Source: Tetrahymena thermophila SB210
Taxonomy: Eukaryota; Ciliophora; Oligohymenophorea; Hymenostomatida; Tetrahymenidae
DNA: 64,000 bases
Assembly: GCF_000189635.1 (NCBI RefSeq)
Contig: NW_002476420.1
Location: 2,683-66,682 of the forward strand
Direction: 5' to 3'
Each line of letters begins with the position of its first letter. Position 1 is the first letter of the stretch. The notes under the pieces are model-generated. The model was not told the origin of the DNA and searched no databases. It saw only the letters and a list, made by a program, of their open reading frames with translations. Made by a program: the position numbers and the translations under genes. Below are positions 1 through 64,000 of this stretch, piece by piece.

Positions 1-855
1 TAATATGGATCAGAATAATCATAGTATGTTAGCCCTTTTAAGATTATAAAACAACATATTAGGATTGAATGATATATTTTAAAGGAGAGTTATATATTTT
101 ATGATCTATTAATAAATTGCAAAGAAAACATTTTTATGAATTTTTTTATAAAAGAAATAAAATAGAAATTAGAATAATTAAGGATATTAGTATATTTAAG
201 GTAATTATAATAATTAAGGCAAAATTTATTTTAGGATCTCTTAATTAATAAATAAATAGCAAAGTATAAACTAAATGAGAATATTTTTTAAATTAAATAT
301 TAGAATATTTAAGGTAATAAGAAATAAAAAAGATATTAGTATATTTAAGTCAATTATAATGCTTAAGGCAAAATTAATTTTAGGATATATAAATAAATAA
401 ATAGCAAAGTATAAACTAAATGAGAATATTTTTTAAGTTAAATATTAGAATATTTAAGGCAATTATAAATTAAAAAGATATAAGTATATTTAAGTCAATT
501 AGAATATGTAATTTATTTGACATAGAAAAATTATCTTATAAATTTATAATAGTAAAGTATCTATATATGTATGTAAGCAATAAAAAATAAGTGATATTTT
601 AATTTTGATTATTTGCGTATTTTAATATTAAGATAAATTATTTAATATCATACAAAGTTTTAAAAAATAAAATAAATTAAATTACTATTTATCCTCATTA
701 ATTAAGCTATCCCCTTATTAATACTCTAAAAAAATTTTGACCTTTTAATTTTTTAATGATTTTATCAATTTAAATAAAATAAAAAACATGAATTGGCAAT
801 ATTTATGCATTATATAATTATAATTAACTAAAATTAATATTATATTATAACAAAT
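1..855. repeat. Intergenic block 3' of SecA-VWA copy 1, with AT-rich 18-bp-type repeats
   Basis: No gene is seen here. Positions 1-120 resemble 9,805-9,900 and 30,685-30,790, which lie 0.8-1.0 kb upstream of copies 1 and 3 (shared words: tatggatcaga, aaaggaga). About 160-505 holds degenerate repeats built on a unit like AATTAGAATATTTAAGGC. About 560-740 matches blocks at 10,230-10,410, 19,930-20,110 and 31,140-31,300. In the other copies this set lies on the 5' side of a gene, so a further copy probably begins left of position 1 (inference). Confidence 0.6.
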
Positions 856-3800
856 TCAAGAATACTTGGCTTTGTATGCTGCAATTAATTCGTTACTACG
901 ACCATCTTGTTTTCCAATGTCTTTTAAAATTTATTCAACAAATAGATTTGTTAATTTTTTGGAGCTTTAAGCAGAATTTATATCAAGATATTCACTAACC
1001 CCATTAGTTAATTTTGCAATATCTTCAAACGTACTTTTTGCTCTTTGTTGGAGGTAAAATGTATTAACAGGAACATTTTTACTATTAAGTTTTTAACACT
1101 CTGGAACATAATAAGTTAATCCTTTTAGTGGAGTACTTTCCCAATAAGTCTATTTAAATTCATTTCTAAATTTTTAAGCTTCATTCTGTAGATGAGCAGG
1201 TTAATCCCCTAAAATTATTACTTGACTTATTGGGTCTTCATCATTTTATTTGTTAGCCCACCATAATCCTACTTCCACAGATTCTCCTGGCCATGTACCA
1301 CCAGAGGCTGTTATTTTTTATAAGAAAGACCTTAACTTATCTGGATTATTTTCCCAAGTTGAAGTTTAGAATATCTCTTCCCATTTGCTATTATAACTTC
1401 TAAAACAGCTTATCATGATTAAAAAGCATTATGGATCATATCCTTTTTCTTTTAAGATTTCCCTGGTTTATTCAAAAGTTGTCTAAATAGTATTTTTAGT
1501 TTAAGTGATGAGACTGCCCATTGATCCAGTAACATCCATAGCAATTAGAGTTTTAAAAGTATTTTCTTTTGGTCCTTAATTCAATTACAATAAGTATTTT
1601 TTAACTTCTTATAAATTACGATCTTTTAAAAAATTTAAGAAGTCCACTGATTATTTATGGCTAGTCATTGATGTCTTTTGATTATATTCTATATTACTTT
1701 TAAAGTCATTTTCGAAATTAACCTGACGATTTCTATCAAGGACTTCATATATTTCATCAAGTTTCTCAATTTTCTTTTTATCTTCTTCTGTTTTAAGGAA
1801 AGCCTAAAGAGTATCTAGTTGAAGAACCATGCTGAAAGAACCTTCTTCACCTTATCTTGCTGTCCTTCCTTTTGTCTAGGTTTCCTCAGACTTATCCTCA
1901 GAAAAGAAAGTCTGAATAACATGAATTCCATAATTTTAAAATATGATAGAATCATTAACTTAGAAATCTATACCTCTACCAAAAATTTTGGTCAGTAAAG
2001 TAATTGCACCAGAGTATGTTGCATCTTTTATAATTTTCTTTCTTTCTTCAATTGAGTTTTCTTCTGTCATAATTTAAGTCTAGGAATTTTATTTTAAGGT
2101 TTTGAACTATTAACTATTGTAGTAGTCAAGCAAGATGTCTTTGGTATTAAAGAAAACTAGTACTGCTCTTTTTTAATCAGTTTTTCCAACTATATTCCTA
2201 TTTATTTCATTTGTTATAGTATTGTAATACTCTTATTACAAAACTACTTTCACATCTTTTTGGGGGTTAAATTAAAACTTACTCTTACCATATACTGATG
2301 GTATAAAAGTGTATTATTTCATATTATATGTGTTTTATATTAATTCGAGCTGACTTTAACTTAAAGTTTCTAAAGTTCCAGTCACACCATTAATTATGAA
2401 AAACTTTTTAGGTAGCTCTTAATAGCTAAAGCTTCCACTGTTAATTTTGAAGAGTTTTTATTTTTAAAGACCTACATTTGAAATTTTTGAGTTCTAATTT
2501 TCTTAATAGTATGTATACAAAGTTCTATATCCATATGATATGTTATCAAGATATTAATCTTAATTTTTGTAATAAATTTTATCATTTTAAATTTTATAAT
2601 TTTCAATCATAACATTATTGAAATTTTTAAAATCAGAAACAACAATTTTTGTTTATTCTTTAATTAATTCAGCCCATTTAGGAAATTGAGCAATGCAGCT
2701 TTTATACTCTAGAGACCCAAAAATATATTTAAAACTAAAATTTGGATCAAATTTGGCACTCCATATTTTATCAAGTAATTTTTCAACTGCTGGACCTTAG
2801 ATTGGTGCCACTATGTCATAATTATTTCCAAAAAAGTCTTTACTAAAAAAGACATCTACTTCATCTATCAAGAGAACCTATTTCTTGATATCTGAAGTGT
2901 TTGAGCATTTAATATTATCTGTTTAGATATAACTTGAAACTTATTCTCTAATGTCTCCTTTTTGGTTTAATATTTCTTCACAGACTTTGTTGAATGTTCC
3001 ATACATAATCAAATCTTTAATCATTAACTTTTCAAACAAAAGCGAGAATTCTTCATAATCTCTTACACTAAGTTAATTACTGTAGCAAGCGCACTTAACA
3101 TAAAATCCACAAAGAGAATAAAAGCATGCCAGAGCCGCCAAAACAACAGATTTTCCCTCACCAGTCAAGACTTAAGCTAAACTGTTACACTATATTTCAT
3201 CATAATTTTTGGAGTAGCCAATTCCTAAAAGCCTAAAAATTGCAACTATTTAAGCAGGATGAGGTTTTAATAAAAAGCTTTACTTGTTTTCGTATGACTA
3301 ATCTATTGATTCAAAATAATATTTTGAGTTTATACAAGTCCAGCAACAGAAAATACCTGCTAAAAGTTCAGTAGCTATATTCAAAGATGTTTATTCTATT
3401 TTTCCTGTTTTATTAAATTCATCTTTGTTGATTTTATTGACTGAACTTTATATTTCTTTCAAGAGGTCAATAAAATTAATTTTCTCAAAAGAAGTTAAAT
3501 ATTTTTATAAATATTGATTGTATTTATCAAAAAATATTTTATAAAATTCGTTTAGTTAAGCCTTGTTTAAGTCATCTTTTTTAGAAATACCAGAATAGCC
3601 CTTAATTTATTCTATGACTTGATCAATGCTAAACCTTTATATTCTTTGATTTGTATCACTAATCTAAAATCCTTTGAAAAAAGGGTGATTTTGTGCTACT
3701 TAATCACCATATTTAGATTTTCTTAATTGAATTTATAATTTTTCTAGAGATCCTTTAGAATCTTTGTAATTTTTTAATACTTAGTTAATGTTTTCATTGC

Positions 3801-6800
3801 ATTCTGTTTTTATTTTTTCCATGTAGATGAAAGTTGAGGATATTTTATGCATATTAAATATGTACTCAGTAACTTATTCTAGTTTATCAATTTCTTTTGG
3901 TTCTTTAAATTATCTTTTAATTTACTGTAAAAATTCTGATTACACAAACCTCTAATCAATACGAGTTTTTACATAATCCATAGATGAAAAATATTAATCA
4001 ATAAATTTCGAATTCAAATAAATGTTATTAATACTTTTAACAACATTATCATCAAAAATATCACCTTAAAAGCACTATTTGAGATCTTAATTTATTGATT
4101 CAACTGTTTAATTTAATTTTGATAGCAAGTCCTGAAATAGAGTTTTATATTGAGTTCCTAAATTGAATTGCTGCGCTATATTTTGCATTTCTTTAGCATT
4201 TTATAAGCCTTTTTAAAAAGATTGGTAGTAATCTTCATACTCTTTCTAAATTTTAAATGTATTAACATTCTTTAAGATAATTTATTCCATCTATTTTTAC
4301 AATTTTTATTGCTTAGAATTCAAATTTTCTATTAATTCATGATATGATTCACCATCAAAATTTTAAAGTTAGTAAATAATATTAAATTATTCCTTGAAAC
4401 AAGTAAAATCGTCCTCAGTATTTTTAATTTACTTTACTCTTTGTTTTATATTGTTAATAACTTTTGATTTTTATTCTTAAATTTATTCAAACACATAGAA
4501 ACAATCAAGTCCTTTTAAAAGCTTCAACTCTTATTCTTACAATTTGCCATAAACCTTTAGTAAAGAATTGCATAATAAGCAATAATGAGAAAAAAATTCT
4601 ATGGATTTTTAATTGCTGCTAATTTTTTGATTCAATATATTTTATATTAACTTTTCAGCTTCTTTAATTTGATCACAAAATAGTTGCTCAAAAACGTTAT
4701 TTAATTTTTCTTTTACCAAAGATTAATATTCCTAGGTGGTGCTAATGCCAACCCTAATTAAATTCTGAAGATTTTTCTCAAAGTTATTGTATTCTTTGCA
4801 ATTAGATATAATTTGTATATGGGTCTATTCTATTTCTTTTTCCATGAATTCTTCAAGCTTGATTTTAAATTGTTTATATAAGCTTGAATCAGCTAGAGTT
4901 TTTTATATCTTATTTAGCCCTATATAACTTTTTTGTTTAAAGCAGCTTTCAATTTCTTCTTATATTTTATCAGTATTTTTAATGTTTTTTATTTATTAGT
5001 TCAGAGATTTTATCATTTCCTTAGGAATATTATCAAAAAAAGATTAAACTTATCTGATAGCTTCTTCTTGTTAATTTAAAGGCTTGTCTCTTACATTAGT
5101 GAGCTTATCTTCCAGTTTTTTCTAGAAAATATCTTAAAGTAATTTAGAAAAGTTTTAATAAATATCATCATCTTCTACCTTTTCTAATCTTTCACATATG
5201 AAATTCAAATTAAATCTCTCTGTTTTTGAGTTTTCTAACTTTAAATTCTCTACTTTTTATTAAAGTTCTTGGAAGCAGTTTTCTTATATCTATCTTAATT
5301 TATTGAATTCTTCATCTATAGGAAATTATTGTTATAGTATTTTAAAAATTTCTAACATAAATTTATATTAATCATTAGATTCTTTGAAATTGTTGTTATT
5401 GAACGTTTATTTTATTTTTTTGGGTCCTTCGTGAGCAATTTAGTTAACACTGTTATTAACCTATTCAATCTAAGGCTTAAGCTTATCTACATCCAAATAA
5501 CCCTTAAAATGATATTCATAATCCTTGAAATGCTTATATAGATTAATAATTTAATTTGCATTATCCATTTATTCTTTGAGTTGGTTGCTAATAGGTGAAT
5601 AAGTTACAATTTATTTGAGCTTATCAGCGTATTACTAAATTTATGTTATGATTTTTTTCATTTCATTTTCAAGCTAAAACTTTAAATCATTCAAAATCAT
5701 TTGATGTTCTTTGTTTTCTTTATTTTGCATGGTCTATTCATAAAGCTATTTATAAGTCTCTAGTATTTTTGGAAGATGAAGGTTACTTAACTATTGCTCT
5801 AATCCACTTTTAAGATTTTGAACATTAAGTTTATTCTTAGCATAGGTATCAGAGAGTAAACTAGCAAAAGAAAATTAATTTTAAGGAGTACATTCTAATT
5901 CATCTAATATTTTTAGTTGCTGTAAAATGAAAATCCACTTTTATTAAACATGTTCATTTTCATCTACAATCTCTTTTATTTATCTCCATAGTCTCTTAAG
6001 AAGAGTTTATTACTAAGAAATTAAAAAGGCACTTCTACTTTACTCCAATTTATATTTTAATTCGCTGAAATTTTCAATCTTTGACATTTCTTCAAACTTA
6101 TTGTAGATGTTTTTTGAGCAGTCTTCAATTTATTTTCTCTCTTCATTTGTTAAAGAAGCATTTTGGAAGATGTTCTTTAGCTGTTCAAAAGACTATTAAA
6201 GAGACTTCTCTTTTTCTAAGCAGTGGTTTATTAAATTTTGATTCAAATCTTCAAGCATTTTTTGAGCTTCCTATCTATAAATCCTATTTGAAATGCATTT
6301 CTATAAGAATTAGTAACACTTTTAGTACTCCCAATAAGGAATATCTTATGGCTATGAAAGTGTCTTTATTTTATTAAAGTATGGCTCGAACTTTTTCCTA
6401 ACCTCAACTTCATACTCATTTACTATTATTTTTAATTCTTCATCTAAATTTGAAAAATTTTTTAGCTTCTTCATTTTTTCATTTGAGCTTGTTATTTTAT
6501 TGAGATCTTCTGTTTAATCTAAAGTGATTTCTATCGATCAAGCCTTTCCATAATTATATTGGCAAATTTCATCAAAGATTTATATATCTTTTACTTTTAA
6601 GAATCATACTCCTATTCTTAATCTAGCTCTTAGATCCATTAACATCCTTAAATTAATGAAATAGTATCTTCTAAATTTTAGAAATACAAATCTTATTAAT
6701 TTGTATCACTGTTTATTTACAAATCATTTATAGTTTGACTGATTTATTTTGAAATTTTTGCAATTCTTAAATTTAAGAGACTTATTAAACTTGTAAATTG

Positions 6801-8990
6801 TTACTCAAGCTTAGATTAAAACTTAGAAAATATTTAAAGTTAAATAAGTCTTTATTTTAGTCCTTACAGATCACTTGATTCCTCGTTTATCACAGCTTTG
6901 ACTTTTTCCTCAAGAGTTTAGTATTCTCTTTCTATTTGTTCTCTGTATTAATTTTAAAAAATATTTATCTTTTCTTTACAAATTTCATCATTTAATTTAG
7001 ACTTTTTGAATTCTTGGAGAATAAATTGAATTTTTTCTTTAGCGTTTTGTATATCTGTTTTATGTTACTCAATCGTCTTAGCTGTTAATTATTTTATTTT
7101 ATCAAAAATTGTCTGCTTTATGTTTTCCATAACTTAAATAACCTAATCAAAAGTCTTAACAATTTAATCTTTAACATCATTAGCAGGCAAAAACGGGCAA
7201 CTCTCTATATAGTTGATAATTTGCTGCATCTCATCGAAAAAACCAACAAATTTGTCTTGTTACAAAAAGCTTTCTGACTTTTTCATTTGGTTTGAAATGT
7301 TCTACATCACTTAAGCAATAAATAAATGAATGGATTTTTCATCTTTAATCACATCTGATAAAAATAACAGCTTCTAGTAATATTCATTTACATTATTTTA
7401 TTAGTATGAAATCAATTCCAACTTCACATTCTCAAGTAGTGCTGCAATAGCTCTTTACAAGGCTCCATTTAATTTTTTCACCAAATTTTCAGCTTAAGGT
7501 AAAAGATCATATAAAATATCAATTTTAGACAGTTCTTATTTAGTATTTAAAAAGTTAGTAATTTATTATTCATCGATCCTCTTGAGATTAATAATTTACT
7601 CAACAAATTAATCTACATTTTAAATTTCGCTATTTATGTATTCATCAACTAAAGTAAAGTTTTATTCCCATTAATTAGTTATAGATGATAAATCTGGTAT
7701 ATATTATTTTAACAGATTTAATTAAGTAAGCTTTTTAAAAATCAGAACAAAATTTCTTTTTTTTAAAGCTGTTTGTATTCTACTTTGATCTTATTTTAAC
7801 TGCTATGAAATAGAAATTTCTGCTTCAGATGTAAAAAAGCAAGTAAAAGCATCCTTTGGCATTTGAATAGCTTATTTATTTTTAATATGCCTCTCTATGA
7901 ACATATATCCCTTTATACTCAAATCAAAGAAAACTATGTTTTTTTCATCTTAAGTTTATTATAACATAGTTTTAAGCACAGATTGAAATTCTTAATCTTT
8001 TTTTTAATCTTCATTTAAATTTTTGTAAATATTTTTGAGTTTGTTGTGAAGTTGTGCCTTATCCTCCTCATTTTTAAATTTACAGAAGACAAATAAGAAT
8101 TTTCCAATTATTTATTGGAAATTTTATGTAGGATTCACCATTTTTTTAATTACGTTTGCTAAAATTTTTATTCCTTAGCCTCTATTAGAGATTTCTTCTT
8201 CACTAACTAGGATAATAGGTTTTATGCTCTTGCAAACTGAAATGCATTTTTAAATTCCAGTTAGATTTGAAATCTCTGCTTCTAATCCTTCTGAATCCAA
8301 AAAACCAGGTGTATCACATAAGTTAATTTCTCCATCATCACCAAACTCATTTCCTTCTTAGTCTGAAGGTTTGATTTTAACAAGAGTGACAAATTTTGTT
8401 TCTGATTTGGCATCTGGTTTAGAAATAACGCGATCTAAAGCTTTGTATAAAGCATTAGTGGGTTCCCAGTGATTTAGCCTATCTTTATTGATTGTTTTAT
8501 TAATTATTGATCCTGCCAAGTAGTGAATGAAAGTACTCTTTCCAACCCCTGTGAATCCAAAAATCATAACAACCTCCAGGTAATTCATTTCTTTACTAGA
8601 ATTGTAGGATTCACTTACCTCATCGCATATTTTTTGGAAGTTCAAAGGATTAATAGCTCTAAAGAATCTACTGATTTCTATTTATGCCTTTTTAAATTTT
8701 TAATTTTTATACTCTAGTAGGCTTGCTTCATATAATGGTTATATTTATCTTATAGTAGATTCACTTTCTAACATCATTTATTCATTTATGAGATTAAAAA
8801 GAGTCATACATTCTACATCTGGATATTTTTCATTTAAGAATTTTAGCAATAGTAATATGCTATCATCTAAGCAAAAGTTCTTGAGTTTGTCTTCATGAAC
8901 AAATCTCATTTGTTAACCTACTTACTGTCTTGAAATTTAGTTATAAAATTAAATATCTTCTTCATCATTGCTTGAATAGTCGAGCTCCAT
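856..8990 (-). CDS. GTPase-SecA-like helicase-VWA protein, copy 1, broken by one frameshift
   Basis: Function is unknown; the architecture is readable. From the ATG at 8990 the protein has a P-loop GTPase motif GFTGVGKST (residues about 145-153) and DTPG (about 226-229). After a long helical stretch come SecA-like motifs: TGEGKS (nt about 3148-3165), DEVD (2854-2865), GVTGT (about 2376-2390), GRGID and GRTARQG (about 1850-1875). A VWA domain with the MIDAS motif DVTGSMG (about 1520-1540) follows, then TGA at 856-858. Ending and starting frames differ by one base. Alignment with copies 2 and 3 places one missing base near 6537, in CTTGATCGATAGAAATC. The N-terminal frame then ends at TGA 6471-6473 (839 residues), and the C-terminal frame is closed upstream by TGA 6538-6540. 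I found no other in-frame TGA in either part. It is a recent pseudogene, an allele or assembly error, or, less likely, a -1 frameshift site. Confidence 0.85.
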
Positions 8991-10919
8991 TTTCTTTTAG
9001 TATTTTGTTTAATTTTGTTTATTTATTTATTAAGATATTAAATAAAGGTAAAGATTGTTTGTATTTAAATCAAATATTTGATAAATTAGAATATTTAGAT
9101 TTTAATGATTTAAAATTCAATTTATCGAATTTAATAAGATGATTTTTGAACGTTTTTATGATCCGAATTAATTGGTAAATATATAAAATCATAATTCAGG
9201 CTTTCTTATTGATAAATTTCTTAATTTTTCATACAAAAAGAGAATAGAGAGAATTTTAAAACTGAGCACTATAAATGGATGATAATATATTAAATTGTTG
9301 AAATAGTAAATACTTTTTAGGATATTTAAATAAAATTATTTTTATTACTACAAAAAAGAATATTTGAAAATTATCTTAGGGTATAATATATAGGGATGTA
9401 CTGATTCCGATATATATCGTTATCTGTAAAAAAAATTCATCGATATTTATAGTAAATTACAAAAGCTATAAAAAATAAAAAAAAGAGTATCATACTTATT
9501 TATAGGATATTATTATATTTAGGTAAAATATTTAAAATGGCAGAGAGTTTAGCAAAAGTTTTATTTACTTAATAAGAATGCATTTTTATTGACCTATAAA
9601 TAAAATATAATTAAAAACTTAAATTTAAGGCAGTTGCTATTCAAAAGAAGAGGTTTATTAAATAATTCTAATAATTATTTAGAATATTTAACACATACTA
9701 TAATTCAATCTACTTTAATAAAAAACTATTTATTATTTTGACATAGAAATAGATAAAAAGATTGAATAAAATTAGTGATTAAATACATATTGTCTTAAGT
9801 AAGTTAGTATGGATTAGAATAATCATATTATATTTTTTTTGCCATTTTTATGATAACAAAATATCATACTAACATTAAATGGAATTATTTAAAGGAGAAT
9901 GTATAAATAAATCTATTTTAGAATCTATAAATAGATATCAAATTATAAATTTTATCTATATATTTTATAAAAGAAATACTAATAATAATAAGTAAATTAG
10001 AATATTTAAAATAATTAGAATATTTAAGACATTTAGAATATTTAAAACAAATAGAATATTTGAGGTAATATTTTATTTAAGGCAATTAAAATATTTATGG
10101 TATTTATTATTTTTAAGTTAATTAGAATATTGATGGCAATTATTATATTCATGGTAATTACAATATTTAAAGAAATTAGAATATGTCAATTGTATTGAAA
10201 AAATGATCTTATAATAATAAAAGAATGATAAGTATGTAAGTCATAAAAAATAAGTGATATTTATTTTGCTTTTTTGGGTTTTTTAATATTTCGATAAAAT
10301 ATTTGTTTATTATCATAAAAAGTTTTAAAAAATAAAATAAATTAAAATAGTATCAATCCTCATTCATGAATAAAACTACCCATTCGCTACTTTTTTCCAA
10401 AAACTTTTACTTAATTAAGAATGTAATTTTATAAAATAAAAATCTATTATTTATTAAAAATGTAATATCTTAAATTACATATTAATATAAAAAAATTATA
10501 AAACTAATATTTAAAAATTAAAATTAAAATAAAATTATTAAATTAATTAACCTACTTTAGAGCAAATCTAGGAATTAAATTCTTTATTCTCCACTTCCAT
10601 AAGAATTTAATACCTGGAAGTGCAAAATAACAAGTGAATTAATGAGTGTGTTATTTTAAAATATCATTTTTTTAAATTGCACCAATTCAAAAACATAGGA
10701 TTTTTAAATTTAAAAATACTGGTAATCACATAAAAACATGTAAATTCTATTAAATTGGTTACTAATCTAGTGGATTCGCAATCTTCTTATTCTTTAAATC
10801 ACAGATTTCTCAATACACAATTAATTATTTTATCATATTAAACAAATAGAATAAAAAACATGAATTGGTAAAACACAACAGATAATTAACTAAAAATTAT
10901 TATTTATTTTATTACAAAA
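8991..10919. repeat. Spacer between copies 1 and 2 with conserved upstream block and 18-bp repeats
   Basis: No gene is seen. About 9,400-9,660 matches 30,370-30,560 (shared ggcagagagtttagcaaaag), so the upstream sequence of copies 1 and 3 is conserved beyond the coding region. About 9,976-10,180 carries tandem units close to AATTAGAATATTTAAAAT at 18-bp spacing. About 10,230-10,410 is the block shared by all four spacers. The shared block lies between the 5' end of one copy and the 3' end of the next, as expected for tandem duplication of gene plus spacer. Confidence 0.65.
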
Positions 10920-13900
10920 TCAGGAATATTTGGCTTTGTATGCTGAAATTAATTCGTTGCTACAACCATCTTGCTTTCCAATGTCTTTTAAAATTTATTC
11001 AACAAACAGGGTTGTTAATTATTTGGAGCTTTATCCAGAATTTATATCAAGATATTAACTTATTCCATTTGTTAATTTTGCAATATTTTCAAATGTACTT
11101 TTTGCTCCTTATTTCAGGTAAAATGTATTGACAGGAATATTTTTATTTTTAAGTTTTTAACACTCTGGAACATAATAAGTTAATCCTTTTAGTGGAGTAG
11201 TATCCCAATAACTCTATCCAAATTAATTTCTAAACTTTTAAGCTTCATTCATTAGATGAGCAGGTTAATCCCCTAAAATTATTACTTGACTTATTGGGTC
11301 TTCATCATTTTATTTGTTAGCCCACCATAATCCTACTTCCACAGATTCTCCTGGCCATGTACCACCAGAGGCTGTTATTTTTTATAAGAAAGACCTTAAC
11401 TTATCTGGATTATTTTCCCAAGTTGAAGTTTAGAATATCTCTTCCCATTTGCTATTATAACTTCTAAAACAGCTTATCATGATTTAAAAGCATTATGGAT
11501 CATATCCTTTTTCTGTTAAGATATCTCTAGTTTATTCAAAAGTTGTTTATATTGTATTTTTGGTTTAAGTGATGAGATTACTCATCGATCCTGTAACATC
11601 CATAGCAATTAGAGTTTTAAAAGTATTTTCTTTCGGGCCTTAATTCAATTACAATAAGTATTTTTTAACTTCTTATTAATTACAATCTTTTAAAAAATTT
11701 AAGAAGTCCTCTGATTATTTATGGCTAGTAATTGAGGTCTTTTGATTATATTCTATATTACTTTTAAAGTCATTTTCGAAATTAACCTGACGATTTCTAT
11801 CAAGAACTTCATATATTTCATCAAGATTCTCAATTTTCTTTTAATCTTCTTCTGTTTTAAGGAAAGCCTATAGAGTGTCTTGTTGAAGAACCATGCTGAA
11901 AGAACCCTCTTCACCTTATCTTGCTGTCCTTCCTTTTATCTAGGTCTCTTCAGACTTATCTTCAGAAAAGAAAGTTTGAATAACATGAACTCCATAATTT
12001 TAAAATATAATAGTATCATTAACTTAGAAATCTATACCTCTACCAAAAATTTTGGTCAGTAAAGTGATTGCACCAGAGTATGTTGCATCTTTTATAATTT
12101 TCTTTCTTTCTTCAATTTAGTTTTCTTCTGTCATAATTTAAATCTAGGAATTTTATTTTAAGGATTTGAACTATTAACTATTGTAATAATCATGTAAGGT
12201 TTTCTTGGTATCAAAAAAAACTAGTACTGCTCTTTTTTAATCAGTTTTTCCAACTATATTTTTGTTTATTTCATTTGTAATAGTGTTATAATATTCTGAT
12301 TATGAAACTACTTTCACATCTTTTTGGGGGTTAAATTAAAACTTACTCTTTCCATATATTGATGGTATAAAAGTGTATTATTTCATATTATATGTGTTTT
12401 ATATTAATTAGAGTTGGCTTTAACTTAAAGTTTCTAAAGTTCCTGTGACACCATTAATTATGAAAAACTTTTTAGGTAGCTCTGAATAACAAAAGCTTCC
12501 ACTGTTAATTTTAAATACTTTTTATTTTTAAAGACCTACATTTGAAATTTTTGAATTCTAATTTTCTTGATAGTAGGTATACAAAGTTCTATATCCATAT
12601 GATATGTTATCAAGATATTAATCTTAATTTTTATAATAAATTTTGTCATTTTAGATTTTATAATTTTCAAAACTAACTTTATTGATATTTTTAAAATCAG
12701 AAACAGCAATTTTTGTTTATTCTTTAATCAGCTCAATCCAATTAGGAAATTGAGCTATACAGTTTTTATACTCTTGAGACTTACAAATATATTTAAAACT
12801 AAAGTTAGGATCATGTTTGGCATTCCATATTTTATCAAGCAAGCTTTCAATTGTTTGGTCTTAGATTGGTGCCACTATATCATAATTATTTCCAAAAAAG
12901 TCTTTACTAAAAAAGACATCTACTTCATCTATTAAGAGAACTTATTTCTTGATATTTGAATTATTTGAATATTTAATATTCTCTGTTTAAATATAACTTG
13001 AAACTTGCTCTCTAATGTCTCCTCTTTGGTTTAGTATTTCTTCACAGACCTTGTTGAATGTTCCATACTAAATCAAATCTTTAATCTTTAACTTTTCAAA
13101 CAGAAGTAAAAATTCTTAGTAATCTCTAACACTAAGTTAATTACTGTAGCAAGCGCACTTCACAGAAAATCCGCATAGAGAGTAAAAACATGCCAGAGCT
13201 GCCAAAACAACAGATTTTCCCTCACCAGTCAAGACTTAAGCTAAACTGTTACACTATATTTCATCATAATTTTTGGAGTAGCCAATTCCTAAAAGTCTAA
13301 AAATTGCAACTATTTAAGAAGGATGAGGTTTTAATAAAAAGCTTTACTTGTTTTCATATGACTAATCTATTGATTCAAAATAATATTTTGAATTTATACA
13401 AGTCCAACAACAGAAAATACCTGCTAAAAGATCAGCAACTATAATCTAAGATGTTTATTCTATTTTTCCTGTTTTATTAAACGCATCTTTGTTGATTTTA
13501 TTTACAGAATTTTATATTTCTTTCAAGAGGTCAATAAAATTAATTTTCTCAAAAGAAGTTAAATATTTATCTAAATATTGATTGTATTCATTAATAAATC
13601 TTTGGTAGAAATTATTTAGTTAAGTCTTATTTATGTCATCTTTTTTATCGATATCAGAATAACCTCTTACTTATTCTAAGACTTGATCAATGCCAAACCT
13701 CTATATTCTTAGATTTGTATCACTAATCTAAAATCCTTTGAAAAAAGGGTGATTTTATGTTACTTAATCACCATATTTAGATTTTCTTAATTGAATTTAT
13801 AACTTTTCTAGAGATCCTTTAAAATCTTTGTAATTTTTTAATGCTTAGTTAATCTTTTCATTACATTCTGTTTTGATTTTTTCCATGTAGATGTAAGTTG

Positions 13901-16900
13901 AAGATATTTTATGCATATTAGATATGTACTCTGTAAATTATTCTATTTTATCAATTTACTTTGGTTCTGTAAACTACTTTTAAATTTACTATAAAAATTC
14001 TGATTGCACAAACCTCTAATTCATACTATTTTCTACAAAGCCCATAGATGAAAAATATTAATCGATATATTTAGAATTCAAATAAATATTGTTAATACTT
14101 TTAACAACACTATCATCAAAAATATCACCTTAAAAACATTATTTGAGATCATAATTTATTGATTTAATGATTTAATTTAATTTTTATAGTAAATCTTCAA
14201 ATAGCGTTATTTTTTAAGAGATTATATTGAATTACTACACTAAAATTTACATTTATTTAGCATTTTAGAAGACTTTTTAAAAATAATGGTAGTAATCTTC
14301 ATACTCTTTCTAAATTGTAAATTTATTAACATCCTTTTACAAAATTTATTCCACCTAATTGTTCAGTTTTTATTGCTTAGATTTTAAATTTTCTATTAAT
14401 TCATGATATGATTCACAATCAAAATATTAAAGTTAGTAAGCAATTTTAAATTAATCGTAGATACATGAAAAGTCTTCTTCAGTATGTTAAATTTACCTTA
14501 CAATAGGTTTGAGATTTGTGATAACTAATTATTATTATATTTAAATTTAATCAAACACATAGAAATATTCAAGTTCTTTTAAAATTTTCAGCTCTTATTC
14601 TTACAATTTGTGATAAACCTTTAACAAACAATTACCTAAACAGCAATAATCAGAAAAAAATTCTAAATTTGTTTAGTGATTACTAACTTTTTAACTCAAT
14701 ACATTTTGAATTTTGTTTCCAGCTTCTTTAATTTTATCACAAAATAATTGCTCAAAAACATTATTTAATTTTTCTTTTACTTAATCTAAATATTTTTAGG
14801 TTTAGGCGGTGTTAACAGCTATCCTAATTAAATTTTGAAAGCTTTTCTCAAAGTTAATATATTTTTTATCATTTAAAATAATTTCATTATAATTCAATTA
14901 AATTTCATTTTCTATGAAATTATCAAGCCTATTTTTAAATTCAGTATAAAGGCTTGAATCTTTTAGTGTCTCTAATAGCTTAATAATTTCAATAATATTT
15001 TTTTGTTTATAGAAATTATTCATTTATTCTTTAATTTTGTCAGTCTTATTGATGTTTTCTATTAATTAGCTCAGAGAGTTTTTCATTTAATTAGGAATTT
15101 AACCAAAAAAACTTTGAACTTCTTTGATAGTTTTCTCAAATTAGCTTAGAGACTTTTCATTTGCTTATTTCAACTTATCTTCCAGTTTTTTCTAGAAAAT
15201 GTCTTAAAGCTATTTAGATAAGTTTAAATAAATTTCGTTATCTTATACCTTCTCTAACTTGCCACATATTAGATTCAAATCAAATATTTCTGTTTTTGAG
15301 TTATCTAAATTTAAATTCTCAACTTTTTATTAAAGTTCTTTGAAGCAGTATTCTTTAATTTATCCTGATTCTAATTGGTTGAATTGTTCTTTTATTTCAA
15401 ATTTTTACATAAGGATCTTAAAAACTTCTTGCATAAATTAATATTAAACATTAAATTCTTTGAAATAATAGTTTTTGAACATTTATTATATTTTTTTGAG
15501 TCCTTCATTAGCAACTTAGTAAATAATTTTATTAATTTATTCAATTTCAGACTTAAATTTATCTACATCCAAATAGTCCTTAAAATAATAATCATAATCA
15601 TTGAACTGCTTATATGAATTAATAATTTAGTCTGCATAATCTATTTATTCTTTAATTTAGCTGTCAATAGATAAAAAAGTCACATGTTAACTTAACTTGT
15701 CGACTTATTACTTAATTTATATTATTATTTTTTACATTTAATTTTCTAACTAAAACTTAAAATCTTCCAAAACCATTTGATTTTCTTTATTTTCTTTATT
15801 TTACATAGCCTACCCTTAAAGCTTTTTATAGGTAGCAAGCATTTATGGAAGATAATTGTTACTTAACTATTTATCGAATCCAGATTTCAGTTATTCAACG
15901 TTAAATTTATTCTTTTTATAGGTTTTAGAGAGTAAATCAGAAAAACAAAATGAATTTTATGAGTTACTTTGTAATTCATCTAATATTTTCAGTTTCTGTA
16001 AAATGAAAATCCACTTATATTCTACATATTCATTCATATCTACAATCTCCTATAATTAAATCTATATTCTCTTAATACCGGATAATTATTATGAAATAGA
16101 AAAGTTGCTTTTATCTTAATCCAGAATATCTTTTAATTCACTAAACTTTTCAATCTTTGACATTTCTTCAAACTTGTCATAGATATTTTTTGAGCAATTT
16201 TCAATTAACTGTCTCTCTTCACTTGATAAAGAAGTATTTTGAAAGATATTCTATAGCTGCTCAAAAGACTATTTAAGAGATTTCTCTTTTTCTAAGCAGC
16301 TATTTATTAGATTTTTTTTCACATCTTCGAGCATTTATTGAGCTTCCTTTTTATAAATCTAATTTGAAATGCATTTATTTAAGAATTAATAACTCTTTTA
16401 GCGTTCCCAAAAAGTAGTATTTTATTGTTCTGAAAAATTTTTTATTTTATTAAATTAATACTAGAACTTCTCCATAACAATACCATCATATTAGTTTATT
16501 GATTGTTTTAACACTTCATCATAATGTGAAAAATTATTTAGTTTCTTCATTTTTTATTTTGAGCTTGCTATTTTCTTGAGATCTTCTGTTTATTCTAAAC
16601 CGATTTCTAATTAATCAAGCTAATCAATAATTATATTAGCAAAGTTTTTCATAGAGTTAAGTATCTTTTATTTTTAAGAATCATACTCCTAGTCTTAATC
16701 TATTTCTTAAATCCATTAACATTCTTAAATTAAATAAAAAGCCTCTTCTAAATTTTAGAATTGCATTCCTAATTCATCTTCACTGTTATTTGTAATTTAC
16801 AACTCTTTTACAACTTATTTGATTTTTTTTGACATTTTCGCAATTCTTGAATTTATGAGACTTACTAAACTCTTAAATTTTTAGTCAAGCTTAGGATAAA

Positions 16901-19082
16901 GTTTAGATAATAGTTAAAGTTAAATAAATCTTGACTTCAGTACCTACAATTCACTTGATTCATCATTTATCACAGCTTTGACTTTTTCCTCAATATCCTA
17001 GTACTCTTTTTCTATTTGTTCTCTGTATTCCTTTTAAAAATTATTTATCTTTTCTTTGCAATGTTCATCTTTTAAATTAGATTTTTTGAATTCTTAATGA
17101 ATTGAGTGAATTTTTTCTTTAGCATTTTGTATATCTCTATCATTTTCCTCATTTTTCTTCACTGTTTATTGCTTTATTTTTTCAAAAATTGTCAGCTTTG
17201 AGTTTTCCATTTCTAAAATAACTTTATCAAAAGCCTTCACAATTTAATCTTTAACATTATGAGCAGGTAAAAATGTGCAACTCTCAATATAGTTGATAAT
17301 TTGCTGCATCTCATTAAAAAAATCAGCAAAGTTGTCCTGTTATAAAAAGCTTTCTGCCTTTTTCACTTGGTTTGATATGTTTTCCATCATATAACTAATA
17401 AATACAGTTATGGAATTTTCTTCCTTAACGATATCTGATAAAAATAGCAATTTCTAGTAATATTCATTTACATTATTTTATTAGCATGAAATCAAGTCTT
17501 ACTTCACATTTTAAAGTATTGCTAAAATAGCTTCTCTCAAGGCTCCATTAAACTTTTACACCAAATTCTCAGTTTAAGGTAATAGTTTATATAAAATATT
17601 TAACTTAGACAGTTCTTATTTTGTATTTAAAAAATTAGTAATTTATTCTTCGTCAATCTTCTTAAATTCAATAATTTTCTAAACAAATTAATCTACACTT
17701 TAAATTTCGCTATTTATTTAGTCATCAATTTAAGTTAAGTTTTGTTCCCATTAATTACTAAATGATGACAAATCTTGTATACTATTTTTTAGCAAATTTA
17801 ACTAAGTAAGCTTTTTAAAAATCAGCAAAAAGTTTCTTTTTTTCCATGCTGTTTATATTCTACTTTGGTCTTATTTTAACTGTTATGAAATGGAAGTTTC
17901 TGCTTCAGATGTAAAAAAACAAGTAAAAGCATCCTTTGGCATTTCAATAGCTTATCTACCTATAATATGCTTTTCTATGAACTTATATCCCTCAATACTC
18001 AGATCGAAGAAAGCTATGTTTTTTTCATCTTAAGTTTATTATAACATAGCTTTAAGGACAGAAATAAATTCTTAATCTTTTTTTTCGCCTGCGTTCAAAT
18101 TTTCGTAAATATTTTAGAGTTTTTTGTGAAGCTACTCCTGACTCTTCTTATCTGAAAACTTAGAAAAGACAAATATGAATTTCCGAATCAGTTATTGAAA
18201 GTTTTATGAAGGCTTCACCATTTTTTTAATTACATTTGCAAGACTTTTAATTCCTGAGCCTCTGTCAGAGATTTATTGTTCACTAATAAGAATAATAGGC
18301 TTTATGCTCTTGCAAACTGATATACATTCATAAATTCCGGTTAGATTAGCTATCTCTGCCTCATTTCCTTGAGTATCTAGAAAACCAGGAGTATCGCATA
18401 AGTTAATCTCTTCATCTTCACCATACTCATTTCCTTCTTAGTCTGAAGTATTGATCCTGACAAGAGTAGCAAACTTTGTTTCTGATTTGGCATCTGGTTT
18501 AGAAATAACGCGATCTAAAGCTTTGTATTTAAAATTAGTGGGTTCCCAGTGGTGTAGTCCATCTTTATTGATTATTTATTAAATTTTTGATCCTGCTAAG
18601 TAGTGAATGAAAGTACTCTTTCCAGTCCCCGTGAATCCTAGTACCATAACAACATCCTAATTATTCATCTCTTTACTAGAAATTTAGGATTCATTTATCT
18701 CATCTGATATTTTTTGGAAATCCAAATTATTAATCTCTTTAAACAATCTACTGATTTCTATTTCTGCCTTTTCAAAGTTTTGATTTTTATACTCTTGTAG
18801 GCTTGTTTCAAATAATGGTTATATTTATCTTATTGCAGCTTCACTCTCAAACTTTATCTATTCATTTATGACATTAAATAGAGTCATCACAGCCATATTT
18901 GAATACTTCAAATTTTAGAATTTTAGTAATTCTGATATGTTTTCATCTAAGCAAAATTTTGTAAGTCTGCCTTCATAATCAATAATTATTTTTTCCTCTT
19001 ACTTTTAAACATATTACTATATTGCTTAAGTTGAGTCTTAGGATAAAGATTCTTCTGAGTCATATTCAAAATCAAACTACAT
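10920..19082 (-). CDS. GTPase-SecA-like helicase-VWA protein, copy 2 (intact, 2720 aa)
   Basis: A single intronless frame of 2720 residues; I checked every TCA on the plus strand and found no in-frame TGA before the stop at 10920. The start ATG at 19080-19082 gives MQFDFEYDSEE and matches the start of its sisters. Domains in order: P-loop GTPase with GFTGTGKST (about residue 145) and DTPG; a long, Q/K/E-rich helical middle (about 370-1850) that is the least conserved part between copies; a SecA-like two-lobe motor with TGEGKS (1952), DEVD (2052), GVTGT (2211), GRGID (2347) and GRTARQG (2384); and a VWA domain with MIDAS DVTGSMS (2495). The order and spelling of the helicase motifs match bacterial SecA (TGEGKT, DEVD, GMTGTA, GRGTDI, GRxGRQG) better than ordinary DEAD-box proteins. 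No signal peptide or membrane segment is evident, so it is probably cytosolic (inference). Confidence 0.9.
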
Positions 19083-20400
19083 TTTTTTTAGTTATTAATT
19101 TAATTTTTTTTTAATTTATTATTTATTAAAATTTAGAATTAAGGTATTAGATAGTTAGTATTTAAATGAAAAATATTATAAATAAGAGTATTTAAAAATT
19201 GCTTTTTAAATTTGAATTTCTTTACACGGGGGATAATATAATGACTTTTAAATATTGTTAAGATCTGAATTAATAGATAGTTATTTTTAAACATATTATT
19301 GATTAAAAAATCATATTATTATTGCCCTGGCTATAATAATACCATATTAGAATTAAATCAATTCCTTTAAAAGAGAGTAAAAATATTAATATAAATCATT
19401 AAATAATATATATTTTGAAATCTAAAATAATAATATTAAAAACTTAAATTTAAATATTTATTCATAGACAGAGTTCATTAAATAAGATCAGCTAATCATA
19501 TTTTAGAATATTTAACAAAAATTAAAATTCAATCTATTTTAATTAAAAAAGGATTATTTTGACTTTGAAATAATATGAAGAAAATTAATTAAGTATAATA
19601 CAGATTGCTTTAAGGTAGCAAGCATCTAAATAATCATGCTAATTTTGCCCTAGTTACGATAACACCACATCATATTAAAAATTATTTTAAAGAAGAATAA
19701 ATCTATTTTAGAATCTATAAAGTATAAATTTTATGAATATATTTTATAAATAATTAGAATATTATTGGAAATTAGAATATTATAGCCAATTAGAATATTT
19801 AATTTAATTAGAATATTGAATTAAATTAGAATATTTAATGAAATTAGAATATTTAAGGCAAAAAGAATATTTAAATTAAATATTATACTTAAATTGATAG
19901 AGGCAAATGATTTTATAATAATTTATAAAGAGTAAAAAAAGGCTATTAAATTAAGTTTATTTATTTTACTTATTTTGAGTTTTTGAAATAAAGATAAAAT
20001 ATTTATTTAACATCATAAAAAGCTTTTAAAAAATAAAATAAATTAAAATATCATAAATCCTCATTAATTAAGATACCTCTTTTGCTACCTTTCCACAAAA
20101 AATTTACTTTGTTCGTATCTGACCTTTAATAAACAAATATTTTTAGATTAGAAAACATACATGAGTTAGTTAATCTAAGAGAATTAAATTTTTATCTTAA
20201 AATAAAGATAACTGGTTGAACTATTATTTTTTTATAACCATTATCACAGACTCAAACCAGGATAGCATAAAATTTGTTACTTACCTAACAATACTATTCA
20301 TATTAAAATTTTAATTAAATAATGCAAACTCATTTTAAAATAATAAACTGATTTTTAAAAAAGGTTCTTTATCAACAAAAAAAAAATAAAACACCTAAAC
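19083..20400. repeat. Spacer 5' of copy 2 with 18-bp AT-rich repeats
   Basis: No gene is seen. Around 19,748-19,895 there are about seven tandem units near AATTAGAATATTTAAGGC, the cleanest 18-bp array in the window. About 19,930-20,110 is the block shared with the other spacers (aaataaaataaattaaaat followed by a tcctcattaattaa-like stretch). The upstream block common to copies 1 and 3 is present only in degraded form (about 19,260-19,720). Confidence 0.6.
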
Positions 20401-21546
20401 TTAACTCAGAAATTATCTTAATTTACCCTACTATCTCTCTACCTCCTTATTGACAGTCTACCTTATATATAACTCATTGAGCCTTTTACCTACCAATTTG
20501 CCAGATTGCTCACTTTTTTCTTAAATTCAACTCTAGCTAAGTGAAAGATTTGGTAAAATAATGATTATTTTGTTCAGCTTCTATAATTTCAACTTTCTTT
20601 TAGTACCAGCTTAGCTGAATTTTTCTTCAAGATTGTAGCCAACATCAATCTCTATGATACAAATGATTAAAGATATTTTATACACTCTATTCTTTAAGCA
20701 CTCGCTGTAGTTCTTCCATATGATCAAGAAATATTTATATCTCCTCTTAATCATATGAAAGATTTCATTTACTAAAAGTTATTTACTGGATTATCGTCGT
20801 TTTAAGCACTCAAAAACTAATATTTTTCATTTTCTCTAAAATATGAAAACTTTTTTGAATAAAATATTTATATTTTTAAATGGAAAAATTTTTTTAAAAT
20901 TTTTCTCATTAGCTTTTGATTAAAATAATTGTTCATCATAAAAAAAATCGTAATTACTTAATGATTAATTGATCTATCTTTAAAAAGTAAAAAACAAATT
21001 ATTATTTCTAAATTTATTGTAAAAAATAAATATAAATATTTTGCTTTAATTAATATGCCATACAAAAATTTCTTGGCTTGCATTCCACTGATTATGAAAT
21101 AGATTTTATATTTATTTATTAAAAAATATAATTTTTAAATTTTATAAAAGAATTTTTATTAATAATTTAATTTATAATTTCAAAAATAAATAATTTTTTT
21201 ATATCAAAATTTTTTAATTTAGCTAAATTTTCTGAAGTAAGTGGGTTAGACAAAATACAGGATTGGGGAGTAATTTCTGCCTGTAGTGATTAAGAATTTC
21301 TAAATATTTCTTAAGAAAAAAAAGAATGAATTAATCATTCTAATTTCAAATTAAAATTTTTTGAAATGGCTTAATTTTAGTTTGGAAAATTAATTTTTAA
21401 ATATTTGAACTTATTTTTAATGAGTTATTTATGAGTTTATCAATTTAAAGAAAAATAATAAAAAACATGAATTAGTAATAAAATATTATATATTTATATT
21501 CAATATAATTATTATTAACTAAAAATAATATTATCTTATTATAAAA
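20401..21546. other. Extra sequence in the copy 2/3 spacer, possible gene relic
   Basis: This stretch is longer than the matching part of the other spacers and includes a less AT-rich patch (about 20,430-20,780). On the minus strand, 20754-20527 forms a 75-codon frame from ATG to TGA in the ciliate code, rich in I, L, K and Y. I do not recognise a family. It may be chance, a gene fragment or the remains of an insertion. The remaining part (20,780-21,546) is plain AT-rich DNA. Confidence 0.3.
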
Positions 21547-24500
21547 TCAAGAATACTTGGCCTTGTATGCTGCTATTAATTCTTTGCTACGACCATCTTT
21601 CTTTCCAATGTCTTTTAAAATTTATTCAACAAATAGGGTTGTTAATTATTTGGAGCTTTATGCAGAATTTATATCAAGATATTAACTTATTCCATTTGTT
21701 AATTTTGCAATATTTTCAAATGTACTTTTTGCTTGTGAATGGAGGTAAAATGCATTGACATGAATTTTTTTACTATTAAGTTTTTAACACTCTGGAACAT
21801 AATAAGTTAATCCTTTTAGTGGAGTAGTATCCCAATAACTCTATCCAAACTAATTTCTATGAGCTTAAGCTTCATTCTATAGATGTGCTGGCTAATCCCC
21901 TAAAATGATTACTTGACTTATTGGGTTTTCATCATTTTATTTGTTAGCCCACCATAACCCTACTTCTACAGATTCTCCTGGACCTGTACCTCCAGAGGCT
22001 GTTATTGTTTATAAGAAAGACCTTAACTTATCTGGATTGTTTTCCCAAGTTGAAGTTTAGAATATCTCTTACCATCTGCTATTATAACTTCTAAAACAGC
22101 TTATCATGATTAAAAAACATTATGGATCATATCCTTTTTCTTTTAAGATATCTCTAGTTTATTCAAAAGTTGTCTATATTGTATTTTTTGTTTAAGTAAT
22201 GAGACTACTCATTGATCCAGTAACATCCATAGCAATCAGAGTTTTATAATAAATTTATTCTTTTGGGCCTTAATTCAATTACAATAAGTAATTTTTAACT
22301 TCATTTAAATTACGATCTTTTAAAAAATTTAAGAAGTCCTCTGATTTTTTATGGCTAGTAATTGAGGTATTTTGATTATATTCTATATTACTTTTAAAGT
22401 CATTTTCGAAATTAACCTGACGATTTCTATCAAGGACTTCATATATTTCATCAAGATTCTCAATTTTCTTTTAATCTTCTTTTGTTTTAAGGAAAGCCTA
22501 TAGAGTTTCTTATTGAAGAACCATGCTGAAAGAACCCTCTTCACCTTATCTTGCTGTCCTTCCTTTTGTCTAGGTCTCTTCAGACTTGTCCTCAGAAAAG
22601 AAAGTTTGAATTACATGAACTCCATAATTTTAAAATATAATAGTATCATTAACTTAGAAATCTATACCTCTACCAAAAATTTTGGTCAGTAAAGTAATTG
22701 CACCAGAGTATGTTGCATCTTTTATAATTTTCTTTCTTTCTTCAATTGAGTTTTCTTCTGTCATAATTTAAATCAAGGAATTTTATTTTAAGGATTTGAA
22801 CTATTAACTATTGTAATAATCAAGTAAGATGTCTTTGGTATCAAAGAAAACAAGTACTGCTCTTTTTTAATCAGTTTTTCCAACTATATTTCTGTTTATT
22901 TCATTTGTAATAGTGTTATAATATTCTGATTAAGAAACTACTTTCACATCTTTTTAGGGGTTAAATTAAAACTTACTCTTCCCATATACTGATGGTATAA
23001 AAGTATATTATTTCATATTATAGGTGTTTTTTATTAATTCGAGTTGGCTTAAGCTTAAAGTTTCTAAAGTTCCAGTGACACCATTAATTATGAAAAATTT
23101 TTTAGGTAGCTCTGAATAACTAAAGCTTCCGCTGTTAATTTTGAAGAGCTTTTATTTTTAAAGACCTACATTTGAAATTTTTGAGTTCTAATTTTCCTGA
23201 TAGTAGGTATACAAAGTTCTATATCCATATGAAATGTTATCAAGATATTAATCTTAATTTTTATAATAAATTTTATCATTTTAAATTTTATAATTTTCAA
23301 TAATTACATTATTGAAATTTTTAAAATCAGAAACAACAATTTTTGTTTATTCTTTGATCAATTCAGCCCATTTAGGAAATTGAGATATGCAGTTTTTATA
23401 CTCTTGAGACTCAGAAATAGATTTAAAACTAAAATTTGTATCAAATTTGGCACTCCATATTTTATCAAGCAATATTTCAACTGTTGAACCTTTGATTGGT
23501 GCCACTATGTCATAATTATTTCCAAAAAAGTCTTTACTAAAAAAGACATCTACTTCATCTATTAAGAGAACTTATTTCTTGATATTTGAATTATTTGAAT
23601 ATTTAATATTATCTGTTAAAATATAACTTGAAACTTGCTCTCTAATATCTCCTCTTTGGTTTAGTATTTCTTCGCAGACTTTGTTGAATGTTCCATACAA
23701 AATTAAATCTTTAATCTTTAATTTTTCAAACAAAAGTGAGAATTCTTCATAATCTCTGACACTAAGTTAATTACTGTAGCAAGCGCACTTCACAGAAAAT
23801 CCGCAAAGAGAATAAAAGCATGCTAGAGCCGCCAAAACAACAGATTTTCCCTCACCAGTCAAGACTTACGCTAAACTGTTACACTATATTTCGTCATAAT
23901 TTTTGGAGTAGCCTATACCTAAGAGCCTAAAAATTGCAACTATTTAAGAAGGATGAGGTTTTAATAAAAAGCTTTACTTGTTTTCATATTACTATTCTAT
24001 TGATTCAAAATAATATTTTGAATTTATACAAGTCCAACAACAGAAAATACCTGCTAAAAGATCAGCAACTATAATCTAAGATGTTTATTCTATTTTTCCT
24101 TTTTTGTTAAACACATATGTGTTGATTTTATTTACAGAATTTTATATATCTTTCAAGAGATCAATAAAATTAATTTTCTCAAAAGAAGTTAAATATTTAT
24201 CTAAATATTGGTTGTATTAATTAAAAAATCTTTCATATTAATTATTGAGTTAAGTTTTGTCTAAGTCATCTTTTTTATCGATATCAGAATAGCCCCTTAC
24301 TTATTCTAAGACTTGATCAATACCAAACCTCTGTATTCTTAGATTTGTATCACTAATCTAAAATCCTTTGAAAAAAGGGTGATTTTTTGTTACTTAATCA
24401 CCATATTTAGATTTTTTTAATTGAATTTATAACTTTTCTAGAGATCCTTTAGAATCTTTGTAATTTTTTAATACCTAGTTAATGTTTTCATTACATTCTG

Positions 24501-27500
24501 TTTTGATTTTTTCCATGTAGATGTAAGTTGAAGATATTTTATACATATTAGATATATACTCTGTAACTTATTCTATTTTATCAATTTATTTTGGCTCTTA
24601 AAACTACCTCTAAATTAAGATTAAAAATTCTGATTGCACAAATCTCTAATCAATACGCTTTTTTACAAAGTCCGTAGATGAAAAATATTAATCGATAAAT
24701 TTTGAATTCAAATAAATATTGTTAATACTTTTAACAACACTCTCATCAAAAATGTCACCTTAAAAACATTAATTAAGATCTTAATTTATTGATTCAACAG
24801 TTTAATTTAATTTTGATAGCAAGTCCTGAAATACATTTTTATGTTGAGCTCCTAAATTAAATTGCTACACTATATTTTGCATTTCTTAAGCATTTTACAA
24901 GCCTTTTTAAAAAGACTGGTAGTAATCTTCATACTCTTTCTAAATTGTAAATGTATTAACATTCTTTGACATAATTTATTCCATCTATTTCTACAATTTT
25001 TATTGTTTAAAACCTAAATTTTCTATTAATTCATGGTACGATTCAAAATCAAAATGTTAAAGTTAGTAAATAATATTAAATTAATCCTTGAAATAAGTAA
25101 AATCTTCCTCGGTATTTTTAATTTACTTTACTTTTTCTTTTAGATTGATGGTAACTTTTGATTTTTATTCTTAAATTTAATCAAACACATAGAAATAATC
25201 AAGTCCTTTTAAAAACTCCAACTCTAAATCTTATATTTTGCCTTAAACTTTTAGCAAAGAATTACTTAGCTAGCAATAATGAATAAAAAATTCAATAGAT
25301 TTTTCAGGGTTACTAATTTTTTTATTCAAAATATTTTGTATTTATTTTTCAGCTTCTTTAAATTAAACACAAAATAATTGCTCAAAAACATTATTTAATT
25401 TTTCTTTTACTTAATATTAATATTAGCCTGTGCTTTAAATACCAATCTTAATTAAATTCAAAATACATTTCTCAAAGTTATTGTATTCTTTACAATTAGA
25501 TATAATTTGTTTATAGGTCTATTCAATTTCTTTTTCCATAAAATCTTCAAACTGGTTTTTAAATTGTTTATAATAACTTGAATCAACTAGTGTTTCTTAT
25601 AGCTTCCTAAGTCCTGTAATATTTTTTTGTTTAAAGCAACTATCAATTTCTTCTTATATTTTATCAATATTTTTAATGTTTTCTATTAATTAGTTCAAAG
25701 ATTTAATCATTTCCTTAGGAATGTAATCAAAAAAAAATTAAACTCTTCTGATAGCTCCCTCTTGCTAGTTTATTGGTCTATCTCTTACTTGTTCCAGTTT
25801 ATCTTCCAGTTTTCTCTAGAAAATGTATTAAAGCTATTTAGAAAAGTTTTAATAAAAATCGTCATCTTCTACCTTCTCTAACCTGCCACATATGTGATTC
25901 AAATCAAATCTTTCTGTTTTTGGATTATCTAAATTTAAATTCTCTACTGTTTATTAAAGTTCTTCGAAGCAGTTTTCTTAAATTTATCTTAATTTATCGA
26001 ATTCTTCATCTATTTAAAATTATTGTTAAAGGATTTTAAAAATTTCTAACATAAATTTATATTAATCATTAGATTCTTTGAAATTATTGTTTTTGAACGT
26101 TTATTTTATTTTTTTGGGTCCTTCATGAGCAATATATTAAATGCTGCTTTTAATTTATTCAATGTAAGACTTAAATTTATGTTCATCCAAATAATCCCTA
26201 AAATGATAAATATAATCATTGAAACGCTTATATAGGTTAATAATTTAATTTGCATTTTCCATTTATTCTTTGAGTTGACTGTTAATAGGTGAATAAGTGA
26301 TTATTTATTTGAGCTTGTCAGCATATTACTAAATTTATGTTATGATTTTTTTCATTTCGTTTTCAAGCTAAAACTTTAAATCATTCAAAATCATTTGATG
26401 TTCTTTATTTTCATGATTTTACATAGTCTATTCATAAAGCTATTTATAAGTAGCTAGCATTTTTGGAAGATGATTGTCATTAAACTATTTCTCTAATCCA
26501 TCTTTAAGACTTTGAACATTAAGTTTATTCTTAGTATAGGTTTCAGAGAGTAAACTAGCAAAAGAAAATTAATTTTAAGGAGTACATTCTAATTCATCTA
26601 ATATTTTCAGTTGCTGCAAAATGAAAATCCACTTTTATTAAACGTGCTCATTCTCATCTACAATCTCCTTTATTTATCTCCATAGTCTCTTAAGAAAATT
26701 GAATTATTATGTAATTAAAAAGTTACTTCTATTTTACTCCAGTTTATATTTTAATTCACTGAAATTTTCAATCTTTGACATTTCTTCAAACTTATTATAG
26801 ATGTTTTTTGAACAATCTTCAATTTACTTTCTCTCTTCGTTTGTTAAAGAAGTATTTTGAAATATTATCTTTATCTATCCAAAAGACTATTAAAGAGACT
26901 TCTCTTTTTCTAAGCAGTGGTTTATTAAATTTTGATTCAAATCATCTAGCATTTTTTGAGTTTCCTATCTATAAATTATATTTGAAATGCATTTCTATAA
27001 GAATTAGTAACACTTTTAGTACTCCCAATAAGGAATATCTTATGACTATGAAAGTGTCTTTATTTTAACAAAGTATGGCTCAAACTTCTTCCTAACCTCA
27101 ACTTCATACTCATTTACTATTATTCTTAATTCTTCATCTAAATTTGAAAAACTTTTTAGCTTCTTCATTTTTTCATTGGAGCTTGTTATTTTGTTGAACT
27201 CTTCTGTTTAATCTAAAGTGATTTCTATAGAATCTAAATTTTCCATAATTTTATTGGCAAACTTCCTCAAAGAGTTAAATATCTTTTACTTTTAAGAATC
27301 ATACTCTTATTCTTAATCTAGCTCTTAGATCCATTAACATCCTTAAATTAATGAAAGAGTTTCTTCTAGATTTTAGAATAGCATTTCTAATTAATTTGCA
27401 TCACTATTTGTTTGCAAGTCCCTTATCGTTTAACTGACTTTTATTGATATTTTAGCAATTCTTGAATTTATGAAACTTATTAAACTTGTAAATTGTTACT

Positions 27501-29685
27501 CAAGTTTACATTAAAGCTTAGATAATATCTAAAGTTAAACAAATCTTTATTTTAATCCTTACAGATCACTTGATTCCTCGTTTATCACAGCTTTGACTTT
27601 TTCCTCAAGGGTTTAGTATTCTCTTTCTATTTGTTCTCTGTATTAATTTTAAAAATTATTTATCTTTTCTTTACAACATTCATCGTTTAATTTAGATTTT
27701 TTGAATTCGTAGAGAATAAATTGAATTTTTTCTTTAGCTCTTTGTATATCTGTTTAATTTTATTCAGTCATCTTTGCTGTTAATTCTTTTATTTTTTCAA
27801 AAATTGTCAGCTATTAGTTTTCCATAACTGAAATAACTGAATCAAAATTCTTAACAATTTAACTTTTAACATCATGAACAGGTAAAAATGTGCAGCTCTC
27901 TATATAGTTGATAATTTGCTGCATCTCATCGAAAAAATCAACAAATTTGTCTTGTTCTAAAAAGCTTTCTGACTTTTTCAATTGTTTTGAAATGTTTTCC
28001 TTCACTTAAGCAATAAATAAATGAATGGATTATTCATCTTTAACCACTTTTGCTAAAAATGACAACTTCTAGTAATATTCATTTACATTATTTTAATAGT
28101 ATGAAACAAATTCCAACTTCAAATTTTCTAGTAGTGCTGCAATAGCTCTTGACAAGGCTCCATCTAATTTTTTCACCAAATTTTCAGCTTAAGGTAAAAG
28201 ATCATATAAAATATCTATTTTAGAAAGTTCTAATTTAGTATTTAAAAAATTAGTAATTTATTGTTCATCGATTTTCTTGAGATTAATAATTTACTAAACA
28301 AATTAGTCAACACTTTAAATTTCACTATTTATGTATTCATCAAGTAAAGTAATGTTTTGCTCCCATTAATTAGCTATAGATGATAAATCTGGTATATTTT
28401 TTTTTAACAAATTTAATTAAGTAAGCTTTTTAAAAATCAGTACAAAATTTCTTTTTTATAAAGCTGTTTGTATTCTACTTTGATCTTATTTTAACTGCTG
28501 AGAAATGGAAGTTTCTGCTTCAGATGTAAAAAAACAAGTAAAAGCATCCTTTGGCATTTGAATAGCTTATTTATTTTTAATATGACTCTATATGAACTGA
28601 TATCCCTTGATACTCAAATCAAAGAAAACTATGTTTTTTTCATCTTAAGTTTATTATAACATAGCTTTAAGGACAGAAATAAATTCTTAATCTTTTTTTT
28701 AATCTGCGTTTAAATTTTGTAAAATATTTTAGAGTTTTTTGTGAAGTTGCTCCTTTTCCTTCTCATTTTAGAATTTAGAGAAGACAAATATGAATTTTCG
28801 AATTAGTTATTGAAAATTTTATTTAGGATTCACCATTTTTTTAATTACGTTTGCAAGACTTTTTATTCCTAAGCCTCTATCACAGATTTATTTTTCACTG
28901 ATTATTACAACAGGTTTTATGCTCTTACAAACTGAAATGCATTTATAAATTCCAGTTAGATTTGAAATTTCTGCTTCTAATCCTTCTGAATCAAAAAAAC
29001 CAGGAGTATCGCAAATGTTAATTTCATCATCATCACCATACTCATTTCCTTCTTAGTCTGAAGGCTTGATTTTAACAAGAGTGACAAACTTTGTTTCTGA
29101 TTTTGCATCAGGTTTAGAAATAACACGATCTAAAGCTTTGTATAAAGGATTAGCGGGTTCCCAGTGATATAATCCATTTTAACTGATTACTTATTAAATT
29201 TTTGATCCTGCTAAGTAGTGAATGAAAGTACTCTTTCCAGTACCTGTGAATCCAAGAACCATAACAACGTCCTAATTATTCATCTCTTTGCTAGAAATAT
29301 AGGATTCACTTACCTCATCTGATATTTTTTGGAAATTCAAAGGATTGATTGCTTCAAACAATCTGCTAATTTATATTTCTGCCTTTTCAAAGTTTTTATT
29401 TTTATACTCTTGTAGGCTATCTTCAAATAATGGTTTTATTTATCTAATAGTAGCTTCACTTTCTAACATTATCTATTCATTTATGCAATTAAAAAGAGGC
29501 ATACATTCTACATTTGAATGCTTTCGATTTAAATATTTTAGCAATTGTAAAATGAAATCATCTAAGCAAAAGTTATTAAATTTTTCTTCATGATCAAATA
29601 TCATTTGTTAATCTACTTATTATTCTGGAATTTAGTTATAAGATTAGATATCTTCTTCATCATTGCTTGAAAAGTCTAACTCCAT
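21547..29685 (-). CDS. GTPase-SecA-like helicase-VWA protein, copy 3 (intact, 2712 aa)
   Basis: A single intronless frame of 2712 residues with no in-frame TGA on a full check; stop TGA at 21547-21549, start ATG at 29683-29685 (same MELD start as copy 1). It keeps all motifs: GTPase Walker A GFTGTGKST, DTPGF, the SecA-like TGEGKS, DEVD, GVTGT, GRGID and GRTARQG, and the VWA MIDAS DVTGSMS. Its middle third is much closer to copy 1 than to copy 2, while in the VWA region copies 1 and 2 are identical over more than 200 bases and copy 3 differs. The role is unknown. From the domains, a nucleotide-driven protein-remodelling or substrate-threading machine with a VWA docking surface is a reasonable guess, but that is inference. 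Confidence 0.9.
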
Positions 29686-31620
29686 TTTCTTTTAGTTATT
29701 TGTTTAATTTTATTTAATTAATTTATTTATTTATTAAAATATTAAATAAAGGTAAAAGATAGTTTGTATTTAAATAATAATCTGATGAATTAGAATATTT
29801 TAGATTTAATGATTTAAATTTCAATTTTTTTTGGGGTTTAATAAGATGATTGATTTTTGAACATATTTAAGATCCGAATTAATTGATAAATATATAAAAC
29901 CACAATTAACACTTTGCTAGAGATAAATCCCTCAATTTATCATACAAACAGAGAATAGAGACCATTTTAAAATTGAGCACTATGAATCGAATTATTTTAA
30001 ATTTTTGAAATAGTATTTATTTTTTAGAATATTTAAATAAAAATTACTTTTACTACTCTCAAAAATAATGTTTATAAATTATTTAAGGGTATAAATAATA
30101 TAAAAATTATAAAAAAAGATAAAAATTTTAAACACCATAGTTATTTCTTAGGAAGGTATCGATTAAAAAAATTATATTATTTTTTCCCTAGCAATTATAA
30201 AATCATTTAAAAGAGAATATATGTATTTAAAAATTATTAATAAATAGTAAATAATAAATATTTAGAATTATTTTTAGATAAATATTTTATGAATTACAGT
30301 CAATCCTAAACATAGTTAGAAAAAAAAACTTTGAAAAACACTAAAGCTATAATAAATTACAAAGGCTTTAAAAAGATAAAAAAAGAGAGTATGAGGCTTA
30401 TTTATAGGGTATTTATTATTATACTTAGGTAAAATATTTAAAAAGGCAGAGAGTTTAGCAAAAGATTTATTTAATAAATTAACTTACATGCGTTTTTATT
30501 GACCTGTGAATAAAATAATATTAAAATCTTAAATTTAAGGTAGTTGTTATTCAAAAGAAGAGATCTATTAAATAAATAATGCCAATCATAATTTATAATA
30601 TTTGACAAGTATTATAGTTCAATCTACTTTAAGATAACTAGATAGAATAAAGTTAAGTGATTATAATACATATTATGTAAAGTTAGTATGGATCAGATTA
30701 ATCATATTATGTTTGCCATTTTTATAATAACTTTGCATCATGCTAAGGTTAAATAAAATACTTTAAAGCAGGATAAATATATTTTAGAATCTATAAATAA
30801 ATTGCAAAGTATACATACATACATCTTATGAATATGTTTTATAAAAGAAATAATAATTAAATTAGAATATTTAACGAATTAGAATATTAATTGTAATTAG
30901 AATATCAAACGTAATTAGAATATTAAACAAAATTAGAATATTAAACACAATTAGAATATTTAACGCTATTAGAATATTTAACGCAATTAAAATATTTAAG
31001 GTAATTATAATATTTTAAGTTAATTATAATTTAATGCAATGATTATATTCAACGTAATAAGAATATTTTAGGCAATTAGGATAAGTAAATTGTATAGAAA
31101 AAATTATCTATTATTAATTTATAAGAAATCAGTATGTAAACAATAAAAAATAAGTGGTATTTAATTTGCTTTTGAGTAGTTTAATATTTAGATATAATAT
31201 TTAATATCATACAAAGTTTTAAAAAAATAAACTAAATTAAAATAATATCAATCCACATTAATTAATGTACCCATTCGCTACTTTTCTCCAAAAATCTTTA
31301 CTTTTTATGAAAAAAAAAATAATTTTAAATTTTGAAAAGTTTTTACAAATTTTAATTTATTACAGTTAAAAAACGACTTATGTAAAATTTTTTATTACTA
31401 AAAAATTATCTAAAGTATTTTTAAAAATTATTTAAATGAAAAACAAGAACAAAAATGGAATTAAAACAAATAACCAAATATTATTTCTATAATTAAACTT
31501 AAATATTAAATAAGAGTTTGTTAATTAATTAAATTTTTCATTTTTTTATCAATAAAAAAAAACTGAGCAAATTAATTTTTCTTTTTTTGAGTTTATCTTG
31601 TCATGGTACATACTTTATAA
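29686..31620. repeat. Spacer 5' of copy 3 with conserved upstream block and 18-bp repeats
   Basis: No gene is seen. About 30,370-30,560 matches the block upstream of copy 1. About 30,855-31,090 is an array of units such as AATTAGAATATTAAACAC and AATTAGAATATTTAACGC. About 31,140-31,300 matches the block that lies 3' of the SecA-VWA copies. Here, however, the next gene is the unrelated kinase-like gene at 31621, so this marks the right boundary of the tandem array. Confidence 0.6.
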
Positions 31621-34542
31621 TCAACCATCTGATTCTATAAAATTACTTTCATCATTTAACTCTACTTAGCTGTCTTCTTATTCTATAGAATTCATCTATT
31701 CAAATGAATCTGCTTAATTGTCTTCTGATTCATAACTTTTTTCAGAAAATGAAGATTCACTAAAATTATTTAAATTTTATGCTCAAATTTTATTTGATTT
31801 TATAGAATTTATAGAGTTATCAAAATCCCATTAAAGTTCTTATATTTCTTCATTAGCTCTTTCCGAATTGAAATTCCCTTTAGAGTCTCCATCATACCAA
31901 CCCAGTTTCTTTGCAAAAGATACTGTTACTAGCCTTTTTATTTTGTATATTTGTGATAAATTGACTTAATCTTTAGAAAAATTATTATATAGATTTCCAT
32001 TAAAAACATAAATAAATTTTAATTTATTACAATTTGTTGAATCTATTTATTTGATAATATTTTTTAAATTATACTTTTATGAATTTCCCCCCAAATAAAA
32101 ACCTAATATTATGTTTAATTACTGAATTTATTAGCAACCTGATAAATCAAATTATTAAGCTTCATAATTATTTATTATTAGACTTAACTGCTATAGATGA
32201 GTAAATTCTGATATAAATTTTGCTCCTATTGTAATATTTCTATTTTATTTATATTCATTTATGTAGCTGGATCCAAATATATTTAAGCCTTACTCTAAAT
32301 GCAATTGGGCTTCAAAAGGCTCTTTAAAACTTTAAAACTCTTGAAGGTTAAAAATAATATAAGGTCCTTTGCCTATTAAATAATACATGTTATCATCAAA
32401 TATTAATATTTTTATTGCTAAGGGATCACTAAAACGAGATAACTTAATATTTAAAATAGCAAATTAATAATGTTAAAGAAAATTAATTTCTTTTTAATGT
32501 AATTCGTTTAAATTTATGATATGGCTAATATTAAAATCTTATTATTTTAAATCTATGTTACCAGCAGCTAGGTTAATTATATTTTATTATCTAAAATTGG
32601 TTAATAAATCTGCTTGAGTATAATTTTCAAGATTTTGTTCTTTGTCCTCATTCTGTTATTCATGTTTCATTTTTTAAATGGTTTAATCTTAACTAAAATT
32701 TTATACATTGAATTCAATTTTTAATTCGCCTGTTTATTTTAGTAAAAATTCACTTAATTATTTTGAATAATATTTTATAAAATCGCTCTCATAAGTTGAG
32801 AAAAAGGTATTTAGCTCTTTTACATTTTCTTTTAAATATTTATAAAAACTATTTTCTTCTGGGTTATCATTTATCATACCTAATATATATTTTTATTTAA
32901 TTTTGAATGAATCATCTTCCAATTTCAAATTAGTAATTTTAAAAAATTAATTTTTGTTCTAAAGATTTAAAACAGAATCGAGACTTGTACATTAATCTAA
33001 ATTTACAGATATTTAATTCATATGTTTTTTAGATATTTTTATTTTTAAATCACTTTTTAAAAGGAGATCATTATTTTCGATTAAACTTTACATGTAATTA
33101 TATAAGCTAGAAACTTCCTAAAGAGATTTTTCATTTATTTTTTAAAAGAATGTCTTTGCTAAATTATTCAACATTCCTCTATGATTTGTTAAACCAACTT
33201 TATCACAATCATATTAATTAAAAATACAATCTAAAAAAATTTCACAATATTCAGAAGAATAATCACTTAAGCTTATATCATCGATATAAAAATCGAAGAT
33301 ATCCTAACTTTGTTAATTTTTTTGAGTTTTAACTAACAAACTTGAAGGAGGAATATTATTTATTGATAGTCCATTATTTATTAGCAGATTGTAACAAAAT
33401 TAGATTAATTAAGATATCGGAGCACATTTTAAATCATATACACTTATTTAATCGTCCTAAATTGAAATTTTTTCAGCTAAAATGTAAAAACCTGTTTCAA
33501 CAGTAATTATCTCAGATTGTATAAAATTAGAACATAATTATTTTTTATTTTCTATGAGATATTAGTGTTTCGTTATCACCTATTCCGCCTTACTGATTTA
33601 ATTAAATTTTTCAGCTATTAATCTGATTTTTTAGCCCCTCTTTTATACTATGAGCTCAAAATAATTATTGTCCAACCTTTTTATCTCAAAAGCATCATAA
33701 AGGGGATGTTACTAAATAATCGAAAAAATTTCTAATTGATGAAATTGTAAAATTTTTGAAAATTTATCTTAAATTAAATCAGACAAGTCATTCTTTTTTA
33801 TTTTAACATTAACTTGCTCACATAAATCTTTCAATATCCCTTTTATTTTTTCACTATCTGCCAAGTCTTGAAAAACTGTTTGTTCTAATTCTAGCTCATT
33901 TGAATCATTTTCAATTTAAAGTTCATCTTTATCTTTATGAGAAACTTTGTTATTTGTAAAATAACTATTCGAGCGTTTATTTTCATGAATTAAATTTATT
34001 TTTACTTCAATCTTATTAGAATTAATGACGTTTACATAAAACTATGATATATTGCAATGATAGGTATCATTTTCATAAAATTAACTTGTTATATATTAAC
34101 CTATTTCTTTTAACAAAGGATCAAAAATATTGCTATCCAGTTTATACAGGTTTATAAATTGTAATAAAGTCATATTGCAATACTCCATTTCATAAATATA
34201 AAAGAGCTAATCTGTATCTAAAAAGTATTAGTCTAACAAATTTAAAAAGATGTCATTTCTAAAAGATTTGTTAAAAATTTCTTAATATTTTTCTAAATAT
34301 TCAATTCCTTTAGACTTTAAAACTATCAGCATTTTTTTCTTTTATTCTTTGACATCAAAGACTATTACATGACAGAATATATTTTAATTTTCTTCGTAAG
34401 AAAGAGTCTCTTAAACGATTTTCTTAAATTCGAACTGAGGTTTAAAACACTTTAAGCATAGCATTAGATAGCTTTTTTGAACTAGCTCTTCATAGCTAAT
34501 TTTACTTTATTTTTTTACAGTTTTAGAGTTATCCATTTTCAT
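31621..34542 (-). CDS. Pseudokinase-like protein with LRR-like C-terminus, paralog A (973 aa)
   Basis: A single frame from ATG 34540-34542 to TGA 31621-31623; a second in-frame ATG two codons downstream could also serve. Residues about 30-190 resemble a degenerate protein kinase N-lobe and hinge: MLIVLK where the ATP-binding lysine strand would be, LFYIYEMEYCNMTLLQFI at the hinge (113-130), and YHCNIS (161-166) where HRD would be. I see no glycine-rich loop and no DFG, so activity is doubtful. Residues about 730-900 contain leucine/isoleucine-spaced segments such as LQQLSLIINN and QLNIILGF, typical of irregular leucine-rich repeats. The last 60 residues are acidic and serine-rich. Glutamine is encoded largely by TAA/TAG. 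The family assignment rests on pattern recognition only. Its paralog lies at 37207-40164. Confidence 0.75.
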
Positions 34543-37206
34543 TTTTAATATTAGTATTTATCTTTTAGATTATTTAATTAAAATATATACTTATTTGATT
34601 GTTTGTTTGTTCCTTCTTTTTAAATAAATCAAAAAGATTTTCGCTCTTAAAATTAATCAGATTGTTAATTTAAAATTTGAATTCACTGTAGACAATAAAT
34701 TTTCACTAAATTTACTTTTTTTTAATTTTTGCAGATTATTTTTAAATACCAAATTAACTTATTTAGAGAATGAATAACTGACAACTATTATAAAAATAAG
34801 TCACTATATTATATATTAATGATGCGCAGTAAATTAAAATTCATCCAACTTTCATTTAATTAGCACTTACTTTACTTTATTATGTTTTGTATTTTTATAA
34901 ATAGACAAATTTGATATACACAATTAATTATCATTGAGATCAAATAACAACCAATATTAAGCGGTAACAAAAAAATTCTAATCGATGTATTCTTATTTAA
35001 AATCAATTAATTATCCTGTGAGATCTAATAATATTTTTGAATGAATGAAGTAGAAAAATGTCATAACAATTATTATTATTATTTGATAAAATTAAATACA
35101 TATTTTAGCTAACCTCCTTCAATTTAATATTTTGTCAAATCAATTTTTATTATTGCTATTATTTTTATTTAGGTAAAAACAAAAATAATATGAGCATTTA
35201 TTCATTTTAGATACTAATATTAAAGCGCCAAAATTTTTAAATTATAGTAGGAACTAAAAATGAAATATAATTAATTAAATTTGGCTTGAATTTAAATAAA
35301 TATTAATTAGTTATTGACTAAAACCAATTAATCATTTTGGATGGTTTATTTTTATCAATTACTTAAAATTGAAAATGCTCTAATTTTTAATATTTAGACT
35401 CTTCAATATATCTCAAGAAAAGATCTTTGATATCATAAATCAAATGAATCCATTTTTTAATATTCTAATTTTTCAAAAATGTTCTAAATATGAATTATAT
35501 AAATTAAAATAAAAAATAAATAAATAAAAATAATTAGAAAATAAATTCTAATCTACAGATTTAATATTTTATCATTAAAAAAATTTAGATTTATTAATTT
35601 TAATGAATTTATGTAATAATAATTATAACTTTTATTTATTTATTTATTTTTAACAGATACTTGGTTAGCTTTTTAAACTATTTGAAAAGATGTAAATTAA
35701 TTATTTATTAATTAGTCAAAAAAGAATTAATTTTAAATAGATTAAAAATGCATACAAAATATTGAAATAATAAAATATTTTTTAATTTTTTGAAAATAAT
35801 TATGAAAAAAAATCAAAAAAATTATCAATCTGATTTTTTTTTTTCAGAATATATCATATATATTATATTAATTTTGTGAATTTAAAGCATTCTAAAAACT
35901 AAAAAATAAAGCTGATTAAATCTAATTTAGCTTTATTTATTATTTTAATGAGATATATTAAATTTTACCTTTTTTAAATAAAATAGGTATTTCACTCTAG
36001 TTAATTAGTAGGAAAAAATGAAGAAAAAATATTAAAACATAAGATTAATAATTAATAAAATTAACAAAGAATCAAATAAAAAAAAAGAAATCATTATAAA
36101 AAGAAAAATGAAAATAAATTAAAAGAAAGAGCTTTAATGTTTTAAATTAACTTTTATAATTAAAAATATTACAATCCAAAACAAATAAACTGCTTTTATT
36201 AAGTGTAAGTTTTAAAGCAAAAAATAAAGAAAAAATATCAAATAATAAAATTAACTTAAATAGCTAAAAAAGTTTTGTTTTAATAAAATCTATGAATAAT
36301 GATGATAATTACTCTAATAAAAATTATTATTTAAATAAATTGAAAGTTAAATTTATAAAAATATTAATAATAATAATAAAAATAATATTTATAAATAAAA
36401 TATACTTGAGATCAATATGGAGAACCTAATGAGATAAAAGTGAAGAGCTTAAAAACTTTTTTTATTAATTTATATAAATATAAAGGATATTAATAAAAAA
36501 ATTAATAATTACTTCTTCTAATCTATAGTATTATTTAATCTATTATATCATTTATTTTTTTTTTCAAAATTATAGAATAGCAATTTATGGAATTTAATTA
36601 ATATAAATGGAAAGAAAGAACAAAAAAAATATAATAATTAATTATCAAATCTTAATTTATAAATTTGGCTTTATGAAGAGATACCACATAAAAATTAATT
36701 TAACATTCATTATTTAATCTTAATATTTGTATTTACTTAAAAATATAGTAGGAATTAAAGATGGCTAGTTAGTTAGTCATATTTGTAAAAATTCTAGTAA
36801 TTAATTAAGGTTCTTAAATTTTATAAAAATAATATTTATATGTAGATTTTTCTGTTTTAGCTCTGTAATTAATGGTAGGAATATTTATAATATCTCTAAT
36901 TATTCTTTTTAAATTATTAAAAAATTAACTAAAAAAATTTTTAAAAAGAGCAATTTATTTTATAAATAAAACTTTTATAAAAAATAAAACTCATAAGATT
37001 TTAAATAACAAATAAATTTAATTTTTAAAGTTAAAAAAGAAGGTAAGGTTGCTGCAACCTCAAAATTAAAAAATAAACTCCAATTTTTTAAATAAATTTT
37101 TAATTTGTTTGTTTGTTTTAGTATTTTGTTTCATCGATCATATTTATTTGCTCTCATTAATTAATTGTCTTCTGATTCATTATTTTCTACAGAAATTGAA
37201 GATTCA
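34543..37206. other. Intergenic; first 0.9 kb is part of a segmental duplication
   Basis: No gene is seen. About 34,543-35,440 (upstream of paralog A) is similar to 40,165-41,050 (upstream of paralog B), with shared runs such as cactatattatatattaatg-like sequence and attcatccaactttcattta-like sequence. The duplication therefore included promoter DNA. 35,440-37,050 is plain AT-rich sequence. Near 37,051 there is a small GGTTGC-T-GCAACC hairpin. About 37,100-37,206 still matches the acidic C-terminal coding region of paralog A but is out of frame in paralog B. Confidence 0.55.
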
Positions 37207-40164
37207 TCAGAACTATATAAAATTATTTAAATTATATGCTTATTTTTTATTTAATTTTATAGAATCTATAGAATCATCAAAATTCTATTAAAGTTATTCT
37301 AATTCATAATCTTATTTATATATATCAATAGAGCCATTAGAGTCTCCATCATACTAACCCTATTTACTTGCAAAAGATACTGTTACAAGTCTTTTTATTT
37401 TGTAAATTTGTGATAAATTGACTTCATCTTGATAATAATTTTCGTATTAATTATGAACATAAATAAATTTTAATTTATTACAATTTGTTGAATCTATTTA
37501 TTTGATAATATTTTTTAAATTATACTTATTCCTGTTATGATAATGTTAACTGAAAAATACTAATGTTAGATTTAATTACAGAATTTATTAGCAACCTGAT
37601 AAATCAAATTAGTAATCTTTATAATTATTTATAATTAGACTTAGCTATTATAGATGAGTAAATTCTGACAAAAATCTTGCTGCTAATGTAGAATTTCTAT
37701 TTTGTTTGTATTCATTTATGTAGCTGGATCCAAATACATTTAAGCTTTACTTTAAATCTTCTTCTACTTCATATATCTCTTTAAAACTTTAAAACTCTTG
37801 ATGATTAAAAATAATATAAGGTTTTTAACCTATTAAGTAATAAACGTTATCATCAAATATTAATACTTATATTCCTTTGCTCATATTTAAAATAGCAAAT
37901 TAATAATTTTAAAGAAGATTAATTTCTTTTTAAGGTAATTCATTTAAATTTATGATATTACTAATATTAAAATCATCATATCTTGAATTTATTCTGTCAA
38001 GCTAAATTATATTTTATTATCTAAAATTGGTTTGTTAAATTCTTTGAGTAGTTTATTGTTCAATATTTTGTTAATTTTATTCAATCTGTTATTCATTTAA
38101 AATATCAAATTAATAATTTTAAAGAAGGTTAATTTCTTTTTAAGGTAATTCATTTAAATTTCTGATATTACTAATATTAAAATCATCATATGTTGAATTT
38201 ATTCTGTCAAGCTAAATTATATTTTATTATCTAAAATTAGGTTGTTAACCTGCTTGAGTAGTTTTTTGTTCAATATTTTGTTATTTTTATTCAATCTGTT
38301 AATAATGTTTATTTTTTTAAATGGTCTGCTCAATTTAATCTTATCTAAAATTTTTTCCATCGAAATATATCAATATTTTACCTATTTGCTTTAGAAGAAA
38401 CTCACTTAATTATTTTGAATAAAATTTTATAAAATCATTCTCATAAATTGAGAAAAAGTTAATAATATTTTCTACTTCACTCTTTTTTTAATAATTATAA
38501 AAACTATTTTTTGGTTAATCCTTTATCTCATTTAACAAATCAGTAGTTTTAGTATTGAAAGAATCGTATGCCAATTTCAAATTGGTAATTTTAAAAAATG
38601 AATCTTTTTTTTATAAATTTAAAACCTCTCGATATCTATTTTCTAAAATTACAGATATTTAGTTCATATGTTTTTTAGATATTTTTATTTTTAAACTATT
38701 ATAATAAATGTAATGATAATTTTCTATTAAATTTTATATGTCATTAAATAAGCTAGAAACTTCCTACAGAGATTTTTCATTTATTTTTTAAAAGAACATC
38801 TTTGCTAAATTATTCAACATTCCTCTATGATTTTTTAAACCAACTTTATCATAATAATCATTTTATTTAAAAATAAAGTCTAAAAAAATTTCACAATATT
38901 CAGAAGAATAATCACTTAAGCTAATATCATCTATAATAAAATTGAAGATAAGTTAACCTTGTTAATTTATTTTAGCTTCAACTAACAAACTTGAAGGAGC
39001 AATATTATTTATTGATAGTCCATTCTTTATAAGCAGATTGTAACAAAATTAGATTAATTCAGATAGCGGAGCACATTTTAAATCAAGTAAACTTATTTCA
39101 TCTTTATCAATCGATACTTTTTCAGCTAAAACATAGAAACCTTTTTCAATAATAATTATCTCAGAGTTTATAAAATTAGTATATAATAATTCTTTATTTT
39201 CTAAGAGATGTTAGTGTTTCGCTATCACCTATTCCGCCATACTGATTTAGTTAAATTTTTCAGCTATTAATCTGATTTATTAGCCCCTCTTTTCTACAAT
39301 GAGTTCAAAGTAATTATTGTCCAACCTTTTAATCTCAAATGCATCATAAAGGGGATGTTACTAAATTATCTAAAAAATTTCTAATTGATGAAATTGTAAA
39401 ATTTTTGAAAATTTATTTTAAATTAAATCAGACAAGCCATTCTTTTTTATTTTAACATTAACTTGCTCACATAAATCTTTTAATATTCCTTTTATTTTTT
39501 CACTATCTGCCAAGTCTTGAAAAACAGTTTCTTCTAATTCTAGCTCATTTGAATTATTTTCAGTTTAAAGTTCGTCATTATGAGAAATTTAGTTATTTCC
39601 CAAATAATAAAGCGAGAGTTTATATTCATGAATTAAATTTATTTTTACTTCAATCCTATTTGAATTAATCACATTTACATAATACTAAGATATATCAAAA
39701 TTAAGAGTAAAGATTTTATCATATTAACTTGTTATATATTAACCTATTTCATTTAGCAAAGGATCAAAAATTTTGCTATTCAGTTTATACAGGTTTATAA
39801 ATTGTAATAAAGTCATATTGCAATGCTCCATTTCATAAATATAAAAGAGCTAATCTGTATCTAAAAAGTATTAGTCTAGCAAATTTAAAATGATGTCATT
39901 TCTAAAAGATTTGTTTAAAATTTCTTAATATTCTTCTAAATATTTACTATATGTATACTTTTAAACAATCAGCATTTTGTTCTTTTACTCTATGACATCA
40001 AAGACTATTACATGGCAGAATATGTTGTAAGAAGGAGTCTCTTTAACAATTTGCTTAACTTCAAACTGAGGTTTAAAGCACTTTAGACATAGCATAAGAT
40101 AGCTTTTTTGAATTAGCTATTGATAGCTATTTTCACTATGATTTACAATATTAGGGTTAATCAT
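37207..40164 (-). CDS. Pseudokinase-like protein with LRR-like C-terminus, paralog B (985 aa)
   Basis: A single frame from ATG 40162-40164 to TGA 37207-37209, clearly homologous to the gene at 31621-34542 along its whole length. The kinase-like hinge LFYIYEMEHCNMTLLQFI is kept, but the HRD-like site is more degraded than in paralog A and no DFG is seen. Two features are specific to it. A 210-bp direct repeat (37891-38100 and 38101-38310) duplicates 70 residues in frame around FNISNI and NLNELPQKEINLLQNYQF. The reading frame also ends at NNFIQF, while the following 100 bases still resemble paralog A's acidic tail in another frame; about ten extra bases near 37,210 explain the shift. It may be a drifting but still expressed copy. 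Confidence 0.75.
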
Positions 40165-41996
40165 TTTAAATATTCTTTAGATTATTTAATTAAATTAAAT
40201 ATTAATTTGTTTGTTTGTTTATTTTTTCCTTCTTTTTAAATAAGTCAAAAAAGATTTTCTTTCGCTCTCAAAATTAATCAGATTGATAATTTAAAATTTG
40301 AATATACTGTAATTAGTATGTGTGAAATTCCAATAAATTTTCACTAAATTTACATTTTTTTTAATTATGGATACCAAATTAACTTATTTAGAGAACAACT
40401 CCAACATACTATAAAATAAGTCACTACATTATATATTAATGGTGCACAATAAATAAAAATTCATCCAGCTTTCATTTAATTATCACTTTTTTTATTTTGT
40501 CTTGTATTTTAAAAATCAAAAAATATATTATAGACAAACATCATTGAGATCATATAATAACTAACATTAAGTGGTATCAAAAAAATTCTAATGTATGTAA
40601 TTTAATCAAAATCAAATTAATTATCTTTTGAGATCTAATATAAAATTAGAATGAATGGAGTAGAAAAATATCCTTACAAAATAATTGTACTAATTAATTG
40701 TGGCTTATTTATGAATTATTTTACAAACAAATTTTCTTTTTACTGACATCAATTATTAATTGTCAAATCCATTATTATTATTATTTATTTAGTTGCAAAA
40801 CAAAAATAAAAAAAGCATTAATGCTTTTTAGAAACATAAATTAAAGCAATAGTCAGTCTTTAATTGCTAACAGGAACCAAAAATAAAAAGTGGATTAATT
40901 AGAATCAGTTTTAATTGAAATCAAAAAATTGCTTTTCTTGTCTAAAACTAATTTATTAAAAATTATTTTAGATGATTTATTTTTATAAATTTATTCTAAT
41001 TTAGTAATGTAATTTTTACTTTCTAGACTCTACACTATATCTTTAATAAGGAAATTTAATGTTATAAATGAAAAAGCTCAAAAAACTAAATGATTTTTTA
41101 TTAATCTTCAATAAAATAATAATAAAATACATTAAATATTCAAAGTTAATTTACTGCTTAAAAGCATATAAAAATATAAAATAACAATTAAAATAATACA
41201 TAAAAAATCGTTTCAGTTAAGATTTATATAAATTTTTGAATTGTATTAGTCTTAATTATTAGTAAGAAAATGCTGCAGTTAAATTTGCTTTTAAAAGATA
41301 AATTAAATAAAACCTTCAACATTTAACTTCAATAACTAAATAACTAACTAACTAAGATAGAAGATAGATCTTGAAATATTTTTTTAAAATTAAAATAATA
41401 TGTTATTTTCTCAAAAAAATATTTAAAAATGTTAAAAGCTAAAATAAAAGACAAATTTAGCATATTTTTATTATTTTCTTTTCTGCATATAAAATTTATT
41501 AGCTTTAAATTTTAGTTTATTACTTAAAAATAATTTAGCAGCTTTTAGTAGAGAAATTTCTATCTAAAAAATAAAATAGTATCTAAGTAGAAGTAAATAA
41601 GTTAGCAACTTTATGGATTTAAAAAGAATGAATGATCGATCTTTCACTTAAATTATTTTTATAAGAGAAATAAAATAGATTAAATGAAAAAATAATTTAA
41701 AAATAGACAAAATCAGTATCTATCTATCTAATCCATCTTCTTATCCATCAGAAATGCTAATAATGAAGGTGCTTGTTATAAATAAGAATTTGTATGAATT
41801 GGCATAATTAGTGCATAATTGAGAATTGAATGTAGATAATTGACTATAAAACCAAAAACTTTTATATCAGTTTATATGTAAGAAAGATAGATATCTTTAA
41901 ATAAATAAAATATAAAATTGTATAAATAATTAAAGATAAGGTTTAACTAAAACTAATAAACGAATACAAACAATTTAAAAAGGAAGATTCTTCAAA
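40165..41996. other. Intergenic between divergent kinase-like gene B and adenylosuccinate lyase
   Basis: No gene is seen. 40,165-41,050 is the upstream half of the segmental duplication shared with 34,543-35,440. 41,050-41,996 is AT-rich with no repeat I could define. The two flanking genes are divergent, so promoters of both must lie here, but I recognise no specific element. Confidence 0.5.
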
Positions 41997-44236
<2,240 letters not shown>

Positions 44237-47200
44237 ATTAATTTACTGAACTAACTAATTAATAAACAGTCATGAATGAATGGCTGACTGACTGACTGAC
44301 TCTTTTTAAAATAAATTTGATTTTGTCTATTATCAATTAATAAGTTCTATTTTTTAAAATATTTTTTTATAGCTTCTAGTTAAGTTAGTTGTGTTTTTTT
44401 ATTAAAGTAAATATTGTTGTTATTATTAATAAAAGCTTTATTTCTACTAAAAAATAGCTCTAGATTTTTTAATTAATAATTACTTTGTAAATATTTTTTT
44501 GATATATCAAAAGCATTCATTCATTTTAAATAATCAAAATTATTTATTATATTGAAAAATGAATGAATATTTTGTTTATTTAAATGAATCAGCTGTTAAT
44601 ATTAAACTACTTATATTTAAATAATTTATTTATTTAATGTTTTTAGTAATTAATAAATAAATAGCATTTAAATAAATAAATGAGTGAAATTTTTTAATTA
44701 TTTTTTGACAATATCAATTGATATTATGGTTTTAAGTTTATTTATTTATTTTCACCTCATTAATACAATAAATTATGTATTCATCATATTAGATATAATT
44801 CCAACTTTTTAAAATAATGCTCAAAGCAATATGCTCTATAAATATAATTTATTTATTTATCATAATAATTTTGCTTATTTATCTTTGTAAATTTAATTAG
44901 AAAAGAATTATTAAACAAAAATATTTAATTTATTTTTTCAGATTTCTACTTGATTATTCTAATTAATAAGAATCAAGAATACAAATAACAATAAGTTAGT
45001 ATTTTATTGATTGATATAGTCTAATATGATTTTAATAAAATTAAAATTTCTTTATTTAGTTATTTTAAAACACCTAGAATATAATAGATCGGCTAATTAA
45101 CAAGATTATTTTAATAACAATATTATAATTCAAATTTACTAAAAATAGAGACCAAGAAGTAATATAAAATACAAACTACTTTTTAAAATTAAATAAAGTA
45201 GGAATAAAATTTTTAGTTTAACTTTTTAATTATATTAAAGATATGTTAACTTGTAAACTAAGACAATTAATTCATTTACGATGATTAAATTTAATATTTT
45301 TAATTTTATACATTTCAATTAATTAATTGTCCCAAAATAATTTAGTCATCAATTATTTGAGTGAAAAACTATTATTGTCTTTATTTGATAAAATGTCAGA
45401 AAAACGATCCTTTTGTAAGCAAGCAAGCACTTAGTTAGTTAGTTACTAAATTTAATTTTCCTTTCAGTAGAAACCCTAGAAATTTAGCTAAAATTGGCTT
45501 TGTTTTATAATTTCAATGAGGTATATTAAAATAGAAATGAAATTTTAGAAAATATTCTAATTAATTTCAGTTTAATTAATATTTTGGTTAATTTACAAAA
45601 TTTGGTTTAAAACTTTCTTATATTTTAATATTTTATGTTGTAGACTAATAACGTTAATTTTGAAGAAGACGCTTTTTCCCTTTGTTTTTATTACAGTTTA
45701 GAGTTTAAATAAGAAAAAAAATAATACTTTAGTAAATAAACAAAATACATGATAATGTTTAAAATTCATAATTATTAATAAAAAAAATGGTAGAAATAAA
45801 AATAATAAGGATAATAACTAGATTAAATTTATTGCAAATAAAATAAATAATTAACAATAAAACATTAAATTTATATTTTTTTTTTAGAGGAGAATCAATA
45901 AATTCAAATTTTTTTACAAATATTATGATAGATAGATAGATATCTTTTAATTAAATTATTTGTCTGAAAATAAATGAATTTTTATTCAAATTTTATTTAA
46001 TTAAAAACACCACTTTTTAAAAAAGCTAATATAATTTTTGTCTAATAATTTTCTAAGAATTTGTTTTCTAAATAAATGAGAGAGATAGATAATACTTAAA
46101 ATATGTGATATTTTTTATATCAAATCTACATTTTGAGTTTATATTTAAAGATAAATAAATACCACCTATTAATCTTTAAAAAGAATTTTCTTTTTTTAGA
46201 AATTTTTAGGATTCGATTTTAGTTTGTAGTTGGGCAAACTAATTTATATAATTAGATAAATGAAAAGTAAATTAATTAGTTATGAAATGAAATAGATAGA
46301 ATAAAAATATATACCACTTTATCATGCGTCAAGAAATAAATTAATTTTGTATTTGTAACCACCTAATAAATAAAGCATAGATATGTTAGAAGCTATTTTA
46401 AATTGACTTAATATTAATAATATGTAATATATATGATGACAGTACTTAATTAACACCAAAACAATTCTTTTACATATTAACTCCTTACTTTTAAATAGGA
46501 GTCAAAAAAGACTTTAAACTATTTATGGTCTTTTACTTTATTTTTATTAGCACCTAACATTTTTATGTCTTATAATTTAAATGAATAAAATCTATTATAG
46601 AGCATTTATGATATTTTTTATCTAGAATCAATTAATTTCCTATTTAAACTGTAGAAAATAAATCAAAATTATTTCATTTAAAAGCAAATTTTATTGTCCC
46701 AAAATAAAAGATTTTTAGTTTTAAATAATGTTTAATACATCATCTCATATATCTATTAATGATTTAGTTTGTTCAAAGATATTATATTTGCTAATGAATA
46801 AATTTGTTAAGCTTAACTGAAAACATATATATATTTTTTGGTATATTACTCAAATCCTAATATATAGCATGCATTATTTAATATACATATTATCACATAT
46901 TTAAAATATAGAAATCTTGCTTAACTTAATGCTTTACTGCTAAAAAATGAAAGCCTACCAAACAAACAAATAAATTTCTTTTAAATTTAGATATTTATCT
47001 AAAAAAGAGTGTATATAAATGCATGTTTGTTTGTTTTTTTATGCTTAGAAATATGAAATATTTAGTGAAGTATTTTCTATTGAAGAAAACAACAAAGTAA
47101 ATAAATGAATTCAATTACGTTTGAATGAATTAAAAATTTTAAACGTATTATTGATTGTTATGTCAAATTAAATATAGTGGCTAAGTTATATGACTAATTA

Positions 47201-48832
47201 AATACAACTTAACTCATTAATAGAGAGATTTTAATTGATTTACTTTTTTAGACAAAAGGTGTTAATTTAATCTAATTATTCGAGGGGAAAAAGTAAAATT
47301 TATGATGTATTTGCCCTTTATCAAAAGAAATTCAATCAAGGTTACTAATCATAAAGGAATTAAAAAAAACAATCTGATAAATTATAACTAAAGCATAAAT
47401 TATTTTTGATTGTTAAAAGTCAAAAAACGTAAATCATTTAAAATTTTATTTTAAAATAAATTTAAATGTGTAAGTAAATATTTGCTTGAATAAAACCGTT
47501 TTCTTTTACAAAAGTAACATTTTTTGCATAAGAAAAATAACATAAATAAATTAATTACTGGTTTTTAATTAATTTCATGAGATTTTCTTTAGTTAGAAAA
47601 TAACATTTCCTAATAGGAAATAACTCAAATAATGTAAAAATCTCTTGTTGGGTGGAAGGAATATATATATACTTTTATGTAAATAAATCGAAATCTAATT
47701 TTGAAAATTCCTAAAGAACTTTTCGTTCGTTTTGAGAAGAGATAAAATGCCTATTTAAATAATTTGATAATGAAAATATTAAGATATACTCAGTATAACT
47801 ATATAAAAACTAGAAGATTACAGTTAATATTATTTAACAGAATCAATAAAAAATTTTATTTTATGATCTCCCCCAACTTTTAAGCATTTCAATAATTAGA
47901 AATGAACATTATACTTTTAAAAAATAGTTAGTTCATTTCTTAATTGTAAAGTACTTTTGCCATAGCAGTTAAAATAATATCTAATAATTTATCCCGTAAT
48001 AGGAAGTATAATGCCAACATCTAACCCAAAGTGGTATTTTTTTAATACTGTTTTATCAAAAAAATAATAGAAAAAAGTTACTTAGTTTATAAAGTCTTTT
48101 TAGAAAATTTCAGGCTTAAACTTTAAAATAATATTATGTTAAGACTAACTAAGTTAAGTTTATGATCAAATATTATTTTTCAAAAAATAAACATTTAAGT
48201 ACTAACTTATAAATAAATAAAATTATGTAAGAATAAAAATGATAGGTATGCAATCGTATTTTTTAATTCTATTCATATTGAAGAATACTTGAATTAAGGA
48301 TGATTTATTATTTTTTAAATGCGTATGTTTGAGAAATGAAAAAATCAAATTATTTACATTCTACAATTAGATTATTTTTGCGTGAAATTTAATTACAATC
48401 AAATCAATTAATCTATAAATAAATAAATCATGTTTTGTTTTCTAACAGAAGTATAATTTCCCACTTAGATTGTTTTATGATAATTTAATTAAAAAAATTA
48501 AGCAAAAACAATCAATGTACAATTAATTAGTTAATTTTCTATCTTATTGAATTCAATTCATTCCAGAAACTTTCTAATTTTTTTTGACAAATTTACTCAT
48601 TCTTAACATTATTTTGAGTAATTTATTTTGGATTGATTTTTACATTTATTTCTTTAACACCAACTTTAACTAAAATTGTTTGCTCAAAAACAACTTGGCA
48701 AATAAATTCATTTATAATTAATTTTTAAAATAAAAAAAATATCAAATAAATAAATCAATCGATCGATCTTAATTAATAAAAAATATTTTATCATAATCCT
48801 ATCTTTGATTGAAATTCTTATAAATAAATCAA
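44237..48832. other. 4.6-kb AT-rich spacer, nothing recognised
   Basis: I see no coding frame longer than chance in the ciliate code, no RNA gene and no defined repeat array, only simple runs of TTTA/ATTA type and a GACTGACTGACTGACT run at about 44,284-44,300. A small or intron-rich gene could be missed by eye. Confidence 0.4.
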
Positions 48833-50293
48833 ATGACAGACGTCTACAAAAATAATTTATCAGAACCCTTCATAATTGAGATGAAAGAAATGACTAACTT
48901 CAAAAAACTCCAAGACCAAAAGAGACCTTTTAGCTCCGAGTATGTGAAACCCTGTCACTCTTCAAATAACTCTACTATTGAAGAAGAAAATCATTACTCA
49001 AGTGAAAATAGCAGCCCATAAAACTAAGTTTTTAATAAATTTGATGTTAAGCGCTTTACCGATGGCTTCTTCTTAAATGAGGAGTTAATTCAATCAGATA
49101 AAGTTTTAACAAAAGCAGATCTGATGAGATTTTCTATGAATTGCTTGTCTGGAGGTGGCATTCCTGAACCAAACTAATCTATTTCTTAAACTAATCAAAA
49201 TTAAGAAGAATATGTTGCTTTTAACACAACACTTACTCCTACAGGATACGGATTTGCTATAGATTACATATATTTGCTTTGGAATCTTTACATGAACTAA
49301 TTCTGCAAGTTACTTAAATTTCTAGGATCTATTGTTGGAAAACTAGAAAAAAAATACACTTCTCACAATGTTGGTTATGCTTTCATGGCTCTCTCAACTA
49401 TTCTTCACGTTATTCCTTCCTTGTATGTAAAAATGAATCCATAAATTGACTTCAGCGTGTCACTCATGGCAAGAGGATCAGTTACGATGTTCCTACTTGT
49501 CTGCATGGCTAAATGCAAAAATTAAAAGTTGATTGCCTTTTGTAAAAATGACATGAAAATTTTAATCACCAGAGGTATTCTCAATGGTATTTCTTAGCTC
49601 TATTTCTTCTTTTCTGTCAAGAAACTACCCTTGAGCATCGATTATGTTATTTTTAACACAGGTCCCATTTTCGTATTTATTCTCAGTGCTATTCTCTTCG
49701 GAATCGCTATTAAGAAAAAAGAAATGATAGGAATATTAGTTGCTTTTTCAGGTATTATATGTATAACCAACCCTGGTCTGATTTAAAGTATCATTTCTTT
49801 CGGTGGAGAAGAATAAATTACCTCACAACAAACATAGTAAAGCTAGTTTTAATACGCCCAAGGAGTTGAAAAAATTATCTTAATAGTTATTTTTATTTTT
49901 GTTTATGTCGGATGGGCTTATGCAATTCTCTTAGTCAAAAAAGTTAAAGAAGCCAACAATCTAGCTATGAATTTCTATGTTGGAATGTCATGTTTCCTTG
50001 CTGGTGCTATTGCCTTTTATGTAAGAGACTAGAGCATTAGTCATTTGAATATTTTTGACTTCATGGCTATCATTTTCATCGTTGGCTTATTTTCTTTTGG
50101 ATCATAATACACTTTCATTACCTCAACAATGCTCAATTCCAATCACGGTCCTCTAAGCATGCTAAACTATCTCTGCGTTGTTGAATCCTATGTAGTATAA
50201 ATTCTCTTCTTTAATGAAGTTCCCTCTCTAATTGAAATATCAGGAGCAATCTTAGTTCTTGGTGGATTGAGTACTATTCTTATTAAGGGTTGA
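48833..50293 (+). CDS. EamA/DMT-family multi-spanning membrane transporter (486 aa)
   Basis: A single exon, ATG 48833 to TGA 50291-50293. The first about 175 residues are hydrophilic with S/N/Q-rich stretches and face the cytosol if typical. Then follow about ten hydrophobic helices: near 180-200, 208-226, 245-260, 274-293, 297-314, 347-367, 378-396, 406-424, 430-460 and 465-484. Segments such as YVIFNTGPIFVFILSAILFG and KKKEMIGILVAFSGIICITN have the pattern of the second half of an EamA repeat, and GAILVLGGLSTILIKG repeats it at the C-terminus, consistent with the 10-helix, two-repeat fold of the drug/metabolite transporter superfamily. A Q-rich loop (about 323-344) separates the two halves. 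The substrate cannot be told from sequence. TAA/TAG glutamine codons occur in frame. Confidence 0.85.
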
Positions 50294-53200
50294 GCAAACA
50301 AAAAAAAGCAAAAATTATTTATTTTTTTACTTGCCTGTTTAAAACAAAAAACGATAAAAAAATAAACTTTCTTTCTAATAATTCTTACACTAAAACCATG
50401 ATAGATTAATTTAATTATTTATAATAAATACTAATCAATAAACTAATTCTATTTGTAAAATTATATTTAAATTTTATAACAAAAATATGAATTTAAGTAA
50501 TTTATTTCACAAAATGTCTCAAATTTTAAATATGGAAACCAGAATTATTTTAATACAAAATAACTCGCACTGACTTTAAAAAAAAAGCTTATCAATCAAA
50601 AAATGCAAAAATAAATTAACAATTTTCTTTACTAATAAGTGTTATTTTTTCAATTTTAATATTACCTTTAATCAAAAGTAAAAGAGTCTGTCTGCTTTTT
50701 AGCTTTTTTCCTTCAATTTATAGAAATTTGTTCAAGTGCTTTAGTTAAAAAATAAACATTTCAAATTTTATTTTTAAGATAAAATTATAAAAATATTCTA
50801 ATATTTTATAGCGCTCTTTGATTGAGTACGTTAGTAGCTATTTTTTAACCTTTAAAAAAATGTATATCCATGATGTATTTTAAAGATTCGAAATTATTCA
50901 TAGATTCAGTATATAATATAGATTATACATTTAGCTTCTTGAATTTGAAAGAAATTAAAAGCAGTTATTTAATTAATTATTCATAAACAGAATCCTGATT
51001 AAAAATTTCTTCTAATTTTCTTTTGAGCAAAATTATTTGATAAATCCTTTTTTTAATTTTCTACTACTTTTAATTCCATAAATTCAAAAATGTAATTTTT
51101 TGTCAAGTAAAGACCCCAGAAATCAAAATTTGTTAGTTTGTTTTGATTACTAAAAATTTGCAAAAAAATCAGTAAGCAAGCTTTTATCTAATAGATAAAT
51201 TTTGTTATTTTCTATTGAACAAAAAAAAAGGAATTCTCCATACAATAATTATGAAAATCTGGGTCTACTAATTCAGTATTTTTAAAATATTTATTTTAAG
51301 TCATATTATATTTTTAAGTGAAATAAAATAAATTTAATTTTATTTATATAAAAACTAAATACTAACAATTTAATCTAAAAATATAAATACAAATTTAATA
51401 ATTTATTTATTTATTTATTTATTTTTTATTATAATAAGACACAAAATAAACTTCTTAATAATAAGACTAAAGTTATGTTGATTTTTTAAAAAAGATGAGA
51501 AAGTATTTCATACCAATTTAAAAATGTAGTTTATTTAGATGATTAATATTTAATAGATTTTAACAGTTAAAAAATAAATTTCATTAAAATAACAAATATA
51601 AGTAAGTCATTAATAAAACATAAAAATAATTGATTGAATATATAGATTTAAATTTTAATGAATATAACTTAGTATGATCAATATATAAAAAAAATTCTTT
51701 TATTGTTTTAAGACTTTAAAAGAGAAATTTTAAGTTGAATTTATTAAGTCATGAACCTAATTCTCATCATCTATCATAAAATCTAACTAAATCACAGAAT
51801 ATTAAATCCTTAAAATTAATTAAATGCCAACAATATTCTATTTCAAGAATAAATTTTCTTTTAAAATATATTGCATATTATCAATCTTTTTTAGATAAAT
51901 TATTTGGTATTCTGTATTTTAACATTCAATAGTTTTAAGCGTTAGTTATTTAGAAAAATATAAATTTTAATTTAATAAAAAAATATATATTTCTTATTAG
52001 GCTTACCTCTTATCGATTATAATTTAATTTAAATTAGTTATTTTTTACCATATAATTTATTATTTATGAATTTATATCAAGTTAATAAAAAAATCAAAAT
52101 CATAAAAATGTAAGAAACAATCTTTTTTAAAATCCTGAAATAGAATAACCTCAAAAAAAAAGGTATTATTATTGCTAATTTTTAAATTAAAAAATTGCTT
52201 TAAAAAATATAATTTGTGATAAAATATCAAATTAAAATTATAGCACAAAATAAATAGCAAAATAGAAGCATTCTATATTTAATTTTCAATAATAATTAAT
52301 AATACTGATTTCTAATTTCTTTGAATTTTCTTAATTTAATAGTATTGAAAAAATAGAATCTTAATTAAATTTTATATTTTTTGGCAATTTTTAATTTTTT
52401 AAACTATAATTAACAATACTTTTTGGGCAAATGCTATAGTAAAAAATTTTTTATGGTTAAGTATCAGAAGTAAAATAATTTAAGTTCTCATTCCTTTGCC
52501 AGAAAATTTAAAAAATAAATTAATATGAAATAACAAAAAAAAACAATGCTAAAGATGATTTGAAATTTTTAAATTCAACTAAACAAAAATATTTTAAATA
52601 CTATTTAATCAAATTAGAATAAAAACTGTAAACTTATTATAACTAAATTTAAATAAATAAATATTAATGTTAGAATAATCACTGTCACATAAAAGAAGTT
52701 TTGTGACTCTATATCATAAAATAAAATAAGATTTAAAGGGTAACACATTTTAAAGTAATTATATAAATGGCTTATTAGAATAGATTTACATTTTAATAAT
52801 TAATTATTGATAAATTAATTTTTTAAATAAATAAATAAATTATTTTAATTAAAACTTTATTTAAAAGTTAATTAAAATGCTGATTAAAAATGTTAATAAA
52901 AGATTCCAATTTCTTATTGAAACTATATTGATATAAAATGATATTGAATAAGAGGCTCTTTGTTTGACTTTGGGAAATTAAAAATATCTAACAACAATCA
53001 ATCAAACAAACAAACAATTAATATAATTATAATAAGCAAACAAACTATTATTTTATTAGTTAATTAATTAATTAATTAATCTTTTTGAAAAAGTCGATAA
53101 AATTCAATAAAAAGCAAATAAATTAGTTGTTAAATTGATATTTAAGTATTTCTTTGCCAAAAGAATTTAGATTTAGTACTGAACCAAATAATATAAAACG

Positions 53201-53478
53201 AAAGAAAATACTTACGCCAGTATAATATTCTAAAAAAAGATAATCAAAACGCTTAACAATAGGGAGAAGGCCTATCTGTCATTAAGAAATTAAATTAAAG
53301 TATATTATTTATTTTCAAGTGCTGTCATTTTTGTGCCAAACTTTCTTTTACATGCCAAGCAATTTCTATTTTAAATAACTTAATATGAAAAACTAGGACT
53401 AACAATTTTTATTAAAAAAAAACAAACAGCAGTTAATAAAAAGGAAGCAACAGTACAAAAAAATTTAGTTTGAGTAAA
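50294..53478. other. 3.2-kb AT-rich spacer, nothing recognised
   Basis: No convincing coding frame, RNA gene or repeat array. There are simple runs of TTTA near 51,400-51,425 and TTAA near 53,060-53,080. The promoter of the plus-strand coiled-coil gene must lie toward the right end, but no element is identifiable. Confidence 0.4.
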
Positions 53479-56400
53479 ATGTCATCTACAAAAGTTGCTG
53501 CTATGAATGATATAGTGAATGTCAATAATATTAAGTCTTCAAAGTTGTTTAAAAAATTTTTAGAAACAGAATAAAGCGAAGATAACACTTATTTACGCTC
53601 AGGAGAAAATACAAATAGAGGATTTTAAGAGAGTCCTTTTAAAAAGTAGCCAGAGTTCCCTGAAAAAGACTTAGAAAATATTTTAAGAACTAGTCAGATT
53701 CGAAACGGATAGTCTAGGAATTCTTTCAACCCTTACTATGATAATAATTTGAATATTAGTTAGACTTCAGAGTAGTCTAACATCAACACTTAGAGTGCTT
53801 TCTTATAGTTACAGCACTCTTATTTTCAGCCTCCTACACCATAGTATTTAGCATCTAATGATTTAACTTAGTCTCCAAATTTATCTCAGCAGCTTCTTGA
53901 TAACCATAAAAAGCAAAGTATGTCACCTGAAAGATTTTATTTTAACCCACCAGCTGTGCCTTTGAATAATAATTAAACTATTATTGAAGATGATTAAGAA
54001 ATGCAATAACACAGCGAAACTTCCTAAAATTAGTTATAGTCAAATAACAATATATCAAGATAGCCATCATATGCAAAGCATCCATTTAATAAGATAAATA
54101 GTTCTTTAAAACAAACTCCCTAACAATAAAACTACTATGATTAAAGTCCTCCCGTATAATTTGTATAATCTTGTGAGTATATTCCTCCAATGGCATAAAA
54201 CTAAAACTACAACGATTAAGTTGATAATCAAAGGTATTTGTAATACTCTAACTAGAGAGGATTTCAGCCTAATTAAAGTAGTCAAAAGAAATCTCTGAGT
54301 TAAAGCAAGAATCAGGGAAATCAACACAATAACTAATATGCTTAAGTCTAATATCCAAACGATGAAATTCAATATCCTATGCGCAGAGAAGACTTAAATG
54401 ATAACAGTCGCTAAGCTGCTGAATAATAATAGATGGATTATGATCCTGACTAAGAGGGAGTTTCAAGGAAAAGAATTGAAAACGTTAAAAACACTTCACA
54501 CAATTACTAAAATGTAGATTATTTTGATGATACCTCCTCGAATCACAACCGCAATACAGAAAAAAAGAATTTAAACAATAACAATAATAATCTATTTAAA
54601 AATAGTAAGACTAATTTAATGAATATGAGTCATGAAACTAAAAACTTTGAGAAAGACTTAAAGCAATTCCAGCACCAAATATAACTTCAAGAAGAGCAAA
54701 TTTTCCAAATTCAAATTAATCTAGAAAAAGAGTAACTCAAAAATCGTACACTCGAAGAAACTATCGCAGAACTCAGACGCAAAATTGATTCATTAGAGAT
54801 AGAGAAGACTGGTAAATAATTAATTAAATAAACACTTTATTTTGTATCTAAATTAAATAATTCAGTAAAAAATAGTTAGCGAATATTTTTTATCTAAAAT
54901 TTAATCAACTGCCTAAATAAAATTTATTATTATTAAGCTGATAAATCTAATTAATTAAATTGCAAATATATTTTGATTGATATTCAAGGTTTAATAAATT
55001 ATAAATAGAAATTAGGTCTAAATTGCTTTTAGAAACTGAAAAAAATGTAAGAGAGTTGCAACAATAAACTTCTTAATCAAATAATTTAAAATCTAAAGTA
55101 AAAAAAAAATATTTTCTTTAATTATTATTTTTTCAATTGTTTTTATTATTTTCTTCTAGGTCACAGAACTAGAAAAAAGGGAAGAATAGTTAAGAGCAGA
55201 TATTGATAAAGCAAAGCAAGCATTGTACAAAGAAGAATCTAACAAACACAAACTAGAAGATGAAATTAGAGATTACAAAAACAAAATAAGTGAGTTGACA
55301 GAAACTTCACAGTAATAAAATTATTATTTTATTGTTTAAATTAAAGGTTTTAATTTAAAAAAGAGAGTATTAAAGAAGACAAGAAAGAAGAGATGATGAA
55401 ATCATTCAATTGAAGCTTTAAAACGAGTAGTTAAAAGCTAAAATGGCCTCTATTCAGTATTAAATAATTTCTAAAAAGTTATGAGTTAAATTTAAATAAT
55501 TTTTATTTTAATAGCTTAAATAATGAAAGAAATACTGAAAGACTTACTGAAACACAAAGGTAACAATTTAGAGATGTTGAAGAAAGGGAAGAAAATCTAA
55601 GAAAAATTTCAGAAATGCAATAAAAGATTTAAAATTACTTAATAGAAAGTGAAAGACTTAAAAATGAAAATTATAACCTGAACAGATAGCTGCATGATAG
55701 CAATTTTAGAAATGAAATCCTGCAAAATGATCTCTTTAATTAGAAATAAATGCTTTTAGAGAAAAACCAAAAAGAAAATATCTTATAAGTCAATATTGAT
55801 AAAGCTAACCTTGAAATTCACTAGCTCCGAAACCTACTTTCCAGAACAGAGCTTGAGCTTAGAGTAATTAAATAGTCATTTTATTTTTGCTTTTAAATAA
55901 TTAAATCATTTTTAAATTAAGAAAAATGTTTGTTTTTTTAAAGTAAAATTTTATTTTATAATTTTTCAAATAAAAAAGGATGTTAAAGAACATAACAATC
56001 ACTTGATCAGAAATTTAACAGATATTGCTAGCTAAAAGGCCTTATCTGATGCTAATACAGAATAAGGGTAATACTCTAAAGCTTATTTCGTTCCCAGTGC
56101 GTCCTTTGTTCCAAACCCTTCTAGTGAATAACCAAATTTAACTAGCAATACAATACCATCTTATAAAATGAGAGGTGGTCTAGACCCATAAACTCCTCCT
56201 AAAAGTAGATCACTAGTAAACCTACAAAAAGCAGAAGATACAACTTAAAAGCTACAAGTACAAACATACAAAAGAGGGAGAATGGCTAATGAATTAGAGC
56301 AGTTTGAAGAAGAAAAAACTACATCACCAGGACGTTTAAGATTCAAACCTAAAGATCATAATATATTTGGTACAGATGATAATAGTAGGTTCCAAACTCG

Positions 56401-56981
56401 TCATAATTAAGACTATTCATGGAGTCCAGCTAAGAAAGTAGAAATGTAAAAACCTAGAGACCACAATATATTTGGCTAACCAGCTGATGATACTTATTAA
56501 AGAAACCCAACAAAAATAGGCCATTCTAGCTTGTCTCCTCAAAGAACAAACAGAAATCCTTGGGATGACATGCCACCTGCTGGAATGCGCAAGAGATCAC
56601 CAAGAAATAATCCTATATTGGGTAATACAAATGGCTTTGATAATATTGTTGAATCAGGTGTCAAATACTAAGCAGAAAAATCAGATGTTGCAACCATAGA
56701 AGAAAATCTTATGCTTATGAATTAAGATAGAGGATTAGTAATTTTTTTAAAATTATTTATTAAAAAATATTTTGTTTATTTTTAAACACCTTTTGCGTAC
56801 ACTTAATAATATTTATTAATATAATATTTAGCTTGAAGCTGAATTAAGAAAAGTCGAGGATCTAAAGAGAAAATCAGGAGCTGATTTAAGAAGAAAAGCT
56901 GAAATAAATAAAGAACTTTAATAATTAGAATAGGCAATACAATAGCATAAACTGTAATTAAGATAGTTGGGAGTTATTTGA
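53479..56981 (+). CDS. Coiled-coil protein with disordered N-terminus and DHNIFG motifs (974 aa, 7 exons)
   Basis: Exons: 53479-54811, 55009-55097, 55160-55311, 55364-55456, 55515-55863, 55979-56737, 56832-56981; introns are GT..AG, 52-197 bp, and the joined length is 975 codons including TGA. Residues 1-380 are N/Q/S-rich and probably disordered. About 385-690 is a long coiled coil (for example LQEEQIFQIQINLEKEQLKN). Residues 700-920 are basic and proline-rich with two copies of a K-P-K/R-DHNIFG motif (about 795 and 830) and a PWDDMPPAGMRKRS segment; the last 50 residues are again coiled coil. The layout suggests a structural cytoskeletal or basal-body protein (inference). The short NIFG motif recalls the SNIFG motif of Jupiter/HN1 microtubule-associated proteins, but that similarity is too short to rely on. 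I do not recognise the family. Confidence 0.8.
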
Positions 56982-58401
56982 TTGTCTGAATAAAAATATA
57001 GTATTAAATTCATCTTGAAATTTGTTGAATCTTAGCTCAATTATAAAATTTGTATATAAATCTTAGAGTATAAATTAGAAAAATTAACTAAATAAATTAA
57101 ATAATCTTAATAACTTGTTAGAATTTTATATTATATAATTGTATAAATTAATTCTTGTATCTTAACTAATTCTCTAATTTATTTTAAAGCCAATATATAA
57201 AATCATACATTTTTTTCAACCAAAATCAAAGTTTTTTTATAAATAAATATTCATTTTTCAAGTTAAAAATAATTAATTAATTAACTTAAAATATTTATTA
57301 TTAATTAATTAATTAAAAAATAAATATTTTATTTAAGAAAAATAAATTAAAACAGACAATGTCTTTTTCATTATTTACTGTATAAACCAACCTTCAATCA
57401 TTCTTTGTATAAAACCTTTTAGAAAATTTCTAAAAAATTTACTTATTTTTCAACATTTTATTCTAAATTAGTCATAATTTAATTAATTAATGGCGATTTA
57501 GGGTATTTATTTATTTTTTCAATACTTAAATTTTATGGGATTTCTGTTGAATATCTTTGTAAGAAATCCTCAATTTTTTATTGAACAAAAGTAAATCACA
57601 ATTTTTTTATTTAATCTATTTTATATTATAACTTAATTAATAATTATCTGCATCAAAATAAGGATTTGGATTTTAAAAATTAGAAAAATTTCATTTATTT
57701 TTTCTTCTGAAAAAAAATTAGAAGTATTATAAAAGAAAAATTTTGTTTCAGGATTTATAAGCCAACATACCAATCAATTAAATAAATAAATAAATAATTA
57801 ATGATTGATTTAAGATAATCTTTAGGCTAAACAAATATTTCTAATTTTAAAAATCACTCACAAATAAATTCATTCTTTTAATGTTTTTTTAAGTGGTATC
57901 AAAATAAAAATTACATTTAGAAAATTTTAAATATTGATTGACGCTTTAAATTTAAGTTGATAATAAAATTTCATTTTTCTATTCTAGCTTAACAAATAGA
58001 CTCAATAGAAATATTAAATGAATTTTCATCTATAGTAATCTCTCTTCATATAGTGTCTACCTAATTCATTGTTAAAAATCTTCGCATTTTTTAAATAATT
58101 TGAAGATTTTTTATCATTAAATGATATAAAACAAAATATATTTTTAAATAAACGTAAACAAATAAATCCAATAAGGCTTTAATTAAGTTTAAGATGATTT
58201 TGTATTTCAAAACTAATTTTCTTGTAAAATTTGATTTTTTTTACATATAAAAGCTGATTAGAAAAAGCAACTGCTCTGTTTAATCAAAAGAATTATTATA
58301 AAAGTTGCTATTATTTAGTAAAGATTTATTTAGAAAGTTAGAAAACAAACTTGAAATATTTGATATAATAAATAATTTCAAAAAAATTGATTCAGATTTA
58401 A
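56982..58401. repeat. Spacer 5' of the LRR-like gene; repeated near the right edge
   Basis: No gene is seen from 56,982 to 58,257. 57,690-57,790 and 58,070-58,400 match 63,160-63,270 and 63,540-63,994, including ggatttataagccaacata and ttaatcaaaagaattatt. 57383-57397 reads TAAACCAACCTTCAA, one base from the Tetrahymena chromosome breakage consensus as I recall it. The frame of the downstream gene stays open up to 58258 but has no ATG before 58402. Confidence 0.55.
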
Positions 58402-59562
58402 ATGTAAAATAAATCTTTGATTATAAAAAAATATTAAAAATCACTATTATCAAACAAATTAGATATTTCATCTTTGTTTCAAGATTTAAATGACAAAGAT
58501 AAATAAAACTAATATGATAAAATAAACATATGTTTAAGTAATGTTATCTTTAAAGATTCAGAAGTATTTAAGATATTTGCTTCCTACATCAGCTAGTATA
58601 AAAATATTAAAAATATGAATATCACTTTTTAATCAATGGTGATTGATGATTATTTTCTTTATCTATTAGGTTAGTAGATTTCAAATTTTTAAATGCTGGA
58701 AAATTTGACTTTTTCATTCACCTCTTTTAAAGTGTCTTCTATAGGCTATGATGATATATTTTATTTTATTGCAAGCAGTTCCTCAATTAAATAATTATAT
58801 ATTTACCTCTCAGGAGAAAATTTATAAGAAGGAGATTTTGAAGTAATTTTCAAACACTTATCATCTTCTAAATCACTAAAATTGCTCAAAATTTATTTTT
58901 ACTCTCTAAGTAACAAAATCGCTAAGAGCTTTTCTTAATAGATTAAAAGATTAAGCAATATTAACCAATTTGATTTAGAAATTTATAGCACATTAGACTA
59001 TTCTCAAATATTAATAAATGGAATAGCTTAAAATAATTCTATAGAAAAGCTGTCTTTCTAAAATTTCGACTTTATTGAAAATGAAAATGAAAAAGAAAAA
59101 CCTATTGCTTTTAATAATAAAAAAAATAATTTTTATAAATCTGCCTAAAAGCTTTTCGAGATGAGTAATTTAAAAAATTTATTTCTAAATTTCGATAAAT
59201 CAAAAACAAGTGGAAGTGAAATTGATGTAATAAAAATGATAAATAGTCTTAAAAAAACAAATGTTTAAATATTGAATATGATTTTAACTGAAAAAATGGA
59301 ACCTAAAAAACTCTTCGATTTTGGCTAATATTTATCAACCCAAAAGCATATTCATAGCTTATATATAAAAGTATCTAACTAAAATTTTGACTCTTGTATA
59401 TAATTCATTGATGAATTAAAAGACTCTAATATTTATTTTTTCTTTTTTAACTATTTTTACTTTGTTAACTTTCATTACTTTATTTAGTAAAAATAAATTA
59501 AATAAAGAATGATTAAAAAAATGAAAAGATTAATCTCTTTTGGTGATTCATCTTTATACTGA
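58402..59562 (+). CDS. LRR-like hypothetical protein (386 aa)
   Basis: A single frame from ATG 58402-58404 to TGA 59560-59562 in the ciliate code. The frame is open back to the TGA at 58255-58257, so an upstream exon is possible, but 58402 is the first in-frame ATG and the same ATG-TAA context recurs at 63995. The protein has repeated leucine/isoleucine-spaced segments (LKLLKIYFYSLSNK, NINQFDLEIYSTL, SIEKLSFQNFDF, LKNLFLNFDK, VQILNMIL, HIHSLYIKVS) like irregular leucine-rich repeats. The last 45 residues are very hydrophobic, then basic (FFFFNYFYFVNFHYF), possibly a membrane segment or spurious read-through. I know no function for it. Confidence 0.6.
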
Positions 59563-60260
59563 AAAAATTGCAGTAGTTTGTTTTTAAAATAATTATTAAA
59601 TTAAATTATTAATCTCTTTATATTTTGTTTATTAGATTAGCCTATAATATTTGTATTTTATTCATTCATTCATTCATTTAAAAATTTTTACTTTTTATAT
59701 TTTTAATTGCTCATAATAATACTTTTGATGCACATAGCACACACAGTAAATTAATTTTTATCAAAATTTTAAAAATCAATACTTACAATTTAAATCATGA
59801 AAAATTAAAATTTAACTTAAATAGTCTTGAGAGTATTTTATTTGTTTCAATAAAAATTTTTGTATTTAAAAAAAAACTAAATAAAAAACTTTTAAAGTAA
59901 ATTTTGATTATTTTTTATACGAAATAAATTAATTTAAATGATTTAAATTAAATTTTATAGAATCAACTATTCTAAATATCTATTAATTTTTTTAATTATT
60001 TTTGTAATATTAGAAGCTTTATAAAAAGTAAAATATAAAATAAATTTTCATTGTTTATAAAAAAATATATTCAATTTTTTATTTATTTATGTATTTATTT
60101 ATTTATTCATTTATTTATTTATTTGTAAAGTATTATTTTTTTTTTTTTGCAATAGGTATTTAGGGTGTTTGTTTTTACAAAAAATACATAGAAATAAAGT
60201 ATGAATCAATAAATAGAATATTTATTTTAAGTTTAATGCATATTAATTTATTAAAAATGC
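59563..60260. other. Convergent spacer with simple TTTA repeat
   Basis: It lies between two convergent genes and holds only AT-rich sequence. A (TTTA)n simple repeat with a few interruptions lies at about 60,078-60,125, followed by a T-run at about 60,138-60,148. Confidence 0.5.
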
Positions 60261-61517
60261 TCATTTTTCAATTTTGAAATAAGTTAGATCGATACAAGTA
60301 GTATACTATGATGCAGTTGAAAAATGTATTGCCAAATAATATTTACCATTTTTTTCCAACTGATAACCTCTATTTAACTAATTTTAATTCAAGTAATTAG
60401 GATAGTCTAAAAAATCAACCTGTCTATTCTCTATATCTACTCTCATTTCTATTTCTAAATCTTTTTAAATTTTGTAAAACAAATTACCTTTCACAATTTA
60501 AGATGCATAACATTTATAATTTGTAATATTGTTGCAAAAAATTTTTCCTTGGTTGGTATCATTAAGTTAAAAGTTGATTTCTTTCGAATCTATTAAGCCA
60601 ATTATAAAATAATCTCCTGCCGTATCATTAAATTTAAACCTGAAAGTATATTTACTTTCTTTTGTTAAGTCATATTTAAAGTAGACTCCGCCATACGATT
60701 TAGGATCATTTTTAATTATTTATATCGTATTTTGGTCTTACAATTCTTAAATTTGAATAGGTATTGAGTTATTATAATCACAATAAGAGCTTTTTCCATA
60801 TAGCTCATTTATTTATGAATTTTGTTGATGCTATTGAAGTTATTTAGAAAGATCTTTAATTAAATTAAAATTTTCAGGATCAAAAAATGAGTCCATTTTC
60901 TTTTAAATTATTGATTTTAATTAAGAAAAGTCATTCGTTATGTTAGTCTAAATGTTATCCAACTTTATCAATTATTCCTTTAAGATGTTAGTTATTGATT
61001 CTTTTTATTATTAATTTTCTTGAATAAACTTTTTTAAGCCTTCATAATCATTCTAATCAGTTTACTTCCTGATATTAATTAGCTCCTTTAGTTTTTATTT
61101 TCCTGAAACTTCATTGTAAATTTTAAGGAGATCCTCTTGTACTTAATTTTGAGTTTGTACTTATAGAATAAAAGCCTTCTTTTTTTTAAATATCTCTTCT
61201 AAAATTTCTTTCGTAAATTAAGAAAAAGCCAATTCTATTTCTTCAATTTTAGAATATTTATTATTCTTAATGGTATGTTGAATATTTTTCAATATCCTAT
61301 TGTCATCTAGAGATGGCCAATTTAAAAATATGTGGTCATCATTACAAACTTTGATGGTTTCTAGTGCTAGATAATCTTGAATCTTGCCATCTTCTTCTAA
61401 CAAGCACTAAAGGCATTTTAAAATTTATTCATTTTAAAATGAAACCTTAATAAAGCTAATCTAATGACCTGGGTGGTTTTTACAATAAACAGTGTCTGAT
61501 GAGTTCAAATGATCCAT
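60261..61517 (-). CDS. TRIM-like protein: zinc finger, coiled coil, beta-rich C-terminal domain (418 aa)
   Basis: A single frame from ATG 61515-61517 to TGA 60261-60263. Near the N-terminus C12-x2-H15 and C35-x2-C38 form a likely zinc site (YCKNHPGH ... LKCLQC), reminiscent of a minimal B-box. Residues about 95-235 are helical and K/E/Q-rich, probably a coiled coil. Residues about 255-418 are beta-rich, with SKYTFRFKFNDTAGDYFIIG, VYFKYDLTKES and YYLAIHFSTASQYTTCIDLT, a pattern close to SPRY/B30.2-type domains. The three-part order matches animal TRIM proteins lacking a RING finger. A ubiquitin-related or ligand-binding scaffold role is inference; no RING is present. Confidence 0.75.
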
Positions 61518-63994
61518 TTAGTGATTGATTTAATTTATTAAATTGATTTATTATTTGATTTAATAATCTTTAATGAAATTCCTAATTTAATAAGTGCAAG
61601 ATCAAATAATTAAGATTGTATTCATGATTAAATTTAGCTGATTTTTATCTATCAAAAATAAAATAGTTGTTTTTCTCAATTAATTTTCTAATCAAAATTA
61701 ACCTATCCCTACCAATACCATTAGAAATTTTAATTTTTTATAAAATTTATTTTATCTTTTTTATTAAAATTGTATGATGAATTATTTGACAAAGTAATTT
61801 TACACTTAATATATTTTAAAAGAAGATAAACATGAATGTCTTTCTCTATTTTATATTTTTGTAACATTTATAGAACAAATAAATATTTATATTTAAAACA
61901 AGATTAAAATTAAAAAAATTAGAAATTTCTAATTTGTTTTTTCTATATTTATATCAGAAAAATCTTAGCAGCGTCATATAGAAATATCTTGTCTCAGAAT
62001 CTATAAGCTATCAAAAATTTAAATTAAATTAATTTAATGAGTAATTTTCGAGATTATTAAAAAAGATTTCTTTATTTAAAATAAATTTTTCTCATTTTAA
62101 AAAACATTTGATTATTTTTTTAAATAAGCAAATAAGACAAATTATTAATTTTACTGTATAAATTTTTTCATTAAATCTATTGTAAAAGGAAAAATAAATT
62201 GATAAATGTATCTATCTCTATTAAAATTACCGCTTCAATTAAATTTTATCTTAATGATGATTTATTTGCATTTCATAAAATTAGAAATTTCTAATTTGTT
62301 TTTTATATATTTTCATCAAAAAAAATCTTATAAGCAACTATATAGAAATGTTTTGTTTCAGAATTTATAAGCCATTTAATATGTTCATTAAATAAAAACA
62401 TTTAATGAGTAATTTTCAGATTATTATATAAATATATTTCTTCATTAGATTGAAAAAACGATTCTAATTTAAAAAAAAAATCCTTTGTTCATTTTTTAAA
62501 TAAGTAAATAAGACTAATTATTTATTTTTTAGACATATATTTTTTCATTAAATCAATAAAAAAAGAAAAATAAATATATAAATTTGTTTCTATTTATATT
62601 ATACTTCAATTGAATTCTATCTAACTAAACATGATTTGCATTACAAAAATTAGAAATTTCTAATTTGTTTTTTCTATGTTTTTATCAAAAAAAATCTTAG
62701 CAGCATCTAAAAAGAAATATTTTTTTTCAGAATCTAATAACCAATTAATATGTTAATTAAATAAAAAAAATTAATAAGTAATTTTCAGATTATAATTATT
62801 ATATATATAACTATGATGTTTTATAAGATTTAGACCCCTATCTTAAATTTAAAACTAGTATCCTTAAATGAATGATTTACATCTCTGGTGATATTTAAAA
62901 TGTTAATTAATCATAGCTTTAACTAACTAATTAGGATTTACGGTATTTATTTTTTCAATATTTACATTTGAAGGGATTCTTCAGCTAAATACCTTAAAAT
63001 GAAATCGTAGATTTTTTATTCAATAGAAAAATAAATAAATAAATAAATAATTCCTAATTAGTAAATCACAATTTTTTTATTTTGTCTATTTTAAAATAAA
63101 AAAAAATAAATGTATCTCTATTTTATATTATATCATTTAATTGGATTAAAATAATCTTTTAATTTGTTTTTTCTATTTTTTCATCAGAAAAAAAATGAAT
63201 TAATACTATCTATCTTAGAAGAAAAAAATATTGTTCAGGATTTATAAGCCAACATACCAATTAATTAATTAATTCAATAAAAACATTTAATGAGTAATTT
63301 TAAGATAATTAATTAATTCATTCTTTTAATATTTTTAAAAAATGATGTCAAAATATTTTTCTTGAAATTCCAATTTAATTTAACTCATTCCAAAATATAG
63401 AGATTTACTGAAGCTTATAATTTAAAGTTTATTGTAAAATTTTATTTTTATATTATAACTTAATATCAAACAAATATACTTAATAAAAAATATTAATGGA
63501 TCAGAAAATAATATTTCTTCTCTTAAAAAAAAGTATCTACATAAATCTTCACATTTTTTAAATTATTCGAAAATCTTTTATCATTAAAACTATTTAAAAC
63601 AAAAAATATTCGAATTTAATTTAATGTATTCCAAAATATATATACAAATTTATTCAAGCTTATAATTTAAGTTTATTGCAAAATTATATATTTCTATTAT
63701 AGATTAATATCAAACAAATATATTAAATAAAAATATTAAATGAATAATCATCAGATAATATTTTTTCTTCTTTAGATAAACAAAAAAGTATCTACTTAAT
63801 TTATTTTATAAAATCTGAATAGAAAAAAAGCAATAGTTGCTCTATTTAATCAAAAGAATTATTTATAAATTAAAAGATTAGTTGCTTTAATTAATAGAAA
63901 TTTATTTAAAAATTAAGAAAGCAAACTGCTGGAAATAAATATTTGATAACAAATAAATAAATAATTTCAAAAAATTGATTAATATTAAAAAAAA
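61518..63994. repeat. Spacer with about 365-bp tandem repeats containing TTAGAAATTTCTAA palindromes
   Basis: No gene is seen. The 14-bp perfect palindrome TTAGAAATTTCTAA occurs at 61919-61932, 62281-62294 and 62650-62663. Each copy is followed by the same order of words: atttgttttttctat, atcaaaaaaaatctta, a tttcagaat...ataagc stretch, and agtaattttcagattat. A fourth, degenerate copy without the palindrome begins at about 63,150. The period is 362-369 bp. 63,540-63,994 then repeats the sequence upstream of the LRR-like gene. Confidence 0.7.
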
Positions 63995-64000
63995 ATGTAA
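63995..64000 (+). CDS. Start of a paralog of the LRR-like gene, cut by the window edge
   Basis: The last six bases are ATG TAA (Met-Gln in this code), the same first two codons as the LRR-like gene at 58402. The preceding 450 bases match that gene's upstream region. Only two codons are visible, so the call rests on the shared upstream sequence. Confidence 0.4.
   Translation: M

Follow-up and report, generated by a model that had tools for sequence, protein, structure and literature searches.

Tandem long proteins of Tetrahymena thermophila join a P-loop domain, a predicted SecA-type motor and a VWA-like domain in single reading frames

A tandem gene array in Tetrahymena thermophila encodes long proteins with the same domain order in all three copies: a P-loop/DTPG domain comes first, followed by an arm, a motor with its motifs in SecA order and, at the C-terminus, a VWA-like domain. 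We found no description of such a three-domain fusion (P-loop/SecA-type motor/VWA-like) in the literature searched, and its motor is, with high confidence, of SecA-type ancestry. The array lies in a window of 64,000 nucleotides (the whole stretch of contig NW_002476420.1 analysed here). The interval 10920-29685 holds two complete minus-strand frames under genetic code 6 (2,720 and 2,712 aa, copies A and B), and a third tandem copy (C) lies outside this interval at 856-8990. The original prediction had described one uninterrupted frame of 2,712-2,720 residues; there are two frames rather than one, but the fusion is indeed a single frame in each of two intact tandem copies. The features of the array are as follows.

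21547..29685, minus strand: copy B, complete code 6 frame of 2,712 aa
10920..19082, minus strand: copy A, complete code 6 frame of 2,720 aa
6471..8990, minus strand: copy C, 5' part; homologous for the N-terminal 818 residues, frame lost thereafter
856..6474, minus strand: copy C, 3' part, remainder of the arm, motor and VWA
28486..29340, minus strand: copy B P-loop NTPase domain, spanning residues ~116-400; GFTGTGKST (G1), DTPG (G3), no NKxD
24076..28485, minus strand: copy B arm, from residue 401 to 1870; 2.6% Pro+Gly
22366..23973, minus strand: copy B predicted SecA-type motor, about residues 1905-2440
23842..23859, minus strand: copy B Walker A, TGEGKS
23548..23559, minus strand: copy B Walker B, DEVD
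23068..23082, minus strand: copy B GVTGT motif; DEVD-TGT spacing 161 residues, the SecA length
22660..22674, minus strand: copy B GRGID (SecA motif V)
22543..22563, minus strand: copy B GRTARQG (SecA motif VI, symbiont-type variant)
21550..22260, minus strand: copy B VWA-like domain, residues 2476-2712; DVTGSM, GGT.PGES, GDQPAH
17871..18725, minus strand: copy A P-loop NTPase domain
11736..13343, minus strand: copy A predicted SecA-type motor
10923..11633, minus strand: copy A VWA-like domain
1675..3279, minus strand: copy C predicted SecA-type motor
859..1569, minus strand: copy C VWA-like domain
8991..10919, no strand: spacer between C and A, apparently non-coding, 18-bp tandem repeat
19083..21546, no strand: spacer between A and B, apparently non-coding, 18-bp tandem repeat
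29686..31303, no strand: spacer upstream of copy B, resembling the other spacers

Table 11 gave no ORF of at least 200 aa; under table 6, 235 reassigned stops fell within the frame of copy A and 213 within that of copy B. The chance that 2,712 successive codons contain no TGA is ~3e-24 (independent bases at the composition of the interval). Copies A and B share 75% protein identity over their full length, and dN/dS between copies was below 1 in every region measured, which argues that the long frames are not due to chance. Omega was lowest for the motor (0.19 for A-B, 0.15 for B-C), with values of 0.26 and 0.44, respectively, for the P-loop domain; these coding-sequence comparisons indicate that constraint is strongest on the motor. 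Copy C carries one frame break, near 6.5 kb, as might be seen in a degenerating or non-functional repeat family whose domains are relics. We regard this as highly improbable, given two intact frames of 2.7 kaa, retention of the motor motifs in 3/3 copies and the low motor omega even in the comparison of B with the broken copy. The possibility that the spacers encode another gene was rejected, similarity between them being scattered across frames and strands, and an Rfam search of the window gave no match.

All the motifs that had been named from the sequence (GFTGTGKST, DTPG, TGEGKS, DEVD, GVTGT, GRGID, GRTARQG and DVTGSM) occur in the named order in both complete frames. The ATPase motifs of the motor (TGEGKS, DEVD, TGT, GRG.D and GR..RQG) are all kept, in each of the three copies. 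Searching the PDB with copy B (phmmer) returned nine matches at E up to 0.01, all of them SecA, and a three-copy profile returned SecA or SecA2 in 18 of 19 matches at E up to 1. A three-copy motor HMM scored 10/10 other SecA-type proteins at 22-56 bits and the helicase controls RhlE and UvrB below 0 bits (HrpB was not reported). In hhalign comparisons the motor reached 99.6% with a symbiont profile, 96.1% with SecA and <1% with three helicases. This contrast flatters the result somewhat, because each helicase control was a single sequence (Neff 1), whereas shallow alignments underlay the SecA (Neff 1.8) and symbiont (Neff 2.6) profiles; the per-protein HMM scoring nonetheless agrees with it.

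Scores against the Pfam SecA motor models lay close to their cut-offs. On fragments of 837-838 aa, SecA_DEAD gave 25.0 (B), 21.6 (A) and 23.3 bits (C) against a cut-off of 24.6, and P-loop_SecA gave 26.9, 28.7 and 28.1 bits against a cut-off of 27, so that every fragment exceeded one of the two cut-offs (SecA_DEAD for B; P-loop_SecA for A and C). The whole frames exceeded neither, and SecA_DEAD was listed (E up to 1) for copy B only. Helicase_C scored above P-loop_SecA and was the best Pfam score in the three whole frames and the three fragments. SecA and DEAD helicases have a common SF2 core, and these scores could therefore be taken to mean that a SecA-type SF2 core has returned to work on RNA or DNA. 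We consider such a nucleic-acid helicase improbable: non-SecA helicases failed in both the HMM and the hhalign comparisons, the Pfam DEAD model was listed for none of the whole frames (E up to 1) and for 2/2 SecA controls, and an insert of SecA length is retained (161 residues from DEVD to TGT, compared with 163-182 in three SecA/SecA2 controls). HMM, hhalign and PDB sequence searches with controls favour the SecA-type motor of the original prediction, and an ordinary DEAD/DEAH helicase was rejected. Its mention of SecA-specific inserts was borne out for the DEVD-TGT insert, but the preprotein cross-linking profile was undetected.

Despite this ancestry, the motor is, judged from its sequence, not a SecA protein. 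The ciliate copies share motor core, motif order and insert length with SecA and SecA2, but differ from them in having no match to SecA_SW, SEC-C or SecA_PP_bind. The SecA wing/scaffold (SecA_SW, PF07516) was not listed for any of the three whole frames and was present in 2/2 SecA controls; SecA_PP_bind (PF01043) was not listed for the three whole frames or the three fragments (E. coli SecA control, 9e-41), and a peptide-clamp function of the motor therefore stays putative. The motifs QVLTGEGKS and GRTARQG also differ from the EMRTGEGKT and GRSGRQG of two SecA rows. In an unrooted tree that lacked plastid and cyanobacterial SecA rows, the published eukaryotic clade and a partial IMG/VR locus (L016), the ciliate copies formed a long branch (length 4.65) lying between groups. 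Tests rejected a clade uniting them with SecA and SecA2 (rows from E. coli, Jeotgalibacillus and Lactococcus; p-AU = 2.2e-4), with SecA2 alone (p-AU = 1.25e-5) and with the Rickettsia row on its own (p = 0.005), whereas a grouping with SecA/SecA2 plus two secondary-type SecA rows was not rejected (p-AU = 0.087). Structure prediction of the motor and VWA region from a five-row alignment was too poor for use (mean pLDDT 32.9).

SecA ancestry is what the motor has in common with an import SecA of plastid or mitochondrial type acquired by organelle gene transfer, a reading we find scarcely credible. Against it stand the undetected SecA_SW, the motif variants, the lack of an N-terminal hydrophobic segment among the highest-scoring windows of a hydropathy scan (which is not a targeting-peptide predictor) and the rejected SecA/SecA2 clade. 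A plastid-type SecA is likewise not favoured, with the reservation on the tree rows given above. In copies A and B, the same scan identified two stretches whose 19-residue mean exceeds 1.6. The first closely precedes the motor (copy B, about residues 1869-1889) and the second follows Walker A, so that membrane contact is possible.

The flanking domains were supported in part. The N-terminal domain, originally called a P-loop GTPase, has G1 and G3 motifs in 3/3 copies, but no [NT]KxD (G4) occurs within residues 1-480 of any copy, and GTP specificity therefore stays putative. MMR_HSR1 passed its cut-off of 21.9 in two of three fragments (A 24.6, C 25.9, B 21.3) and in 0/3 whole frames (16.5, 19.1 and 14.9). 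This domain is possibly a switch of the TRAFAC GTPase type. The arm (~1,470 aa) is poor in Pro and Gly and probably helical; that of copy B matched no Pfam family above its cut-off. At the C-terminus, DVTGSM, GGT.PGES and GDQPAH are present in 3/3 copies, and a MIDAS (DxTxS, T, D) was assigned by eye. The MIDAS-type motifs of the proposed VWA domain were thus found, but its profile match stayed under the Pfam cut-off (VWA_4, 19.8, 18.5 and 20.1 bits; cut-off 27), hence our term VWA-like. PDB sequence searches with the N-terminal profile and with the VWA region returned nothing below E 0.05.

The best-scoring relatives of the motor were giant SecA-like proteins from Rickettsiales, among which are ciliate symbionts. 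These are encoded on plasmids of Ca. Megaera polyxenophila (5,225 and 1,589 aa) and Ca. Bandiella woodruffii (2,966 aa) and by a Rickettsia endosymbiont of Culicoides (1,241 aa). Like the ciliate copies, they carry a SecA_DEAD/P-loop_SecA motor within a larger protein, have the motifs [QE][VI].TGEGKS and GRT[AS]R[QK]G and leave the SecA wing/scaffold unmatched (four proteins scanned). They differ in their longer insert (211-225 residues versus 161), in a SecA_PP_bind match below cut-off in 3/4 proteins (none in the ciliate copies) and in that the ciliate P-loop and VWA region HMMs matched none of the bacterial proteins given. Motor identity to the ciliate copies was about 23-28%. As to further relatives, a plasmid search with the ciliate query gave one record, IMG/VR gave no loci with ciliate-first queries and three with a Megaera-first query, GTDB genomes gave two loci out of 75 pattern matches, and a phage search gave none. 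No other eukaryotic relatives, including the sequences of the 2013 report discussed below, were found in the collections searched.

Midasin/Rea1 also combines a P-loop motor with a VWA domain, its motor being AAA+ and not SF2/SecA. The same outline and the same difference apply to MoxR-VWA machines as presented in the accessible text of PMC8195603, and we use them as an analogy only. Secondary SecA_DEAD proteins encoded beside type I secretion genes have a SecA motor without all or most of SecA_SW, and differ in being bacterial and small (Kamneva et al. 2015, PMC4452313, available portion). Two examples beside efflux adaptor genes, which we took as secondary-type, have EM.TGEGKT and GRC.RQG motifs. 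In eukaryotes that have no plastid, Duplouy et al. (2013, PMC3639933) reported secA-domain genes in insects, Daphnia, Polysphondylium and Tetrahymena, together with Wolbachia wBol1 genes, and assigned no function to the long eukaryotic ones in the text available. A bacterial-type motor in a eukaryote, which the original prediction read as captured, had already been reported, for Tetrahymena among others. Neither GTPase nor von Willebrand nor ciliate occurs as a word in the main text of that report. The ciliate copies probably belong to this known eukaryote/symbiont SecA-like family.

These relatives bear on whether the proteins are host-symbiont conflict factors, either a ciliate sensor/effector that recognises intracellular bacteria or one taken from their effectors. 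The SecA motor would then act as an ATPase that can be triggered, with the P-loop domain serving as a signalling switch; this reading is compatible with the remodelling mechanism outlined below. Consistent with this, the best-scoring motors belong to large proteins of intracellular bacteria, including Ca. Megaera and Ca. Bandiella from ciliate (Euplotes) culture. The accessible parts of the literature describe Amoebophilus effectors bearing GIMAP GTPase domains as well as SecA-like ones (PMC3482391), a Treponema protein with NACHT, TPR and SecA_DEAD domains (PMC4452313) and MoxR-vWA pairs and GTPase switches as cores of conflict systems (PMC8195603). The tandem arrangement and a faster-diverging middle region (omega 0.53-0.69 for A-B) also fit. 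However, omega was below 1 everywhere and the middle region was slower between B and C (0.30-0.54). Tandem gene families are common in ciliates, which makes the array ordinary in this respect. In addition, no PADLOC family, from a library of anti-phage defence, matched copy B. Overall, we judge a role as conflict factor possible but rather unlikely.

As the most likely mechanism overall we tentatively propose, at a little less than an even chance, a cytosolic, ATP-driven protein-threading machine that is P-loop-switched and VWA-docked. In this model, the protein would reside in the cytosol, where the motor, in the manner of SecA, would use ATP to pull or thread polypeptide stepwise; working without SecYEG, it would act as an unfoldase or remodeller. 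The P-loop domain would govern recruitment or assembly via the arm, and the VWA domain may use its metal site to hold a client or an adaptor, in the way of midasin and MoxR-VWA machines. A more speculative extension, which we rate a long shot, is a eukaryote-specific, nucleotide-gated threading machine of the cytosol, in which the P-loop switch would recruit the SecA-type motor by way of the long arm. The motor would no longer have its interface to a membrane channel and would have acquired a VWA domain for gripping clients. Such a machine would descend from large motors that had been exchanged with intracellular bacteria, and ciliates would turn it against those bacteria or use it in handling them.

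The established role of SecA, in bacteria and plastids, is that of an export motor acting together with a membrane channel. Here, a constrained motor of almost certain SecA-type ancestry, in which the wing/scaffold is undetected, is fused to a putative switch and a putative docking domain in a ciliate that can be cultured, where its function would be testable. This raises the questions of whether a channel-free SecA motor may act on proteins and whether such a motor may be tied to intracellular bacteria.

Under the bacterial code, an ORF scan of the window returned no frame of 200 aa. Copies A and B were read as code 6 frames; this code, together with the base composition, points to a ciliate. 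The window contained the following features:

856-8990, minus strand, third copy (copy C), two frames with one break near 6.5 kb
10920-19082, minus strand, copy A, 2,720 aa
21547-29685, minus strand, copy B, 2,712 aa
8991-10919, 19083-21546 and 29686-31303, array spacers with mutual similarity; 1-855, probable further spacer
31783-34632 and 37207-40464, two more large frames, 949 and 1,085 aa
48809-50293, plus strand, EamA-type transporter frame

By calculation, a run of 2,712 codons free of TGA has a probability of ~3e-24 of arising by chance. The original prediction placed a single uninterrupted frame in 10920-29685; the frame is indeed uninterrupted, but there are two of them under code 6, both on the minus strand, and all the motifs it had named were found, in order, in both copy A and copy B. 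Copies A and B shared 75% identity, copy B was 81% and 86% identical to the two copy C parts, and starts and stops matched up across the alignments. The array spacers, which were 66-81% alike over matching pieces, carried an 18-bp tandem, satellite-like repeat and were apparently non-coding, as inter-spacer similarity by frame revealed no consistent coding frame. Given that bases 1-855 resembled these spacers, the tandem array probably extends left past the window edge. Elsewhere in the window, the 949-aa and 1,085-aa frames shared 71% identity over 733 residues and had no Pfam match with E ≤0.001.

The domain order of the giant protein is P-loop, arm, motor and VWA-like. Judged from profile comparisons, the motor is of SecA ancestry, with intact ATPase motifs and under constraint. 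In Pfam scans of the whole-frame translations (P0001, P0002 and P0003), Helicase_C exceeded its own cut-off in all three and P-loop_SecA fell under its own in all three; SecA_DEAD was matched by copy B alone, also under cut-off. Rescanning C-terminal fragments of 837-838 aa gave SecA_DEAD scores of 25.0 (B), 21.6 (A) and 23.3 (C) bits against a cut-off of 24.6, and P-loop_SecA scores of 26.9, 28.7 and 28.1 bits, respectively, against 27. The sole NCBIfam match of copies A and B was a SecA2 model, far under cut-off. Among PDB sequences, all nine matches of copy B (E up to 0.01) were SecA or SecA2, as were 18/19 matches of a three-copy profile (E up to 1), while the remaining one, RadA (E 0.74), aligned to the VWA part. 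A three-motor HMM was scored against 16 sequences, three being its own rows. The top-scoring proteins came from Megaera (two, at 56.0 and 43.6 bits), Rickettsia (55.5) and Bandiella (48.3), followed by Methylosinus SecA-like (35.0), SecA2 (33.8), Jeotgalibacillus SecA (31.6), the MAG (29.9), E. coli SecA (24.0) and Pontibrevibacter SecA-like (22.0); the helicase controls RhlE and UvrB scored -2.5 and -3.4 bits and HrpB was unreported. Two IMG/VR proteins, scored separately, reached 55.2 and 52.6 bits. With hhalign, the motor matched a symbiont profile (6 rows) at 99.6% (E 1.5e-24) and a SecA/SecA2 profile (3 rows) at 96.1% (E 3.1e-9), compared to 0.75, 0.41 and 0.28% for RhlE, UvrB and HrpB.

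SecA_SW and SecA_PP_bind, both carried by the E. coli and Jeotgalibacillus SecA controls, were absent from the Pfam lists of all three translations (E up to 1, where HMMER filters drop most matches >0.1), and all that lies between motif VI and the VWA-like part is a ~95-residue linker. On these sequence features, therefore, the motor is SecA-type and the whole protein is not a SecA protein. The insert between DEVD and TGT (161 residues) compared with 163, 164 and 182 in SecA/SecA2, 166 and 168 in secondary-type SecA, 190 in the MAG and 211-225 in four Rickettsiales proteins; the TGT motif was unmatched in two IMG/VR rows, which thus have no value.

In an unrooted tree of 15 motor rows, the three copies grouped together, with 4.65 changes per site along their very long branch. 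They sat between two other groups, one of six Rickettsiales/IMG-VR rows (support 92/90) and one in which the MAG joined the SecA, SecA2 and secondary-type rows (89/90); within the latter, the five non-MAG rows were united at 100/100. AU tests rejected a clade joining the copies to SecA2 and the E. coli and Jeotgalibacillus SecA rows (p 2.2e-4), to SecA2 alone (p 1.25e-5) or to Rickettsia alone (p 0.0048); joining them to the full set of five SecA, SecA2 and secondary-type rows was not rejected (p 0.087). Because the tree has no root and the copies are of unusual amino-acid composition, it is hardly informative on whether they are kin to the symbiont group; the profile scores and the motif variants do lean toward such kinship.

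The N-terminal domain carried G1 (GFTG[TV]GKS) and G3 (DTPG) in 3/3 copies, and a motif scan of this region found [NT]KxD in none. MMR_HSR1 scored 21.3 (B), 24.6 (A) and 25.9 (C) in 420-aa fragments against a cut-off of 21.9, with a weaker Septin match in copies A and B. No family reached its cut-off in the arm (residues 401-1870), whose composition (Pro+Gly 1.9% in A and 2.6% in B; Glu+Lys+Gln 33% and 32%) would fit a helical rod. VWA_4 was under cut-off in the C-terminal part of all three copies, where DVTGSM, GGT.PGES and GDQPAH were present. Averaged over 19 residues, hydropathy in copies A and B peaked at 1.86, downstream of Walker A, and reached 1.78 in the stretch directly before the motor; peaks >1.6 can mark membrane segments. 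The one structure model, with a mean pLDDT of 32.9, carries no weight in either direction.

Nei-Gojobori estimates (code 6) for A versus B gave an omega of 0.47 for the whole protein, 0.44 for the N-terminal 125 residues, 0.26 for the P-loop domain, 0.53, 0.69 and 0.56 for three arm blocks, 0.19 for the motor and 0.41 for linker+VWA. For B versus C, the values were 0.49 (N-terminal), 0.44 (P-loop), 0.30-0.54 (arm), 0.15 (motor) and 0.31 (linker+VWA). As the motor of copy C is still constrained, the single frame break of this copy (6471-6537) is either a real, recent mutation or an assembly error. Between A and B, dS was 0.59 at the N-terminus and three- to four-fold lower (0.16-0.18) over the motor and VWA (10920-13500 and 21547-24100), with no comparable fall toward that end between B and C; 3'-end gene conversion between copies A and B could be the source.

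We propose that a cytosolic SecA-type motor would thread or pull polypeptide, driven by ATP and without a membrane channel. The P-loop domain would govern recruitment or assembly via the arm, and the VWA-like domain may dock the client, by analogy with MoxR-VWA pairs and with midasin, whose VWA domain offers a client-docking parallel.

The company kept by the motor's relatives suggests an alternative, compatible with threading, in which the protein's role is dealing with intracellular bacteria. Against plasmids, the sole match of the ciliate query was a Ca. Megaera polyxenophila protein of 5,225 aa, annotated 'SecA-like domain protein'; the bacterium came from a culture of Euplotes woodruffi. 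The protein has SecA_DEAD at 4e-39 and a weak RickCE-like stretch. On this plasmid (L002, 11609-32077) its gene adjoins a second SecA-like gene (1,589 aa); the HEAT-like repeats and RickCE-like stretch of the larger protein were both under cut-offs. The next rows of the Megaera query were Ca. Bandiella, from the same Euplotes source, and Legionella geestiana, whose 13.8-kb plasmid (L006) holds one 8.8-kb gene (1590-10433, 'hypothetical protein'), its product 30.6% identical to the Megaera motor (E 5e-78). An IMG/VR contig (L015, 3171-13841) encodes a 3,556-aa protein with a weak RickCE-like stretch and a SecA-type motor grouping with the Rickettsiales rows, and the MAG (L004, 8522-12196) a 1,224-aa protein with a SecA-type motor on a long branch and a preprotein cross-linking profile above cut-off. 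Wolbachia wBol1 is described as having long secA-domain genes whose relatives occur in insects, Daphnia, Polysphondylium, Tetrahymena and Salpingoeca, and the authors inferred eukaryote-to-bacterium transfer (Duplouy et al. 2013, PMC3639933). GIMAP GTPase domains and SecA-like ones are both listed for Amoebophilus effectors (Zhang et al. 2012, PMC3482391), secondary SecA_DEAD proteins are described, as is a protein joining NACHT, TPR and SecA_DEAD domains (Kamneva et al. 2015, PMC4452313), and MoxR-vWA and GTPase switches occur in conflict systems (Kaur et al. 2021, PMC8195603).

HMMs of the P-loop and VWA regions had no match among the bacterial proteins compared, so the fusion was not seen there, nor was a P-loop-SecA-VWA fusion found in the accessible text of the open-licence PMC papers searched. 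Unannotated members may well exist in sequence databases. The fusion is real, constrained and unusual, and belongs to a kind that is already known and little studied.
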